Source: Salinigranum rubrum (GTDB lineage: Archaea > Halobacteriota > Halobacteria > Halobacteriales > Haloferacaceae). From it: a stretch of DNA of 64,000 nucleotides. The notes beneath the pieces are model-generated. The model was not told the origin of the DNA. It saw only the letters and a program-made list of their open reading frames with translations, and made no database searches. The translations under genes were made by a program, and so were the position numbers. The stretch's first letter is position 1; the number at the start of each line of letters is the position of its first letter. The stretch is from assembly GCF_002906575.1 (NCBI RefSeq), contig NZ_CP026309.1, positions 3,038,001 through 3,102,000 on the forward strand. Direction: 5' to 3'. Of this stretch, positions 1 to 64,000 are shown piece by piece.

Positions 1-101
1 GGAGAGATGGACCCGTGCTGACGAGCGAGTAGCGTCGACGGGGGGAAACCGCCTTCTCCAAAGCCCTATCCTCGGTCCGGCCGTGTGCTGCTTCAGACGA
101 A

Positions 102-1235
102 ATGGCAGACAAGGAGCTTCACCGGGGATTGGACGGTATCGCCGTCGCGGAGACGCGACTCAGTGGCATCGACGGCGCGGCCGGCGAACTCGTCATCGGG
201 GGGTTCCCCGTCGAGGAACTCGCCGGAAACGCCTCCTACGAGGAGAGCGTCTTCCTGCTGTTCGACGACCGGCTTCCGACCGAACCGGAACTCGAATCGT
301 TCCGCGCGGAACTCGCCGGGTATCGCGAAATACCCGAGGAGGTCGAGCAGGTGCTTCGGCGGGCGGCGCGCGAGGACAGGGACGCGATGGACGCCCTCCG
401 GATGGGCGTGGCCGCGGCGGACCTCGGCCTCGACGCGACCGATCCGACAGAGGTCGCGACGCGACTGGTGAGCGTCCTCCCGACCATCGTCGCGACGTAC
501 TGGCGGTGCCGCTCCGGGAGGGAGCCGGTTCGTCCGCGCGCGGACCTCGGTCACGCGGCGAACTACCTCTGGATGCTGACCGGCGACGAACCCGACCCGG
601 CGGCCGTGCGAGGGCTCGAAACCTACCTCAACACGGTCGTCGACCACGGGCTGAACGCGTCGACGTTCGTCGCCCGGTCGGTCGTCTCGACGGAGTCGGA
701 CCTCGTCTCGGCGGTGACGGGCGCGGTGGGGTCGCTGAAGGGCCCGCTGCACGGCGGGGCGCCGGGACCGGTCCTGGAGATGCTCCTGGCGGTGCACGAG
801 ACTGGCGACGCGGAGGGGTACGTCCGGGAGACGCTCGCGTCCGGCGAGCGGCTGATGGGCTTCGGCCATCGGGTGTATCGGACGCGCGACCCGCGTGCCG
901 CGGTGCTCTCGCGTGCCGCCGAGCGGTTCTACGCCGACTCCGACGAGCGCGCGTTCTTCGAGACAGTCGAGGCGTTCGAGGAAGTCGCCGTGGCGCTGCT
1001 GTCCGAGCACAAGCCCGACCGCGCGCTCGAAACGAACGTCGAGTTCTACACGGCCGCGCTCCTGCACGGGGTCGGCATCCCGCGGGAGTTGTTCACGGCC
1101 ACCTTCGCCGTGTCGCGGGTCGGCGGCTGGACGGCGCACTGTCTCGAACAGCGAGCGGACAACAAACTGATTCGGCCGGTGTCGGTGTACGTCGGTGACC
1201 GTGACAGGTCGTGGAAACCGGCGAACGAACGCTGA
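102..1235 (+). CDS. Citrate synthase family protein (divergent paralogue)
   Basis: This 377-residue protein is a full-length citrate/2-methylcitrate synthase homologue, the family that condenses an acyl-CoA with an oxoacid. Recognisable blocks are HGLNASTF (His about 182), GPLHGGAPGP (His about 217), GFGHRVYRTRDPRA (His about 256), SRVGGWTAHCLEQ and a C-terminal RPVSVYVG. The block that normally reads NVDFYS or NVDYYS reads NVEFYTA here, so the catalytic aspartate is replaced by glutamate (about residue 314). The ATG at 102 gives the usual haloarchaeal N-terminus (KELHRGLDGIAVAETRLS). Family membership is certain; activity and substrate are not. A methylisocitrate-lyase-like gene lies 5.5 kb downstream, but no PrpD is in the window, so a methylcitrate cycle is only a guess. 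Confidence 0.9.
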   Translation: MADKELHRGLDGIAVAETRLSGIDGAAGELVIGGFPVEELAGNASYEESVFLLFDDRLPTEPELESFRAELAGYREIPEEVEQVLRRAAREDRDAMDALRMGVAAADLGLDATDPTEVATRLVSVLPTIVATYWRCRSGREPVRPRADLGHAANYLWMLTGDEPDPAAVRGLETYLNTVVDHGLNASTFVARSVVSTESDLVSAVTGAVGSLKGPLHGGAPGPVLEMLLAVHETGDAEGYVRETLASGERLMGFGHRVYRTRDPRAAVLSRAAERFYADSDERAFFETVEAFEEVAVALLSEHKPDRALETNVEFYTAALLHGVGIPRELFTATFAVSRVGGWTAHCLEQRADNKLIRPVSVYVGDRDRSWKPANER

Positions 1236-1279
1236 CGAGGGGGATGCCCGAAGAGCGTCCGAGGGCGTCCGAGGGCGTC

Positions 1280-1933
1280 TCAGGGCTCGGTCGGCGCGAA
1301 CTGGTCGCTCGTCGACCGCCCGGCGCTATCGGTGAGCGCCGCCGACAGGAGCGTGCGCTCGGCCTTCCGCAGGTGTTCGTGCAGCGTCGCGCGGCTGATT
1401 CCCAGTTCCTCGGCGAGTCGCTCGTTCGTGATCTTCCGCGGCCAGTCGTAGTAGCCGCGCGCGAGCGCTTCGGTCGCGACCTCACGCTGTCGGTCGGTCA
1501 GAGGTGAATCGCTGTCGGCCCTGAACCGCTTGAGCTTGCCGAGCGTGACGGTCCCGAACTCCTCTAAGTCGTCGATGATGGCTCTGAGGTCCTCCCGACG
1601 GAAGACCAGGACGTTGTACTCGCGCTGGCGACCGGAGACGGTGTTTTCCCTCCGAAGCGTGCCGTGGTTCCGGTAGATGGCGGAGTACGCCCCGCACGAC
1701 GGTTTGGTCACGAGCAGGTTGTCGCTGTCGAGCCGCTGGACGTGTCTGACGTGGTCGGCGGCGTCGAGTTCCGCCTCGAACCGGTCTGCGTGGGGGCCGG
1801 CCCGGAGCACGAACGTCACGAAGCCGTCCTGTATCTCCTCGATTTCGATGGGGACCGGGGTGTCGATGTCCGCGGTCAGCTGACGGAGGATACACTCCCG
1901 CTGTTGGGTGAAGTGAACGGTCGCGAGAAACAT
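1280..1933 (-). CDS. HTH_10 (bacterio-opsin-activator type) transcriptional regulator
   Basis: The protein has about 217 residues. An N-terminal sensor-like region starts MFLATVHFTQQ and includes a segment around IEEIQDGFVTFVLRAGPHADRFEAE. The C-terminus is a classic HTH_10 domain: LTDRQREVATEALARGYYDWPR, then KITNERLAEELGISRATLHEHLRKAER. This is the DNA-binding domain of the Bat/Tba family of haloarchaeal regulators. I chose the ATG at 1933 because upstream in-frame codons encode non-haloarchaeal-looking residues. It is transcribed divergently from the hydantoinase operon with 157 bp between starts. It is therefore the obvious candidate to control that operon, perhaps through the palindrome at 2028-2041. 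That regulatory link is inferred. Confidence 0.88.
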   Translation of the reverse strand: MFLATVHFTQQRECILRQLTADIDTPVPIEIEEIQDGFVTFVLRAGPHADRFEAELDAADHVRHVQRLDSDNLLVTKPSCGAYSAIYRNHGTLRRENTVSGRQREYNVLVFRREDLRAIIDDLEEFGTVTLGKLKRFRADSDSPLTDRQREVATEALARGYYDWPRKITNERLAEELGISRATLHEHLRKAERTLLSAALTDSAGRSTSDQFAPTEP

Positions 1934-2015
1934 GCTGGCTACGCACGTCGACACGGCCCACGACGAAAAAACCGTACGGCCAGTCACGCCCGCACCGCCC
2001 CGTTCGCCGTCCAGC

Positions 2016-2041
2016 GTATATAATGAGCCAACAGCTGTTGG
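2016..2041 (+). promoter_or_regulatory. hyuA promoter: TATA box and perfect 14-bp palindrome
   Basis: A TATA-like GTATATAATG (2016-2025) is followed at once by the perfect palindrome CCAACAGCTGTTGG (2028-2041), about 50 nt before the hyuA ATG. The palindrome covers the expected transcription start. That is a typical repressor position, and the nearest candidate protein is the divergent HTH_10 regulator. Confidence 0.6.
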
Positions 2042-2090
2042 GGAAATCCTTACTCATCAATCCCCGCAAATCTACGTCGAACGATACCAG

Positions 2091-4153
2091 ATGACATACA
2101 ATCTCGGCGTCGACGTCGGCGGGACGTTCACCGACGTCATCGTCTTCGACGAGTCGACGCACGAACTCACGATCGACAAGGTCCTCTCGACGCCCGCGAA
2201 CCCCTCCGAGGGGGTGTTACACGGGATCGAGGAGGCGACGGCGAAGGCGGACACGTCCGTCTCGGAACTCGACCTCCTCTTTCACGGTACGACCGTCGTG
2301 ACGAACATGCTCTTGGAGGAGACGGGGTCGCGCGTCGGCCTTCTCACGACGGCCGGCCACGAGGACATCCTCCACCTGGCCCGCGCGTGGACGCCCGGGC
2401 CGCTGTACGGGTGGATGGGAATGGAGAAGCCGAACCCGCTCGCGGACCTCGTGGACACACGGGGAGTCGGCGGACGCATCGCGTCCCCGTCGGGCGAGGA
2501 GCAGGAACCGCTCGACGAGGAGGCGGTGCGGGCGGCCGTCCGCGACCTCGCGGACGCCGGCGTCGAATCGCTCACCGTCGCGCTGTTGAACTCGTATCTC
2601 AACCCGACCCACGAGGAGCGCGTCCGCGAAATCGTCGCCGACGAGGCCCCCGCGCTGCCGGTGTCTATCTCGTCGGAAATCGTCCCCGAGTACGGCGAGT
2701 ACGAACGGACGCTGACGACCGTCATCAACGACTACGCGCGGCCGACCGTCATCGCGTACCTCGACGACCTCGACGACTCCCTCGCCGACGCCGGGTCGAC
2801 GGCGACGATGAACGTCGTCCGCTCCGACGGCGGCCTCATGAGTTCTTCGGCCGCGAAGGAGCGCCCGGTCGAACTCGCACTGTCCGGTCCGAGCGGCGGG
2901 GTCGTCGGCGCGGCCACCATCGCCTCGAAGAAGGGCGTCCCCGACGTTCTCACCCTCGACATGGGCGGCACGTCGACCGACGTCTCGCTCGTCGAGGAGG
3001 GGTCGCCGGGGACGACCCGGAAGACGAAGGTCGGCTACCGGGAGTTCACCTCCCGCTCCATCGACGTCAACACGGTCGGCGCCGGCGGGGGCTCCATCGC
3101 CCGCGTCCAGTTGAACGGCTCGCTCCAGGTCGGCCCCGAGAGCGCCGGCGCCGACCCCGGCCCGGCGTGTTACGGACAGGGCGGCGAGGAACCGACCGTC
3201 ACGGACGCGAACGTCGTCCTCGGCCGGATTCCCTCGTCGGTTCAACTCGGCGGTCGGATGGAACTCGACCGCGAGGCCGCCCGCGACGCCGTCCAGACCG
3301 TCGCCGACGACCGGGGGACGAGCGTCGAAGAGGCCGCACAGGCCATCCTCGACATCGTCAACGAGAACATGCACGGGGCGCTGCGCGTGGTCTCGGTCGA
3401 GCGCGGCTACGACCCCGCGAGTTCGGCCTCGTCGCGTTCGGCGGTGCCGGCCCGATGCACGCGAACGCGCTCGCCGACGTGATGGGCGCGTATCCCCTCA
3501 TCGTCCCGCCCGGACCGGGCGTCATGTCGGCGTTCGGCTTTCTCACCTCCGACATCCAGAACGAGTTCGCCGAGACGTATCTCGAAACCGAGGCGGACGT
3601 CGACGGCGCGGCGGTCTACGAGGAGTTTCGGGCGCTCCGGGACGAGGCGACGGAGTGGCTCGTCTCCGAAGGCGTCGACGAGGCCGACCACTCGTTCGAG
3701 TACGTCGCCGACTGCCGGTACTTCCGGCAGGACATCCAGATGTCGATTCCGGTCTCCGTCGAGAACCTCCGTGGGGAGGCCGGAATCGCGGAGATCAAGG
3801 ACGACTTCGAGGCGCGCCACGACCGACAGTTCGGCTTCTCGCTCGACGCACCCCTCGAAATCGCGAACCTCCGCGTCATCGGGAAGGGGACGCTCCAGGG
3901 CGTCACCATCGAGGAACACGAACCGGGGGGTTCTGATCCCGGTGCCGCCGAAGTCGACACCAGCGAGGTGTACTTCGACGACTCGTACCACGAGACGCCC
4001 GTGTACGACCGCGACGCCCTCCGCGCCGGCAACGAGATTGCCGGTCCCGCCATCGTCACGGAGGACGACTCGACGGTCGTCGTCCAGCCCGGTCACGCCG
4101 CGCGAATCGACCGCTACGGCAACATCGAAATCACCAGAGGTGAGGGACAATGA
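2091..4153 (+). CDS. hyuA: Hydantoinase/oxoprolinase family protein, subunit A (one apparent frameshift)
   Basis: HyuA is the ATP-binding subunit of ATP-dependent hydantoinases, N-methylhydantoinases and 5-oxoprolinases. The start MTYNLGVDVGGTFTDVIVFDE is the family's N-terminal phosphate-binding motif, and the ATG at 2091 fits it. Other blocks are LLFHGTTVVTNMLLE, LSGPSGGVVGAA and TLDMGGTSTDVSLVE. The frame breaks near 3413-3416: the invariant RGYDPREFGLVAFGGAGPMH is reached only if a run of four C is read as five. Read through, the protein has 687 residues, normal for the family. The stop overlaps the hyuB ATG by four bases. Substrate specificity cannot be read from sequence, but the downstream amidase favours N-methylhydantoin or a similar ring. 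Confidence 0.9.
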
Positions 4154-6002
4154 GCGACACTCCGGAGTTCGTCGGCGAGCACGACATCGACCAGACCACC
4201 CTCGACATCATCGAGAGCACCCTCTCGAACACCCGCTACGAGATGGACCGGGTGGTCGAGACGACGGCCATCAGCCCGGTCATCCGCGAGCAGTCCGACC
4301 AGTTCCCGCTCATCGCCGACGCCGAGGGACGGATGGTCATGGGACAGTTCGGGTCGGCCATCGACACCATCCTCGACAACGCGTCGTTCGACCGCGCCGA
4401 CCTCGAAGACGGCGACGTCGTCGCCACGAACGACCCGTACATGTGCGCCGGCGCGGTGTCGCACACGCCGGACATGCTGCTGTTGCGACCCATCTTCTAC
4501 GACGACGACCTGGTGGGTTTCTCCAGCCAGTGGGGCAACCTGATGGACGTCGGCGGGAAGACGCCCGGGAGCATGCCCGTCCAGGCCCGAACCATCTTCG
4601 AGGAGGGGATGCGCCTCCCGCCGGTCAAACTGTACAAACGCGGGGAGATAGACACCGAACTGCTGGAGTCGTTCGCGCACAACACGCGCCTGCCCGAACA
4701 CGCCGAAGCCGACATCAAGGCGCTGGCCGCGGGGACGAAAGCCGCCGAGACGCGGGTCCAAGAGCTCTGCGATAGGTTCGGGAAGGAGACGTACCTGGAG
4801 GCGTGTGACGCCATCCTCGACCGCACCCGCGACGGGATGATCGACCTCATCCACGAGTTCGTCCCCGAGGGCGAGCGCTACACGTTCGAGGACTACGCCG
4901 ACGACGACGGCCTGGGCAACGGCCCCATCAAACTCCACCTCGAAATCTACCGGGAGGGCGACACGGTCTACCTCGACTGGACCGGCACCGACGAACAGGT
5001 CCCGGGCACGGTGAACTTCCTCTTGAACGAGAAGATGTTCAAGATGTTCACCGGGGTGTTCCTCATCATGGCGTTCGACCCCCTCCTCACGTTCAACGAC
5101 GGTTACTACGACCTCTTCGAGGTGACGCTCCCGGAGGGGTCGGTCCTGCAACCGGAGTTCCCGCCGCGCTCGGCAACCGGTTGCCGCTGATGGCCCGCCA
5201 GTTCGACGTGCTTCAGGCGACGTTCTCGAAGCTCATCGACGGCTTCTCGGTCGCCGGCAGCTACGGCACGTCGCCGAACCTGGTGTACGCGGGGACCGAC
5301 TCGGACGGCAACGACTTCCAGATGCTCGAAATCCTCTACGGGGGGATTCCGGCCCGACCCGGCGGCGACGGCCTCGACGGCCACTCGTGGTGGCCGCTCT
5401 TCCGGACCGTCCCCGCGGAGTACCAGGAGGCGTACTACCCCCTCTCTATCGACGAGTACAGCACCCGCGCGGACACCGGCGGCCCCGGCGAGTTCCGCGG
5501 CGGCCACGGCATCACCAAGGTGTACACGTTCGAGGAGGAGGGCGCGATCACGTTCCAGGACGACCGCGCGCACACGTACCCGTGGGGCGTCGACGGCGGG
5601 ACCTACGCGCAGACGAGCGAGAAACTGCTGATCCGCGCCGACGGGACCGAGGAGGAACTCCCCTCGAAGGTGGAGAACGTCCCCGTCGGGGCGGGCGACA
5701 AACTCGTCTTCAGCACGGCCGGCGGGGGCGGACTCGGCGACCCGCTCGACCGCGACCCCGACGTCGTCGCCAGCGAGGTCGAACGCGGGCTCGTCTCCGA
5801 ATCGGCGGCACACTCGGCGTACGGCGTCGTCCTCACCGACGACGGCGCGGTCGACGGAGCCGCGACCGACGAGCGCCGCGCGGAGCTCCGCGAGGAGCGC
5901 GACGAACCGGAGCAGTTCGACTACGGTCCCCTCCCCGACGAGGAGACCCTTCGAGAGCGGATCCGCGAGGAGCGCGAGACGTTCGAGAACCGGCAGCGCT
6001 GA
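4150..6002 (+). CDS. hyuB: Hydantoinase B/oxoprolinase family protein, subunit B (one apparent frameshift)
   Basis: HyuB is the second, ring-opening subunit that works with HyuA. The N-terminal part contains TLDIIESTLSNTRYEMDRVVETTAISPVIREQSD, NDPYMCAGAVSHTPDM and GNLMDVGGKTPGSM. The C-terminal part contains GTSPNLVYAGTDSDG, GGPGEFRGGHGITK and FSTAGGGGLGDPLDRD. The two parts are in different frames. The junction is near 5160-5164, where one C or G is missing just before the sequence that would read ALGNRLPLMARQFDVLQ. Read through, it is 617 residues, a normal length. It follows hyuA with an ATGA overlap, so the two are co-translated. As with hyuA, the break more likely reflects a sequencing error than a pseudogene. 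Confidence 0.9.
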
Positions 6003-6053
6003 ACCGGACCCACACGACCACCACCCCACCCTCCCTCTCTCACACCACACACC

Positions 6054-6695
6054 ATGGATTGGCCAGACGGATTCGACGCGGAGTACGACGACGAGGCGTT
6101 CGGCGCGAGCGTCGGGCTCGGCGACCAGCCCGCGCTCGTCGTCATCGACCTCATCAATGCCTTCACCGACCCCGAGACCGACCTCGGCTCGGACGTCTCG
6201 GGGGTTATCGACCAGGCGGCCCGACTGCTCGCGGCGTTCCGCGACCACGACCTGCCGCGGTACTTTACGACCGTCGCCTACGAGGAGTCGTACGGCGACG
6301 CCGGGCAGTTCATCGAGAAGGTGCCCGCGCTCAGGGAACTCCGACTCGGCACCGACGCGGTCGAGGTCGACGACCGACTCGCGCCGAAGGGCGACGAACG
6401 AGTCGTCCTGAAGAAGTACGCGAGCGCCTTCTTCGGGACCGACCTGCAAACTGAACTGACGACACACCGCGTGGACACGCTCGTCCTCGCGGGCGTCACG
6501 ACGAGCGGCTGTATCCGCGCGACTGCGGTGGACAGCCTCCAGCACGGCTACCGGACCATCGTGCCCGCGGACGCGGTCGGCGACCGAGCGGAGGGGCCAC
6601 ACCACGCGAACCTCTTCGACATCGACGCGAAGTACGGCGACGTCGTGACGACCGACGCGGTCCTCGACCACCTCGACGGGATGGACGATGCGTGA
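6054..6695 (+). CDS. Isochorismatase-fold cysteine hydrolase, N-carbamoylsarcosine amidase-like
   Basis: This 213-residue cysteine hydrolase keeps the full catalytic triad of its superfamily: Asp about 32 in ALVVIDLINAF, Lys about 120 in VVLKKYASAFFGTD and the nucleophile Cys about 153 in GVTTSGCIRATAVDS. N-carbamoylsarcosine amidases and related ureido-acid hydrolases share this fold and the TSGCIRA-type Cys loop. It sits 51 bp after hyuB in the same direction. HyuAB would open an N-methylhydantoin ring to N-carbamoylsarcosine, and this enzyme would release sarcosine, CO2 and ammonia. The fold and triad are seen; the substrate is inferred from context. Another ureido or amide substrate is possible. 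Confidence 0.85.
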   Translation: MDWPDGFDAEYDDEAFGASVGLGDQPALVVIDLINAFTDPETDLGSDVSGVIDQAARLLAAFRDHDLPRYFTTVAYEESYGDAGQFIEKVPALRELRLGTDAVEVDDRLAPKGDERVVLKKYASAFFGTDLQTELTTHRVDTLVLAGVTTSGCIRATAVDSLQHGYRTIVPADAVGDRAEGPHHANLFDIDAKYGDVVTTDAVLDHLDGMDDA

Positions 6696-6718
6696 GGGCT
6701 CTCCCGGGGGGTGTCGGC

Positions 6719-7672
6719 GTGACCGACGCCGGTGCGCGGTTCCGCACGCTCCTCGCGCGTGACGACCTGCTCGTCTGTCCGGGCGTCCACGACCCGCTGA
6801 CGGCGGCGGTCGCCGACTTCGTCGGCTTCGACACCATCTACATGACCGGCTACGGCACGTCGCTCTCGAAGGTCGGCTACCCCGACGCGGGCTTCATCAC
6901 GATGCCGGAGATGATCGACAACGCCGCGAACATCCAGGAACGCATCGACGTGCCGCTCCTCGCCGACGCGGACAACGGCTACGGCAACGCGACGAACGTC
7001 GTTCGAACGGTTCGAGAGTACATCAAGGCGGGCGTCGCCGGCATCCACATCGAGGACCAGACGTTCCCGAAGCGGTGCGGGCACACCACGGGGCGACAGG
7101 TCATTCCGCGAGAGGAGGCGGTCGGGAAGATCAGGGCCGCGGCCGACGTCCGCGACGAGCGCGGGGAGGATTTCGTCCTCATCGCCCGGACCGACGCCCG
7201 CGGGACGGGCGACGGATCGCTCGACGAAGCGATCGGCCGGGCGAACGACTTCCTCGATGCCGGCGCGGACGTGGCGTTCGTCGAGGGGCCGACCGACGAG
7301 AGCGAGCTAGAGCGCATCGGCCGCGAGGTCGACGGCCCGCTCGTGTACAACTTCGTGGGCGACCTCGGCTCCTCGCCGTACGTCGAACTCGACGCGCTCG
7401 ACGGGTGGGGCTTCGACGTCGTGTTGTTCCCCATCACGGCGACGCTGTCGACCATCGCGAGCGTCCACGAGGACCTCAGCGCCTTCGCCGACGACCCCGT
7501 CGCGGGGATGCGACGCATCGACGACAAGTTCAACCGCCAGCCCGTCGGCAGCCTCCACGACTTTTCCGGCTTCCCCGAAGTCGTCGACTGGGAGCGAGCG
7601 TACCTCCCTGACGAGGAACGGGACAAGTACGAGGGCTCGCTCGGGGACGACGTCGAGTCGGGCGGGAGGTAG
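6719..7672 (+). CDS. Isocitrate lyase/PEP mutase family protein (2-methylisocitrate lyase-like)
   Basis: This TIM-barrel lyase carries LADADNGYGNA (metal-binding Asp loop), GIHIEDQTFPKRCGH (the KRCGH active-site loop with catalytic Cys) and LIARTDARGTG, all characteristic of methylisocitrate lyases and carboxyphosphonoenolpyruvate-mutase relatives. The start is either the GTG at 6719, which gives MTDAGARFRTLLARDD and follows a G-rich stretch, or the GTG at 6692, which overlaps the previous stop. I prefer 6719 because it matches the usual family N-terminus. It is the last gene of the hyu operon. The link between a C-C lyase and hydantoin breakdown is not obvious. A role in propionate or 2-methylcitrate metabolism with the citrate synthase paralogue is an alternative. 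Confidence 0.88.
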   Translation: MTDAGARFRTLLARDDLLVCPGVHDPLTAAVADFVGFDTIYMTGYGTSLSKVGYPDAGFITMPEMIDNAANIQERIDVPLLADADNGYGNATNVVRTVREYIKAGVAGIHIEDQTFPKRCGHTTGRQVIPREEAVGKIRAAADVRDERGEDFVLIARTDARGTGDGSLDEAIGRANDFLDAGADVAFVEGPTDESELERIGREVDGPLVYNFVGDLGSSPYVELDALDGWGFDVVLFPITATLSTIASVHEDLSAFADDPVAGMRRIDDKFNRQPVGSLHDFSGFPEVVDWERAYLPDEERDKYEGSLGDDVESGGR

Positions 7673-7784
7673 CCGCCCGCCCTCGAAGCCGGTGTCGAGG
7701 AGTCGTGCGTACCGTCGTCCTCCACGAACCGAGCATACCTCCGCGCGCCGCCCCGAACCGCTTCGAGAGGGGTGACCGTCGACG

Positions 7785-8414
7785 TTAGATCCGTTGCCTC
7801 GGCTCGCAGGAGACGGTATCGGCGTCGTCGTCGTATCGGACCAGCCCGGCGGCGTCCAGTTTCGGGAGGTGAACGTGACGGAGCGTCAGTCCGAACTCTT
7901 CGAGGTCCTGTGGCGTCGCGGCATCGGCGGTGACGAACTCGGAGAGTTCCCGGACGAGTTCGTCGACTGCCACCGCCGACCCGTGAGCGTCGACCGCTTC
8001 CACGACGGACGAACGGACGGGGTCCTGGAGCATCTCGAGCACCGACCACAGCTCCGCCCCCGTCTCCCGGAGGAGGAGCGCGGAGAGAAGCCCTCGTCGG
8101 AGGTCCGGATGGGGTCCGAGTTCGACGAGGTCGTCGTCCTCGTCGACGGTGACCAGTTCGGCGGCGCTGAGGACGGGGAGGTCCACGTGATGGAGCGTGA
8201 CGATCGCGTCGCGGCCGGTCGAGGGCGAACCCGCTCCGTCGGCTTCGACGACGGCGGACGCGAGGTCGTCGACCGGCACCGGATCGGTTCGTTCCAAGAG
8301 AGTGGCGACGATTCGTCGCCTGCGCGCGTCCGAGAGCGCCCTGATCGTCTCTGCTGAGTACGCGCTGGTGCCGAAAGGCCCAGTTTGCTCGTCGGTGCGC
8401 GACCGGACGGTCAT
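7785..8414 (-). CDS. Putative regulator with two DUF7344-like winged-helix domains
   Basis: The protein has about 209 residues and consists of two similar halves. Each begins with a winged-helix start (IRALSDARRRRIVATLLER and LEMLQDPVRSSVVEAVDAH) and ends with a shared signature (TLHHVDLPVLSAAELVTVD and TLRHVHLPKLDAAGLVRYD). The pattern matches the haloarchaeal DUF7344 family, normally a single domain C-terminal or stand-alone, so this copy is an internal duplication. I took the ATG at 8414 because upstream in-frame sequence is rich in Pro/Arg/His and not protein-like. No enzymatic motif is present. DNA binding is inferred from the helix pattern. It is divergent from the large sensor gene at 8902. 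Confidence 0.75.
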   Translation of the reverse strand: MTVRSRTDEQTGPFGTSAYSAETIRALSDARRRRIVATLLERTDPVPVDDLASAVVEADGAGSPSTGRDAIVTLHHVDLPVLSAAELVTVDEDDDLVELGPHPDLRRGLLSALLLRETGAELWSVLEMLQDPVRSSVVEAVDAHGSAVAVDELVRELSEFVTADAATPQDLEEFGLTLRHVHLPKLDAAGLVRYDDDADTVSCEPRQRI

Positions 8415-8901
8415 AGCCGTCTCGATAAACGGGAGTTCGCGGCAAGTGCGTACCGCCAATACGATTAGGTTCGGGGAGTCCCGCGTCGGCCGCGAGGCTG
8501 CGGGGACGTGACGAGTGTGAGGAGGGGACGGGTGGCTCGACGAATCGGTTGAAACGGGGGTCGTCGGAGGCGTCGTGGGACACACGGGTGTCGTGCCTGC
8601 GTCCGGCACGGGTCCGTGTTCACAGGAACTGCGCCGGGACGGTCGAGAGCAGCGGGACTCTCGTCACTCCCCCAGTCCGGCGCGTCCTCTCCCTCGTTCG
8701 GAGGGCGATTGAACGTATTAGAGATACACACATACTCCTTATCCCAAAAGAATTAGCCATCGAGCGCGCTCGTCGTGGGAGCGAAGCGAATCGGGGCGTG
8801 AGTCACTTCTCGCCGGACTCCACGGAGACGGCGCGTGTCGCTGACGCGCGGGAGACTCCGTCGGCGGAGTCTTTTTGTAGCGGAACGGCCACGAGGTAGC
8901 A
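8415..8901. other. Intergenic region between divergent regulators
   Basis: No convincing gene lies in this 487-nt region. It contains the promoters of the two flanking divergent genes, an AT-richer patch around 8705-8755 and the hairpins described at 8831-8876. Confidence 0.5.
8831..8876 (+). promoter_or_regulatory. Tandem hairpins, the second followed by five T, in the 5' region of the sensor gene
   Basis: Two stem-loops are adjacent. The first pairs GCGCGT with ACGCGC (8831-8849). The second pairs GACTCCG with CGGAGTC around a TCGG loop (8854-8871) and runs into TTTTT (8872-8876). The T run ends 25 nt before the ATG at 8902. The shape is that of an intrinsic terminator or attenuator, but it lies upstream of a gene rather than after one. 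Confidence 0.5.
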
Positions 8902-11900
8902 ATGGCCTCACACGCGCTGACGGAGAGTTTACGAGAGACGCTGGAGGTGTTCTTCGGCGTCGACGAACCGCTCGCGACGACGGACGTCGCCGACCGACTC
9001 GGTCTCGGGAGACGGAGCACGTACGAGCGACTCGACAGGCTCGTCGGCCAGGGAGAGTTGGAGACGAAGCGGGTCGGCGCGAGCGCCCGCGTGTGGTGGC
9101 GGCCCCGTGTCGGCGCCGGTCACGAGGGCGACGTCGGCGTCCTCCTCTTCGACGGGCACTCGGAGGTGGTGTGGGCGAACGAGGCGGCCGGACAGCACTT
9201 CGGGACCCCCGCGACCGGTTGGTCGGCCACGACAGGCGCGCGCTCGTCACCGAGGTCATCGCCCCGGCCGTCCGAGACGGTGAGCGCGTCACGCGTGAGA
9301 TGCTCGACGACGGCGACGCGGGCTCCACTCGACTCGCGTTTCAGCTACGGCACGGACCGAACCGGGAGGGCCGGTGGCTCGAACACCGGAGCGAACCCAT
9401 CGAAGACGGCCCCCTCGCCGGCGGCCACGTGGAACTCTACTACGGCATCGCGGACGGGCGGGAGTCGGAATCGACCGCCGAGCGGGACGACCAGTTCGAG
9501 CGACTGGTCGACGCCGTCGAGGAGTACGCCATCTTCAGACTCGACGAGAACGGACACGTCGAGAGCTGGAACCACGGTGCCGAGCGGATCAAGGGGTACC
9601 AGGCCACCGAAATCGTCGGGGAACACTTCTCGACGTTCTACACCCGAGACGACCGCGCGGCCGACATCCCCGACCGAAACCTCCGCGCGGCCGCCGACCA
9701 CGGCTCGTTCGAGTCGGAGGGGTGGCGCGTCCGCGAGGACGGCTCGCGCTTTTGGGCCAGCGTGACCATCTCCGCCGTGTACGACGACAGCGGCGACGTC
9801 AAGGGGTTCGTGAAGGTGACTCGTGACATGACCGATCGGCGGGAGCGCGAACGACAGTACCGGCGAGAGCGGGACCTGCTACAGCAGATTCTCGACACGG
9901 CTCCCGTCGGAATCGGCGTCTTCGACGAGCGGGGCGAAGCGGTCCGGATAAACGACCGATTCACGGAACTGCTCGGGAGAGAAGCGAGCGACCCCGAGCC
10001 GTACCGGCTGGGCCAACAGCCGCTCCTGGGTGCGGACGGCGACGTGATCCCGTTCGACGACCGACCGGCCGCCCGAGCGCTGGCGACCGGAGAGTCGGTC
10101 ATCGACCGTCGCGTACGGGTCGACGGGAACGACGACCGGACGAGATGGCTGTCGGTCAACGCGACCCCGTTCGGGGACGAACCCGGCAGGGTCGTCGTGA
10201 CGATCGCGGACGTGACACGGCTGAAGGAACAGGCGGAGCGGCTCGAACGACAGCGCGACGACATCGAGAGCGAACTCCGCGTCGTGTTCGACCGGATCGA
10301 CGACGCGTTCTTCGCGCTCGACGGGAGCTGGCAGTTCACCCACGTCAACGGCCGCGCAGCGGACCTGCTGAGCCGGTCGAGCGCCGAACTCGTCGGTCGG
10401 AGCGTGTGGGACGTGTTCCCGGAAGCGCGCGGAACCACCTTCCAAGAGGAGTACGAGGAGGCGATGGAGACCCAGGAGACGACCAGTTTCGAGGAGTACT
10501 TCGAACCGCTGAACACGTGGTTCGAGGTGTCGGCGTACCCCTCCGAGAGCGGGCTGTCGGTGTACTTCCGGGACGTCACCGACCGCAAACAGCGCGAACA
10601 GGAGTTGGAACTGTACGAGACCGTCGTCGAGACGGTCGACGACGGAATCTACGCCGTCGACAGCGACGCCGAGTTCGTCATGGTCAACGACGGGTTCTGC
10701 GAACTCACCGGCTACGACCGCGACGAACTCCTGGGTCGGCACGCGACGGCGATTCACGACGGCGACGTCACAGGCCGTGCGGAGGCCATGGTCGACGAGA
10801 TACTCGACGAGAGGCGAAGCGTCGCGACGATCGAACTCGACATCCACCGGAAGGACGGGGGCTCGGTCCCGTGTGAGAGCCGGCTCGCGCCGTTCGAGCT
10901 GAACGGCGAGTACGGTCGGTGCGGGGTGGTTCGCGACGTCTCGGCCCGTCTCGAACAGGAGCGGGAACTCGAAACGCGCGTCCGACAGCAGGAAGTCGTC
11001 ACGGGCCTCGGTCAGAAGGCCCTCGAGGACCGAGACCTCGACGCGCTCATGCGCGAAGCCACGGCTCTCGTGTCGAGCACGCTCGAGAACGACTCCTGTG
11101 CGGTACTGGAACTCGACGTTGACGCCGAAGCGTTGTCGGTGCGACAGGGCGTCGGCTGGCAGAGCGGTGTCGTCGGCGCGGCGACCGTCTCGGCGGTCGG
11201 AGGCGAGTCGCAGGCTTCGTACACGCTCCAGTCGCGCGACCCCGTCGTCGTCGAAAACCTCGAGACGGAGACCCGATTCGACGGATCGGGCCTGTTGACC
11301 GAGCACGGGGTGCGAAGCGGCATCAGCGTCGTCATCGGCCCGTGGGACGACCCGTGGGGGGTTCTCAGCACCCACGACAGCGTCGAGCGGTCCTTCGCCC
11401 GCACGGACGTCGACTTCGTCCAGTCGGTCGCGAACGTCCTCGCCTCCGCGATCGACCGTCACGCGCACGAGACGAGGCTGGTCCGCCAGCGCGAACAGCT
11501 CAGGGCGCTCAACGACGTCAACCGGGTCGTCAACGACATCACCGTCGCGGTCATCGAGCAGTCCACCCGCGCGGAGATCGAAGAGACGGTCTGCGAACGA
11601 CTCGCGGGGACGGAGTCGTACTGCTTCGCGTGGGTCGGCGAGGTCGACGTCGCCTCGGAGGACGTGTGCATGCGGACGGAGGCCGGCGTCGAGAACTACC
11701 TGGCGGAGATCGACCTGTCTATCGACCCCGACGGGCCGGGGGGGACAGGTCCGACCGCACGGGCGTTTCAGACCGGCGAGATACAGACCGTCCAGGACGT
11801 GGCGACCGACCCCGAGTACGAGCAGTGGCGTGACCACGCCGAGCGGTACGGCTACCGGTCGTCGGCCGCAGTCCCGATCAGTCACGACGGGACGCTGTAC

Positions 11901-12710
11901 GGGGTCCTCAACGTCTACGCCGAGCGGCCGTACGCGTTCGAGGGGGAGGAGCGGTCGGTCCTCAGGCAACTCGGTCGGGTGGTGGGCCACGCCATCGCCG
12001 CCATGGAGCGTAAGCACGCGCTGATGAGCGACGAACTCGTCCAGCTCCAGTTCCGTATCCCGGAGATATTCGAGGCGCTGGACATCGGCGACGCGGTCAC
12101 CGGGACGATCACGTTCGACCAGACAGTGCCGCTCTCCGAGAGCGAGTACGTCGTCTACGGTCACGCGACGCCCGACGCCGTCGAGGGTGTCCGGAGCATC
12201 GTCGACACGATTCCCCACTGGATAGCCGTGACGTTCCGTGACGAGGACGAGGGGGCAGACCGTATCCCGTTCGAACTGAGACTCTCCGAACCGCCGGTGC
12301 TGTCGGCGGTCGCGGCTGCCGGCGGCTCCGTCGAATCCGCGCGCATCGAGGACGGCGACTACGAGATGACAGTCCACCTGTCGCCGACCGCGGACGCGAA
12401 GCGAATCATCGACCTCGTCCGAGCGGAGTATCCGGCGGTCAGCCTGCTCAAACGAACCCAGGTCACGCGGACGGACGAATCGTCCGCACGTATGCGGAGA
12501 GAACTGGCCGAGGCGCTCACCGACCGACAGCGAACGACGCTCGAGATGGCGTACTACGCCGGCTTCTTCGAGTGGCCTCGGCACGTCTCCGGCAAGGAGA
12601 TGGCCGAGACGATGAGCGTCTCCCCGCCGACGTTCCACCAGCACCTGCGGAAAGCCGAACGGAAGGTGTTCGACTCGCTGTTCTCACACGCGGCTGAGAA
12701 CGCCGGGTGA
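8902..12710 (+). CDS. Multi-domain HTH-PAS-GAF-Bat sensor regulator (one apparent frameshift)
   Basis: Read through one frameshift the protein has about 1269 residues. Domains in order: a winged HTH (about 1-70; DVADRLGLGRRSTYERLDRLV, ending ASARVWWRP), a PAS-like region (about 75-195), then PAS domains near 196-320 (NHGAERIKGY), 326-440 (APVGIGVFDERG), 457-570 and 570-690 (NDGFCELTGYDRDELLG), GAF domains near 697-855 and 870-1035, a Bat-type region (about 1043-1195) and a C-terminal HTH_10 domain (LTDRQRTTLEMAYYAGFFEWPR). DNA-binding domains at both ends with no kinase domain indicate a one-component cytoplasmic sensor, of the bacterio-opsin activator type. The frame changes near 9206-9211, where five C should be six: FGTP then continues RDRLVGHDRRALVTEVIAP. 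The ATG at 8902 starts the conserved N-terminus. Confidence 0.85.
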
Positions 12711-12771
12711 TCGACCCGGTCGCGTCCGGAGGTGACGGCTCGAAGAGATGTTTTGTCCATCCTAACTGTCT

Positions 12772-12786
12772 CTAATACGCGATTAG
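12772..12786. promoter_or_regulatory. Inverted repeat upstream of the PadR gene
   Basis: CTAAT (12772-12776) and ATTAG (12782-12786) form a 5-bp inverted repeat with a 5-nt spacer, about 36 nt before the ATG of the PadR regulator, in the core-promoter position. PadR proteins commonly repress their own genes, so this is a candidate operator. Confidence 0.35.
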
Positions 12787-12821
12787 TTAACCCCTCTGAA
12801 CGTCTTACTCCGAGTACGCAC

Positions 12822-13109
12822 ATGTCCCTCTTTCAGCTGACGGGTTTTCAACGCGACCTCATGTTCGTTATCGCCGATCTCGACCAGCCATCCGGCCAAG
12901 CGATCAAGGAGCGGCTCGAAGAGGAACTCGGAATCGAAACGAACCACGGCCGCCTCTACCCCAACCTCGACACGCTGGTGGAGGAGGGCTTCGTCGAGAG
13001 GGGGAATCTCGACCGGCGGACGAACTACTACGTGTTATCGGATGCGGGGCGGCAGGCACTCGTCGAACGGCGTGAGTGGGAGGATCGGGCCCTGAGACAC
13101 GTCGAGTGA
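12822..13109 (+). CDS. PadR family transcriptional regulator
   Basis: This is a compact 95-residue winged-helix regulator of the PadR family. Visible blocks are LTGFQRDLMFVIADLDQPSGQAIKERLEEELG, then NHGRLYPNLDTLVEEGFVERG and RRTNYYVLSDAGRQAL; the wing YYVLSDAG is family-typical. I placed the start at the ATG at 12822, which yields the usual MSLFQLTGFQRDL; upstream in-frame sequence is unrelated. It has no C-terminal dimerisation extension, so it belongs to the short haloarchaeal type. It stands alone between the large sensor upstream and the convergent histidine kinase gene, and its target is not evident. Confidence 0.88.
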   Translation: MSLFQLTGFQRDLMFVIADLDQPSGQAIKERLEEELGIETNHGRLYPNLDTLVEEGFVERGNLDRRTNYYVLSDAGRQALVERREWEDRALRHVE

Positions 13110-13194
13110 ACCGGCGTTCGTCTCTTCGGCTCACCCCTGCTGCCCGCTTCGCTCGCACCTGACGAAGGAGACGTCGCACTCTGTCGCGACCCAC

Positions 13195-15837
13195 TCACCC
13201 GGTGTGTCCCTCCGCTCTGCCGTCTGCGGGAGCGGCCTCGGTTTCGACGCCTCGGATCTCGAACCGAGCACCGCCGTCTGCGCTCTCCGCGACCGAGATC
13301 TCCCAGCCGTGCGCCTCGACGATCTGTTGGACGATGGTCAGCCCGATTCCCGTCCCGTCGCTGTTCGTGGAGTAGCCGCTCTCGAAGACGCGGGCACGCT
13401 CGTCCGGTTCGATGCCGGGGCCGTCGTCGGCGACGTAGAATCCCGCCCCGTCGGCCAGCCCACCGACGGTAACTCGGACGTCCGGGCCACCGTGCTCCAC
13501 GCTGTTGCGGAGGAGGTTCTCGAGCAGCGTCGACATCCGGCTTCGGTCGGCCAGGACCGTCGGTGCGTCGTCGACCGCGAGCCTGGCGTCACCCGTCTCG
13601 ACGTTCCGCCAGCAGTCGGGGACGAGGTGACCGAGCGAGACCGGATGCACCTCGCCGACGGCCTCGCCCTCCCGCGCCAGCGTCAGCAGGTCCGTGATGA
13701 GCTGGCCCATCCGGTCGAGCGCGCGTCCAATGGGCGCGAGTCGGTCGCTCTCACACTCCTCGCGGACGAGCGCCAGGTTCCCGGAGGCGACGCTCAGTGG
13801 GTTGCGGAGGTCGTGTGAGACGACGCTCGCGAACTCCTCGAGTCGGTCGCGCTCCCGACGGAGTTCCCGCTCTTTCTCCTTTCGGTCGGTGATGTCCGTT
13901 CCGGTGAGAAAGACCCGGGAGTAGTCGCCGGCCGCGGACCGAGGGATGTAGAGGTCGAGCATCTCGTCGTGTCGCTCGCCGTCGAACGACCGGTAGACGG
14001 TGTCGGCCCTGAACCGCGTGTCACCGTTTGCGACCGCGGCCAACTCCGCGGCCGCCACCTCGTAGGCCTCGTCGGTGAAGAGCCGGTCGAGGTTGTCGAC
14101 GAGGTCCGCTTTCGACTCCGCGCCGTAGTACTCGATGGCGTTCCAGTTCACGTCGACGACCTCTATCGTCTCCAACAGTCGGCGGAGCTCCGTCGGATGG
14201 TCGAGCAGGTACTGTTCGACGTCGTCGACCTCCTCACGGAGTTCGTCCAGCGCCGCCTTGGTCTCGGTGAAGTCCTCCTCCCAGACGGTGAGCGGGTTGT
14301 TCTCGAAGAGCGACTCGTACCGCTCCCTGGTCGCGTCCAGTTCCGATTCGCGCCGCTTCTGCTCGGTGACGTCACGGTTCGTGCAGATGAGCGTCCCGTC
14401 GTCGAGGAGCGAGAGGGTGACCTCGACGGGGACCGACTCGCCGGTTCGCGTCCGCCCGACCGTCTCGCCGCGCCACTCTCCGGTCCGTTCGAGTTCCGGA
14501 AACACCTGCTCGTCGAACCGGGCCGTCTCGTCGGCGTCGTACAGTCGCCGCCAGCTTCTGCCGATGAGTTCTTCGGGTCGGTAGCCGAACACGTCGGCGT
14601 GTGACTCGTTCATGTAGACGTACTCGCCGTCGGCGTCGAGGATGGCGATGCCGTCCATCGCCGCTTCCATCGCGGCGGTCCGCAGTTCCGTGTCGGCCGC
14701 GTACGTGTGACGCTCGGTGACGTCGGTCGCCACCCCCGCGAGTTCGACGACTTCGCCGGCTCTGTTCCTGACCGGATAGGCTCTGAGGTGTATCCAGCGG
14801 AGCCCGCGGTCGGGGTGCTGGAGACGGAACGTGCGCTCCAGCGTCTGGTCGGTCGAGCCGTCGCGGTGGCGACGCAGCGCCCGTCGGAGTTCCTCGCGGT
14901 CGTCCGGGTGGACGTGGCGTGTCAGCGCCCCCAGGTCCGGGGTCGCGTCGGCGAGCGAGACGCCGAATATCGCTTCGAGTCCGTCGTTGACGAAGCCCGT
15001 GTCCTCGTCGCCCGTCCCGACGAGGAAGAGCCCGTTCGGGACCGCGTCGGCGAACCGCTCGAACCGCTCGCGAAGCCGGTGGAGTTCGCTCGCCCGGGCC
15101 ACGTGGTCGCTGACGTCGCTGACGATACAGATGAGTTCGCCGTGGTCGGTCGCCACGAGGGAGTGGTCCTCGACGAACGTACTGCCGTCGGCGCGGAGAC
15201 CGGTCGTCGTGCCGTGCCAGTGCCGCTCGCGTTCGAGCGCCGCGGTGATCTCCTCGTGCACCGCTTCGGCCTCGTCGTCGGGCGAGACCAGTTCCCAGTG
15301 CTCGCCGAGCATCTCGTCGGAGTCGTAGCCGTAGAGATCGGCGTACGTCGCGTTGACGTAGACGAACCGACCGTCGCTGTCGAGAATACTGACCCCCTCG
15401 TGTGCGCTCTCGATCACCGCGAGGTGGCGGTCGCGAGCCTGTTCGGCGCGAGCGTGCTCGACCGCGTTGGTGATCCGATTCGCGAGCAGCGCGTACTGGT
15501 CGGTGCCGGTTCCCTTCTGAAGGTAGTCGGTGACCCCCGCGTAAATCGCCTCGCTGGCGACACCCTCGCTCCCCTTCCCCGTGAACAGGATGAACGGGAG
15601 GTCCGGACACGACTCGCGAACGGCCTCGAGAAGTTCCAGGCCGTCGATCCTCGGCATGTCGTAGTCGCTGACGATACAGTCGATGTCGGCCGCCGCCAAC
15701 CGGTCGAGCCCCTCACGTGCGCTCGTCGCCGTCTCCACGACGAGGCGGTCGTCCTCGTGCGGAACGTACTCGGCGACGAGGTTTGCGAGTGCCGGGTCGT
15801 CGTCGACAACTAGCACGTGAATCGAGCCGTCCTCCAT
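13195..15837 (-). CDS. Hybrid response regulator-PAS-histidine kinase
   Basis: An 880-residue soluble signalling kinase. Residues 1-125 are a receiver domain (HVLVVDDDPALANLVAEY; phospho-acceptor Asp about 58 in CIVSDYDMP; conserved Lys in DYLQKGTG). Three or four PAS domains follow (about 130-250, 255-375, 380-500), then a less conserved PAS-like block. The dimerisation/phospho-acceptor region is ASVVSHDLRNPLSVASG (His about 675). The C-terminal ATPase has LLENLLRNSVEHGG (N box), VADDGPGIEPDERARVFE (G1) and TGIGLTIVQQIVEAHGW (G2). With no membrane segment it should sense a cytosolic signal. The REC-first arrangement is common in haloarchaea. Leaderless expression is suggested by the TATA-like TTTATATTC about 30 nt before the ATG at 15837. 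Confidence 0.92.
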   Translation of the reverse strand: MEDGSIHVLVVDDDPALANLVAEYVPHEDDRLVVETATSAREGLDRLAAADIDCIVSDYDMPRIDGLELLEAVRESCPDLPFILFTGKGSEGVASEAIYAGVTDYLQKGTGTDQYALLANRITNAVEHARAEQARDRHLAVIESAHEGVSILDSDGRFVYVNATYADLYGYDSDEMLGEHWELVSPDDEAEAVHEEITAALERERHWHGTTTGLRADGSTFVEDHSLVATDHGELICIVSDVSDHVARASELHRLRERFERFADAVPNGLFLVGTGDEDTGFVNDGLEAIFGVSLADATPDLGALTRHVHPDDREELRRALRRHRDGSTDQTLERTFRLQHPDRGLRWIHLRAYPVRNRAGEVVELAGVATDVTERHTYAADTELRTAAMEAAMDGIAILDADGEYVYMNESHADVFGYRPEELIGRSWRRLYDADETARFDEQVFPELERTGEWRGETVGRTRTGESVPVEVTLSLLDDGTLICTNRDVTEQKRRESELDATRERYESLFENNPLTVWEEDFTETKAALDELREEVDDVEQYLLDHPTELRRLLETIEVVDVNWNAIEYYGAESKADLVDNLDRLFTDEAYEVAAAELAAVANGDTRFRADTVYRSFDGERHDEMLDLYIPRSAAGDYSRVFLTGTDITDRKEKERELRRERDRLEEFASVVSHDLRNPLSVASGNLALVREECESDRLAPIGRALDRMGQLITDLLTLAREGEAVGEVHPVSLGHLVPDCWRNVETGDARLAVDDAPTVLADRSRMSTLLENLLRNSVEHGGPDVRVTVGGLADGAGFYVADDGPGIEPDERARVFESGYSTNSDGTGIGLTIVQQIVEAHGWEISVAESADGGARFEIRGVETEAAPADGRAEGHTG

Positions 15838-16142
15838 CGCTCACTGTGTAGCTTTCGAGAGAATATAAACTCACGCGATGGTGATATGTGAATATTTTGT
15901 TACGTCCGCCGGAACTGCACCCGCCGCCCGCCGGTTGCTCCCGGCGTCCCGGCGGGTGGGTCTCGAAGACGTCTCGGAGCGCTCAGCGCCACTACGCCGC
16001 ACGGCGGTGGTGATGCGCTCCGAGGATGGCTCCGGACGCGTCTCGAAGCCGAGCGTCGGCGCGTCGGTCGGTCGAGTGGAACGAGAGGTAAAAATGTTGT
16101 TCGAGTGATATTTCGAGGCAGAGAGTGCCGGACGAGTGACCC
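15838..16142. other. Intergenic region
   Basis: This 305-nt stretch holds the promoter of the histidine kinase (TATA element about 15862-15871 on the minus strand) and the 3' flank of the large surface-protein gene. I see no gene or strong structure in it. Confidence 0.4.
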
Positions 16143-19100
16143 CTACTCGACCCGCTGGCGTCGCCACCAGGCCACGCCGAGGAGCGCGGCGACGAGTCCG
16201 AGCACGGCGATGAGCAGCGAGACCGGAGCGGGGAGCGTGCTCGGGTCGGTGTCGCCCGCGTCGTCGGCCGAACGGGCAGGGACGGCGGTGCGTTCGTCGG
16301 ACCCGTCGGCCGGAGCGACGCTCACCTGTGCGACCTCCCGCGGCCCGAGCGCGACGACACCGCCGTCGGCGTCGGCGGGAAGCCGCGCGTCGAGTTCGAG
16401 CGTCCGCCGTTCGCCCGGAGCGAGGTCGACCTCGACGGATTCGAGCGGCCGTCCGTCGAAAGTCAGCGTCGCGGTGTACGTGCCGGCCTCACCGCCGACG
16501 TTCCGGACCGTCGTCTCGACGAGCAGTTCGTCGCTCGGTTCGCGGACTCGCTCGCCGACGAGTGTCGCGTCCTCGACTTCGAACGTCGCCGTCCGGACGC
16601 CGATGGCGAACAGCGAGAGACCCGGAGACTCGGCCGCGAAGTGGTAGTGAGAGTCCGTCTCGCCGACGACCCTCGTGTCGAGCGCCCGCCAGCGGACGGT
16701 CTCGTCGCGGTACAGCGCCACGGACTCGGCGGTGACGCCGCTCCGTTCGAGATACGACTTTCGGACGCGGAAGCGGTGCGTCACACCCGATATCTCCGAG
16801 TCGGGCACGTCGTGGCCGACCTCGATGTAGCCGACGGGTCGTGACCCGGTCTCGACCGCGAATCGCCGGTCGGTCTCGTCGAACCCGTCGGTCGTGCTGG
16901 CGGCGGTGCCGCCATCGGCCGAGCGCGTCGTCGCGGCGACGTCGCGCGACTCGACCGTCAGCGACGCGTCACGGTCGCGGGTGAGCGTCAGGTCGAGGCC
17001 GTTCACACGGACGTTCGTCATCTGCGGTAGCGTCGTCTCCTCGTCCGTCGACCGTTCGTCCGCCACGCTCGTCGTTCGCTCGGCCGGTTCCGGGTGGAGT
17101 TCGATGACGATCGGTTCGTTCGCCCGTGCGTCGGTTACGATGATGCGTCTGCGCTCGCGGTCGGTGGACTCGTCGTCAGCCGTGGTACCCGTCTCACCAC
17201 CCGTGACGTCCATGGTCGGTCGCTCGGTGTCGACGTCGACCGAGACGACGGGTCCGTCGCTACCGTCGGGAGACGTGGAGGCGGGAGCGAAACTGTCGAG
17301 CGACCCGCCGCCCGGACCGCCGTCGCCGTCGCCGCCGCTGGTGCTGTCACCGCTCCCGCCGGCACCCGACGGTTCCGTCGCGACGGTCAGGTCGACGCTG
17401 CCGGACTCGCCGTTCGCGCCGTCGTTGCCGGCGGCGTCGGCCGCGGCGTCGAGCGTGGCCGTGTACGTGCCACTCGCGCCCGCGGTGTAGTTCGCCGTGT
17501 ACGTGTAGGGGCCGCTGCCGGCCTCGGTGAAGTCGGAGGTGGTGAGTGTGACCGTCTCTGGACCGGTGACGCTGGCCTGAACGGTCGAGAGCCTGCTGTC
17601 GGTCGTCACCGTCACCGAGAGTTCGTCATCGGCGGGTGCGGTGACGCTGACGCCGGACACCGTGGGCGGGGTGGAGTCGACCCGAACGGCCGCGTTCCCC
17701 TGTGAGTAGTGGAGCGCGAAGTCGAGTCGCACGCCGCCGTCGGCAGTCGCGACCACCGACGTCTCGCGGTCGGCACCGTCGAAGTTGCCGGTCAGTTCGC
17801 TCGCGCTCACGCCCCAGTCGGAGACGAGCGCCGGGGGCAGGTACGCCTCGAAGAAGCCCTGGTTGACCGAGCCGTCGCCGGCGAAGTGCGGCGCACTCAC
17901 GAGCAGCTCGACCTGGTCGGCCGAGCCCGACGTGTTGTAGACGGGCGCACCGAACTCCTGGGCGTCGGTCGTCATCACGGAGCCGTTGAGTCGCTCGCGG
18001 TTCGTGGGGCTCATCACGGCGAGGTCGTCGACGGCGAACGTCATGGCCGCGTCCTGGGACTCGTTCGCCCGGACGGTGCCGTCCCACGTCGACGGCGTCG
18101 AGCCGTCCGACTCGAAGAAGGAGTCGACCGCGGCGGGCGACCCCTCGATGGAGACGTTCCAGGTTCCGTCGCCGTTGTTCGTCCGGGTCCACGTCACGTC
18201 GTGACCGCTGCCGATGAGCGCCCGCGGGACGAACCCCGAGACGGTGAGGTTGATGCGGAGGACGGTCGTGTCGTCGGCGCCGTGACCGGCGAGTTCGTAG
18301 TCCTCCTCGGTGGAGAAGTCGAACACGCTGGCCGTGTCGTTCTTCACCTGTACCTGCAGCAGGCCGCCGCTGAACGTGGCGTCGAGAGCGAGGTTCCCCA
18401 TCGCGGGCTGGCTCCCCGAGACGTATTCGAGCGACGAGGCGGTCACGGCCTGTCCGATGCCGATGCTCGCCTGCTGGCCGTCCGCCCCGTCGTTCCCCGA
18501 CGCGTCCGTCGCCCAGTCGAGTTCCGCGACGTACTGTCCGTCGCTCTTCCCCGCGTACGTCGCGTTGTACGTGTAGGTGCCGTCGCCGTTGTCGGTTTCG
18601 GTGAACGCGCCGGTCGCGAGCGACCCGGTCTCCGCGCCGCTGATGAGCACGGAGATGGAGTCGAGTCGCTCGTCGGAGACGAACGAGACGTTGACGTCCT
18701 GTCCGTCGGGGTTCGACACGCCGAACCCGGTGATGGTCGGCGAACTCGCGTCGACGGTGACGCTGCCGGACTGGCTCGACGCGCCGTCGTTGCCGACGCC
18801 GTCCTCCGCGCGGTCGAGCGTCGCCGTGTACGACCCGCTCGTGCTCGCGGTGTAGAGCGCCGAGTAGTTGTACCGCGACCCGTCGACCGTCTCGGTGAAG
18901 TCGCTCTCGGTCAGGAGTCCCGTCTCGGCACCCGAAATCGAGACGTTGACGAGCGACAGCGACTCGTTCGCGTCGAAGCTGACGTTGACGAAGCCGCCGG
19001 TCGGGTTGGTGACGGTGTAGTTCGAGAGAAGGGGCGGGCCGGCGTCGGCAGTCACCGTGTCGGACTGCTCGGTCGCGCCGTCGTTGCCGGCCGCGTCCGT

Positions 19101-21044
19101 CGCGCTCGACAGCGTCACCGTGTAGTCGCCGTCGACGCTTCCCGCGTAGGTCGCGTCGTAGGTGTAGCTGCCGCCGTTGTCGGTCTCCGTGAAGTCACCG
19201 AGGGTGAGCGTCGCCGACTCCGCACCCGAGAGCGAGACCGACAGCCCTCCCAGTTGCTCGTCCGAGTCGAACGAGACGCCGACGTCGCGGCCTGAGGGGT
19301 TCGTCACGGCGAACGACGAGAGCGCCGGCGGCGTCGTGTCGACGGTGAGACTGGCGACTGCGCCGCCGCCCGAGCCTCCGTTCGTTCCGGTGGCGCTGTC
19401 GAGCGTCACCGTGTACGTCCCGTCCGTGCTTCCCGCGTAGGTCGTCTCGTACGTGTACGTGCCGTCGTCGGCCGTCTCGGTGAAGTCACCGAGCGTGAGC
19501 GAACCCGACTCCGCACCCGAGAGCGAGACCGAGAGCGTGCTCAGTTGTTCCGCGGTGTCGACCGAGATGGTGAGGTCCTGTCCCTCGTTCGAGACGGAGA
19601 ACCCGGTGACGAGCGGGTTCGTGAGCGCGTGGAACTGCGATCCCGACCCGTAGTAGAGGTAGCCGTTCCACGCAAGCGGCGTCGGGTACAGCGTGTTTAC
19701 CGGTGAGTCGTACGCCCACAGTTCCGCGCCGGTCTGGGCGTCGAACGCGTGGACGCTGTCGTTGCCGAAGTCGGAGATGTAGAGGACGTCGCCCGCGAGG
19801 ACCGGCGCGCCGCGGAAGCTCAACCCGGTGACGTTCCACTTCCGGGTGCCGTCGGTGGCGTTGAGCGCCACCAGGTCGCCGCCGCGGCTCCCGGCGTAGA
19901 CCACCCCGTCGGCGTAGACCATGCCGCCGTCGACGTCGCCGGCCATCGAGTGGTTCCACCGCTTGGTGCCGTCGGTGGCGTTCAGCGCGTACACCTGGCC
20001 CTCGCCGGACGTCTCGCCTGCCGTGCTGTCGGACCCGATGTAGACGGTGCCCGCTGCGACCGTCGGGTCGGACTGGACCTCGTCGACGGTCGAGAAGTTC
20101 CACAGCTTCGCTCCCGTGGACGCGTCGAGCGCGGTCACGTTGTCCGCGTCGCTCCCGAAGTAGACGACGCCGTCGACGACGGCCGGGTTCGACTCGACGA
20201 GGACCGGCTGGTACTCGGTGTAGCGCCACACGAACTCGCCCGTGGTGGCGTTGAGCGCCGTCATGTTGCCGTCGTTGCTCCCGAAGTAGACCATGCCGTC
20301 GACGACGGCCGGCGCGGAGCGGACGTTCGTTTGCGTCGAGTAGTTCCACAACTCGGCGCCCGTCTCGGCGTCGATGGCGTGGAGTTTGTGGGCGTTCGAA
20401 CCGATGAAGAGCACGCCGTTCGCGTACGCGGGTGCGGTCCACGTCGACCCGTCGAGGCCGCCCGGGGTGACGTTCCACGTCTCGGCACCGGTCTCGGGGT
20501 CGAGCGCGTAGAACTTCCCGCCGTTGTGGAACGCGACGTAGAGCGTCCCGTTCACGATGGTCGGCTGCATGACCAACGGAGTGCCGCCGGAGAGGTTCCA
20601 CACCTCCTCGGGTTTCGTGGTCGGCCCCTGCTGGTTCGGGTAGTTCCCGAGGTTCGCCGGTCCGCCGTGGTAGCCGGGGTGAGACTCCAGAACGGTCACG
20701 GTGACGCTCGCGGTGTCCGCGTTTCCGGCGGCGTCGCTGACGGTCACCGTCGCGGTGTACTCGCCCGGTTCGGTGTACGTGTGCTTCGGCGCCGCGCCCG
20801 ACCCGGTCGTGCCGTCGCCGAACTCCCACGAGTAGCTGTCGACGCCGACGTTGTCCGTGGAGTCGCCCGCGTCGAACTCGGCGAAGCTGCCGAGAAAGAG
20901 CGTCGCGTCCGCGACTGCCGCGCTCGCGGTGGGCGACTCCGTGTCGCTCGGGGCGCCCGCCACGCTCGTGATGCCGACGGTGCTGGCGAACACGACGATG
21001 CACACGAGGAGGACCGCAACCCACGGACGGGAGGCGGGTCTCAC
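16143..21044 (-). CDS. Giant secreted protein: PKD, beta-propeller, Ig-like repeats, PGF-pre-PGF domain, C-terminal anchor
   Basis: This 1633-residue exported protein starts with a signal peptide (VAVLLVCIVVFASTVGI, about residues 8-30). Then come a PKD domain (about 46-120; SYSWEFGDG), a PQQ-type beta-propeller (about 130-470) with repeated units such as VYFGSNDGNMTALNATTGE and VYFGSDADNVTALDASTG, and four Ig-like repeats of about 95 residues (about 475-860), each with a DFTETxxxGxYTY core. A non-repetitive region (about 865-1110) and a fifth Ig-like repeat follow. After a Gly/Ser/Asp linker is a PGF-pre-PGF-type domain (VGYIEVGHDVPDSEI, LERSGVTAESVALYRDE) and a CARDB-like domain. A single transmembrane helix (VSLLIAVLGLVAALLGVAWW) precedes a basic tail. 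No PGF tripeptide is present, so it is probably held by this helix. The function is likely cell-surface adhesion or matrix building. Confidence 0.85.
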   Translation of the reverse strand: MRPASRPWVAVLLVCIVVFASTVGITSVAGAPSDTESPTASAAVADATLFLGSFAEFDAGDSTDNVGVDSYSWEFGDGTTGSGAAPKHTYTEPGEYTATVTVSDAAGNADTASVTVTVLESHPGYHGGPANLGNYPNQQGPTTKPEEVWNLSGGTPLVMQPTIVNGTLYVAFHNGGKFYALDPETGAETWNVTPGGLDGSTWTAPAYANGVLFIGSNAHKLHAIDAETGAELWNYSTQTNVRSAPAVVDGMVYFGSNDGNMTALNATTGEFVWRYTEYQPVLVESNPAVVDGVVYFGSDADNVTALDASTGAKLWNFSTVDEVQSDPTVAAGTVYIGSDSTAGETSGEGQVYALNATDGTKRWNHSMAGDVDGGMVYADGVVYAGSRGGDLVALNATDGTRKWNVTGLSFRGAPVLAGDVLYISDFGNDSVHAFDAQTGAELWAYDSPVNTLYPTPLAWNGYLYYGSGSQFHALTNPLVTGFSVSNEGQDLTISVDTAEQLSTLSVSLSGAESGSLTLGDFTETADDGTYTYETTYAGSTDGTYTVTLDSATGTNGGSGGGAVASLTVDTTPPALSSFAVTNPSGRDVGVSFDSDEQLGGLSVSLSGAESATLTLGDFTETDNGGSYTYDATYAGSVDGDYTVTLSSATDAAGNDGATEQSDTVTADAGPPLLSNYTVTNPTGGFVNVSFDANESLSLVNVSISGAETGLLTESDFTETVDGSRYNYSALYTASTSGSYTATLDRAEDGVGNDGASSQSGSVTVDASSPTITGFGVSNPDGQDVNVSFVSDERLDSISVLISGAETGSLATGAFTETDNGDGTYTYNATYAGKSDGQYVAELDWATDASGNDGADGQQASIGIGQAVTASSLEYVSGSQPAMGNLALDATFSGGLLQVQVKNDTASVFDFSTEEDYELAGHGADDTTVLRINLTVSGFVPRALIGSGHDVTWTRTNNGDGTWNVSIEGSPAAVDSFFESDGSTPSTWDGTVRANESQDAAMTFAVDDLAVMSPTNRERLNGSVMTTDAQEFGAPVYNTSGSADQVELLVSAPHFAGDGSVNQGFFEAYLPPALVSDWGVSASELTGNFDGADRETSVVATADGGVRLDFALHYSQGNAAVRVDSTPPTVSGVSVTAPADDELSVTVTTDSRLSTVQASVTGPETVTLTTSDFTEAGSGPYTYTANYTAGASGTYTATLDAAADAAGNDGANGESGSVDLTVATEPSGAGGSGDSTSGGDGDGGPGGGSLDSFAPASTSPDGSDGPVVSVDVDTERPTMDVTGGETGTTADDESTDRERRRIIVTDARANEPIVIELHPEPAERTTSVADERSTDEETTLPQMTNVRVNGLDLTLTRDRDASLTVESRDVAATTRSADGGTAASTTDGFDETDRRFAVETGSRPVGYIEVGHDVPDSEISGVTHRFRVRKSYLERSGVTAESVALYRDETVRWRALDTRVVGETDSHYHFAAESPGLSLFAIGVRTATFEVEDATLVGERVREPSDELLVETTVRNVGGEAGTYTATLTFDGRPLESVEVDLAPGERRTLELDARLPADADGGVVALGPREVAQVSVAPADGSDERTAVPARSADDAGDTDPSTLPAPVSLLIAVLGLVAALLGVAWWRRQRVE

Positions 21045-21338
21045 GGTGTTACCTCCGGGAGGCGCCCCGTTATCAGTTGTATGTCATATTGGTACGTATG
21101 TGAAATCATATGTCCGACAGCACTCGACGTTCGTATATATCGTCTCACCTCAAATTATCATCCGTGGGAAAGTACGGCGCGTCCACCGTGACACGGTTCT
21201 TCCGCCTATTCGCCCCCGACATACCGGTGTAGTGGACGGATCGAACGTTCCCGGGCCGAGAGCGAGTCGTGCGGTCAGCTACCGTCTCCGTACCGTGGTG
21301 GTCGACGTCGGCCGGGTCGGTGACCGCCGCTGAAGGAG
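21045..21338. other. Intergenic region upstream of the surface-protein gene
   Basis: The region contains AT-rich blocks around 21070-21170 that carry the surface-protein promoter on the minus strand. No gene was recognised. Confidence 0.4.
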
Positions 21339-21835
21339 CTATTCGGCCCGTCGAGTCCGCAGACGGGTGAGGCCGAACACCGTCGCCGCCACGACAGCGG
21401 CGACCAGCATCGGCTCGGGGTCGGTGCTGAGGTACAGTCCGGGCGTCGGCGGGTGGTAGTACGACAGCGGCCACAGGAGGGGGTACGAGCGTCCCGACGG
21501 GTTGCGCAGGAGGGCGTCGGCGAGGAGGTGCGACGCCGCACCGAGACCGAGAAGCGCAGCGACGCGCGGTCGTTCCGTGCGTCCGGCGAGGACGACGCCG
21601 ATGGCGACCGAGGCGGCGCTCCCCCGAGGGTGTGGAGCGCGAACCACGAGAACGGAACGCCGAGGAGCGACTCCACCGTCGACCGCGGGACGACGATGGC
21701 GACCTTCGCCAGGTCGGGGACGAACGCGCCGGCCATCACGACGGTGACGTACGGGGATGAGAGCCACTCGTAGCGCCACGACAGGAGCGTGGCGAGGCTG
21801 TAGGCGATGAGCGCGTGGGCGAGCAGGTCAGGCAT
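21339..21835 (-). CDS. YdjM/DUF457-like membrane-bound hydrolase family protein (one apparent frameshift)
   Basis: Read through one frameshift this is a 165-residue integral membrane protein. The first part, MPDLLAHALIAYSLATLLSWRYE then VMAGAFVPDLAK, has the H-x(n)-PD pattern of the YdjM/DUF457 predicted metal-dependent membrane hydrolases. The second part continues SAASVAIGVVLAGRTERP, then GLGAASHLLADALLRNPSG (another His/Asp pair) and a final helix LVAAVVAATVFGL. The frame breaks at about 21621-21625, where five C on the plus strand (G in the gene) should be six. The ATG at 21835 overlaps the end of the upstream membrane-protein gene by 8 bp, so the two are translationally coupled. The biological role of the family is poorly known. 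Confidence 0.72.
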
Positions 21836-22397
21836 CGTCGTCTCCCGTGAGTCGCCTCCTGACGTCGTCGAGTCCGCGGGGAGCGCGGCGGCGGACGAGA
21901 CCCGTCGGGTCGAGTCGCCACTGTCCGACGAGGCGTACCAGTACCCAGAGCCCGGCGACGAACGAGACGGTGTACGTGTAGAGGTAGTTCTCCGGGGGGA
22001 CGGTGAAGCCGTTCGTCGTCCTGACGGTGTCCCTGTCGACGAGCGTCCCGAAGACGCGGAGTTGGTCGCCGCGCTGGACCGGTGCGGAGAAGTCGGTGAC
22101 GGTGATCGTGCGGTGATGACCGCCCCCGCCGTCGATGCGTATCTCGACGGGGTCGGTGCCGACGACGGTGCCCGCGAGGACGACCGGGTCGCCGACGTAC
22201 TCCTCGGGGAAGGGACCGACGGCCTGTTCGGTCGGATACGCGCCGAGGTCGGGGGCGATGCCGTAGGTGCCGTACCAGAGGCAGAGTCCGAAGAGGCCGA
22301 CGAGGAGGACGGCGACGAGGAGGGCACGTCGAGCGGGGGCGCGCTCATTGGTGAGGAGAAGTGTCGTGAGGGAGATGAACCATTCGAAGCACGTCAC
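21828..22397 (-). CDS. Two-helix membrane protein with an OB-like soluble domain
   Basis: The protein has about 189 residues. An N-terminal helix (ALLVAVLLVGLFGLCLWYGT) is followed by an extracytoplasmic domain of about 90 residues. That domain has beta-strand repeats reminiscent of OB-fold nucleic-acid or cation-binding domains (DPVVLAGTVVGTDPVEIRI, RGDQLRVFGTLVDRDTVR). A second helix (YTYTVSFVAGLWVLVRLVG) and a basic/acidic cytoplasmic tail end the protein. The GTG at 22397 is the only early start in frame, and an internal start cannot be ruled out. It overlaps the DUF457-type gene and probably forms a two-gene operon with it. I do not recognise a characterised homologue. Confidence 0.7.
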   Translation of the reverse strand: MTCFEWFISLTTLLLTNERAPARRALLVAVLLVGLFGLCLWYGTYGIAPDLGAYPTEQAVGPFPEEYVGDPVVLAGTVVGTDPVEIRIDGGGGHHRTITVTDFSAPVQRGDQLRVFGTLVDRDTVRTTNGFTVPPENYLYTYTVSFVAGLWVLVRLVGQWRLDPTGLVRRRAPRGLDDVRRRLTGDDDA

Positions 22398-22517
22398 GAA
22401 CGGCGTCAGTCATACGTGGCGTCGGTCACACGACCCGACGACCGCCGGCGGCCGAGCAGTCACGCGGGATTTCGTGTCCGGTCCTGGCTTCGTTACACGA
22501 ACGGGGTGCAGGGGCGC

Positions 22518-23723
22518 TCAGCGCGGTGGGTTCGGTCGTCGTACCAGCCGCTCGACCTCTCTCAGTTCGGTCAACGAGGCCCCCATCGCGGCGAGACTGG
22601 TGCACTCCACCCAGTGTGCTTCCGTTCCGGCGACGGTGTTCCCCTCGGCGTCGGTGGTGTCGAACCCCGCAATCGCGTCCTCGACGAGGACGACGTCGTA
22701 CTCGCGTTCGAGGGCCGCTCGGGCCGTCGCGGCGACAGCCCCCTGTGCGGGCAGTCCCACGACGACGAGTTGGGTGACGCCAGCGGCGTCGAGTCGGTCG
22801 CCGAGGTCGGTGTCGAAGAACGCGTTCTGGGTGGCCGCCTCGACGACGAACTCGCCTCGCCGGGGGACGACGGCCGACCCCTGACGGATCGAGCCGTCGC
22901 GGTCGAGCAGTGCCGAGGGGTGTCGGGTGTGGACGACCGTCCGGTCCGCCGCACGCCAGGCGGCGACGAGCCGTTCGATCAACTCCTCGGCGTTGTTGTG
23001 GCTCCGGTCGCCGAACTCCGGGGCGGGGTACTCCTCGCGGACGTTGACGACGACGAGGGCGGCGCGTCGACACAGACACGGCGACGGAAGCGGGTCGCAG
23101 TGGACGAAGTCGGCCTCGCCGACGGAGTCCGTGTAGAGGGCGGCGACGTGCTGTGGGACCACCGATTCGTTCGAGCCCGAGAGGAGGGCCGCTGCTGAGG
23201 TGACCGTCGCTCCCAGTCGTTCGAGCGTCGCCAGCGTGATGGCCTGGACGTCCTGCGGGGGCGAGCAGGTCCCGTCGCGCGTCCGTGTCGTCCCCGGACG
23301 GGTCGTCTCGGCCACGACGACCACCTCGTACCCCTGGTCGAGCGCGGTGCGCGCCGTCGATGCCACCTCGTGGTTCGTGTGCCCGCCACAGAGGACGAGC
23401 CGTCGAATCCTGCGCGACTCGAGTTCTCGTCGGACGTGGTCGTCACGGAGCGCGTCGAAGCGGTGGCCGTCGGGCGGGCGGGACGCGAGGGGCCGTGTGT
23501 CCCCCGCTCGGTGGGACGACACCTGTCCGCCGTCGACGCCCGCCTCGTGGGCATCGGGCGTGACCGCGACGAAGTGCCATCCGTTCCGTACGCCCGCGGA
23601 GCGAAGCTGCCGTATCGTCTCGTCTCGTCTTCGGTCTCCGGTTCCCGTCGCCCCGGAGAAGACGATGACACCCGTCTCGCAGTCGTCGGGCGCACGTAGC
23701 GGTGTGCTGTGGTCGTGGTTCAT
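22518..23723 (-). CDS. Tandem isochorismatase-fold protein lacking catalytic residues
   Basis: This 401-residue protein carries two consecutive isochorismatase-type folds. In the first, the Cys loop reads LVLCGGHTNHEVASTARTAL and the normal Asp strand reads TGVIVFSGATG. In the second, the Asp strand reads AALVVVNVREEY, the Lys region reads FVVEAATQNAFFDTDLG and the Cys loop reads LVVVGLPAQGAVAATARAAL. In each half the position of the nucleophilic cysteine and its Asp and Lys partners appears substituted, so neither looks like a working cysteine hydrolase. It may act as a binding or regulatory protein. It lies 24 bp after the HxlR-family regulator on the same strand, probably in one operon. 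The fold assignment is firm; loss of activity is inferred. Confidence 0.78.
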   Translation of the reverse strand: MNHDHSTPLRAPDDCETGVIVFSGATGTGDRRRDETIRQLRSAGVRNGWHFVAVTPDAHEAGVDGGQVSSHRAGDTRPLASRPPDGHRFDALRDDHVRRELESRRIRRLVLCGGHTNHEVASTARTALDQGYEVVVVAETTRPGTTRTRDGTCSPPQDVQAITLATLERLGATVTSAAALLSGSNESVVPQHVAALYTDSVGEADFVHCDPLPSPCLCRRAALVVVNVREEYPAPEFGDRSHNNAEELIERLVAAWRAADRTVVHTRHPSALLDRDGSIRQGSAVVPRRGEFVVEAATQNAFFDTDLGDRLDAAGVTQLVVVGLPAQGAVAATARAALEREYDVVLVEDAIAGFDTTDAEGNTVAGTEAHWVECTSLAAMGASLTELREVERLVRRPNPPR

Positions 23724-23747
23724 ACGCGTGCGTTGAGAGCGGGGTGT

Positions 23748-24071
23748 TCAGTCGCCATTGGAGAAGGGCCGGAGCTGTTCGATCTGTTTGAGGATCTGCG
23801 CCAACTCCTCGCCGGTCTCGGTGAGCGAGTACCGCGTCGACGGCGGCTTCGTGTCGAGGACCTCCCGCTGGATCACGCCCTCGTCTTCGAGTTGCGTGAG
23901 TCGCCGCGAGAGCATCGTCGCCGTGATGCCGTCGAGTTCGCGCTTGATCTCGTTGAAGCCGTAGTCGTCGATGAGGAGCAAGCGGAGGACGTGGAACGTC
24001 CACTTGCAGCTCAGGATCGACCACAGCCCGTGCCACTCGCGCTTCCAGTCGAGTTCTTCGTATTCACACAT
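23748..24071 (-). CDS. HxlR family winged-helix transcriptional regulator
   Basis: A 107-residue HxlR-family regulator. The start MCEYEELDWKREWHGLWSI is followed by SCKWTFHVLRLLLIDDYGFNEIKREL, the recognition helix GITATMLSRRLTQLEDEGVIQRE and the wing PPSTRYSLTETGEELAQIL. Members of the family respond to thiol, quinone or aldehyde stress in bacteria. The N-terminal Cys 2 and the Cys in SCKW are potential sensor residues. The ATG at 24071 was chosen because it matches the family N-terminus. It is upstream of, and probably co-transcribed with, the tandem isochorismatase-fold gene. The inverted repeat at 24293-24318 in its promoter region could be its operator. Confidence 0.88.
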   Translation of the reverse strand: MCEYEELDWKREWHGLWSILSCKWTFHVLRLLLIDDYGFNEIKRELDGITATMLSRRLTQLEDEGVIQREVLDTKPPSTRYSLTETGEELAQILKQIEQLRPFSNGD

Positions 24072-24459
24072 TCGTGGGTGGGTTCTCCATCCGGGCCCGT
24101 GTCTACTCTCGAGAGAGACCGACGTCGTGACCGAACGAGGCGGTTCGAGCGGTGCGTCGACCTCTCTCCGTCGGGTCTGGTGTCGAGCGCGTGCGATCAC
24201 GCGCACTCCGCGCCGCGTCGACAGGGGGATGTCGGCGGGCCCGACCGTGCGGCGCACAGACTGTCTATGGAGTACGCCCCACTATGAAATGAGTACTACC
24301 CTGTCTCGGAGGTAGTACCGCAGATGGTACCTCCCCCTCTCACGAGCGAGGGGTCGACGGACAGGATTCACACACTCGACGGCGGGCGGGTGTTCGCATC
24401 CGGACGAGAGACGCCGTGCGGGGGCGTGTGCAACGGGGGTACCGGCCCCACACGAGGTG
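24072..24459. other. Intergenic/promoter region of the HxlR operon
   Basis: This 388-nt region has no recognised gene. It contains the GTACTACC/GGTAGTAC inverted repeat (24293-24318), further GTAC sites near 24271 and 24325 and the presumed promoter of the HxlR gene. Confidence 0.45.
24293..24318. promoter_or_regulatory. Inverted repeat GTACTACC-N10-GGTAGTAC
   Basis: The two 8-bp arms (24293-24300 and 24311-24318) are perfectly complementary with a 10-nt spacer. On the minus strand the repeat is just upstream of an AT-rich TATA-like stretch leading to the HxlR gene. The same GGTAGTAC/GGTAC half-sites recur in front of the next two minus-strand genes. Confidence 0.5.
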
Positions 24460-24657
24460 TTACCGTCGCCACACGACGACGATACCGTCGCACTGCGTGC
24501 ACTGGTAGTAGTACGTCAGGCCGTTCGTCGAGGCCAACTCCAGGGAGTCTCGGGGGTGGGCGCACTCGTCGCTCCCGCCGATGGCCTTCACTCCGGGCGC
24601 TGCGGTCTCGGGTGCTGAAGCGTTTGACACACTCTTCCGTAGGCGCGTAAATGACAT
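24460..24657 (-). CDS. Small zinc-ribbon-like protein
   Basis: A 65-residue protein ending GLTYYYQCTQCDGIVVVWRR. The CxxC pair near the C-terminus, with CAH about 25 residues before it (SDECAHPRDS), suggests a single zinc-binding ribbon. Such tiny zinc-finger proteins are frequent in haloarchaea and mostly uncharacterised. It starts at the ATG at 24657. The upstream stretch carries the GTACCG-TTCG-CGGTAC hairpin and a further GGTACT site, which ties it to the HxlR-type elements nearby. No function can be assigned. Confidence 0.68.
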   Translation of the reverse strand: MSFTRLRKSVSNASAPETAAPGVKAIGGSDECAHPRDSLELASTNGLTYYYQCTQCDGIVVVWRR

Positions 24658-24686
24658 ATATCAAACAGTACCGGGGGCGAGAGGGA

Positions 24687-24702
24687 GTACCGTTCGCGGT
24701 AC
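24687..24702. promoter_or_regulatory. Perfect inverted repeat GTACCG-TTCG-CGGTAC
   Basis: Six-base arms flank a TTCG tetraloop about 30-45 nt upstream of the small zinc-ribbon gene. The arms are variants of the GGTAC half-site seen in front of the HxlR and UspA-like genes. Confidence 0.45.
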
Positions 24703-24809
24703 GACCTCCGCGGTGGAAGAGCGGAGGGAGGAGGTATCGGTATGTGTGCGAAGGGCCGGGACGCCGTTCGAGGCGAGGTGTCTCGGCGGTTCGTCGTGGG
24801 CCGGACGAG

Positions 24810-25349
24810 TCAGCGAGGGGTGGTAGCGAGTCCCGGCGCGTCCCGCGGTGGTGGGTGAGAGACGCGGCCATCGAAGTCGAGACGGCCCAGACGCCACCGT
24901 CGGTACCACCGGCGGAGTCGTGACTCCGGCGTCGTGAAGACGATTCGGTCGGCCTCGTACGCCCTGGCGACCGCAGCGACAGTCCGGAGTTCGTCGCCGA
25001 CGCGGCCCAGGACCGTCACGTCTGGACCGAGAGAACGCAGGACCTCGTCGGTGTACGCCTGTGCGTGTCGCTCGGCGGACTCCTCGCCCTGTGACCGCGA
25101 GTACTCCATCCCGAGGTCGGGAAGCGAGGCGTACACTGCCTGTCGCTTCCTGAACGCGCGCTCGGACATGACCGACAGGACGAGTATCCGTTCGTCGGCG
25201 ACCGGGGACGACGAGAGGGGGCCGAGACTCGGCGGCGCCGTGGCTCCGATGGGGTGGACGACGAGAAGTGTCATGGTGGGGGTGAACCCGACGGCGCGGG
25301 CAGTCAGGCGACCGCCGAGTTCGTTCTGAGAGACGCGTCGAAACGTCAT
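24810..25349 (-). CDS. UspA-like (universal stress protein fold) protein
   Basis: The protein has about 179 residues. MTLLVVHP followed by ERILVLSVMSERAFRKRQAVYASLP gives the first strand and helices of a Usp-type alpha/beta fold. The later block DVTVLGRVGDELRTVAAVARAYEADRIVFTTPE matches the usual G-D-x(n)-A-D-x-I-V core, and LRRWYRRWRLGRL replaces the family's GxxGS ATP loop. The start is either the ATG at 25349 or the internal ATG at 25274, which begins directly with the first beta strand. I kept the upstream start because the GGTAGTAC element lies just before it. The fold call is moderate, and the protein may bind no nucleotide. Confidence 0.65.
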   Translation of the reverse strand: MTFRRVSQNELGGRLTARAVGFTPTMTLLVVHPIGATAPPSLGPLSSSPVADERILVLSVMSERAFRKRQAVYASLPDLGMEYSRSQGEESAERHAQAYTDEVLRSLGPDVTVLGRVGDELRTVAAVARAYEADRIVFTTPESRLRRWYRRWRLGRLDFDGRVSHPPPRDAPGLATTPR

Positions 25350-25354
25350 AAATC

Positions 25355-25380
25355 GGACAGTACGCGGCGGGGTACTACCT
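25355..25380. promoter_or_regulatory. GGTAGTAC-type half-sites before the UspA-like gene
   Basis: On the minus strand GGTAGTAC is followed 8 nt later by GTACT, immediately before the ATG at 25349. It shares the half-site with the inverted repeat at 24293-24318. Confidence 0.4.
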
Positions 25381-25430
25381 TCCCGTGGGCGGAGTCTCTC
25401 TCGAGTCACCGCGTCAGCAGTGGGGCGTGG

Positions 25431-27809
25431 TCACTCCTCCGCGTCCGTGACTGCTCGCCAGATGCGCTCGGACGTCAGCGGCATGTCGACGGTGTCGACG
25501 CCGAACGGTTGCAGTGCGTCGACGACGGCGTTCACCACCGCGGGCGGGGCCGCAATCGCTCCGGCCTCACCGACGCCCTTGACGCCCAGCGGGTTGTGCG
25601 GACAGGGCGTGACCGTGGAGTCCCACTCGATGTCGATGAGCTGTCCGGCCTTCGGCATCGCGTACGACTGGAGCGACCCCGTCACGAGGTTCCCCTGGTC
25701 GTCGTAGACGGCTTCCTCCTGGAGCGCCTGTCCGAGCCCCTGTGCGACGCCGCCGTGGATCTGACCCTCGACGAGTTTCGGGTTGATCTGGGTGCCGACG
25801 TCGTCGATGGCGACGTACCGTTCGAGTTCGACTTCGCCCGCGTCGGGGTCGACCGCCACGACGGCGACGTGGGTGCCGAACGGGAACGTGTAGTTGGGCG
25901 GGTCGAAGTAGGTCGTCGCGTCCAGTCCCGGCTCCATCCCCTGGGGAAGCTCCGCCGTGCCACCGTAGGCGATTTCGGCGACCTCCGCGAGAGATATCGA
26001 GCGGTTCGGAGCGCCCCTGACCGAGAACGTCCCGTCTTCGAATTCGAGGTCCGCCTCGGCGACTTCGAGCCGGTGGCCGGCGATCCGTCGAGCTTTTTCG
26101 AGCACCTTCTCCGCGCTCTCTGCGAGCGCACTCCCGCCGACGGGCATCGCTCGACTCCCCGAGGTCCCGTGTCCCTCGGAGACTGCCGCGGTGTCGCCCT
26201 CGTGAATCTCGACGTCTTCGAACGGGACACCGAGTGCTCCGGCGACGATCTGTGTGTACGCGGTGCGGTGGCCGGTCCCGATTTCGGCCGTGCCGACCCT
26301 GACGACGACCCGGCCCGACGGCTTGACGTGGACGATACCAGTCTCGGTCCGCCCGGGGGCGGCGCCGCAGGCTTCGACGTAACACGAGAGGCCGAGGCCC
26401 AGATACCGACCCTCCTCGCGGGCCCGTGACTGGCGCTCGCGGAACGCGTCGTAGTCCACCGCGTCGAGTGCCCGGTCGAGCGTCTTCTCGTAGTCCCCCG
26501 AGTCGTACGTCCGCCCGAGCCCCGTCTCGTAGGGGAACGCATCCGGTGGAACGAAGTTCCGGCGACGGAACTCCGCGGGGTCCATGTCGAGTTCGTGCGC
26601 CACCGTGTCCATCAGACGCTCGGTGAAGTAGGTGGCCTCCGGACGGCCCGCGCCACGGTACGCCGACAACGGCGCGGTGTTGGTGAACACCCCGGTCGTG
26701 TGGACGTACGCCCCCGGAACGACGTACTGGCCGTTGGCCATCACCCCGAGGTTGGTCGGCACGCCGGACCCGCCGGGGACCAGGTACGCTCCCACGGGGG
26801 CCGTGGTTTCGACGTGGAAGCCCCGGAGAGTGCCGTCGTCGTCTACACCCGCCGTGGCGTGGACGATGTGGTGGCGGGCGTGGATCATCGACAGGAAGTC
26901 CTCGGTTCGGGTGGCGACCCACTTCACGGGTCGTTCGAGCCGCATCGCACACCATGCCGCCAGCAGGTGACCGGTGTAGGGGAACAGTTTCGCGCCGAAG
27001 CCACCGCCGACGTCCGGCGGTCGTACCCGGATGCGGTGGTCCGGAAGCCCCAGCGTCTCCGAGAGGTCCGCCTGGACCTGATGGGGGTTCTGCGTGGACA
27101 TCTCGACGAAGAGTTCGCCGTCAGAGGCGCGGTACTGCGCCACTGCGGCCCGTGGCTCCATCGCCGTCGGACTCACTCGGTTTATTTCTAAGTCGAGTTC
27201 GACGACGGTGTCCGCGGCATCGAGCGCCGCCTCCGCCGCCGCCTGGTCGCCGGTGTCCCAGGTGAACGCGAGGTTCCGTGGCGCACCGTCGTGGATTGTC
27301 GGGGCGTCGTCGGTCATCGCCGCCTTCGGGTCGACGAGGGCGTCGAGACGGCCGTAGTCGACGTCGATGGCGTCGACCGCGTCACGGGCGGTGTAGCGGT
27401 CCTCCGCGACGACGGCCGCGACGGGTTGGCCCTGATACGTGACCTTCCCGTCGGCCAGCAGCGGATGTGGGGGGACGGCGGCGTCCGTCTCGCTATCGGA
27501 CTCCGCGGACCCGCCGGTCGGGTTCTCCGTCCGCATGTAGCCGGGGGCGTCCGAGGACTCGACGTCCGCCCACGTGACGGTATCGAGCACGCCCTCCATC
27601 GCCGCCGCCTCGCTCACGTCGACGGAGTCGACCGTCGCGTGTCCGTACTGGCTCCCGAGCAGGGCGAGGTGGACTTCGCCCGGGTACGAGAGGTCGTCCG
27701 TGTACTCCGCATCGCCGGTGATGAGGTGAGGGTCTTCCCGACGCTGAATCGCCGCTCCGAGCAGTTCGCTCGGGACGAGCGCGCCGCCCTCAACGGTCCC
27801 GGGTGGCAT
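25431..27809 (-). CDS. Xanthine/CO dehydrogenase-family molybdenum-binding large subunit (form II type)
   Basis: This 792-residue protein is a molybdopterin-cytosine-dinucleotide-type large subunit of the xanthine oxidase/CoxL family. Conserved blocks are RPPDVGGGFGAKLFPYTGHLLAAW, the substrate loop SAYRGAGRPEATYFTERL (form II AYRGAGR rather than CODH form I AYxCSFR), the cofactor block GTAEIGTGHRTAYTQI and the active-site Glu in GVGEAGAIAAPPAVVNAV. The start at ATG 27809 gives MPPGTVEGGALVPSELLGAAIQRREDPHLITG. Neither the FAD-binding medium subunit nor the 2Fe-2S small subunit is adjacent, which is unusual because the three normally form an operon. The substrate is unknown. A 14-bp palindrome lies in its promoter. 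Confidence 0.9.
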   Translation of the reverse strand: MPPGTVEGGALVPSELLGAAIQRREDPHLITGDAEYTDDLSYPGEVHLALLGSQYGHATVDSVDVSEAAAMEGVLDTVTWADVESSDAPGYMRTENPTGGSAESDSETDAAVPPHPLLADGKVTYQGQPVAAVVAEDRYTARDAVDAIDVDYGRLDALVDPKAAMTDDAPTIHDGAPRNLAFTWDTGDQAAAEAALDAADTVVELDLEINRVSPTAMEPRAAVAQYRASDGELFVEMSTQNPHQVQADLSETLGLPDHRIRVRPPDVGGGFGAKLFPYTGHLLAAWCAMRLERPVKWVATRTEDFLSMIHARHHIVHATAGVDDDGTLRGFHVETTAPVGAYLVPGGSGVPTNLGVMANGQYVVPGAYVHTTGVFTNTAPLSAYRGAGRPEATYFTERLMDTVAHELDMDPAEFRRRNFVPPDAFPYETGLGRTYDSGDYEKTLDRALDAVDYDAFRERQSRAREEGRYLGLGLSCYVEACGAAPGRTETGIVHVKPSGRVVVRVGTAEIGTGHRTAYTQIVAGALGVPFEDVEIHEGDTAAVSEGHGTSGSRAMPVGGSALAESAEKVLEKARRIAGHRLEVAEADLEFEDGTFSVRGAPNRSISLAEVAEIAYGGTAELPQGMEPGLDATTYFDPPNYTFPFGTHVAVVAVDPDAGEVELERYVAIDDVGTQINPKLVEGQIHGGVAQGLGQALQEEAVYDDQGNLVTGSLQSYAMPKAGQLIDIEWDSTVTPCPHNPLGVKGVGEAGAIAAPPAVVNAVVDALQPFGVDTVDMPLTSERIWRAVTDAEE

Positions 27810-27856
27810 CCGGCTACGTCCACCCGGGTGACGATGTGCTGTCGTGCGTACTGGTC

Positions 27857-27882
27857 CATCCCATGGGATGTGTCGACGTATA
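27857..27882 (-). promoter_or_regulatory. Promoter of the CoxL-like gene with 14-bp palindrome
   Basis: A TATA-like GATATACG (about 27875-27882, minus strand) is followed by the perfect palindrome CATCCCATGGGATG (27857-27870), about 50 nt before the ATG at 27809. The palindrome covers the expected transcription start, which fits an operator. Confidence 0.5.
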
Positions 27883-28039
27883 TCGCAAACGAACAAGAAC
27901 GGTTCGGTACGCGTCGAGCTGTCAGTGGACAAACGTGTATCGCACGATCACCCGATATGAGCCCTTGCCTCGGCGGGTGGGTTCGGGGCGTTCGACCGAA
28001 CGCGGGGGGAGTGTCACGACGGCCCCCCGACTCGGGGAC

Positions 28040-28182
28040 TCAACCGAAGAGCCGCTGTCGAATCGAACGGATATGTGGGCGCTCAGCCAGTAACACGGTC
28101 GTCTCGAGGTCGTCGAGGACGGACAGCGTCAGCGATCCGCCGACGATTCGGGACACCAGTCCCCGCTCCGTCGCCCCAACGA
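28040..28182 (-). pseudogene. Truncated UspA-type C-terminal fragment
   Basis: The minus strand encodes VIVGATERGLVSRIVGG then SLTLSVLDDLETTVLLAERP and a natural-looking stop after RQRLFG. This is the C-terminal end of a Usp-like domain, with GATERGLxSRIVGGS as the nucleotide-loop region. The N-terminal two thirds are missing; sequence upstream of about 28182 belongs to the opposite-strand copy. It is a remnant, not a full gene. Confidence 0.6.
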
Positions 28183-28417
28183 TGACCGGCCTCGCGAACG
28201 CGACCCTGCGTGTCGAAACGGGCGACGTCGAGGAGGCAATCGAACAGGCCGCCACGGACAGTTCCACGGTGATCATCGGGGCGACGGAGAAAGGTCTCCT
28301 GTCCCGCCTGTTGCGAGGGGCACTCGTGTTGGACGTGGTCGACGACGTCGAGTGTTCGTGTTGCTCGCCGAACGTGCACGGAAACGGCGTCTCTCAGAAC
28401 GACTGGTGGGTGACTGA
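28180..28417 (+). pseudogene. Second truncated UspA-type fragment, head-to-head with the first
   Basis: The plus strand reads TLRVETGDVEEAIEQAATDS, then VIIGATEKGLLSRLLRGALV and DVVDDVECS, then shifts by one base to VLLAERARKRRLSERLVGD and a stop. It is clearly homologous to the fragment on the other strand starting within about 5 bp. Both copies lack the N-terminal part, so an inverted duplication or deletion has left two tails joined at their broken ends. Confidence 0.6.
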
Positions 28418-28582
28418 CGAGTTCCCGTATCGATGAGTTCCGGCGGCGGCGCGCGCTCGAAGGAGTCGAACCCGCAGCGTACGCGTCCTGGACCCAGCAC
28501 ACACGTCGAAAACCCGTATTCGCGCTCGGTTGGTACCACTGAGCACAGGACTTCCGAACCGAAACCGACGCAGAAACTCACT

Positions 28583-28599
28583 TGTGTACTGAGAACACA
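28583..28599. promoter_or_regulatory. Inverted repeat TGTGT-N7-ACACA before the FilR1-type regulator
   Basis: Five-base arms (28583-28587 and 28595-28599) flank a 7-nt spacer about 25-40 nt upstream of the regulator's ATG. The position suits autoregulation. Confidence 0.35.
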
Positions 28600-28622
28600 T
28601 AACATGAAAAGCGCGATACATC

Positions 28623-29405
28623 ATGAACTCGTCGCTCGAAGACGTCGAATTTCTCGCTCGCTCGGAGCACCGGGTGAGGGCACTCGAAGCGCTGGCCGAC
28701 GGTCCGCACAGTCGGTCCGATCTTAAGTCGCTGACCGGAGCGTCGTCGTCCACGGTCGGCCGCATGCTCGGCGAGTTCGAGACGCGAAACTGGATCAGGA
28801 GGGAGGGACACTGGTTCGAGGCCACGCCGCTGGGCGCGTTCGTCATCGAGGGGATGACGACCCTGCTCGAGCGAATGGAAACGGAGGGAAAACTGCGCGA
28901 GGCGATGCGGTGGTTCCCGACCGACGACGTGGACTTCGAGGCCATCCGGTGTCTGAACGACGCCGAAATCGTGTTCCCATCCGAGAGCGACCCGCTGGCA
29001 CCGATCAGGAGCGCAGGCCGGCAGTTGCGTACCGGGACACGACTCCGCTTTCTCACGACGCAGGTCACCGTGCCGTATCTCGAAATCGTGCGAGAAGGTG
29101 TCGTTCACGAGGGATTGGAAGTGGAGGGGGTGGTGACGCCCGATGTCCACGAGACGCTCGTGGACGACGCTGCCCTGGCAGCCGTGTACGGTGACCTGTG
29201 TGATTCGGGCGACGTGGTCTTCTTCGTCACGGAAGGCGTTCCGCTCGTCTTGCAGATCATCGACGACGGCGTGGGGATCGGTCTCGTCGACGACTCGGCG
29301 AATCCCCGAGGACTGGTCCGCAGCGACGACGAGAGCGTCCACAGATGGGCGGTCGAGACGTTCGAAGCCTGGCGCGACGAGGCGGAACGAGTCTGTGGAC
29401 CGTAG
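28623..29405 (+). CDS. Winged-helix regulator with FilR1-like sensor domain
   Basis: A 260-residue regulator. Residues about 1-75 form a winged HTH (EDVEFLARSEHRVRALEALADGP, then SRSDLKSLTGASSSTVGRML and NWIRREGHWFEATPLG). The remainder (about 120-255) resembles the FilR1/methanogenesis-regulator middle domain, with FLTTQVTVPYLEIVREGV, EGVVTPDVHETLVDDAAL and VPLVLQIIDDGVGIGLVDDS. This is the common haloarchaeal two-domain repressor architecture, with the C-terminal part expected to bind a small ligand. The ATG at 28623 is close to a TATA-like region and the inverted repeat at 28583-28599. The neighbouring DUF1326/DUF2182 operon is a plausible but unproven target. Confidence 0.82.
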   Translation: MNSSLEDVEFLARSEHRVRALEALADGPHSRSDLKSLTGASSSTVGRMLGEFETRNWIRREGHWFEATPLGAFVIEGMTTLLERMETEGKLREAMRWFPTDDVDFEAIRCLNDAEIVFPSESDPLAPIRSAGRQLRTGTRLRFLTTQVTVPYLEIVREGVVHEGLEVEGVVTPDVHETLVDDAALAAVYGDLCDSGDVVFFVTEGVPLVLQIIDDGVGIGLVDDSANPRGLVRSDDESVHRWAVETFEAWRDEAERVCGP

Positions 29406-29631
29406 GTGCCGTTTCGTCGGACGGCGCCGCCTCGGGAGGGGCCGACTCTCGCACCGCTATACAGGACTGTCGTCGGTGACGACTCTTCTGGCAGACGAAG
29501 TCGACGACCGGGGCGCTTGCACGTGATGGGTTGGGTGCATCGTCTGCACAGTGGGAGCGGGGTGGGTGAATATCACTAGATACCTACATGATAGTACCGC
29601 CCGAACCGGTTCCCGTTGTGGATGAACGACC

Positions 29632-30246
29632 ATGTCAGTAGAAAACCAAGAGCGATGGAGCATCAAGGGAGAGTTCGTCGAGGCCTGCAACTGCTCGGCG
29701 CCGTGTCAGTGTCTGTGGAACGAGGCCCCCGACGACGACGAGTGTACCGCAGCCCTCTTCTGGCACATCGATGAGGGCGAGTACGAGGGAGTCGACCTGA
29801 GTGGTCTGACGGCGGGCGCCCTCGTCTACGACCAGGGTATCCTCTTCGAGGGTGATTGGGACCTGGTCGTTCTCGTCGACGAACAAGCGACCGACGCACA
29901 GGCGGCGGCGCTCGGAGACATCTTCATGGGTCGAGCGGGCGGCGTCATGGGTGCCGTCGCCGAACTCGTCGACGAGGTGAAAGACACGGTGGTCGTGCCC
30001 ATCAGCTACTCGAAACAGAACGGCCACCTCTCGGTCGCGGCGGGCGACGTCGTGGCGATCGAGGCGGACGCCATCGAGGGGTTCGAGGAGGTACCCGGAG
30101 AGGTTTCACCCCATCCGCTCACCCCGCCATCGATGACCGCATCCACCGGCAAATCTACGACGGCGACCGTGTCGTTCAACGACGAGTTCTCCTGGGACGT
30201 GTCCGGAAACAACTCCTACTTCGGCGAGTTCGAGTACGAGGGATAG
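29632..30246 (+). CDS. DUF1326 domain-containing protein
   Basis: A 204-residue soluble protein of the DUF1326 family. The signature N-terminus WSIKGEFVEACNCSAPCQCLW, with a CNCxxPCQC cysteine cluster, is a likely metal- or thiol-active site. GWHIDEG-like and DWDLVVLVDEQATDAQAAAL blocks and a beta-rich C-terminus also agree with the family. The role of DUF1326 proteins is not established. It is followed 21 bp later by a DUF2182 membrane protein, a pairing seen repeatedly in bacteria and haloarchaea that implies a shared function, possibly involving metal handling. Confidence 0.9.
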   Translation: MSVENQERWSIKGEFVEACNCSAPCQCLWNEAPDDDECTAALFWHIDEGEYEGVDLSGLTAGALVYDQGILFEGDWDLVVLVDEQATDAQAAALGDIFMGRAGGVMGAVAELVDEVKDTVVVPISYSKQNGHLSVAAGDVVAIEADAIEGFEEVPGEVSPHPLTPPSMTASTGKSTTATVSFNDEFSWDVSGNNSYFGEFEYEG

Positions 30247-30267
30247 CCCTCGGGAGGACCGTTCTCG

Positions 30268-31077
30268 ATGCACGCACTAGACGGGTTACGAGGTCGCATC
30301 GAACGCAGGCGAATCCCGCTCGTCGCGCTCGCGACGTACCTGGTCGCGCTGCTCGCGTGGGTCGCGCTCGTCGAGCGGTGGCTCCCGATGCCAGGGACAG
30401 GAGCGGGTGCCGACATGCGAATGGTCGACCCGGGCGCCCCCGAGGCGATGGCGCTGGCGAACGGGCTGTCGGGGATGGGACTGTATCTGCTCATGTGGGG
30501 GGTGATGATGGTCGCGATGATGTACCCCGCGACAGTCCCCCTGTTTCGGCTGTACGACGGGACGCTCAAGCGAGCGACGAAGCGCGAACGGGTGACGCGG
30601 CTCGGTGCGTTCGTGGGCACGTACACCGTCGTCTGGGCGCTCACGGGAATCGTGCCGCTCGCGGTGAACCGTGTCGTTCCGCTCGCCGCCCTCGCCAACG
30701 AAAACGGCTCGGTCCTGCTGGGCGGGTCGTTGCTGGTACTGTCGGCGTATCAGCTCTCCTCGTACAAGCGCCACTGTCTCGATTACTGTCGGTCGCCACT
30801 GGGTTTCCTCGCCGACCACTATCGCCCCGGGGTTCGTGGGGCGATACGGTTGAGCGGCCGGTTCAGCGGCTTCTGTCTCGGGTGCTGCTGGGCGTTGATG
30901 GGTCTCGTGGTCGTCGTCGGCTCGATGAACCTGCTGTGGATGGCCGGTGTCACCGTGGTCGTCTCGCTCGAACGGGCGGTGTCGTGGGGCGACCGACTGG
31001 CGACGGCCACCGGACTCGTCGCCGGTCTCGTGGGTGCCGGACTCGTCGTGACGAGTCTGCTGGCACCGCTCGGATGA
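30268..31077 (+). CDS. DUF2182 integral membrane protein (predicted metal-binding)
   Basis: A 269-residue membrane protein with about six to seven helices. The hallmark helix GLYLLMWGVMMVAMMYPATVPL contains the Met-rich MxxMMxPxxxP motif of DUF2182. LSSYKRHCLDYCRSPLGFL and FSGFCLGCCWALM add conserved cysteines and a His that could bind metal. Members are described as predicted metal-binding integral membrane proteins. It shares an operon with the DUF1326 gene upstream (21-bp gap). The function is unknown; a metal transport or insertion role is an inference from the Met/Cys/His-rich helices. Confidence 0.9.
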   Translation: MHALDGLRGRIERRRIPLVALATYLVALLAWVALVERWLPMPGTGAGADMRMVDPGAPEAMALANGLSGMGLYLLMWGVMMVAMMYPATVPLFRLYDGTLKRATKRERVTRLGAFVGTYTVVWALTGIVPLAVNRVVPLAALANENGSVLLGGSLLVLSAYQLSSYKRHCLDYCRSPLGFLADHYRPGVRGAIRLSGRFSGFCLGCCWALMGLVVVVGSMNLLWMAGVTVVVSLERAVSWGDRLATATGLVAGLVGAGLVVTSLLAPLG

Positions 31078-31293
31078 GACTAGGACCCAACTGCGACGGT
31101 CAGGTGCCCTGGCGTCTCTCAGCGCGTCGGGAGTCGCTTGCGGTCGATGGCCCTCTGCGAGGCAGTCGCGAGTGCGCGAGTTCCAACGGCTGACTGAACG
31201 TTTGCTCTTCTCGAACGGAGACTCGGGTCACGAAGCCACGCGGAACCGACTCCCCTCACGAGAGTTTTTGTCGCGGCACGACCCAGACCGTGC

Positions 31294-31842
31294 ATGTCGA
31301 GCGACGATGCGCGCGTCCCGCTGTTGACACAGTCCGACCTCCCCGAGGAGTACCGGTACCTCTTCGACAACGAGGCGCTCGGCGACCTCAACCTCTTCCG
31401 GTCGATGGCGCACGTCCCCCGGGCGATGCAGGCGTACATGCGGTTCGGGACGGCGCTGTGGAACGCCGGCACGCTGTCGACGCGCGAGCGCGAACTGGCG
31501 ATTCTGGCGGTCGCGCGGACGCTCCGGTCGGAGTACGAGTGGCACCAGCACGTCGAGTTGGGGCGGGAGGCGGGCGTCACGGACGAGGAACTGGGGGCGC
31601 TCGCCCGCGGGGCCGACTGTGAACTCACCGAGCGCGAACAGGGCGTCGTTCGGTACGCGAGCGCGGTGGCGACGGGGACGGTGACCGACCCGCTGTTCGA
31701 GGCCGTCGTCGACGTCACCGACATCGACACGACGGTCGGCCTGACGATGCTGGCCGGACACTACCTCATGACCGCGCGCATCCTCGACGCCCTGTCGGTC
31801 CCGGTCGACGGCGACGGGTTCGTCGGCTGGTCGGTGGAGTGA
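31294..31842 (+). CDS. Carboxymuconolactone decarboxylase family protein
   Basis: A 182-residue all-helical protein of the CMD/AhpD-like superfamily. The conserved core is LSTRERELAILAVARTL then SEYEWHQHVELGREAGVTDEEL; the YEWHxH segment is the family's general-base region. There is no CxxC pair, so it is not a peroxidase-type AhpD and more closely resembles the gamma-carboxymuconolactone decarboxylase type. The N-terminus VPLLTQSDLPEEYRYLF is typical of stand-alone haloarchaeal members. The substrate is unknown. It is convergent with the membrane-protein gene ending at 31854, leaving only 11 bp. Confidence 0.88.
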   Translation: MSSDDARVPLLTQSDLPEEYRYLFDNEALGDLNLFRSMAHVPRAMQAYMRFGTALWNAGTLSTRERELAILAVARTLRSEYEWHQHVELGREAGVTDEELGALARGADCELTEREQGVVRYASAVATGTVTDPLFEAVVDVTDIDTTVGLTMLAGHYLMTARILDALSVPVDGDGFVGWSVE

Positions 31843-31853
31843 CGGGAGACGAG

Positions 31854-33185
31854 TCAACTCGCTGTCTCGTTCCGCGGCGGCATCCAGTCCGGCCGCTCGA
31901 CGGTGGTCTCGCCGACGCGTTCGTGTCGCAGCGACACCGTCGCGACCCGGTCGCTGTCCGGGAGTCGGTACGTCGCGTCGACCCGGACCACCAGTCCCTC
32001 GTCGGAGACGAGTCCGGTGGCCCGGTAGTCCTCGAACCGGCGGTCGGTGGTTCCCACGACGGTGATCCGGTAGGAGACCCGGTTGCTTCGCTGGACCCGG
32101 TCGACCAGCGTGGAGCGGTCCCCCGAGAGATACCAGGTGACGAGCGCCTGGGACCGTTCGACGACCTGGCCCGTCCCGGGGTCGTCGGCGTCGCCGACCC
32201 GGAGGGCACCGTCGCCCTGCTGGAGGTATCTGCCCTCCCCGTCGGCGTAGAGGTCCCGGTCGATGACGGGAACCAGGTCGGACTCGAAGGTCCCCGACTG
32301 GGTGCCGCGCGAGCGATACACCGTCTCGTTCTCGACGCGGACGACCTCCCGGGCCGTCCCGACCGTCTCGTTGCCGATTCGCTCGGTGTAGGTGACGTGC
32401 ATGGTGAACGAGCGGTTCTCGAGAGCCGCCGCGTGGCCCCGGGCGAGGACCGCCGTGTCGTCGATTCCTGCCGCGGTCAGCCCGGGGAGGACCGTCCGAG
32501 GTTCCGGAGTCGCCGCCGACGTGGCTGGCAGCGCGGTGGTGTCCTCGGCGGCGTCGACCGTCGCTGTGGCGTTCGAGTCGGCTGGGGGCGCGTCGGCCCA
32601 CGCCTGGGCGACGAGTCCACCGCCGACGAGAACCACGCCGAGGAGGAGAACGGCGGGGACCACCCACTGGTAGGCGTGGACCGCTGCGGCGACCGTGCTG
32701 GCTGTCGCAGGCCGAGTCGTGTCGAGCGGTCCGGCGTCGGCGGGCGACCCGGTCTTCGGGTCTCGTGTGTCGGTCTCGGATGTCCTGGCCGACTGCGGCC
32801 GGCCGACGGTCTCACTCCCGACGCCGAGGTGTTCGTGGAACAGACGGTCAGTCGTCACCGGGTCGAGCCCGTACCGGATCATTTCATACACGGTGTTGGC
32901 GTCCCAGGCACGCGCATCGCGTTTTTCGGCCAGTCGTCGGGTCCGCTCGGCGTCGACGCCGACCACCGCGTCGACCGAGTCACGTGGGAGGCCACGACCA
33001 GGGAGGGGGAGGAGCCCTTCGCGTGCGATGGCGACGACTCGACGCTCGTCTCCCCGGGCCGCGCGAACCACTGGCGGGTCGACCTCGACGTCCCACCCGC
33101 GCGCGGTCAGGAGCGCGCCGACGAACGTCGCCCGTTCCCGTCCGGAGAGACGGGCCAGGTGGTCGTCGAAGGGAGTTCGCTCCAT
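31854..33185 (-). CDS. Single-pass membrane protein with restriction-endonuclease-like N-terminus and LolA-like extracellular domain
   Basis: The protein has about 443 residues. The cytoplasmic N-terminal part (about 1-110) starts ERTPFDDHLARLSGRERATF, then GALLTARGWDVEVDPPVVRA and AARGDERRVVAIAREG, a pattern like the haloarchaeal Mrr-like endonuclease fold but without a clear catalytic triad. A linker leads to one transmembrane helix (VVPAVLLLGVVLVGGGLVAQ). An extracellular domain of about 230 residues follows, with beta-strand patterns such as TMHVTYTERIGNETV and VTYRITVVGTTDRRFEDY resembling LolA/LppX-type lipoprotein-carrier folds. The start ATG at 33185 was preferred over one nine codons upstream. 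The function is unknown. Confidence 0.68.
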   Translation of the reverse strand: MERTPFDDHLARLSGRERATFVGALLTARGWDVEVDPPVVRAARGDERRVVAIAREGLLPLPGRGLPRDSVDAVVGVDAERTRRLAEKRDARAWDANTVYEMIRYGLDPVTTDRLFHEHLGVGSETVGRPQSARTSETDTRDPKTGSPADAGPLDTTRPATASTVAAAVHAYQWVVPAVLLLGVVLVGGGLVAQAWADAPPADSNATATVDAAEDTTALPATSAATPEPRTVLPGLTAAGIDDTAVLARGHAAALENRSFTMHVTYTERIGNETVGTAREVVRVENETVYRSRGTQSGTFESDLVPVIDRDLYADGEGRYLQQGDGALRVGDADDPGTGQVVERSQALVTWYLSGDRSTLVDRVQRSNRVSYRITVVGTTDRRFEDYRATGLVSDEGLVVRVDATYRLPDSDRVATVSLRHERVGETTVERPDWMPPRNETAS

Positions 33186-33244
33186 TGTCGAGTTCAGGGA
33201 CGCGAGCGGCAAAGCGTCTCTGGCTATCGGTGGCTCCGTTCGAG

Positions 33245-33290
33245 CGACGACGGTCGTCGGCTCTGTCGTCGACCCACGACTGAGTCGTGG
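33245..33290 (-). terminator. Two short hairpins after panB (possible terminator)
   Basis: CGACGAC/GTCGTCG (33245-33259) and CCACGAC-TGA-GTCGTGG (33274-33290) lie in the 117-nt gap downstream of panB. No T run follows, so this is a weak terminator or processing-signal candidate. Confidence 0.3.
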
Positions 33291-33302
33291 CTCGCGGGGT
33301 AG

Positions 33303-34136
33303 CTACTCTTCGTCGTCGATCGGGTCGAAGACGTTCTCCGACGCCGGGAACGTCCCACCTCGAACGTCGTCGACGTAGGACTCCACCGCGTCCTGCACGA
33401 CCGCGTTCAGGTCGGCGTACTGTTTCGAGAGTCGGTACGACTCCTCGCTCAACCCGAGGACGTCGGTGACGACGAGCACCTGTCCGTCGACGTATCGCCC
33501 CGCCCCGATTCCGATCGTCGGAACGTCGACCGCTTCGGTGACCTGCCTGCCCGTCTCTTCGGTGACCGCTTCGAGAATGATCGAGAACGCACCGGCATGT
33601 TCTAGCTGTTCTGCGGTCGCTACCAGCGCCTCGACGGTGGCTGAACTCCCGTCTCCCCGTCCCTGGACGTACCCGCCGCCGATCTGCCTCATCCGCTGGG
33701 GGGTCAGTCCGATGTGCCCCACGACGGGCACCCCGAGTTCAGTGAGGCGAGAGACGATTTCGATGGTCGTCTCTCCCTGCGGTGCCGTCTCCAGTTTCAC
33801 CGCGTCCGCGCCCGCCTCTTTCATGAATCGACCGGCGTTCTCGACGGACGTTTCGAGCGACGCCCCGTACGACAGAAACGGCAGATCGGCGACGACCATC
33901 GCGTCCTCGACCGCCCGGTCGACGGCCGCCGTGTTCGACACCGCCTCGTCGAGCGTGACCGGGAGCGTATCGTCGTATCCCAGGTGGTTGTCGCCGGCGC
34001 TGTCCCCGACGAGAATCATGTCGACGCCGCCTCTGTCGACCTGGCGGGCGATGGGGGCGTCGTACGCGGTCAACATCGTGAGGGGGTCGCCGTGTTCGTA
34101 CTTCTCGAGGATATCCGGAATCGATGTACGGCCCAT
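33303..34136 (-). CDS. panB: 3-methyl-2-oxobutanoate hydroxymethyltransferase
   Basis: PanB transfers a hydroxymethyl group from methylenetetrahydrofolate (or its archaeal pterin equivalent) to 2-oxoisovalerate, giving ketopantoate for coenzyme A synthesis. The 277-residue protein shows LTMLTAYDAPIARQVDRGG, LVGDSAGDNHLGYDDTLPVT (metal-binding Asp residues), DLPFLSYGAS, ADAVKLETA, VVGHIGLTPQRMRQIGGGY and PTIGIGAGRYVDGQVLVVTD, all PanB landmarks. The ATG at 34136 gives the standard MGRTSIPDILEKY start. Length and motifs are complete. No other pantothenate or CoA gene is adjacent. Confidence 0.95.
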   Translation of the reverse strand: MGRTSIPDILEKYEHGDPLTMLTAYDAPIARQVDRGGVDMILVGDSAGDNHLGYDDTLPVTLDEAVSNTAAVDRAVEDAMVVADLPFLSYGASLETSVENAGRFMKEAGADAVKLETAPQGETTIEIVSRLTELGVPVVGHIGLTPQRMRQIGGGYVQGRGDGSSATVEALVATAEQLEHAGAFSIILEAVTEETGRQVTEAVDVPTIGIGAGRYVDGQVLVVTDVLGLSEESYRLSKQYADLNAVVQDAVESYVDDVRGGTFPASENVFDPIDDEE

Positions 34137-34457
34137 GTGAGAGTAGTCGCACACCGACACTGTAGTACGTTCGTTCTGGTCTTCGGCCGTCTCGAATCGA
34201 GGCTCGCGTTTTGCTCGTCTGTCTCTTCGATCGGTGACCGTCGAGGGGTGCGTTCGATGGTCACCTCACGTTCTCGAAGACAGGGTATCAGATGAGGTGG
34301 AATATGGACTTCTGGACACCTCGGCAACGTTCATGCGAAAGCTACGTTCGATTCAGAGGTAATGAATTGCGACGATAACGAGAGTGATTTAATAGGTGGA
34401 GAGAAACGGGGGGTGACGAAACAACCGCTCCACCGCAGCAGTGAGCGCTCTTCCCCC
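34137..34457. other. Divergent intergenic region
   Basis: This 321-nt region lies between panB and the surface-protein gene. It holds both promoters, including a TATA-like GATTTAATAG near 34385 for the surface protein. No gene was seen. Confidence 0.45.
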
Positions 34458-35633
34458 ATGACTCGTAGTCGAACCCTCATCGCCGTTGGATTCGTCGTCA
34501 CTCTCGTCGTGCTCTCGGCGGTCAGCCTTCCGAGCGTCGCGTCGGCCGGGTCGACGAGTACCTTCGCTCAGGTCGATACCGTCGAACAGACCCCGACAGC
34601 GACGCCACCGCCGACACAGACCGAGACGCCGATGCCGGCCGAAACGTCGACGGAGACACCGACGCCAACGCCGGCACCAACCGAGACGCCGACGCCGGCC
34701 GAAACGTCGACGGAGACACAGACGCCAACGCCAACTGAGACACCGACCGAAACGTCGACGGGGACACCGACGCAAACGCCAGCCGAGACACCGACCGAGA
34801 CACCGTCTTCGGCCGAGACGCCGACGGAGACGCCAACCGTGATACCGACGGAGACTCCGTCCTCGACCGAAGCATCGACTGAAACACCGACAGAGACGCC
34901 GTCTTCGGCCGAGGCATCGACCGAGGTACCGACCGAGACGTCCACGTCGACATCGACTCCGGGAGAAACGCCGACCGAGACGCCGACGGCCGGCACGGCT
35001 GCGACGCAGACGGCATCACCCACGCCGACCGCGTCCCCGGACGCGAACCCCTCGGATGGTGACGGTGGGAGCGGCGGGAGTAGTGGTGGCGGAGGCGGTG
35101 GAGGGGTGTTCGACCTCTTCGACGAGGACGGGACCGAGACACCCACGTCGGCACCCACTCCGACCGCGGCGTCGACACCGACGCCGGTCCAGAACTCCAG
35201 TACCGTCGTGGCGACGGTGACGAACACCTCGGTCACCGGCAACGACACACAGGTGACCGACGTTACGGCTCGGCCGTCTCGAATCTCCACGGACGAACAA
35301 GTGACCATCCGGGTAACCGTGGCGAACCCCCAGTCGAACGCCGACACGGACACGGTCGAACTCGAACTGTCCGGTGAGGTGGTCAACTCCCGGGAGGTTA
35401 CCGTTCCGGCCGGCGGTGAGACGGTAGTCGAGTTCGTCTACGACGTCGTTCAGCCCGGGACGTACACGGCACGCGTCGACGATCAGACCGCGACGATCAC
35501 CGTCGTCGAATCGGCCGACTCTGCCACGCCCACCGCCGCCTCGACGACGTCGACACAGTTCCCCGGCCTCGGCGTCGGCGTGACCCTCGTCGCGTTCACC
35601 CTCGCAGTTCTCGCGGCGCTCCGTCGAGACTAG
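34458..35633 (+). CDS. Thr/Pro-rich secreted surface protein with PGF-CTERM-like anchor
   Basis: A 391-residue exported protein. A signal peptide ([20 protein letters not shown]) is followed by about 150-180 residues of [13 protein letters not shown]-type repeats, a likely O-glycosylated stalk. A Gly/Ser run ([18 protein letters not shown]) and a second Thr/Pro segment precede a CARDB-like beta-sandwich ([19 protein letters not shown] then [16 protein letters not shown]). The C-terminus [25 protein letters not shown] is a PGF-CTERM-type signal (PG(L/F), hydrophobic helix, basic tail), implying archaeosortase A processing and lipid anchoring. The ATG at 34458 starts the signal peptide cleanly; the upstream in-frame ATG at 34362 does not. 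Confidence 0.82.
34590..35035 (+). repeat. Low-complexity Thr/Pro-coding repeat array
   Basis: Degenerate tandem units of the GAGACGCCGACG type, in multiples of three bases, encode the TPTET/AETST stalk of the surface protein. Unit number may vary between strains through slippage. The units have no spacers, so this is not a CRISPR. Confidence 0.7.
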
Positions 35634-35715
35634 GGTGACCCTCGTTCCTCGGGCACGGCGTGTTCAGTCGGAGAGTGGATAGCGCGGCGGGTCGGGAGGG
35701 AGAAGGCCATCCACG

Positions 35716-37644
35716 TCAGTCGTCGGCCGGTCGCGGCTCGGCGTCGGCCTGGCCGTTCCAGAGGTCGGCGTACGTGCCGTCCTGAGCCACTAGCTCCGCG
35801 TGCTCACCCCGTTCGACGATGCGCCCGTCGTCGAGGACCACGATTTCGTCGGCGTGCTGGATCGTCGAGAGCCGATGGGCGATGACGAACGCCGTGCGGT
35901 CCTCGACCAGTCGCTCGAGGCTCTCCTGGATGAGGTCCTCCGTCTCGGTGTCGACGTCGGAGGTCGCCTCGTCGAAGATGATGATCGCGGGGTCGTTCAC
36001 CAGCGCACGGGCGATGGCGAGTCGCTGGCGCTGGCCGCCCGAGAGCTTCACGCCGCGTTCGCCCACCTGCGTGTCGTAGCCCTCGGGCAGGTCGCGGATG
36101 AACTCGTCTGCCGCCGCGGCGGTCGCAGCCTCGACCACGCGGTCGCGGGCCGTCTGGGTGCCGTCGTCGTCGCTATCGCCGTCGTCCGTCCACTCCGCTT
36201 TGAGCGTCGCCTCGTCGCCGTAGGCGATGTTCTCGGCGACCGTCCCCGAGAAGAGGTAGGGGTTCTGTTCGACGATGGCTATCTCGTCGCGGAGTTCTTG
36301 GAGTTCGTACTCGCGGACGTCGACGCCGTCGACCCGGACGGCGCCCGCGTCGACATCGTGAAAGCGGGCGACGAGTTTCACGAGGGTCGACTTCCCTGCA
36401 CCAGTGGCGCCCGCAAGCCCCACGGTCGTCCCCGCGGGCACGTCGAGCGAGACGTCGTGGAGCACGGGGTCGCGGTCGCCGTACGAGAACGTCACCGAGT
36501 CGAACTCGACGTGGCCGTCGACGTGGTCGGGACGGTGTGCCGGGTCCGGACTCGTGATGGTCGGCTCTCGACCCAGGAGGCCGAAGACGCGCTCGGCGCT
36601 GGACTTCGCGAGCTGGTACTTGTTGGCCGACTTGCCGACGCGACGCATCGGCGAGTAGAGGCGTCTCAGGAGGAGGAAGAAGAGCGCGAAGCCGCCGAGG
36701 GTGAGCGCCCCGTTCGTCCCCGGCGTGCCCGTGATGATGTCCGTCCCGCCGATGTAGAGGACGACGACGAACACGACGCCCGTGAGGAGCCGAAGGGTGG
36801 CGAAGAAGCCACGGCGGATGCGGAGCGCACGGACCTTCTCGTCGTGGTAGGCCTCGCTCTGGGCGGCGACGCGGTCCCGCTCGAAGTCGTAGCGGTCGAA
36901 CGTCTTGATGACGGCCGCCCCGCCGAGGTTGTTCTCCAGTCGCGTGTTGAGTCGGGCGACGGTCTCGCGGATGGACTTGTAGCGCGGTTCGATCCACGTC
37001 AGGAACTGCCCACTGGCGACGCCGATGAGCGGTACGGGGGCGAGGGCGACGAGCGCGAGTTTCGGGGAGTACGTCCAGAGGATGACCGCGATGCCGCCGA
37101 CGGTGGCGATCACGCGGATGAGCTGTCTGAACTCGGTGTTGAGGAACTGTTCGAGGCGGTTGATGTCGCTGTTGAGGATGGACATCATCCCCCCGGTCTG
37201 GTGGTCGACGAAGAAGTCCATCGAGAGGTGCTGGATGTGGTCGTACGTGTCGTTGCGGAGGTCGCGCTGAACCTTCTGCGCCGTCGACTGGAGGAGGTAC
37301 CGGGAGGCGAATCGAGCGACCGAGCGGAGGAGATACGCGAGGACCGCGATGGCGACGAGGCGCTCCAGCAGGGCGAGGCGGGCGGCCTGCCCAGTGACCT
37401 GTGTCGCGGGGAGGAGGCCCACGTCCGTGAGGAGGCCCGTCTCGCCCGACTGTCGGATGGCGCGGTCGATGGCGGCCGCGACGACGATGGGCGGCACGAG
37501 GCGGGCGAAGCGGGTGAGAAACGCCGCGAGCACGCCGAGCGAGAGGCGGACCCAGTACGTGCTCGCGTACCCGAGGAGATTCACCATCGGGTGGCCGTCG
37601 ACGTTCTCGCGGACGTGTTCGAAGCCTCCGTGGTCGTCTGGCAC
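35716..37644 (-). CDS. ABC transporter, fused permease-ATPase (MsbA/MDR-type exporter)
   Basis: A half-transporter of about 642 residues. Six transmembrane helices occupy roughly residues 30-330, then a nucleotide-binding domain with Walker A GATGAGKST, signature LSGGQRQRLAIARAL, Walker B AIIIFDEATSDVD and H-loop FVIAHRLST. The usual exporter substructure QKVQRDLRNDTYDHIQHLSMDFF is present. The likely start is the GTG at 37644, which gives DDHGGFEHVRENVDGHPMVNLL, the N-terminus common to haloarchaeal members; the next ATG is at 37587. Such exporters move lipids, drugs or peptides as dimers. The substrate is unknown. Its end lies 82 bp downstream of the surface-protein gene, convergently. Confidence 0.93.
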   Translation of the reverse strand: MPDDHGGFEHVRENVDGHPMVNLLGYASTYWVRLSLGVLAAFLTRFARLVPPIVVAAAIDRAIRQSGETGLLTDVGLLPATQVTGQAARLALLERLVAIAVLAYLLRSVARFASRYLLQSTAQKVQRDLRNDTYDHIQHLSMDFFVDHQTGGMMSILNSDINRLEQFLNTEFRQLIRVIATVGGIAVILWTYSPKLALVALAPVPLIGVASGQFLTWIEPRYKSIRETVARLNTRLENNLGGAAVIKTFDRYDFERDRVAAQSEAYHDEKVRALRIRRGFFATLRLLTGVVFVVVLYIGGTDIITGTPGTNGALTLGGFALFFLLLRRLYSPMRRVGKSANKYQLAKSSAERVFGLLGREPTITSPDPAHRPDHVDGHVEFDSVTFSYGDRDPVLHDVSLDVPAGTTVGLAGATGAGKSTLVKLVARFHDVDAGAVRVDGVDVREYELQELRDEIAIVEQNPYLFSGTVAENIAYGDEATLKAEWTDDGDSDDDGTQTARDRVVEAATAAAADEFIRDLPEGYDTQVGERGVKLSGGQRQRLAIARALVNDPAIIIFDEATSDVDTETEDLIQESLERLVEDRTAFVIAHRLSTIQHADEIVVLDDGRIVERGEHAELVAQDGTYADLWNGQADAEPRPADD

Positions 37645-37718
37645 TGGTACCCTTATCGGATTCGTGTTGAAATATCCGTGGACTCGGCGTTCGGGGAGCC
37701 GTCGGCAATCCGAGCGCC

Positions 37719-38909
37719 CTATCGGTCCGCTTCGAACGTCTGCAGTGCGACCCAGGCGTTGTTGAGAGGGTGATAGCCCGGTTCGACTCCTACCCCGTGG
37801 TTGGGACCGTCGCGCTGGTGGTCGCGCGTCAACCGTTCGTACCAGTTGCCGTGGCGGGGATCGATGAAGTACTCGTGGGCGTACTCCCAGAGGCGGTCGT
37901 ACCACTCCAGGTACTCACTCTCGTGTCGTGAGAGGAGGGCGGCAGCACCGATTGCCTCTGTGACCTCCCAGCCGTACTTGTCGGCGACGACCGGTTCGCC
38001 CTCGCGGTCGACCGTGTAGAAGAAGCCGCCGGAGGTGTCGTCCCAGCCGATATCGACGGCCGTGTCGAACAGGTCTTTCGCCCGGGTGACGTGCCACGAC
38101 TCCGGGGCGTGTCGGTGGAGGAGCAACAGGAGTTTCGCCCACTCGGCGTGATGGCCCGGCTGGTAGCCCCACGGTCGGAACTGGTGCGTCGGGTCGTCAC
38201 GGTTGTACTCGAAATCCGCGTCCCAGTCGGCGGTGTAATGCTCCCAGAGCCGTCCGTCGCCGTCCTGTGCGAGATCGCGGGTCACCGTCTCGGCGATGGT
38301 CGCCGCGCGGTCGAGGTACCGCCTCTCGTCGGTGGCTTCGAAGGCTGCCAGCAGTGCCTCACAGGTGTGCATGTTCGCGTTCAGGCCGCGGTACTCGGAG
38401 ACGTCGGTCCAGTCGGCTGACGCTTCGTCCGCACAGAGCCCGTGCTCGGGCTCCCAGAAGCGCTCGTCGATGACGTCGAACGCTCGTTCGAGCGTCTCTT
38501 TCCCCCGGTCGATGCCCGCCTGGTGCGCGCGGGCGCCGGCGAGCAGCACGAACGCGTGTCCGTAGCAGTGTCGCGTCGCGTCCGCCGTGTTCCGACCCTC
38601 CAACAGCCAGTCGTAGCCCTCGCGTTCCTCGTCCCAGTGGCCCGACTGGAGGAAGCTAAGGCCGTGTTCGGCCGCGGCACGACACCACACCGGTCCATCG
38701 AGGAGACAGCCGACGCTGAAGTTGTGGACCGCGCGAGCGGTCGCGACCAGGTGTTTCGTCCGGGCGTCGTAGACGTGACCGTCCCGCTCGTCTAGCTGGG
38801 CGATGTAGCCGCCGAAGCGCGTGTCGATACACGTAGGGTAGTAGTACGAGAGGACGTTTCGGGCGTACTGGCGAAGCCACCGGGGTCGCCGTGCTACCGA
38901 ATCGGACAT
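37719..38909 (-). CDS. AGE family epimerase/isomerase
   Basis: A 396-residue (alpha/alpha)6-barrel protein of the N-acylglucosamine 2-epimerase family, which includes cellobiose, mannose and sulfoquinovose isomerases. Conserved features include DTRFGGYIAQLDERDG, ADATRHCYGHAFVLLAGARA, GLNANMHTCEALLAAFE, WGYQPGHHAEWAKLLLLLHR and GVEPGYHPLNNAWVALQTFE; the GHAF, NxNMHxCE and GHxxEW histidines are the catalytic and sugar-binding set. The ATG at 38909 has a TATA-like TTTTATTTC about 30 nt upstream, fitting leaderless transcription. It begins the sugar-metabolism region and probably converts an incoming sugar for the PfkB kinase encoded nearby. The exact substrate is not readable. Confidence 0.9.
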   Translation of the reverse strand: MSDSVARRPRWLRQYARNVLSYYYPTCIDTRFGGYIAQLDERDGHVYDARTKHLVATARAVHNFSVGCLLDGPVWCRAAAEHGLSFLQSGHWDEEREGYDWLLEGRNTADATRHCYGHAFVLLAGARAHQAGIDRGKETLERAFDVIDERFWEPEHGLCADEASADWTDVSEYRGLNANMHTCEALLAAFEATDERRYLDRAATIAETVTRDLAQDGDGRLWEHYTADWDADFEYNRDDPTHQFRPWGYQPGHHAEWAKLLLLLHRHAPESWHVTRAKDLFDTAVDIGWDDTSGGFFYTVDREGEPVVADKYGWEVTEAIGAAALLSRHESEYLEWYDRLWEYAHEYFIDPRHGNWYERLTRDHQRDGPNHGVGVEPGYHPLNNAWVALQTFEADR

Positions 38910-39918
38910 ACGTGTTCGGCGAACCATCGAAATAAAACAGTACCGCAGCCCTCTCATCACCCCTGGCACCGTCTCCGCCGGACCGACAGAGTGCGCGTCG
39001 TTCCGTGTGGTCGGAGGCTGTCGGGTGGAGGGACGCGAACGGGACCAACTGTCGACGAACCGACCCACGTTTCGACGGCGTTCGGAACGGGCGTCGAAAT
39101 ATACGAACACAGTTATTTTTGTGAGAGGTGTATTTTACGACGAGTTCTGTTCGATTTAGGCGTCCGTAACGCTCAGATCGAGGCGGGGTCTGACGCCACC
39201 GAACACCGTCGGAAGGGTGTGGCCCCGGGAGCAACCGGTCGTGTCGGGCTGCCGTGTATACTGCTTCGAGGATGCTCTCTGAAAGCCCATGTCCTCCCGG
39301 AAGACTCAGATACGCGGAACATCGTTTAGGACCGACCGAAGCGGGCAGCCACGCGCGCTCGACGGTCACGCGAACCGTCGAGTTCGAGTGGTTCGGGTTC
39401 GGGCCGGCCACCGGTTGGAGGCCGCGCTGTGAACCCGGTCATCCGGACCACTCGATGACATCGTCTATAGAAATACATAGATATATTTGTAAAGAATTAT
39501 AATAATCCTGAATAGATAGAACGTCGAGCGTAACGAACTGCGTGGTGGCCCCGCTCACCCCACGAACTCCGAGAAACGCTAGCGGCGACGTTCGCTGAAC
39601 CGCCTCGGTGCCGCGGCGACACGGAGCGGCAGCGACCGTACCCGATTCACCCTCCGGTCTCGACGAGATATGACGCGACGTTGTGACCCAATTATTTATA
39701 CGACCCTGATATACTGTTGGACATGGGTCAGCCAGCACAGTTCCGGATACCCACGGTTATCGACTCAGATGGGTTCGGCACCCGGCGACGTGCACCGTGG
39801 TGTCCGATGGAGACCGCTACCCTCCGCCCCATCCGTACGTATCGTTCGGCACCAGCAGTTAGGCGTCGTGTCGGCGACGCCGTCACTGGGGTGTCCCAGC
39901 GACAGACAGAGAGGGTCT
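38910..39918. other. Long intergenic region between the AGE and PfkB genes
   Basis: About 1 kb without a convincing conserved gene. Features seen are the AGE promoter (about 38930-38940, minus strand), AT-rich stretches at 39105-39135 and 39465-39510 and a TATA-like ATTTATAC near 39693. The last is followed about 25 nt later by an ATG opening a 68-codon frame (39723-39926) that overlaps the start of the PfkB gene. Confidence 0.45.
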
Positions 39919-41067
39919 ATGGGTGAGAGACAGATGGCACCGACAGACAGCTATCCGGACTCACAGACACGCGATGCGGTGGATTCGTGCCGGAAGCACC
40001 TCCCGGCCGAACCGAGCGGGGGAAGCGTGCTGTTCGGCTTCGACGGGTACGTCGACAACGTCCGTGAGGCTGGGACGAACGCCGGCGCGTCGGACAACGA
40101 GCGTATCGGAACACTGGGCGAGTTCGGCGAGGAGATCGTGACGTCGGCGGCCGCCGACAGTTCTCTGTCCATCTCGTGGGAGTGCCGCGGCCAGCGAACC
40201 GGCGGACACGTCAGCCACCTGTCTCGTGTGTACCAGACGCTCGGGTTCGAGCCGACGCTCGTCGGGATGTGCGGCGACCCGGTTCTCGACCTCTTCGAAC
40301 GGGAGTTCGGGGAGTGCACCATCCACTCGCTGGGGGACCCGGGAATCACCGACGCCATCGAGTTCGACGACGGGAAGCTGATGTTGATGGAAAGCGGCGG
40401 TGCGGCAACGCTGGACTGGGAGACCCTCCAGTCACGCGTCGGTGTCGACACGCTGGTCGACGAACTCGATGGGTCGAAACTGCTCGGGATCGGCTACTGG
40501 GCGATGATCCCCGAACTCGCGTCGATCTTGGACCGACTTCGAGAGTCGGTCTTCCCGCAGCTAACAGACCCACCAGAGCACGTCCTGCTCGACCCCGCGA
40601 ACATCCGCGAAATCGACCGCGAGATGCTGGACTCCATCGTCGCGGCGACGCGCCGACTCGCCGACGTCGTCGACGTGACCGTCTCGGCGAACCGCTACGA
40701 GACCAAGGAACTCGCGACTGAACTCGGAGGCCACGCGGGCGACGAACTCGGAGCGGACGCCCGCGTCGCGTTCGACTCGCTGGGCGTCGATCGGTTCGTC
40801 GGGCACAGCGTGACCGAGTCCGTGGTCGTAAGCGACGACGGAACGACGAGCGTACGCGTCGCTCCGGTGGAGTCCCCGGAGTTGACCACCAGCGCCGGTG
40901 ATCACTTCAACGCGGGGCTTTCCCTCGGTCTCGTCGAGGGACTGCCCGAGGACGCCGCAGTCGTCCTCGGCAACGCACTCGCGCGGGAGTTCGTCCGGAC
41001 GGGAGAGACACCGTCGTACGACGACATCGTCTCGGCCGTCACGACCTACGGCGCGCAGTTCGAGTAG
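39919..41067 (+). CDS. PfkB family carbohydrate kinase
   Basis: The protein has about 382 residues. The N-terminal lid-type motif GGSVLFGFDGYVDNVREAGT and the C-terminal SPELTTSAGDHFNAGLSLGL identify a PfkB (ribokinase-like) sugar kinase. The AGD-H-FNAG stretch is the anion hole and catalytic Asp; the usual DTxGAGD is modified to TTSAGD, as in some haloarchaeal subfamilies. GGHVSHLSRVYQTLGFEPTLVGMCGDP is the sugar-binding region. ATG 39919 (MGERQMAPTDS) is preferred; ATG 39934 is an alternative. It is upstream of, and convergent with, the CUT1 sugar transporter operon, so the AGE epimerase, this kinase and the transporter may handle one sugar. Confidence 0.85.
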   Translation: MGERQMAPTDSYPDSQTRDAVDSCRKHLPAEPSGGSVLFGFDGYVDNVREAGTNAGASDNERIGTLGEFGEEIVTSAAADSSLSISWECRGQRTGGHVSHLSRVYQTLGFEPTLVGMCGDPVLDLFEREFGECTIHSLGDPGITDAIEFDDGKLMLMESGGAATLDWETLQSRVGVDTLVDELDGSKLLGIGYWAMIPELASILDRLRESVFPQLTDPPEHVLLDPANIREIDREMLDSIVAATRRLADVVDVTVSANRYETKELATELGGHAGDELGADARVAFDSLGVDRFVGHSVTESVVVSDDGTTSVRVAPVESPELTTSAGDHFNAGLSLGLVEGLPEDAAVVLGNALAREFVRTGETPSYDDIVSAVTTYGAQFE

Positions 41068-41180
41068 AACACCGAATCCACATCTCGACGCGGATATCTT
41101 CGACTCCATCGAACAGTGTCGTCGTCGAGCCACGCGAGACCATCCGTGACTCCGCCTGCAGACTCACGAATCCAGTGGCT

Positions 41181-41220
41181 GATTCCTCCCACGGCTGAAG
41201 CCGTGGACTTCCTCCTCGTA
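41181..41220. mobile_element. Solitary IS200/IS605 (IS1341-type) right-end hairpin
   Basis: GATTCCTCC, then the hairpin CCACGGC-TGAA-GCCGTGG (41189-41206) and CTTCCTCCTCGT match the characteristic right end of haloarchaeal IS1341/IS605 elements. In those elements this is also the 3' part of the TnpB guide RNA scaffold. No tnpA or tnpB gene is nearby, so it is a solo end or a deletion remnant. The similarity is judged from memory of these elements' ends. Confidence 0.5.
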
Positions 41221-41309
41221 TCGGTGTGAGAGCCGTGTCGAGCGCGGCAGGGGGCGACACCGACCGGCGAAAAGAGAACGACCGACGCGCACGGGAGACC
41301 GCCGATGAG

Positions 41310-42458
41310 CTACGCTTGCTTGCTCAGTGTGACTTTCGCCTCCTCGTTCAGCTTCCGCTGGTGGATGGTCTCGCCAGAGCCCGTATCGAACAGGTGGACG
41401 TCCTCGGGCGGGAACTGCGCGTACAGCCGCTCGCCCTCGGTGATGGGACGCTGCCCGTCGACCTCCACCACGTACGTCCGGTCGTGGCTCTGGTCGACCG
41501 GTTCGATGTACACGTACGAGATGCTCCCCATCGGCTCGACCACGTCCACTTTCACCTCGAACCCGTTCGTGTCCACCGGGTCGTCCTCGAGGGCGATGTC
41601 CTCGGGCCGCGCTCCCAGCGTCACCTCCGTTCGGTCGCCCACGTTCGACCGCATCCGCTCGGAAAGCTCGTAGTCGAACCCGTCGCAGACCAGTGTCCCC
41701 GCTTCGAGTTGCCCCTCGAAGAAGTTCATCGACGGCGACCCGATGAACCCCGCCACGAACCGGTTCGACGGCCGGTAGAAGCACTCCAAGGGTGTCCCCA
41801 CCTGCTGGAGTTCGCCGTAGTTCAACACCACCAGGCGGTCGCCCATCGTCATCGCTTCGGTCTGGTCGTGCGTCACGTACAGCGTCGTCACGCCCAGGTC
41901 GTTCTGCAGGCGGTTGATCTCCGTCCGCATCGTCGTCCGCAGTTTGGCATCGAGGTTCGACAGCGGTTCGTCCATCAGGAACACGTTCGGGTCGCGGACG
42001 ATGGCCCGCCCGAGCGCGACGCGCTGTTGTTGTCCGCCCGAGAGTTCGCCGGGCGTGTTGTCCAGCAGGTTCCCGATGCCCATCATCTCGGCCGCCTCGG
42101 TCACCTGCTCGTTGATTTCGCTCTTCGAGAGGTCCGTCGACATCTTCAGCCCGAACGACATGTTCTCCTCGACGGTCATGTTCGGGTACAGCGCGTAGTT
42201 CTGGAACACCATCGCGATGTCCCGCGCGCGCGGGCCGAGTTGGTTGACGAGCGCGTCGCCGATGTACACGTCGCCCTCGGACTGGGTTTCGAGCCCCGCG
42301 ACGATGCGCATGAGCGTCGACTTCCCCGACCCCGAGGGGCCGACGAAGACGACGAACTCGCCGTCTTGAATGTCGAGGGAGACGTCGTCGACGGCGGTGA
42401 CCGCGTCGCCGCCCTCCCCGAATCGTTTCGTGACGTCGTCTAACGTGATACCAGCCAT
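41310..42458 (-). CDS. Carbohydrate ABC transporter ATP-binding protein (UgpC/MsmX type)
   Basis: A 382-residue CUT1-type ATPase. Walker A GPSGSGKST, Q-loop VFQNYALYPNMTV, signature LSGGQQQRVALGRAIV, Walker B VFLMDEPLSNLDAKLR and H-loop LYVTHDQTEAMTMG are all present. The C-terminal third (about 245-375) is the OB-fold TOBE region that interacts with regulators. It is the last gene of a four-gene minus-strand operon (binding protein, two permeases, this ATPase). Together they import a mono- or oligosaccharide. MsmX-type ATPases may also serve other transporters. Confidence 0.95.
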   Translation of the reverse strand: MAGITLDDVTKRFGEGGDAVTAVDDVSLDIQDGEFVVFVGPSGSGKSTLMRIVAGLETQSEGDVYIGDALVNQLGPRARDIAMVFQNYALYPNMTVEENMSFGLKMSTDLSKSEINEQVTEAAEMMGIGNLLDNTPGELSGGQQQRVALGRAIVRDPNVFLMDEPLSNLDAKLRTTMRTEINRLQNDLGVTTLYVTHDQTEAMTMGDRLVVLNYGELQQVGTPLECFYRPSNRFVAGFIGSPSMNFFEGQLEAGTLVCDGFDYELSERMRSNVGDRTEVTLGARPEDIALEDDPVDTNGFEVKVDVVEPMGSISYVYIEPVDQSHDRTYVVEVDGQRPITEGERLYAQFPPEDVHLFDTGSGETIHQRKLNEEAKVTLSKQA

Positions 42459-42555
42459 TACGTTCCCTCCATAGCGTGTCTGTCTGGTCCCCGCCGCGCG
42501 GGCGTGTTCTGCGAGCAGTGCGTGTCGTTGACGTGTGCGTATTGGGTACTCGTTC

Positions 42556-43431
42556 TCATTCTTTGATCACCACACCGAAGCTGAGACCGGCCGCGAGGTA
42601 CTTGTTCACCGCGATGAGGAAGATCGCCACGGGGAGGATCATCGCGGTCGAGGCGGCCGCGAGCATCGACCACTCTATCGAGCGCGAGCCGATAAAGGAG
42701 TAGACGAACAGCGTCACCGGCACGGCCTCGAAGCTCGTCAGCACGAGTCCAAAGAGGAGCTCGATCCACGCGAAGATGAAACTGATGATCGCGACCGAGA
42801 AGATGCCGGGTTTCGCGGCGGGAAGGACGACCTTCAGGAAGCCCTGGAACTGGGTCGCACCGTCGACGCGTGCGGCCTCCTCCAGCGTCTCGGGAATGCC
42901 GTCGAAGAACGCCTTCATCACCCACACCACCAGCGAGAGGTTGATGCTGATGTACATGATGACCATCCCGATGCGCGTGTCGAACAGGTTGAACGCGCGG
43001 AAGATGATGAAAAACGGCAGGACGACGGCGATGGGCGGGAGCATCCGTGAGGAGAGGATCCACACGAGAATGTCCCGTTCCATCGGGATATCCCACCGCG
43101 AGAGCACGTACGCGGCCGGCACGCCGATCAGGAGCACGAGCACCACCGACGTCCCCACCATGAGGAGGCTGTTGGCGAACGCCGCGACGAACTCACCGTC
43201 TTGGATCAGTTGCAGGTAGTTGTACACCGTCGGCAGGAAGATCCAGTCCGGCGGGAGCTGATTCGCCTCCCCCGGGGGTTTCAGCGACATCGACGCCAGC
43301 CAGTACAGCGGGAAGAAGACGACGAACGCCCACGTCAGGAGCAGGGCGTGTCGGACGACTCGGACGAGCGTCTCACGCGTGTCCTTGTCGAGGCGCTGGG
43401 ACGACCCCGGCTCGATATCCGACGTCGCCAT
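42556..43431 (-). CDS. Carbohydrate ABC transporter permease (MalG-like)
   Basis: A 291-residue inner-membrane permease with six helices. The cytoplasmic EAA loop is IPETLEEAARVDGATQFQGF then KVVLPAAKPGIFSVAI, which docks on the ATPase. The start ATSDIEPGSSQRLDKDTRETL at ATG 43431 shares one base with the stop of the preceding permease gene (TGATG overlap), so the two are translationally coupled. It belongs to the binding-protein-dependent CUT1 family, forming a heterodimer with the upstream MalF-like permease. Confidence 0.95.
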   Translation of the reverse strand: MATSDIEPGSSQRLDKDTRETLVRVVRHALLLTWAFVVFFPLYWLASMSLKPPGEANQLPPDWIFLPTVYNYLQLIQDGEFVAAFANSLLMVGTSVVLVLLIGVPAAYVLSRWDIPMERDILVWILSSRMLPPIAVVLPFFIIFRAFNLFDTRIGMVIMYISINLSLVVWVMKAFFDGIPETLEEAARVDGATQFQGFLKVVLPAAKPGIFSVAIISFIFAWIELLFGLVLTSFEAVPVTLFVYSFIGSRSIEWSMLAAASTAMILPVAIFLIAVNKYLAAGLSFGVVIKE

Positions 43432-44363
43432 CAGTCCCACACCCCCTCGAAGCCGACTGTGGCGATGACGATGTTGGCGATGGCGATGACGAAGACGAGG
43501 TAGACGACCGCGATGGCGGCGGCGACCCCCGGGGAGTTGTTGATGAACATCTGCTCGTAGATGTTGATGCTCACGAGTTGGGTGGCCGTCCCCGGGCCGC
43601 CGCTCGTGAGGCCGTACACCACGCCGAAGGTGCGGAAGAGGTCGATCATGCGGATGAGGGTGGCGACGAACACGACGGGCTTCATGTAGGGGATGATGAC
43701 GTGGACGTAGCGCCGCCACAGGGGTGCGCCGTCGACCCGGGAGGCCTCGACGAGCGTGTCAGGCACCGACGAGAGGCCGGCGTAGAAGATGATGAACATG
43801 AACGGCGTCCAGTTCCACGTGTCGAGGAGGATCACCGTCAACAGTGGAAGGTCCGAGAGGAACGCGGGCGCGGCGAAGGGCGTCAGGGTGTTGATGACGT
43901 ACGGGATAATCCCGACCTCGGTGTTCAACATCAGTCGACCGATGGTGGCGAGCGAGACGGGCGCGACTGCCATCGGGAGGATGAACAGAATCCGGTAGAA
44001 CGACTTCATCCGACCGGAGTCGACGCCAGCGACGAGTGCTGCCAGGAGAAACCCGAGGACGCTCTCGAGCAACAGCGCACTGACGACCACGGTGACCGTG
44101 ATGACGAACGAGTGGACCGCGCCACCACGAGTGAACGCCGTCTCGTAGTGCTCCAGTCCGACGAACTCGGCCGCGAAGACGTTTATCGTGGGCTCTTCGA
44201 TCAGGCTGAGATACAGGTCGTAAGCACCCGGGAAGAAGGTGATCGACACCATCACCAGCACCATCGGTGCTATCATCCAGTACGGGAGGTAGTCGTTCCA
44301 CAGGTCCCGGAGTCTGCCGAGGCCTCGGGTGTTGGTCGTTTCCGTCTGTGTTGGTGTGCTCAT
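43431..44363 (-). CDS. Carbohydrate ABC transporter permease (MalF-like)
   Basis: A 310-residue permease partner. Six hydrophobic helices are seen, for example YWMIAPMVLVMVSITFFPGAY and VTVVVSALLLESVLGFLLAALV. The EAA loop is VPDTLVEASRVDGAPLWRRY then VHVIIPYMKPVVFVATLIR. It lies 47 bp after the binding-protein gene. It forms the membrane channel with the MalG-like subunit and is powered by the UgpC-type ATPase of the same operon. Confidence 0.95.
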   Translation of the reverse strand: MSTPTQTETTNTRGLGRLRDLWNDYLPYWMIAPMVLVMVSITFFPGAYDLYLSLIEEPTINVFAAEFVGLEHYETAFTRGGAVHSFVITVTVVVSALLLESVLGFLLAALVAGVDSGRMKSFYRILFILPMAVAPVSLATIGRLMLNTEVGIIPYVINTLTPFAAPAFLSDLPLLTVILLDTWNWTPFMFIIFYAGLSSVPDTLVEASRVDGAPLWRRYVHVIIPYMKPVVFVATLIRMIDLFRTFGVVYGLTSGGPGTATQLVSINIYEQMFINNSPGVAAAIAVVYLVFVIAIANIVIATVGFEGVWD

Positions 44364-44409
44364 GAATGTGCGTAAAAAACGTTCCCCGGTGCGTTATGTA
44401 GTTTGTTCC

Positions 44410-45876
44410 TCAGCTGTAGATGTCTTCGGCGGCCTTCGCTGCGTCTTTCATCGCCTTCTCGGCGGGCTTCTGGCCGGCGATGGCCCGCTGCAGTTCCTCG
44501 GAGTAGCGCTGACCCCACTGGGGGTACTTGCGGTCGAACGGGTCAGGCGCCGAGGCCTTGAGCGATTCGAGCGAGACCTGGGCGTAGTCCTCGCCGACCT
44601 TCGAGATGTAGTCGTCGTTCTCCCAGGTGGACTGGCGAACGGAGAACACGCCGCTGCTCTCCGTGTTTATCCAGAGGTCGGTCGGTGGGGACGTCGCCCA
44701 CAGCATGAACAGGAAGCCCTGCTCGGAGTTCTCCGCGTTCGTGGACGTCGAAATCTGCCAGTTGAACGCGTTCGGGTTCAGTTCGCCGCCTTCCGGCTTG
44801 GGAACCTTCGCGATTTGGACGGTATCGGCGACGCTGGACTCGTCGTCGGTCAGGCCGCCCCAGAACATGTTGGCGTCGGCGACGATGTGGCCAGTCTGCC
44901 CTTCCGCCATCGCCGCTTGGACGTCTGACCAGGTCTGGGTCGACGCGCCGTCCGGCCCGTAGTCCTGCAGCAGGCTCGTGTAGTACTCTGCTGCCTCGAT
45001 GACGCCCTCGGTGTCGAGCCCCGAGTCGTTCGGGAACTCGGTCCAGAGCTGGGTCCCTTTCTGGCGGAGTAACGTGTTCAGGATGTAGATGTTCATCCCG
45101 TAGCCTTTCTGGCCTCGGCCGGCCGTACCGACGATGTCGGACTCCTCCTCGTGGATGACCTTCGCGTTCTGGCGGTGCTGCTCCCACGTCTCGGCGACCT
45201 CCAGTTCGTGCTTGTCGTAGAGGTCCTGTCGGTAGAACTGGGTCTGAACCTCGACGGTGATGGGGAGGCCGGTCCAGTTGTCGCTGTACCCGCCACCGTG
45301 TGCCTGCCACCGTGACGACTCGAAGAGGTCGTTGGGCTTGTAGAAGCTCTCGTCGTAGAGGCTCTCGTCGTTGAAGTACGTGTCGAGCGGCTGAAGCCAG
45401 CCCTCCTCGCGGAACTGGTTGACGACCTGGTCCATGAAGAACACGTCGAACTGCCCGGCACCGGTGCTAGCGTCGGTCTGGCGCTTGGTCCGGAACTGGT
45501 TCTCCGGGAGGATGTTCCACTGAACGTCGATGCCGGTGAGTTCCTCGAAGACGGGAATCGCGGGCTTGATCGCCGACACCCACGGGTGCTGTACCGCACC
45601 GATGTTGATCTGGTCGCCCTCGAACTGTTGCCAGTCGATGTCCGCGCTGTCGTATTCGCTGAGCGGGATGGCGAGGTCGTCCGACGAGGACCCGCCGCCA
45701 CTACTGGAGGACGAGCCGCCACCACTGCCACCGCTGCCACTACTGCCGCTACTGGTCGAGGTGCCTTCTGCGCCCCCACCACCACCACGCGTGCATCCCG
45801 CGAGGCTGCCCAGAATACCTACACTCGTTGCTCCTGCCGTTTTCAAAAACTGCCGTCTATTCTGACCGCTGGTCAT
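44410..45876 (-). CDS. Sugar ABC transporter extracellular binding lipoprotein
   Basis: A 488-residue extracellular solute-binding protein (family 1). The N-terminus MTSGQNRRQFLKTAGATS contains a twin-arginine motif and the lipobox LAGC, so it should be Tat-exported and lipid-anchored. A Gly/Ser linker (about residues 32-63) leads to the binding domain, starting QFEGDQINIGAVQHPWVSAI. Blocks such as FDVFFMDQVVNQFREEGWLQPL, GLPITVEVQTQFYRQDLYDK and LFMLWATSPPTDLWINTESSG are typical of CUT1 binding proteins. The ATG at 45876 gives a clean signal sequence. It is the first gene of the operon, divergent from the SDR gene at 46007. Confidence 0.93.
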   Translation of the reverse strand: MTSGQNRRQFLKTAGATSVGILGSLAGCTRGGGGGAEGTSTSSGSSGSGGSGGGSSSSSGGGSSSDDLAIPLSEYDSADIDWQQFEGDQINIGAVQHPWVSAIKPAIPVFEELTGIDVQWNILPENQFRTKRQTDASTGAGQFDVFFMDQVVNQFREEGWLQPLDTYFNDESLYDESFYKPNDLFESSRWQAHGGGYSDNWTGLPITVEVQTQFYRQDLYDKHELEVAETWEQHRQNAKVIHEEESDIVGTAGRGQKGYGMNIYILNTLLRQKGTQLWTEFPNDSGLDTEGVIEAAEYYTSLLQDYGPDGASTQTWSDVQAAMAEGQTGHIVADANMFWGGLTDDESSVADTVQIAKVPKPEGGELNPNAFNWQISTSTNAENSEQGFLFMLWATSPPTDLWINTESSGVFSVRQSTWENDDYISKVGEDYAQVSLESLKASAPDPFDRKYPQWGQRYSEELQRAIAGQKPAEKAMKDAAKAAEDIYS

Positions 45877-46006
45877 AGTGTATCTCTCGCATGCACAAAT
45901 TGAGAATAATGATATATAATACTTTCCAAGACACGGGACGACCTCGGTAGTCGGTCGGGACCGAGCCCGTGTGTTTAATTGTCCCACGGGGAAACTGACG
46001 AGTGCA
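45877..46006. promoter_or_regulatory. Divergent promoter region with nested inverted repeats
   Basis: A TATA-like TATTATATATC (about 45911-45925, minus strand) serves the binding-protein operon. GTTTAATT (about 45972-45980) serves the SDR gene, about 30 nt before its ATG. Between them, ACACGGG (45931-45937) pairs with CCCGTGT (45966-45972) and, inside it, CTCGGT (about 45943) with ACCGAG (about 45960). A sugar-responsive regulator could bind here and control both directions. Confidence 0.45.
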
Positions 46007-46783
46007 ATGGACTGCGACCTGACAGGGAAGACTGCACTGGTCAGCGGATCGGGACGGGGAATGGGACGGGCGTCCGCCGAGGAACTGGCGCGAAACGGTG
46101 CGGACGTCGTCATCAACGACATCGACGAGGCGGTGGCCGAAGAGACCGCTGCGGATATTCGTGACCTCGGCGTCGACGCGATTGGCGTGCCCGCAGACGT
46201 CAGTGACGAGGCCGAAGTGGCCGCGATGGTCGAAACGGCGACGGACGAACTCGGTTCGGTCGACGTGCTCGTCAACAACGCGGGCGTGGGCGACGCGGGG
46301 CCGTTCCTCGACGAGGAGTATGACGGCACCTTCGAGCTGAACCTGGACGTCCACCTGTACGGGGCGCTGAACTGCACCCGCGAAGTGGTCGACGGGATGG
46401 TCGAGCAGGGGTACGGAAAGGTCATCAACTTCACCTCGATCCACACGAAGAACGGCGTCGGGATGTCGCCCGCGTACGACGTCGCGAAGTACAGCCTCCT
46501 GGGACTGACGAAGAGCCTCGCACTCGAACTCGGACGAGAGGGAATCCGCGTCAACGCGGTCGCCCCCGGGTGGGCCAACACGAGGCTGACCGAGGGGTTC
46601 AGCGACGCGGTGACCGAACAGATCCTCGACAACAACCCGCTGGGGCGGTTCGCCGAGCCCGAGGAGGTCGCCGACGTGGTCGCGTTCCTGGCCGCCCCGG
46701 CGAGCGACTACGTCAACGGTCACGAACTCCGCGTCGACGGCGGACAGGTCCCCATCGACAGCTGGCGACTGGACAGTCGATAG
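46007..46783 (+). CDS. SDR family NAD(P)-dependent oxidoreductase
   Basis: A 258-residue short-chain dehydrogenase. The cofactor loop is TALVSGSGRGMGRASAEELA, the NNAG motif is VDVLVNNAGVGDAGPF and the catalytic Ser-Tyr-Lys set is in NFTSIHTKNGVGMSPAYDVAKYS. Asp and acidic residues after the second strand (VVINDIDEA) favour NAD. C-terminal GFSDAVTEQILDNNPLGRF and YVNGHELRVDGGQVPI are typical of sugar or polyol dehydrogenases. I placed the start at ATG 46007 because a TATA-like element sits about 30 nt upstream. It is divergent from the CUT1 sugar transporter and probably oxidises the imported sugar to a lactone or keto-sugar. Confidence 0.92.
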   Translation: MDCDLTGKTALVSGSGRGMGRASAEELARNGADVVINDIDEAVAEETAADIRDLGVDAIGVPADVSDEAEVAAMVETATDELGSVDVLVNNAGVGDAGPFLDEEYDGTFELNLDVHLYGALNCTREVVDGMVEQGYGKVINFTSIHTKNGVGMSPAYDVAKYSLLGLTKSLALELGREGIRVNAVAPGWANTRLTEGFSDAVTEQILDNNPLGRFAEPEEVADVVAFLAAPASDYVNGHELRVDGGQVPIDSWRLDSR

Positions 46784-47018
46784 GCACTGGCGGTCACCGG
46801 TCAGTGAGTGACACCAATATTTATATACGATGTCAGACTGTGTCTACGTGGAGCGACACCGTATGAGCGACTCGGCCTCGACGGTGGGCGGAACGACGTA
46901 CACGTCCGCCGACGTCGAGAGTCCCCGAGCCTCACGACGGACCTAGAGCGATGACACGAACACACGAACTCGACAGTCGGACCGAGGAACCGGCACGTAC
47001 CCGTCCGCGGAGGCAACA

Positions 47019-48046
47019 ATGCAGGTAGCGTCACTAACGGACGTCGGTGAGATGCGAGTAGAGGAGCGAGAACAACCAGAGCCGGGACCGGACGAGGTCG
47101 TGGTGCGGGTCGGCGCGTGCGGCGTCTGCTCGACCGACCTCCACATGTACCACGGCTCGTTCGCCGTCGACTTCCCGGTCGTGCTCGGGCACGAGAGCGC
47201 CGGAACCGTCGCCGAAGTCGGTGCCGACGTCACCGGAGTGGAATCCGGCGACCGCGTTGCGGTGAACCCCACGGTGCCGTGTGGCGCCTGTTCGTACTGC
47301 AAGCGCGGCGAGACCAACCTCTGTGAGGACGCGACGTCCATCGGCGGCGCTGGTGACCGCATCCTCGACGGCTCGTTCGCCGAGTACGTCCGGGTGCCCG
47401 CGGCCAGCATCGAGACGGTCGGCGACTTGCCGTTCCGTCACGCGGCGCTCGCCGAACCGCTCGGCTGCTGTGTCCACGCTGCCGACCGGAGTGGCGTCGA
47501 GCAGGGCGACAGCGTCGCGCTGATCGGGGCCGGGCCGATCGGTCTCTTGATGTTGCAGACGCTCCGGAACCGCGGCGCGAGTCCCATCGTGGTGTCGGAA
47601 CTCAACCGCGAGCGTCGGGAACTCGCCGCCGAGATGGGTGCCGACGTGGTCGTCGACCCCGCCGAGGGGGACCCCGTCGAAACCATCCGGGAGGAGGTCG
47701 GCGAGGTCGACGTCGGCGTCGAAGTCGTCGGACTGATCCCGACGATCCAACAGGCGTACGACGTGACCGCCAAGGGGGGAACACCCTCATCGTGGGTGTC
47801 CCGGCACAGGGAGAGACGATGGAGATCACCCCCTTCGAGCTCTTCTACAACGACCTCGACATCAGGGGAACGTTCGCCCTCACGCAGGAGTCGTTCGAGC
47901 GGGCGGTGTCGCTGCTCCGGCGGGGCCGTATCGACGCCGAGTCGGTCGTGACGGAGGAGATCGGCCTCGGGGACATCCCGACCGCGTTCGAACGGATGGA
48001 GAACAACGAAGGACTGAAGAAAGTCGTCGTCCCGGGCGACCAGTAA
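47019..48046 (+). CDS. Zinc-dependent medium-chain alcohol/sugar dehydrogenase (one apparent frameshift)
   Basis: Read through one frameshift the protein has about 342 residues, normal for the family. Catalytic zinc ligands lie in GACGVCSTDLHMYHG and VVLGHESAGTVAEVG. The structural zinc site has four Cys in CGACSYCKRGETNLC. The nucleotide loop is VALIGAGPIGLLMLQTLRNRG. The frame changes near 47777-47782, where six G should be seven: TAKGG then continues NTLIVGVPAQGETMEITPFE. It resembles sorbitol/L-threonine/galactitol-type dehydrogenases. It follows the SDR gene by 235 bp and may act on the same sugar or polyol. Confidence 0.88.
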
Positions 48047-48402
48047 CGGTACCGGCCTCTCGTTCTCTCCGTCAGTTCCCGAGCCAACCACGAGAGCGAC
48101 AGCGACCGTGCTCCGCGTGCGTACGAGAGCGTCGGCGAGCGTCGATGGAGGTACTCGGGTCCGACGTTCGAGACCGCCTCCTCGTCGATCAACCACACCG
48201 GCGACGCCGTGCGCGCGAAGCCGGTGTCTGCCACCCGCGAGATGGCGAGATGGTCCGCAAGCACGCGGTCCCCACGCGTCTCGGCGGGTCCGATCTCAGT
48301 GAAATCCAGCGCCTGATACCGACCCGACGGACCGTCCGTTTCGAGACGACGGAGAACGTGACGAACCGCGTCCGTCCAGACCCCCGCTGATCGCTCCAGC
48401 AC
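48047..48402 (-). pseudogene. Possible protein-coding remnant of unknown family
   Basis: On the minus strand a frame beginning at ATG 48402 (LERSAGVWTDAVRHVLRRLE) stays strongly GC-biased at third codon positions for about 110 codons, including LDFTEIGPAETRGDRVLADH and PVWLIDEEAVSNVGPEYL. It then runs, without a sensible end, into the antisense of the alcohol dehydrogenase. It could be the 5' part of a decayed gene. I do not recognise the family. Confidence 0.3.
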
Positions 48403-48435
48403 TGCACCGGTCTCGACGAGAGAACCGCCGACGGT

Positions 48436-49472
48436 TCAGAGGTCCGAGAGAAGTCGGCCTCGGAACCGCTGGACGAAGGTGTACAGGAGGATGGCCCCGA
48501 ACAGGACGAGTCCGTTGATCGTCTGAACGATCTGCGGGTCGATGTTCAGCATGACGAGTCCGGCGGCGATCGTACTGAGAAGAAGGACCCCACCGAGCGC
48601 GTTGAAGACGTTCCCCCGCCCGCCGAACAGGCTCACCCCGCCGATCACAGCAGCGGTGAAGGCGGGGAACAGTTGGGAGGTTCCGAGCGTCGGCGTCGCC
48701 CCGCCGTTGAACCCCGTCAGGAGCAGGCCGCCCGTGGCCGCCAGCATCCCCGAAATCACGAAGACGGCGATGACCACGCGATCCGTATCGATGCCGGCCT
48801 CGGCGGCCGACTCCTCGTCGCCACCGACCGCGTACACCGCTCGACCGAACCGGGTCTTCATCAGGACGAACCACACCGCGACGAAGAGGCCGAGCATGAA
48901 GACGACGGCGATGGGGACCGACTGCGGGAGGAGCCCTCCGAGCGAGACCTCTCCACCGCCGAGCCACAGGTAGCTCTCCGGCAGTTCGTAGACCGACCGT
49001 GTCGACAGGACCAGTATCCCCCCTCGAAGACGATGAGGGCCGACAGCGTCTGGAGGAACGGGTTCACGTCGAACTTGGCGATGAAGAAGCCGTTCAGGAA
49101 CCCGATCGATCCCCCGACCAGGAGGACGACCAGTATTCCGACGATTCCCGGTACCCCACTGAACCAACTCGTGAGGAACAGCGCGGTGAACATCGACGAG
49201 AACCCCGCAATCGACCCGACCGAGAGGTCGAAGTTCCCACTGATGAGACAGATGGCCTCCGCGAGCGTGATCGCTCCGAGTCCGGCACTCGTGTACAGCA
49301 GGAACTCGATGTTTCGGTACTGGGTGAAGATCTCGGGGAGGAGAAGAGAGAAGAAGACAAACGCCACTAACAGGATGGGCCAGATGAGGTTGTCCAGCGC
49401 GAACAACATCATCCGCGTTCGGTCACCCTGCAGGTCGGAAATCGTCGAACTCACGTTGGATAGTGTGCTCAT
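48436..49472 (-). CDS. Ribose-type (CUT2) ABC transporter permease (one apparent frameshift)
   Basis: Read through, this is a 345-residue RbsC-like permease with multiple helices, for example NLIWPILLVAFVFFSLLLPE and QSVPIAVVFMLGLFVAVWFV. The family-typical AITLAEAICLISGNFDLSVGSIAG (LxxGGIDLSVG-like) and RAVYAVGGDEESAAEAGIDTDR are present, with FTAAVIGGVSLFGGRGN near the end. The frame breaks at about 49018-49023, where six C (G in the gene) should be seven: IVFEGG then continues ILVLSTRSVYELPESYLW. It ends the three-gene CUT2 transporter (ATPase, binding protein, permease), all on the minus strand. Confidence 0.9.
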
Positions 49473-49493
49473 CGTCCCGTGGCGTGCGGTGGT

Positions 49494-50738
49494 TCAGTTC
49501 GACCCCTCGATCTCACGGTAGACGTTACCGTAGAGGTAGGAGGCGTCGGCGTTCTCCTGGGTAATCATTGCGTGTTGACACTTCAGCCACGGCCACCAGG
49601 CGGTGTCTTCGGCCTCGTACTCGGTCATCTCGGCGGGGCCCCAGAACTGCTCGGACCACGGTTCGATTCCCTCGACCGTCTTGTTCTCGATCGAGAGGTT
49701 CTCGCCGGGCGTGACCGTGTCGCCGACCTGCGGGAGCGCGCTCTCCCCGTTCTCGAGGTAGTCCCACATCAGTTCGAGCGTCAGCGGTGCGTACATGTGG
49801 AGGGGCTGGTCGACCGCGAAGTCGTAGTAGCCGCTCCCGATCCGCTGGTTGAGTTCGGGACCACCGTCGATTCCGAAGGCCATGACGTGGTCCTCGCTGT
49901 CCTTCTTGTGGTACATGTCCATCTGCTGGAGCGCGGTCAGGGCGCCCATGCCGCTGCCGACGTTGTTGGAGTATATCGCGTCGACGTCAGGGTTGGCCTG
50001 GAGTGCGCTCTGGGTCTGTGGGGCGGAGTCCTCGGGCGTCCCGTCGCTCTCGATGCGGTTGACGACCTCGACGCTGTCCGGGATGTTCTCGGTGAAGCCG
50101 TACAGGCGCGCCTGACTCGTCGTCGATTCGAAGTTGAAGACGCTGGTGATGACCTTCGGGTCCTCGATGCCCTGTTCCTCGATCATCTGGGTGAATCGCT
50201 CGCCGGCGACCTGCCCACCGGCGTACTGACCGAAGAGGGCGCCCATGACGACGTCCTCCGACAGCGTCGCCGTGTCGAAGTTCATCACCGGAATGTCCTC
50301 CTCGGTCGCCTTCTCGACGATCTGTCTCGACGCCTTGGCGTCGAAGGGGTTCAGCAGGATGCCGTCGAGACCCTGATTGATCGCGTTGATCGCGTCCTGT
50401 GTCTGTTTCGAGGCGTCGAACTCGGCGTCCAAGATGACGATTTCGACGTCGTCGCGGTCTCTGGTGTACCACTTCGCGGCCTGTCCCTGCACGAACAGAC
50501 CGGCCTGCCCCATCGACTTCATCGAGACGGCGAACCGCTGTGTCCCGCTGTCCGAGCTACCACTGTCGCCGACCGTGGTCCCCTCGCTCGACCCGCCGTC
50601 GCCGCCGCTGCTACCGCCGCCACCACCACTGCTGCCGCCACCACTCGACTGGTTGCCGCTCTGTCCACCCGTACAGCCGGCGAGGCCGGCGATACCCGCT
50701 GCTCCGATCCCTTTGAGGAGGTTGCGTCGACTCGTCAT
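49494..50738 (-). CDS. Ribose-type ABC transporter substrate-binding lipoprotein
   Basis: A 414-residue binding protein of the RbsB/periplasmic-binding-protein-like I type. The N-terminus MTSRRNLLKGIGAAGIAGLAGC has a Tat twin-arginine motif and lipobox, then a Gly/Ser linker (about residues 25-60). The binding domain includes RFAVSMKSMGQAGLFVQGQAAKW, QTQDAINAINQGLDGILLNPFD, EDIPVMNFDTATLSEDVVMG, VDAIYSNNVGSGMGALTALQQM and GGPELNQRIGSGYYDFAVDQ, a classic sugar-binding pattern. It lies 22 bp upstream of the permease gene. The ligand is likely a sugar, sugar acid or polyol used by the downstream catabolic genes. Confidence 0.93.
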   Translation of the reverse strand: MTSRRNLLKGIGAAGIAGLAGCTGGQSGNQSSGGGSSGGGGGSSGGDGGSSEGTTVGDSGSSDSGTQRFAVSMKSMGQAGLFVQGQAAKWYTRDRDDVEIVILDAEFDASKQTQDAINAINQGLDGILLNPFDAKASRQIVEKATEEDIPVMNFDTATLSEDVVMGALFGQYAGGQVAGERFTQMIEEQGIEDPKVITSVFNFESTTSQARLYGFTENIPDSVEVVNRIESDGTPEDSAPQTQSALQANPDVDAIYSNNVGSGMGALTALQQMDMYHKKDSEDHVMAFGIDGGPELNQRIGSGYYDFAVDQPLHMYAPLTLELMWDYLENGESALPQVGDTVTPGENLSIENKTVEGIEPWSEQFWGPAEMTEYEAEDTAWWPWLKCQHAMITQENADASYLYGNVYREIEGSN

Positions 50739-50980
50739 GGTCTTTGATTACGTTCCAGGCACACCTGCCTGCTGCTCGTACTTAAAATTTTCCACACGGC
50801 GGAGGACTGAATCGAGTTCCCCGTCCGACCGGTGAGTTCCCGATAGCCGTCAGAGTGAATCGTCCGGTGAGGTGAGTCGAGATGTGATGCCGGGGAACGA
50901 GGGGCCGGCGGCGAGCGTGACACCGGTCAGAACACGCGGTTCGCCCCGTCTCTCGACAGACGTGACCCCTCGGGTGGGCC

Positions 50981-51811
50981 TCAGGCCGTGGACGAACTCG
51001 ACGAGGTGGCGTCTGACTGGCGACCGAGCGGTTCGTCGTCTCCGTCCTCGTGTGCGGACCGCCCGGAGACCATCATGCTGACGACATCGTCGCGCGTGAC
51101 GCTCTCGGCGTCGACAACGTCGACGACCCGTCCCTGAAACAGCACGGCGACGCGGTCGGTCATCGACAGCACCTCTTCGAGGTTGTGATCGATCAGGATG
51201 ACCGAGTGACCGCTGGCGCGCAACTGCTTGACGAGTTCTTCGACGTGTTCGACGGCCGCCTTCGAGAGCGCGGACGTCGGTTCGTCGAGGAGGACGATGT
51301 CGGGGTCGGTGACGAGGGCACGTCCGATGGCGACGGCCTGTCGCTCCCCGCCCGAGAGGTATTCGACCGGCGTGTCGGGGTCGACGTGGATGTTGAGGTG
51401 CTCGCTCAGGATGCGCTCGGCCTCTTGCTTCATGTACTCCTTGTCGACGACCGAGACGACCCCTCCCAGTTTCTTGACCGGCATCCGGCCGAGGAACAGG
51501 TTCTCCGCGACGGAGAGTTCGTCGACGAGCGCGAGGTCCTGGTACACGGTCCCGATTCCGAGCGTCCGGGCGTGTTTCGGGCCGTCGATGGTGACCGGCT
51601 CACCGTTGAACCGAATCTCCCCTTCGTCGGGCTGGTGGATACCGACGAGCGTCTTGATGAACGTCGACTTACCGGCACCGTTGTCGCCGACGAGCCCGAG
51701 GACTTCGTTGTCTTCGAGCGTGAGCGAGACGTCCGAGAGGGCTTCCACGGTGCCAAAGCGCTTCTTGACGTGTTCTACCTCGATTCGGGGATTGGAAGGT
51801 TCGGTGGTCAT
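50981..51811 (-). CDS. Ribose-type ABC transporter ATP-binding protein (single-domain, FrcA-like)
   Basis: A 276-residue ATPase. Walker A is VGDNGAGKST, signature YLSGGERQAVAIGRALV, Walker B DIVLLDEPTSALS and H-loop VILIDHNLEEVLSMTDRV. The text after Walker A (FIKTLVGIHQPDEGEIRFNGEPV) is typical of RbsA-family NBDs. Unlike the two-domain RbsA it has a single domain, as in FrcA-type systems, so two copies must serve one transporter. It lies 242 bp upstream of the binding-protein gene. The ATG at 51811 was chosen because it directly precedes EPSNPRIEVEHVKKRFG. Confidence 0.92.
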   Translation of the reverse strand: MTTEPSNPRIEVEHVKKRFGTVEALSDVSLTLEDNEVLGLVGDNGAGKSTFIKTLVGIHQPDEGEIRFNGEPVTIDGPKHARTLGIGTVYQDLALVDELSVAENLFLGRMPVKKLGGVVSVVDKEYMKQEAERILSEHLNIHVDPDTPVEYLSGGERQAVAIGRALVTDPDIVLLDEPTSALSKAAVEHVEELVKQLRASGHSVILIDHNLEEVLSMTDRVAVLFQGRVVDVVDAESVTRDDVVSMMVSGRSAHEDGDDEPLGRQSDATSSSSSTA

Positions 51812-51948
51812 GGGCGGTGGATACTGTGTGGGTCGATGTGACACCGTCTCTGCTATCGACGTAAATAAATAACGATCGTGTAGGATTCCGGTGCGCCTGG
51901 GATCTGGTCGATTCGACTCGCTTCGCGGCTCCGATAGAGCGCGACGCG

Positions 51949-53262
51949 TCACTCGAGGGGCATCGCGAGTTCGCCGTCCTCGTCGAACACCCACGGTTGG
52001 TCCTCGTGGACGCGGATGTCGTCCCGGTCGGCGAGTTCCTCGGCGACCGGTTCCGACACCCACAGCTCTTCGGGTGTCAGCGTGTTCTCGATGCGGGCGA
52101 TTCGGAGTTCACCCGCGTCCGCGACACCCGTCATCGACGCCGAGAGGACGAACGCCGTCGCGTCGCTCGGGACGACGAACGGGAGCTTCGCCCGGCTCGG
52201 TTCGCCGCTCGTCACGATGTTGACGTACGTGTCCTCGAAGTCGACGACAGCGGCGAGGTCCCGGTGGACGAGGTCGGCGAGGCCCATGCCGAGGGCGTTC
52301 CCGTGGGACGCCGGCGTCAGCGACCGGACGTAGACCCGAGTCAGCGACGGCGCGTCGAGTTCGACCTGTCCGTGAAACCGGACGCGGCCGATGACGTTGG
52401 TGTCGAGTCCGGTCCCGCTGATCTCCTTACCCATCTCGTCGACGACGAGCAGGTCAAGGTCGTCGACCGGGAGTTCGGGGAACAACTCCCTGGAACGCTC
52501 CAGCAGCTCCGGCTCCACGTCGAGGAGGTCCGCGGCGGGGACACCCTGGACGTCGGCCGCCCGCTCCTCGGCGTTCTCGATGATACCCACGCCGCCGACG
52601 ATGGGCGTCTCCTCGACGAGGATGCCGGCCCACTCCGGGATGACGTCGGCGAACCCCCGGTCGAGTGCGGCGTTGTGCATGTTATCGGCGCCGCGTTGTT
52701 TGCCCAGTCCGACGACGGCCATCTTGCAGAGACCGCTCTCGACGTCGCCCTCGAAGTCCGTGTGGAGTTTGATCCGGTTGACGAGCAGGACGGCGTCGGC
52801 AGCGAGCGCGTCTTCGGCCGCGTACACGGGGCGACCGACCGAGTCGCTGCCCACCTGCTCGACGGCGAGCGACGACCTGATCTCACAGCCGAGTCGGTCC
52901 GGCGTGATTCCGAGCGTCGCGAGCGTCTCTCGTTGTCCCTCGGGGGTCGCTCCCCCGTGGCTGCCCATCGCGGGGAAGACGAACGGTTCGAGCCCGCGCG
53001 ACTGGAGTTCCGAGACGATGTCTTCGAGGACCGCCGGGAGGTCCTCGATTCCTCTGCTCCCCGCCGTGATGCCGACTGTGCTCCCCGGTTCGAGTTCGTC
53101 GAGTTGCGGGATGTCGTCTACCGCAGCGGTCGTGGCCGCCGTGACGTCCGAGACGGTGGGGTGGTCGCGGACGCGACTGACACGGTACGCGCGGGGCAGG
53201 TCGGACAGTTCGGCGTCGTTGGTCGATTCCAGCCGGTCCCGACCGGGAAACTCGAACTCCAT
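51949..53262 (-). CDS. LarA-like nickel-dependent racemase/epimerase family protein
   Basis: A 437-residue protein of the lactate racemase (LarA/DUF2088) superfamily, which interconverts C2 epimers of 2-hydroxyacids using a nickel-pincer nucleotide. Visible are VGITAGSRGI, PFVFPAMGSHGGATPEGQ (SHG loop), VLLVNRIKLHTDFEGDVESG (Lys/His/Asp-rich metal-cofactor region), GLCKMAVVGLGKQRGADNMH, and DLDLLVVDEMGKEISGTGLD. The ATG at 53262 starts MEFEFPGRDRLEST. LarB, LarC and LarE, needed to build the cofactor, are not in the window. It is divergent from the four-carbon acid-sugar kinase gene with only 36 bp between them, suggesting a shared promoter region and pathway. Confidence 0.85.
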   Translation of the reverse strand: MEFEFPGRDRLESTNDAELSDLPRAYRVSRVRDHPTVSDVTAATTAAVDDIPQLDELEPGSTVGITAGSRGIEDLPAVLEDIVSELQSRGLEPFVFPAMGSHGGATPEGQRETLATLGITPDRLGCEIRSSLAVEQVGSDSVGRPVYAAEDALAADAVLLVNRIKLHTDFEGDVESGLCKMAVVGLGKQRGADNMHNAALDRGFADVIPEWAGILVEETPIVGGVGIIENAEERAADVQGVPAADLLDVEPELLERSRELFPELPVDDLDLLVVDEMGKEISGTGLDTNVIGRVRFHGQVELDAPSLTRVYVRSLTPASHGNALGMGLADLVHRDLAAVVDFEDTYVNIVTSGEPSRAKLPFVVPSDATAFVLSASMTGVADAGELRIARIENTLTPEELWVSEPVAEELADRDDIRVHEDQPWVFDEDGELAMPLE

Positions 53263-53298
53263 GGATACGCGACCCAATGCGGATGAGCCGTTTATGTT

Positions 53299-54321
53299 TT
53301 GTCCCTCACGGGTCGAGGCGGGGAGTATGCGAACGTTTCGTTACGACGTCCCGCGGTCGTCGTCGCGCCGGCGTTTCCGGACAACGGCCGAGTGACCGCG
53401 TGTGGGCACCACCTCGTCGACGGGCAGTTGGTGACCGAATCGCCGCCCGGAGCGGACGAGGAACGACCGCCGACGCACGACTCGCTCCCCGCGCTCTTCG
53501 CAGCGAGCGACCACCCCGTCGAGCGAATCGGCGTCCAGACCGTCGCGCGCGGCGAGGCTGCTGTCCGCGAGTCCTTCGAGTCGTCGTGCTCGACGGACGG
53601 TCCGGTCGTCGTCACCTGCGACGCCGTGACGGATCGCCACCTCACGACACTCGCCGCGGCAGCGGACGACTTCTCCGGGCGCTGTCTGTCCGTCGGGAGC
53701 GGCGGCCTCGCACGTCACATCGCCGTCCCCGGCACGTCCTCCGGAACGAGGTTCACCGCCGACGAGAGCCGGACGGTGGTGGGCGTGTCGGGGAGCGTCG
53801 CACCGGAGACGCTCGAACAGGTCGGAGCGGTGTCGGAGGAACTGCGGCAACACCTCTGCCTCGAAACGGCCGTCACCGACCCGACCGCTGCAGGGGGCGA
53901 CCTGTCGTCCCGGGGAAGTGGGGTCGTCGACAGACGCGGGGGCGTGCACCTCCACGGTGCCGACGCACGCAGCGACGTCGACCGGGCGATGACTGCCGGC
54001 GAGCGGGCGGGCGTCGACGGACCGACGGTTCGGCGTCGCGTGACGAACGCGCTCGCCGCCGGAGCCGCCGAGGTAGTCCGAAGTGGTCGGGTATCGAACC
54101 TCGTTCTCGCCGGTGGGTCGACGGCTCGGGCGGTCCTCGACGAACTCGACGCGACGGCGCTCCGTATGGCCGGCGAAGCGGTCGCACCGGGGATACCGCT
54201 CTCGACGGTCGAGGGGGGCGTCGCGGACGGGGTGACGGCCGTCACGAAAGCGGGCGGGTTCGGAGCCGAGCAAGCAATAATTAAGTCCCTCGCTCGTCTC
54301 GGTCTTCCCGATGAGCGATAG
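53299..54321 (+). CDS. Four-carbon acid sugar kinase (DUF1537), N-terminally truncated
   Basis: This 340-residue frame is clearly homologous to DUF1537 kinases (D-threonate, D-erythronate and L-threonate kinases). PAVVVAPAFPDNGRVTACGHHLVDG and the C-terminal nucleotide-binding part (GVSGSVAPETLEQV, VSNLVLAGGSTARAVLDEL, GIPLSTVEGGVADGVTAVT then KAGGFGAEQAI) are present. The usual first 100 or so residues, including the ADDLTGANDTG-type substrate motif and the STLRG stretch, are absent. The divergent LarA-like gene starts 37 bp upstream, so no room remains for them. The start used is a TTG at 53299 and is doubtful. Activity is uncertain. It overlaps pdxA by 11 bp. Confidence 0.72.
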   Translation: MSLTGRGGEYANVSLRRPAVVVAPAFPDNGRVTACGHHLVDGQLVTESPPGADEERPPTHDSLPALFAASDHPVERIGVQTVARGEAAVRESFESSCSTDGPVVVTCDAVTDRHLTTLAAAADDFSGRCLSVGSGGLARHIAVPGTSSGTRFTADESRTVVGVSGSVAPETLEQVGAVSEELRQHLCLETAVTDPTAAGGDLSSRGSGVVDRRGGVHLHGADARSDVDRAMTAGERAGVDGPTVRRRVTNALAAGAAEVVRSGRVSNLVLAGGSTARAVLDELDATALRMAGEAVAPGIPLSTVEGGVADGVTAVTKAGGFGAEQAIIKSLARLGLPDER

Positions 54322-55309
54322 ACTGCCTACTGTCGGCGTTACCATGGGTGATCCGGCTGGAATCGGGAGCGAAGTCATCGTCAAATCGTATCCGACGCTG
54401 GTCGAGTCCGCGGCCGTCGTCGTCGTCGGCGACGCGTCCGTGCTGGCAGATGCAGCAGACCGGTTCGCCCCGGGGTTGACGGTTCGCCCTGTCGACTCAC
54501 CGACCGAGGCGGACGCCGACCCCGAGGGGCTTCCGGTCGTCGACCTCGACAACGTGTCCACCCATCGGTACGGCGAACTCTCCGAAGCGAACGGCGCGGC
54601 GAGCCTCGAATACGTCCAGCGGGCGATCGAACTCGCACAGGCCGGAGAGATCGACGCGATAACCACCGCACCCATCAACAAGCAGGCGACCCGGATGGCC
54701 GGCAGCGAGTACGCGGGTCACACGGGGATGCTCGCGGACTACACCGATACCGACGACTACTCGATGATGCTGATCGAGGACGACCTGACGGTGACACACG
54801 TCAGTACGCACGTCCCGCTACGAGAGGCCTGCTCGCGACTCACCGTCGACGACGTCGCGTCGACGATCACCGTCACTGACGAAGCGTTGCGCGACCTCGA
54901 CATCGACGAGCCATCCATCGCCGTCGCGGGGCTGAATCCACACGCGAGCGACGGTGGACTCCTCGGCGACGAGGAGGCCGACATCATCGAACCGGCGGTA
55001 GCGCAAGTCGCCGAGAGGGGTGTCGACGTGACCGGCCCCCACTCGCCGGACACGGTCTACGTTCGAGCCGCGGCGGGGGAGTTCGACTGCGTCGTCTCGA
55101 TGTATCACGACCAGGGTCACATCCCCATCAAGATGCTCGGCTTCACCGGGAGCGACGACGCGGTGAGCGGCGTCAACGTCACCATCGGACTCCCGATTAT
55201 TCGGACGAGCGTCGACCACGGCACGGCGTTCGACATCGCCGGAGAGGGGGTCGCCTCCGAACAGAGCATGATCGACGCGGTGGCGACGGCCGTCGAACTC
55301 GCCCGATAA
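54311..55309 (+). CDS. pdxA: 4-phospho-D-threonate/4-hydroxythreonine-4-phosphate dehydrogenase (PdxA/PdxA2)
   Basis: A 332-residue metal-dependent dehydrogenase. Landmarks are VGVTMGDPAGIGSEVIVKS, DAITTAPINKQATRMAGSEY, HTGMLADYTDTDDYSMML, YHDQGHIPIKMLGFTGSDDAV and GLPIIRTSVDHGTAFDIAGEG; the His/Asp set binds the metal and substrate phosphate. PdxA proper acts in pyridoxal phosphate synthesis, but paralogues next to DUF1537 kinases (PdxA2) oxidise and decarboxylate 4-phospho-D-threonate or 4-phospho-D-erythronate to dihydroxyacetone phosphate and CO2. The 11-bp overlap with the kinase gene makes the PdxA2 role more likely. The ATG at 54311 lies within the kinase gene's 3' end. Confidence 0.92.
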   Translation: MSDRLPTVGVTMGDPAGIGSEVIVKSYPTLVESAAVVVVGDASVLADAADRFAPGLTVRPVDSPTEADADPEGLPVVDLDNVSTHRYGELSEANGAASLEYVQRAIELAQAGEIDAITTAPINKQATRMAGSEYAGHTGMLADYTDTDDYSMMLIEDDLTVTHVSTHVPLREACSRLTVDDVASTITVTDEALRDLDIDEPSIAVAGLNPHASDGGLLGDEEADIIEPAVAQVAERGVDVTGPHSPDTVYVRAAAGEFDCVVSMYHDQGHIPIKMLGFTGSDDAVSGVNVTIGLPIIRTSVDHGTAFDIAGEGVASEQSMIDAVATAVELAR

Positions 55310-55378
55310 GTACGGTTCCCCCCTCGGTTCAGTCCCCTCGTCTCAGTCACACACAGCCTCGTAACCGAGAGGCCGAGA

Positions 55379-56077
55379 CTACACCAGCGCGAAGGCGCGA
55401 ACCGAACACCCGCCCGTCCCCTGGACGTTGAGTGGTGGGAAGAAGAAGTCCGCGCGCCGACTGTCCGCCCCGTCGAGCACCTGATCGAGGTTCCGCAACT
55501 CCTCGATGGGAATCACGTCGTTCTCCAGCAGTGGGAGATGCGAGTCGGCCGGATGGACGTCGGTCGACGGGCCGTGCGCTGGCACCTCGTCGTACCAGCC
55601 GCCGACGCTCGCTCCCTCCGTCCCCACCGCCTTCGGGTCGAGCGAGACGACGTACTCCGCGGCTTCGCCGGTCAGATAGGGGAACTCGAAGAGGTACTCC
55701 GGTGTCTGACCGTAGTACTCGTCCCAGCCGGTGTGGAGCATGACGACGTCACCGGGCTGGATCTCCGACTCGTACGCCTCGATGTCGGCCCGGGTGATCG
55801 GCTCCTCGGGCTCTTTCGGCGTCAGGTCGATGACGACACCCTCGCCCATGAACGCCCCGATGGAGAAGTCGTCCAGCGTTTTTCCCTCGGGGATGAAGTG
55901 CGCCGGGGCGTCGATGTGAGTCGCCGTGTGACTCCGCATCTCCAGGCGTTCCATCGTGAAGCCGTCACGTGCGGCCAGCGACGTCCGTTCGACGTCGACC
56001 GGTGGGAAACTCGGCCACACGGGGATGTCGTCGTCGATCGGGTTGGACAGCTCTATGACCTCCTTCGAATCGAGCAT
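55379..56077 (-). CDS. Cyclase family metal-dependent hydrolase (kynurenine formamidase-like fold)
   Basis: A 232-residue member of the cyclase/arylformamidase family. The hallmark zinc-binding motif HxxTHxDxPxH is present as SHTATHIDAPAHFIPEGK. EVIELSNPIDDDIPVWP, VVIDLTPKEPEEPITRADIE, GDVVMLHTGWDEYYG and VGTEGASVGGWYDEVPAHG match the fold. Catalytic members hydrolyse amides or lactones. In this cluster it could open a sugar lactone made by the dehydrogenases; that is inference. I chose the ATG at 56077 because a TATA-like ACTTATTTTT sits about 25-30 nt upstream and the preceding in-frame residues are not family-like. Confidence 0.88.
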   Translation of the reverse strand: MLDSKEVIELSNPIDDDIPVWPSFPPVDVERTSLAARDGFTMERLEMRSHTATHIDAPAHFIPEGKTLDDFSIGAFMGEGVVIDLTPKEPEEPITRADIEAYESEIQPGDVVMLHTGWDEYYGQTPEYLFEFPYLTGEAAEYVVSLDPKAVGTEGASVGGWYDEVPAHGPSTDVHPADSHLPLLENDVIPIEELRNLDQVLDGADSRRADFFFPPLNVQGTGGCSVRAFALV

Positions 56078-56115
56078 GTCAGGTCCGACAGGCCACGGAA
56101 AAATAAGTATTGCGC

Positions 56116-56879
56116 TCACCGGAACACGTTTTCGACGAGCTCCGTCTCCTCGAACAGGTCACGGTAGTCGTCGGGCACGCGGCCGTCGGTGATGAGGAGG
56201 TCGATGTCGTCGACCGTTCCGAACCGACGGAAGCTCTGTTCGCCGAACTTCTCGGTGATGGTGACGACGATGGTTCGCGTCGCGTGTTCGACGGCGAGCT
56301 GTTTGATCTTCGCCTCGGACTCGTTGGGTGCGGACAACGCGCCGTCGGGCTCGATACCGTTCACACCGATGAACGCGAGGTCGAACGACGAGTTTCGGAT
56401 GTAGTCTTCGGTCGTCGGACCGACCAGTGCTTTGGTCTCGTTTCGGTACTCCCCACCCGTCAGTTTGACCGTGCCGTCCGCCTTCGAGAGCTCCGGCAGT
56501 AAGAGGGGGGCGTTCGTGACGATGATGGTCGAGCTGTCGTCCGGGACCTCCTTTGCGACCTGCATCGTGGTCGTGCCGGCGTCGAAGTAGACGACCTGCC
56601 CCTCGTGAATCTCCTGGACGGCTCGCTCGGCGATGGCCTGTTTCCGGTCCAGGTTCTGGACGAGGCGTCGGTCGAACGCCCGTTCGACCCCGACGTTCGT
56701 CACGGGGGCGGCACCGCCGTGGGTCCGCTCGATGAGGTTCCGGTCGGCGAGGTCGCTGAGGTCGCGTCTGATTGTCGACGGCGAGACTTCGAGGCGGGTG
56801 GCCAACTCCTCGACCGAGAGGCCCCCTGCTTCGTGACCAACTCCGTGATGGACCGACGCCGCTGTTCGGGGGTGCTCAC
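56116..56879 (-). CDS. DeoR/GlpR family transcriptional regulator (one apparent frameshift)
   Basis: Read through one frameshift it has about 254 residues, the normal DeoR length. The N-terminal HTH is GLSVEELATRLEVSPSTIRRD then LSDLADRNLIERTHGGAAP. The C-terminal sugar-phosphate sensor carries VVYFDAGTTTMQVAKEVPDD, TGGEYRNETKALVGPTTED and AFIGVNGIEPDGALSAPNES. The frame breaks at about 56822-56826, where five C (G in the gene) should be six: ITELVTKQGG then continues LSVEELATRL. The likely start is the GTG at 56879 (STPEQRRRSITELV); the ATG at 56918 is possible if the transcript is leaderless. It probably represses the catabolic genes around it in the absence of a phosphorylated intermediate. 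Confidence 0.9.
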
Positions 56880-56912
56880 GGGACCACACCCCCGGGCCCG
56901 TCCGTTCGCCGA

Positions 56913-56933
56913 ATCCATGCGATTGGCATGGAT
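56913..56933. promoter_or_regulatory. Inverted repeat ATCCATGC-N5-GCATGGAT (DeoR operator candidate)
   Basis: Perfect 8-bp arms (56913-56920 and 56926-56933) separated by GATTG lie between the DeoR gene and a TATA-like GCTAAATA (about 56951-56958, minus strand). The repeat covers the expected transcription start of the regulator, as expected for autorepression. Confidence 0.55.
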
Positions 56934-56954
56934 GGATGTTGCTCCGACCGGTAT

Positions 56955-57794
56955 TTAGCTTTCCTGCCCGTCGACGATAGCCGCCTGCTCCGGTTCGTCC
57001 CACACCTCTTCGACGGAGGCGCCCTCGTGGACGATTTTCATGAGCGCTTCGACCGTCCGGGACGGGTCCTCGGACTTCCAGATGGTTCGACCGATCATCA
57101 GCCCGCGGGCGCCGGAGTCCATCGCCCCCTCGACGGATTCGAGCATCCCGCGCGTGGTGCCCGTCGCGGGCCCCCCGAGAATCATCACCGGAACCGGCGC
57201 GTTCTCGACGAGTGGCTCGAACGACTCGACGCTGCCGGTGTACGGTGCCTTGAGGATGTCCGCCCCGAACTCCCATCCCATGCGCATCGCATCGGCCACG
57301 AAGTCGGGGTCCGTCTCCAACTGGTCCGGAATGCGCTCGCCCCACATGACGGGCTCGACCACCAGTGGGATTCCGGTGTCGCGCAGGTCCTCGGCGAGTT
57401 CCCCGATGTACTCGACGTTGCGACGGAAGGTTTCGTTGTTGTCACGGCCGAACACCAAGACCGTCTTGACGCCGACGGGGTCGAGTTCCTGGAGGAATTC
57501 GGCGTCGAACGCCGGCGTCCAGAGGTCCTGGCCGTGGTCCCGGCCGGGACTGGTCGACCACGTCACGACGTCCGCGGTGAGGACGACGTCGACGTCGGCC
57601 TCCGAAAGCCGTTCTTGGTAGTGGCGAGCGAAATGCGGGCCGACGAGTACCGCGTCGGGCTCGCCGCGCAGTACCTCGTCGAGCGTGTCCTCAGGAGTCT
57701 CGAATCCCTCGGGAGACCCGAGGCTGAGGCCGTGATCGAGCGCTACAACGACTGCGTTCCCCGATGGGGTATCTAGGAGCTGAGGTTCTGTCAT
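56955..57794 (-). CDS. DhnA/LsrF-type class I aldolase family protein
   Basis: A 279-residue TIM-barrel aldolase. NAVVVALDHGLSLGSPEGF (start of the barrel), ADVDVVLTADVVTWSTSPGR, the Schiff-base lysine in GADILKAPYTGSVESF (Lys about 182), VPVMILGGPATGT and GARGLMIGRTIW are characteristic of DhnA-type class I fructose-bisphosphate/LsrF aldolases. The ATG at 57794 follows a TATA-like AATTAAAT about 30 nt upstream, fitting leaderless transcription. It is upstream of the DeoR gene on the same strand. It may cleave or form a sugar-phosphate or 2-keto sugar from the pathway. The family also includes 2-amino-3,7-dideoxy-heptulosonate synthase, so the substrate is open. Confidence 0.9.
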   Translation of the reverse strand: MTEPQLLDTPSGNAVVVALDHGLSLGSPEGFETPEDTLDEVLRGEPDAVLVGPHFARHYQERLSEADVDVVLTADVVTWSTSPGRDHGQDLWTPAFDAEFLQELDPVGVKTVLVFGRDNNETFRRNVEYIGELAEDLRDTGIPLVVEPVMWGERIPDQLETDPDFVADAMRMGWEFGADILKAPYTGSVESFEPLVENAPVPVMILGGPATGTTRGMLESVEGAMDSGARGLMIGRTIWKSEDPSRTVEALMKIVHEGASVEEVWDEPEQAAIVDGQES

Positions 57795-57854
57795 CGACTT
57801 CGATTGTGCTGAACGGAGCCACCTATTTAATTATTCTCCTCGCGGTCGTGCGGC

Positions 57855-58637
57855 TCAGATCACCCGCCAGCCGCCGTCGACCATCAGTATCTCGCCGGTC
57901 ACGTAGTCGGCATCGTCGCTGGCGAGGTAGAGGGCCGCACCCGCAACGTCCTCCGGCGTGCCCGCGCGCCCCGCGGGGACCGGTTTGATGAGTTCGTCCT
58001 TCGCGGCTGCTTCCGGCGCCTCCTCCGACCACCCGTCGATGAACTCCGTGGCGATCTGACCGGGTCCGACTGCGTTCACTCTGATGTCGTGGTCGGCCAG
58101 TTCGAGCGCTGCACCCCGCGTGATCATCTTGACGGCGGCTTTCGTGGAGTCGTACTGGATCTGGTCACGCTGGGCGACGAACGAACTGATCGAAGCCGTG
58201 TTGACGATCGCTCCCTCGACCCCTCGGTCGATCATGTCTTCCGCCGCTGCTTGGCAGCCGAAGAACACGCCCTTCGCGTTGACCTCGTGGATCCTCTCGA
58301 ACTCGTCCTCGCTGACTTCGAGGAGGCTTCCACCGATGAACAACCCGGCGTTGTTCACCATCACGTCGACGCCGCCGTACTCTCGCGCGCGTTCGACCGC
58401 CGCACGAATCTCGTCGGCGTTCGAGACGTCCGTCTGCACGAATTCAGCCGTCCCGCCCTGGTCCTGGATGGCCTCGTGTGTCGGCGTGTCTCCGACTTTG
58501 GGCTGGGACTCGATGTCCGCGTTCAGGACGGTCGCCCCCGCCTCGCCGAACCGGAGTGCGATTTCTCGCCCGATTCCAGAGCTGGCACCTGTGACTACGA
58601 CGGTGTCTCCGTCGAAGTCGTCGCTGTAGTCAGGCAT
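57855..58637 (-). CDS. SDR family NAD(P)-dependent oxidoreductase
   Basis: A 260-residue short-chain dehydrogenase. The cofactor loop is TVVVTGASSGIGREIALRF, NNAG is in VDVMVNNAGLFIGGSLLE and the catalytic set lies in ASISSFVAQRDQIQYDSTKAA. The C-terminal DADYVTGEILMVDGGWRVI is typical of sugar/polyol dehydrogenases. The ATG at 58637 has a TATA-like TCTTTATTCC about 25-33 nt upstream, fitting a leaderless transcript. It is the first gene after the AT-rich transposon graveyard and precedes the aldolase gene on the same strand. It plausibly supplies a sugar-acid precursor. Confidence 0.92.
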   Translation of the reverse strand: MPDYSDDFDGDTVVVTGASSGIGREIALRFGEAGATVLNADIESQPKVGDTPTHEAIQDQGGTAEFVQTDVSNADEIRAAVERAREYGGVDVMVNNAGLFIGGSLLEVSEDEFERIHEVNAKGVFFGCQAAAEDMIDRGVEGAIVNTASISSFVAQRDQIQYDSTKAAVKMITRGAALELADHDIRVNAVGPGQIATEFIDGWSEEAPEAAAKDELIKPVPAGRAGTPEDVAGAALYLASDDADYVTGEILMVDGGWRVI

Positions 58638-59214
58638 CGCCACAAGTTCGAGCGGGGCGTGGAATAAAGATTTGGGGGAACGGACCCGCACGCGACGTGT
58701 TACCGCCTCTCCGCACCGAGAGTGGTTATTATTTCCCAAATGAGGTAAATTTATAATTCAATACGCTAAAATTAACACCGGATAAGAAGTATCCGAACAA
58801 GTGACTCGGCCGTGAGACACCGTACCACCTGATTCAAAACAACATGAACAATCAACCAGAATAGAATCTTTTGCGTGCCATTCAAATAAATTAATAGAAA
58901 CTGAGAAGTAATAAGAGACACTCGGAGTCAATTACATCGTTACTATTGTAATCACTTCGGCGCCCCGTATATTACATCAATACAAGTGTAAGGACCAGCT
59001 CGGTCTGACCTCGTCGACTTCACCGGGTCCTCATCCGTCCCACCGGATTGCGAAGCCTTTCAGTGATGAATTGATAGTCAGCACTGTCGCGTTGAAAATA
59101 TGTTCGATAAAAACTATTTTTGCATTATTACCAGATCGAATATATTTGATGACGTCTCCGATTTCCGTGGCAGCACACTCGAAATCGGAGGCAGAATTCG
59201 TCAAGCACGTTTGT
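58638..59214. other. AT-rich intergenic region
   Basis: About 580 nt, much richer in A+T than the rest of the window. It includes the SDR promoter and no recognisable gene. Frames such as 59071-59316 are not haloarchaea-like in composition. Confidence 0.4.
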
Positions 59215-59510
59215 GAGATGGTGAGCAGTACCTGTGATAGACTTCAGGTTCGGCATTCGTTGTGTATCGCGGAGTTCGCGAAAAACAGCACGGCTAATTG
59301 CGTCGTACGTGTCTGAAACAGCCGAACGTGACCGAGATTCGTCTCAGGATCGACCGCAGCGCACAGCCAATGACGCCGACCATCGACGCGAATCACCGCT
59401 TCGTCAACCGCGGTCCGATTCGGATCACCGTCACTGTTGGGCTGTAAATCGGCCTCTCGTATCCAATCGTGAATCGCTGTGCGATTCTGCTCGACGTCAA
59501 AATATCAATC
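59215..59510 (-). mobile_element. Decayed IS6-like transposase fragment
   Basis: The minus strand encodes TAIHDWIREADLQPNSDGD, then AVDEAVIRVDGRRHWLCAAVD and PETNLGHVRLFQTRTTQL. This is the HDW-x(n)-ADLQP and VDE-x-V (first catalytic Asp) region of haloarchaeal IS6-family transposases. A one-base shift then gives FRELRDTQRMPNLKS. No complete gene or inverted repeats were found, so it is a remnant. Identification rests on remembered family motifs. Confidence 0.6.
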
Positions 59511-59518
59511 TATCTTCT

Positions 59519-60300
59519 TACATTCTATATTTATATATGTTAGATGTTACTACCAATTTAGCAATCTCAACTGGTGTTCGATTATCTAGCGCTTGATGCG
59601 GTCGTTGGAAGTCATAGTAGTACACAAATTGTGCAATAAACTGAGCGACGGGGAGCCCGACTACTGATCCAGGAGTGATGGAAGCGGTCCACTCTCATTT
59701 TGAGCGTGTGAAGTCACTTGTCGATGAGGCTTGGCCGACGTAGTCCGGATGGTCGCTCAAGTCTAATCGAAAGACTGCAGTCAGGTATAGCCGTAGCTAT
59801 CGACATGAAACTCGGTGTCTGAGAGGTCATGTTTCTCGGAGACTGCCGGAGAGATTCAGTTGCTGGATCGGTGCCTCGCCGTTCGGAGAGGGCCGATACT
59901 AGGCAGTAACTTTGAACCGATATTTTGTATTATATAATCAAGATTCCTCGCCGTTGATTCGGACAGCGGTCTCGTCGACCGCGACCCGCGTCGGCGACGC
60001 CGACGGAGGATCTGGAATAATGATAGTATTTCTATGTATTTACGTCTAGATCGCCTAATGAGACCGTTCAGCGCCAACACGTCTACGTATCACTCCTGTA
60101 CCTCTGATTGAACAACCATCGCGTGGAGACGGACAGCGAACGTCCTGACGGGTGTCGCCGTCCGCTCACGCTCCCGAGACTCTTTGAAATCCGCCGCGAG
60201 ACACTCGCTGAGCAGGTCTGTGAGCGTTGTTCCACAGAAACTCTAAGACCTGCTCGTTCCTCGAACTGGCCTAACTGGACCGTGCCCTTGCAAGAAATAT
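59519..60300 (-). mobile_element. Second decayed transposase (IS6-like/DDE type), broken into fragments
   Basis: On the minus strand, in order, are LLSECLAADFKESRERER then TATPVRTFAVRLHAM (about 60115-60245), DVLALNGLIRRSRRK, RVAVDETAVRINGEES (first catalytic Asp region, about 59945-60000), DTEFHVDSYGY then LTAVFRLDLSDHPDY (about 59735-59815) and the C-terminal VAQFIAQFVYYYDFQRPHQA and NRTPVE (about 59540-59655). They lie in different frames with stops and deletions between them, but their order matches one transposase. This is an old, inactivated insertion. Confidence 0.55.
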
Positions 60301-60572
60301 GTTTGATTCCGGAGTGTTCCCGTTCGGATGCGGTGGTCGGCTGTGCGCGCGCGCCGAAAACCGACGACGAATCGGCCCCGAAACTCCGCGCAACGGTGGC
60401 GACTGAACCCCCCTTTCGTTCTACTGGACATCACCGCTCTATCTCTCGATTCTCGCCGTCAAAGTTTCACTTTCACTCCGGATTAGTATCCGTTAAGACA
60501 CTCGCGTTCCCTTCTAGCAAGTGGTTGCGACTGTCCGTGCGTGATTCGGCCGCGGCAGAACCATAATCGAAT

Positions 60573-60605
60573 CGATATATTGGGACTCACAGGCCGGAGT
60601 CCCAA
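60573..60605 (+). promoter_or_regulatory. nrdJ promoter: TATA box and 9-bp inverted repeat
   Basis: A TATA-like CGATATAT (about 60573-60580) abuts a perfect inverted repeat, TTGGGACTC (60580-60588) and GAGTCCCAA (60597-60605) with an 8-nt spacer. The repeat lies where transcription should start, giving a candidate operator or, if transcribed, a 5' hairpin. Confidence 0.5.
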
Positions 60606-60645
60606 GAGTTAACATACGCAGTCACCCACAAGAACATCGTCACGA

Positions 60646-60708
60646 ATGAGCGGATCAGAGCTACACGGAACGGCCCGAGACGGGGTACTCGGGCAGGAGG
60701 CACAGTGA
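60646..60708 (+). CDS. Short upstream ORF coupled to nrdJ
   Basis: A 20-codon frame starts at ATG 60646 (MSGSELHG, ending QEAQ) and stops with TGA at 60706-60708, one base before the nrdJ ATG. The nrdJ Shine-Dalgarno AGGAGG lies inside it. Position and length suggest a leader peptide whose translation affects nrdJ. It could also be a chance frame. Confidence 0.4.
   Translation: MSGSELHGTARDGVLGQEAQ
60673..60700 (+). promoter_or_regulatory. Hairpin and strong Shine-Dalgarno in the nrdJ leader
   Basis: GCCCGAG (60673-60679) pairs with CTCGGGC (60688-60694) around an 8-nt loop. It is followed directly by AGGAGG (60695-60700), 9 nt before the nrdJ ATG. A strong SD is unusual in this mostly leaderless genome, and the adjacent hairpin could gate it. 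Confidence 0.5.
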
Positions 60709-60709
60709 G

Positions 60710-63700
60710 ATGAGCAACGCAGACATCGCGGCGGACGACCTCGTCCGACCCATCAAGCGGACCGACGGCGACACGCTCGAAGAGCGCCTGACGGCGAACG
60801 CGTACAACAACATCCTCCCCGCGCGCTATCTCCGCAAGGACGCCGACGGGAAGGTAAAGGAGAGTCAAGAGGAACTGTTCGCGCGCGTCGCGAAGAACAT
60901 CGCGCTCGCCGAGGCCGTCTACGAGTCCGAGGAGCGCGGCGAGACCATCGAAGTCACCCCCGCCCAGTTGAAGCCCGGACACCCGCGCCGGGACGAACTC
61001 GCCGCGGAGGTCTTCGGAACGGGTGTCACCGCAGACGACGACGTCACCACGACGCTCTCGGTGTACAACGTCAACAAGTTCGCGTACGACACCATCGTGC
61101 CCGAACTCCCCGACGAGATCAGAGAGGCGGTCGTGGGCTACCGCGAGGAGTTCCAGGAGCTGATGGAGTCGCTGTCGTTCATGCCGAACTCGCCGACGCT
61201 GATGAACGCCGGCGACGAACTGCAGCAGCTCTCGGCGTGTTTCGTCGACTCGCCCGACGACGACATCACCGACATCCACCAGACCGCGAAGGAGGCCGCA
61301 GAAGTGTTCCAGTCCGGCGGCGGCATGGGCTACGCCTTCTGGCGACTCCGCCCCTACGGGGACGCGGTCGGTTCCACCGGCGGAATCGCGTCCGGTCCGA
61401 TCACGTTCATGCGGACGTACGACCAGATGTGCGAGACCATCGCGCAGGGCGGCGCCCGCCGCGGTGCACAGATGGGCGTCATGCGCGTCTCACACCCCGA
61501 CGTCATCCAGTTCATCCACGCGAAGAACAAGGACGTTTCGCTGGCTCACTCTCTGCGACTGAACGACCCCGACGACTTCACTCACAACTCCTTCGCCGAC
61601 GCCCTGGAGGAGGCGCGCGAACTCATCGACGAGGAGGGGCGCGTCCCCAAACACCTTCGTAATGCGGTCGAGGGTCACCTCTCGAACTTCAACATTTCGG
61701 TGGGGGTGACCGACGACTTCATGGAGGCGCTGTACAACGACGAGGAGTTCGTCTTCACCAACCCCCGCACGGAGGAACCGCACGTCGCCACGCCGCAGAC
61801 CAAAGAGCTGTACGACATGTTCGACCTCGGCGAGCACGTCGAGGTCGGCGAGGTGCTCTCGATTCCGGCCGCGAAGCTCTGGGACCACATCGTCGACGGC
61901 GCGTACGAGAACGGCGAACCGGGCGTCATCTACCTCGAACGGGTGAACAAAGAGCACTCGTTCGACGTCGAGAAACACCCCGACCACCGCATCCTCGCGA
62001 CGAACCCCTGCGGCGAGCAGCCGCTCGAAGAGTACGAGGCCTGCAACCTCGGCCACATCAACCTCTCGACCATCGCGGACCTCGACGCCCCCGACTGGCG
62101 CGTCTGGTCCGAGGAGCACGCCGACGAGTACGACTCGCTCTCGGAGGCCGTCGACGCCTTCCTCGACGAGGCCATCGACACCGAGGAGTTCGACCACCGC
62201 ATCGAACTCGGCACGCGCTTCCTCGAGAACGTGGTGACGATGTCGGACTTCCCGGTCGACAAGATCGAGAAGAAGGTCCGCGAGATGCGGAAGATCGGTC
62301 TCGGCGTGATGGGGCTGGCGCAGCTGTACCTCCAGCTCGGGGTCCGGTACGGCTCCGACGAGGGCAACGAGGTCGCCCGCCAACTCATGACCCACATCAA
62401 CCACGAGTCGAAGTGGGCCTCGCACGAACTCGCCGAGAGTCGAGGGAGCTTCGACGACTGGGCCGACTCGAAGTACGCTTCCCCGACCGAGTACCGCGAG
62501 TGGTTCGAGCACCACACCGGTCTCTCCGCAGAGGAGTGGGCCGACGGCTTCCCCATCCGCAACCACAACACGACGACCATCGCGCCCACGGGGACGACGT
62601 CGATGATCGGCAACACCTCCGGCGGGTGTGAGCCCATCTTCTCCGTCGCGTACTTCAAGAACGTCTCCGACGACGTCCAGGGCGACGAGATGCTCGTCGA
62701 GTTCGACGACTACTTCCTTCGAGTCTTAGAGGCGAACGACATCGACGTGGAGACGGTCAAGTCCGAGGCCGTCGATCAGATGCAGAACAACGCGTTCGAC
62801 GGCGTCGAGAGCCTCACGACGGTGCCCGACGCCATCGGCGAACTGTTCGTCGTCACCGCCGACCTGAGCGGGAAGGCACACGCCGCGGTGCAGTGCGCTT
62901 GCCAGGAAGGGGTCGACTCGGCCATCTCGAAGACCTGCAACTTCCCGAACTCGGCCTCCAGAGAGGACATGGACGAGGTGTACCGGTACATCTACGACAA
63001 CGGCGGGAAGGGCGTCACCGTCTACCGCGACGGGACGCGCTCGAAGCAGGTCCTCACCACGAGGGCCAAAAACGCCGAGTTCGCCGACGACGAGGAGGCC
63101 GCGGAGGCCATCGTCGGTCAGATCGAGGAGGTCTTCGGCGGCATCGAGGGCTTCCTCGACAGCGAGGAGGTCCGCGCTCAACTCGAAGCCGACGTCGCGT
63201 CGCTGCTCGGCGGCAAACAGGAACTCGGCAAGAAGCGGCCGCGCCCCGATGTCTTGTACGGAGTGACCCAGCGCATCGACACCGGCTACGGGAAGCTCTA
63301 CGTCAACATCAACGAGGACGAACTCGGCAACCCCTTCGAACTGTTCGCCAACATCGGCAACTCGGGCGGGTTCACCGCCTCGTTCACGGAGGCGCTCGCG
63401 AAGACCATCTCCACGGCGCTCCGCTCGGGCGTCGATCCCGAGGAGATCGCGAGCGAACTCCAGGGGATTCGGTCGCCGAAGGTGGCCTGGGACAAGGGCG
63501 AGCAGATCAACTCCATCCCGGACGCCATCGGCACCGCGATGCGCCGCTACCTCGACGGCGAGATCGACAAGCAGTATCCCCAGCAGAAGAACCTCTCCGA
63601 ACTCGAAGCGGAGGCGCGCTCCCGCGAGGGCGAGGGTGAGCGTGAGGACACGAACGCGCGCGCCACCCCGGGCGAGACGGACGGGGGTGCAGCGGTCGCA

Positions 63701-63862
63701 CCGCCGGGTGAGGACCTAGCGGGTGCCGATGCGACGCAGGACGCCACCCAGGACCTCCTCGACGCGGGCGAGAGCCCCGAGTGTCCCGAGTGTGGCAACA
63801 TGACGCTGTACTTCTCCGAGGGCTGCAAGACCTGTGAGTCCTGTGGCTGGTCGGAGTGCTGA
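60710..63862 (+). CDS. nrdJ: Adenosylcobalamin-dependent (class II) ribonucleoside-diphosphate reductase
   Basis: This 1050-residue enzyme reduces ribonucleotides to deoxyribonucleotides using adenosylcobalamin as radical source. It contains LSFMPNSPTLMNAGDELQQL then SACFVDS (first redox Cys, about 177), MGYAFWRLRPYGDAVGSTGG, the thiyl-radical site in ATNPCGEQPLEEYEACNLGH (Cys about 434), and NTTTIAPTGTTSMIGNTSGG. An insertion-like region near residues 790-960 is followed by a C-terminal zinc ribbon (ECPECGNMTLYFSEG then CKTCESCGWSEC) that carries the re-reducing cysteines. The gene is complete, with an SD-led ATG at 60710 and a hairpin terminator after the stop. Being oxygen-independent, it suits fluctuating oxygen. 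Confidence 0.97.
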   Translation: MSNADIAADDLVRPIKRTDGDTLEERLTANAYNNILPARYLRKDADGKVKESQEELFARVAKNIALAEAVYESEERGETIEVTPAQLKPGHPRRDELAAEVFGTGVTADDDVTTTLSVYNVNKFAYDTIVPELPDEIREAVVGYREEFQELMESLSFMPNSPTLMNAGDELQQLSACFVDSPDDDITDIHQTAKEAAEVFQSGGGMGYAFWRLRPYGDAVGSTGGIASGPITFMRTYDQMCETIAQGGARRGAQMGVMRVSHPDVIQFIHAKNKDVSLAHSLRLNDPDDFTHNSFADALEEARELIDEEGRVPKHLRNAVEGHLSNFNISVGVTDDFMEALYNDEEFVFTNPRTEEPHVATPQTKELYDMFDLGEHVEVGEVLSIPAAKLWDHIVDGAYENGEPGVIYLERVNKEHSFDVEKHPDHRILATNPCGEQPLEEYEACNLGHINLSTIADLDAPDWRVWSEEHADEYDSLSEAVDAFLDEAIDTEEFDHRIELGTRFLENVVTMSDFPVDKIEKKVREMRKIGLGVMGLAQLYLQLGVRYGSDEGNEVARQLMTHINHESKWASHELAESRGSFDDWADSKYASPTEYREWFEHHTGLSAEEWADGFPIRNHNTTTIAPTGTTSMIGNTSGGCEPIFSVAYFKNVSDDVQGDEMLVEFDDYFLRVLEANDIDVETVKSEAVDQMQNNAFDGVESLTTVPDAIGELFVVTADLSGKAHAAVQCACQEGVDSAISKTCNFPNSASREDMDEVYRYIYDNGGKGVTVYRDGTRSKQVLTTRAKNAEFADDEEAAEAIVGQIEEVFGGIEGFLDSEEVRAQLEADVASLLGGKQELGKKRPRPDVLYGVTQRIDTGYGKLYVNINEDELGNPFELFANIGNSGGFTASFTEALAKTISTALRSGVDPEEIASELQGIRSPKVAWDKGEQINSIPDAIGTAMRRYLDGEIDKQYPQQKNLSELEAEARSREGEGEREDTNARATPGETDGGAAVAPPGEDLAGADATQDATQDLLDAGESPECPECGNMTLYFSEGCKTCESCGWSEC

Positions 63863-63878
63863 ACTGAACCGGTAAGAG

Positions 63879-63918
63879 GACGCGCGTTGCGCGTCTGGCG
63901 TCCGGTTTCGCGTTTTTT
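63879..63918 (+). terminator. Hairpin and T run after nrdJ
   Basis: GACGCGC (63879-63885) pairs with GCGCGTC (63889-63895) around GTT. A run of six T follows at 63913-63918. This is an intrinsic-type terminator for nrdJ, which may also serve the converging partial gene. Confidence 0.65.
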
Positions 63919-63936
63919 ATGGCGTTCGTCGCGACG

Positions 63937-64000
63937 TCAGGCGATCCGTTCGACCACCAGCGACGCGGCGGGTTCGGGCCAGTCGAACGCCTCGGGAACG
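63937..64000 (-). CDS. 3' end of a gene running off the window
   Basis: The minus strand reads VPEAFDWPEPAASLVVERIA and a TGA stop at 63937-63939. Only the last 20 or so residues are inside the window, and the family cannot be named. It converges with nrdJ. Confidence 0.6.
   Translation of the reverse strand, partial: VPEAFDWPEPAASLVVERIA

Follow-up and report, generated by a model that had tools for sequence, protein, structure and literature searches.

The group-22 LarA homologue encoded in a gene cluster of the haloarchaeon Salinigranum rubrum probably acts (we put this at roughly 70%) as an NPN-dependent C2-epimerase of a four-carbon sugar acid, interconverting D-erythronate and D-threonate within a kinase-PdxA2 pathway. 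The first-pass annotation of this DNA had a LarA-type enzyme acting with a DUF1537 kinase and PdxA2, and that idea is supported by the conserved linkage of the three genes and by the presence of larB, larC and larE.

Organization of the cluster

The cluster spans positions 46007-58637 of the window (the whole stretch of DNA analysed, 64,000 nucleotides) and comprises the following genes:

46007..46783, + strand: SDR family dehydrogenase 1, from profile searches; pathway role only putative
47019..48046, + strand: MDR (zinc alcohol/polyol dehydrogenase); frame broken at the G6 run 47774-47779
48436..49472, - strand: CUT2 ABC permease; frame broken at the homopolymer 49018-49023
49494..50738, - strand: CUT2 (RbsB-type) substrate-binding lipoprotein
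50981..51811, - strand: CUT2 ATPase
51949..53262, - strand: group-22 LarA homologue, 437 aa, proposed NPN-dependent tetronate C2-epimerase (NF052515, predicted fold, invariant residues)
53299..54321, + strand: DUF1537 acid-sugar kinase, D-threonate-kinase-like, without its first ~100 residues
54311..55309, + strand: PdxA family, PdxA2-like oxidative decarboxylase (TIGR00557, 368 bits)
55379..56077, - strand: cyclase-family hydrolase (PF04199); putative lactonase
56116..56880 (start approximate), - strand: DeoR/GlpR-type regulator; frame broken at a G5 run near 56824
56955..57794, - strand: DhnA-type class I aldolase
57855..58637, - strand: SDR family dehydrogenase 2, the recurrent SDR

Every gene named in the first-pass annotation is thus present, with the qualification that the kinase is N-terminally truncated and the MDR, permease and DeoR frames are split. 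SDR 2 has homologues (60-84%) near kinase-PdxA in loci L043, L074, L089, L092, L094 and L100, the cyclase-family hydrolase has 66% homologues near kinase-PdxA in L074 and L098, and the DhnA aldolase has an 83% homologue in L092; SDR 1 had no recurrent counterpart among the related kinase-PdxA loci compared. Upstream of the kinase lies a 16-base stretch (CGAACGTTTCGTTACG) for which the window contains no further match above chance level, and which thus gives no evidence of a shared operator.

Integrity of the S. rubrum copy

The window kinase aligns to profile positions 102-413 of 422, and it starts to resemble the kinase of L092, the most closely related cluster, abruptly near 53347. A search of the window for the N-terminus that related kinases possess found none, and the protein lacks the complete SBD_N plus NBD_C arrangement with its N-terminal DDxTG motif, which is intact in the genome's own paralogue and in relatives. 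Judged by its sequence, the window kinase is probably inactive; we therefore no longer regard it as the phosphorylating enzyme, as had been supposed, and the kinase step in S. rubrum would need the intact paralogue, located at C1:160098.

The MDR, permease and DeoR genes are each split by a one-base shift at G5-G6 runs (47774, 49018 and ~56824), and two more genes, lying between 1.9 and 6.0 kb in the window, are apparently broken in a similar manner. Because the breaks fall at homopolymers and similar ones occur elsewhere in the window, sequencing error is their likely cause, and we dropped the frameshifts as a sign of cluster decay. It is possible, at clearly less than even odds, that the window cluster is a decayed and functionless copy and that the working system is a paralogous set at C1:129-161 kb: the kinase is missing ~100 N-terminal residues, the MDR, permease and DeoR genes are out of frame, and paralogous PdxA, kinase, SDR and CUT2 genes lie at C1:155-161 kb of the same genome. 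However, the LarA, PdxA, DhnA, SDR 2 and cyclase genes are all intact, and the frameshifts, as noted, resemble sequencing errors. Decay of this kind would concern the local copy, is compatible with the epimerase proposal and would leave the function of the family unaffected.

The LarA-like protein belongs to NPN isomerase group 22

The LarA-like protein scores 487.8 bits against NCBIfam NF052515, 'NPN isomerase group 22' (curated cut-off 400 bits), and has no Pfam match at E 0.001; the literature searched assigns group 22 no function. PDB sequence and profile searches with group-22 alignments retrieved no LarA, and fold comparison alone did so: the predicted model (pLDDT 94.5) matched 12 LarA-superfamily entries at Z 18.4-21.1, with the next best at Z 6.7, so that in this model the window protein adopts the two-domain LarA fold. 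By local profile alignment, H102, H167, K180 and H196, invariant in 109 homologues, correspond to LarA His108 and His174 (catalytic), Lys184 (cofactor tether) and His200 (nickel ligand). R70 is also invariant, and the likely Asp position reads A or V (LarA Asp72/Arg75 make cofactor contacts), the profile alignment being gapped there; the mapping reaches T168/D169 in the pocket, and the C-terminal domain lies outside it.

Like the D-gluconate 2-epimerase GntE (LarAH groups 19/20, NPN-dependent; PMC7583248), group 22 has the predicted LarA fold (Z 18.4 to 4nar, probably Thermotoga GntE) and would, with NPN as cofactor, epimerise a sugar acid at C2. Unlike GntE, it is too diverged for sequence profiles to retrieve LarA from the PDB, it carries T-D rather than E-V after the second histidine, and its partner genes point to C4 acids. 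The single-histidine LarA subfamily (PMC12611868) resembles group 22 in predicted fold (Z 20.6-20.9) and in carbohydrate gene context, but has Asn at the His174 position, whereas group 22 retains both histidines. The cofactor genes to which the first-pass annotation had pointed are found in the S. rubrum genome, one each of larB, larC and larE, all above curated cut-offs; the genome has three group-22 LarA copies in all and no other LarA-type enzyme.

Group-22 LarA is linked to the kinase and PdxA in archaea and bacteria

Among 42 fetched haloarchaeal loci with kinase and PdxA, a group-22 LarA lies within 500 bp in 23 and within 10 kb in 28, and 15 of the 42 form a tight kinase-pdxA-larA operon with overlapping genes. 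No LarA occurs within 10 kb in 14 of the loci, as may be expected if some pathways need one epimer or if LarA is otherwise optional. Group 22 is present in 47/50 PdxA genomes vs. 74/243 other genomes (p 9e-18), an association far beyond chance. The larA, kinase, pdxA and larE families also have matches in Haloferax volcanii. The first-pass annotation had staked its proposal on conservation of gene order in relatives, and the LarA-kinase-PdxA linkage is indeed found there.

In the LarA tree, one clade of 31 (SH-aLRT 99) gathers most of the linked haloarchaeal LarAs and a second clade most of the linked Bacillota ones; the trio also recurs in one Bacteroidota genome. The neighbours of the Bacillota trio often include larB, larC1/C2 and/or larE, along with a NicO-like gene and genes of the GntP or TRAP type, and in Heyndrickxia coagulans and Alkalihalobacillus macyae its LarA is the sole LarA-type gene of the genome. 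Recurrence of the trio can be described as extending to many other archaea and to soil bacteria. Group-22 clades outside the linked ones adjoin mandelate-racemase-superfamily/dehydratase-like or LutB/LutC-like genes, and group 22 is therefore not of a single function.

A proposed route for D-erythronate and D-threonate

The DUF1537 enzymes DtnK/DenK phosphorylate D-threonate/D-erythronate (PMC10971088) and, according to papers citing Zhang et al. 2016, are paired with PdxA2 in a bacterial pathway for these acids. Measured against that pathway, the trio is alike in having a D-threonate-kinase-like kinase followed by a PdxA-type enzyme, with sugar-acid transporters nearby; it differs in adding a LarA-type epimerase, in its haloarchaeal and several Bacillota versions, and in that its kinase and PdxA score below the curated equivalog cut-offs. 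Against the D-threonate kinase equivalog NF047819 (cut-off 450 bits, reached by none of the kinases scored), the window copy scores 105 bits, the genome's own intact paralogue 239 and Bacillota kinases up to 355. D-threonate kinase is nevertheless the best-scoring family (202-355 bits for intact kinases vs. 87-194 for 3-oxo-tetronate kinase). The window PdxA exceeds the TIGR00557 cut-off (368 vs. 290 bits) and, at 306.9 bits, lies below that of D-threonate 4-phosphate dehydrogenase NF002891 (583). Since both enzymes fall under these equivalog cut-offs, the C4 substrate is one that we infer.

From the observed gene linkage, predicted fold, conserved catalytic residues and cofactor genes, we infer the following substrate, step order and chemistry. 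The acid would enter via a GntP, TRAP or CUT2 transporter, or arise inside the cell; LarA would interconvert D-erythronate and D-threonate at C2 by proton-coupled hydride transfer on the nickel cofactor; the D-threonate-kinase-like DUF1537 enzyme would phosphorylate the tetronate at position 4; and PdxA2 would carry out NAD-dependent oxidation at C3 with loss of CO2 to yield dihydroxyacetone phosphate. Because LarA would interconvert both epimers, a single kinase and a single PdxA2 could consume both acids, and epimerisation before phosphorylation would be the simplest role. Chemistry on C4 2,3-dihydroxyacids has precedent, as LarA homologues epimerise 4-deoxy-threonate/erythronate (PMC11770544); there it is a minor side reaction, with a kcat/KM of ~80 per M per s in the case of LarA1, whereas in group 22 such chemistry is the proposed main job. 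The first-pass annotation had begun the route with a sugar oxidised to a lactone that is then opened, steps that we treat as speculation: the neighbours on which they were based are often missing, and a GntP sugar-acid permease is encoded in many sister operons, which suggests uptake of the acid itself. Our scheme likewise offers no place for the DhnA aldolase, which had been counted as a member.

The epimerase could instead act after the kinase of the same pathway, on 4-phospho-D-erythronate and 4-phospho-D-threonate. Gene linkage is equally compatible with this order, and R357, fixed in both linked clades and mostly G/K in other haloarchaeal clades, could bind phosphate; however, every LarA homologue characterised in PMC7583248 and PMC11770544 acts on free acids, and the transporters adjoining the operons suggest entry of free sugar acids, which leaves a phosphorylated substrate unlikely. 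To a similar degree we doubt that the epimerase serves another 2-hydroxyacid of the same catabolism (e.g. a C5/C6 aldonate or a lactate-like acid) with an indirect link to kinase and PdxA. The genes beside the non-linked clades and the naming of GntP for gluconate speak for such a substrate, but the overlapping kinase-pdxA-larA operons, and a linkage that is clade-wide in both archaea and bacteria, point to a shared substrate, and the smallest clusters are without an enzyme for C5/C6 acids. A role of the kinase and PdxA in vitamin B6 metabolism, namely the repair of 4-hydroxythreonine, to which LarA would be unrelated, is very improbable, for although DUF1537 enzymes can phosphorylate 4-hydroxythreonine (PMC7954711), a search of the S. 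rubrum genome for PdxJ found it absent, PdxA and the kinase co-occur in only ~1/6 of the haloarchaea searched, and catabolic neighbours and transporters accompany them.

Novelty and implications

A nickel epimerase here had been called new, which holds for the link to the DUF1537/PdxA2 pathway and not for the chemistry, for which D-gluconate and 4-deoxy-tetronate precedents are published (PMC7583248, PMC11770544). The literature searched contained no report of LarA with DUF1537, PdxA or tetronate epimerisation; the association may be listed in Zhang et al. 2016 or in the supplementary table of gene contexts belonging to PMC7583248. We consider it rather likely that the linked group-22 LarAs are the first nickel-dependent tetronate 2-epimerases, part of an undescribed epimerase-kinase-oxidative decarboxylase route for D-erythronate/D-threonate common to haloarchaea, Bacillota and Bacteroidota, and that in some Bacillota they are the only evident client of the nickel-pincer genes. 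Should the proposal be true, a known sugar-acid pathway gains a nickel enzyme, and a widespread LarA group to which the literature searched assigns no function gains a concrete, testable substrate; as the trio recurs in many archaea and soil bacteria, its function is directly testable. The tetronate role also suggests a purpose for the nickel-pincer cofactor in organisms like Heyndrickxia coagulans, whose larB/C/E might otherwise be taken as evidence for lactate racemisation.

The window cluster and its gene breaks

The first-pass annotation had predicted a four-carbon sugar-acid pathway with a LarA-type C2 epimerase at 46007-58637, and the genes that it named are present there. The window covers C1:3038001-3102000 of a haloarchaeal genome of 4.97 Mb. 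The features that bear on the integrity of these genes are:

51949-53262, minus strand: LarA-like protein gene, NCBIfam group 22 of NPN-dependent isomerases (488 bits vs. cut-off 400)
53299-54321: DUF1537 kinase gene, first ~100 codons missing, sharp junction near 53347
47774, 49018, 56824: apparent one-base shifts, all three at G5 or G6 tracts

The one-base shifts break the MDR dehydrogenase, CUT2 permease and DeoR genes, and because two more window genes at 1.9-6.0 kb (1932-5999) also look broken, we read such breaks as probable sequencing errors of the assembly at homopolymers. The loss of kinase codons is not of this type. The family profile match begins at position 102, similarity to the kinase of the closest related cluster, L092 (SDR2 84%, DhnA 83%, DeoR 77%, PdxA 84%, kinase 66%), sets in abruptly at the junction, and kinase N-termini, present in the related kinases compared, were not found in the window. 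Elsewhere on the host contig (C1), the interval 155-161 kb holds a complete set of kinase, PdxA, SDR and CUT2 genes, and a further group-22 LarA is encoded at 129 kb. Three group-22 copies occur in the genome in all, together with one copy each of larB, larC and larE, for which the first-pass annotation had proposed a search.

The window protein has the LarA fold and catalytic residues

Since a Pfam search with the window protein found no match and PDB profile searches with group 22 retrieved no LarA, we tested membership by fold; a search of the S. rubrum genome for Lar_N likewise gave no match. The AlphaFold2 model (pLDDT 94.5, pTM 0.90) gave Z 18.4-21.1 with lactate racemase, malate racemase, single-histidine LarAs and the Thermotoga protein 4nar, whereas the next-best entry fell to Z 6.7. 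In a local profile alignment (E 6e-5), His108, His174, Lys184 and His200 of canonical LarA corresponded to H102, H167, K180 and H196, which are invariant across 109 homologues, and Bacillota group-22 members exceed the Pfam Lar_N cut-off.

LarA is linked to the kinase and PdxA

Of 293 genomes of the order, 54 encode a DUF1537 domain, 50 encode PdxA and 121 encode group 22; kinase and PdxA occur together in 48, and group 22 is present in 47/50 PdxA genomes vs. 74/243 others. The gene order, on whose conservation the first-pass proposal depended, is conserved in relatives: within regions of at most 20 kb that surround kinases, LarA lies within 500 bp in 23 of 42 loci having kinase and PdxA and within 10 kb in 28, counts that are not independent, as the genomes are related, although they represent about seven families. 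By our estimate (~two LarA genes per 3.8 Mb), chance would place well under one within 500 bp. In fifteen loci the three genes form a kinase-pdxA-larA operon on one strand, with gene overlaps in some (e.g. L097, L080), and a GntP-type permease recurs beside the operons (L059, L061, L066, L068, L080, L095, L097). In the LarA tree, 28 of 30 LarAs classed as linked to kinase-PdxA fall in one 31-member clade (support 99), two of whose three remaining members have both partners on the same contig within ~30 kb. This clade and the linked Bacillota clade (below) share an invariant R357, a position that is mostly G or K in the other haloarchaeal clades.

A scan of GTDB genomes found the three genes in Oceanobacillus, Alkalihalobacillus, Neobacillus, Bacillus, Heyndrickxia coagulans 36D1, Fredinandcohnia, Brevibacillus and one Prolixibacteraceae genome. 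Four of these clusters (L128, L132, L135, L144) include larB and larE, with larC in three, alongside a NicO-like gene (weak family match) and GntP or TRAP transporter genes. A single group-22 LarA is the only LarA in H. coagulans and in A. macyae, and the Neobacillus and Bacillus genomes carry two and three group-22 copies, respectively, and no canonical LarA; the cofactor genes in these genomes therefore most likely supply group-22 enzymes. The Bacillota LarA clade is separate from the haloarchaeal one, which means that the link either dates far back or has evolved repeatedly.

Other kinase and group-22 contexts

A second haloarchaeal DUF1537 kinase type (L047-L056) stands without PdxA or LarA, in some loci with a class II aldolase-like gene, and possibly belongs to a D-apionate-type pathway; the L048 kinase best matches 3-oxo-isoapionate kinase OiaK (499 bits vs. 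cut-off 700). In L044, L083, L081 and L091, kinase-PdxA adjoins two apparent UxaA-type (altronate dehydratase-like) genes and to fumarylacetoacetase-like genes, a different sugar-acid context. Some group-22 LarAs lie near a pair resembling LutC/LutB of lactate utilisation, judged by sequence appearance (L100:4462-8597, L110:6910-11170, L079, L086, L087), which suggests a different hydroxyacid substrate. A third haloarchaeal group-22 clade (including loci L045 and L114 and the host's third copy, C1:3184581) mostly has N replacing D after the second catalytic H-T, and its examined loci have mandelate-racemase-like genes and IclR regulators as neighbours.

A putative tetronate 2-epimerase

Upstream sugar oxidation, as first proposed, fared less well: some kinase-PdxA loci again have SDR2 and the cyclase nearby, but SDR1 and MDR show no clear recurrence, and many operons are accompanied by a permease only. 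DhnA, conserved in L092 and without a place in the scheme, may use dihydroxyacetone phosphate. The suggested novelty narrows to the combination, as sugar-acid epimerases of the LarA type (GntE) are already known, and so is the DUF1537/PdxA2 pathway; we found no report of the two together in the open-access literature searched, a set that leaves out Zhang et al. 2016 and the PMC7583248 supplementary tables.

Intact operon kinases score best as D-threonate kinase (202-355 bits, below the equivalog cut-off) vs. 87-194 bits as 3-oxo-tetronate kinase. PdxJ is absent from the genome, and PdxA therefore has no part in a PdxJ-type route to pyridoxal phosphate. D-threonate and D-erythronate are C2 epimers with identical C3. 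They are substrates of DtnK and DenK (PMC10971088), organic-acid catabolism is a known setting of PdxA2 (PMC9997740), and several LarA homologues, which invert C2 of 2-hydroxyacids, epimerise 4-deoxy-threonate/erythronate (PMC11770544). Gene linkage, fold and catalytic residues were observed here, and with this background we infer the substrate, direction and order of steps: the kinase-linked group-22 LarA would be a nickel-dependent D-erythronate/D-threonate 2-epimerase, supplying one kinase and then one PdxA2.
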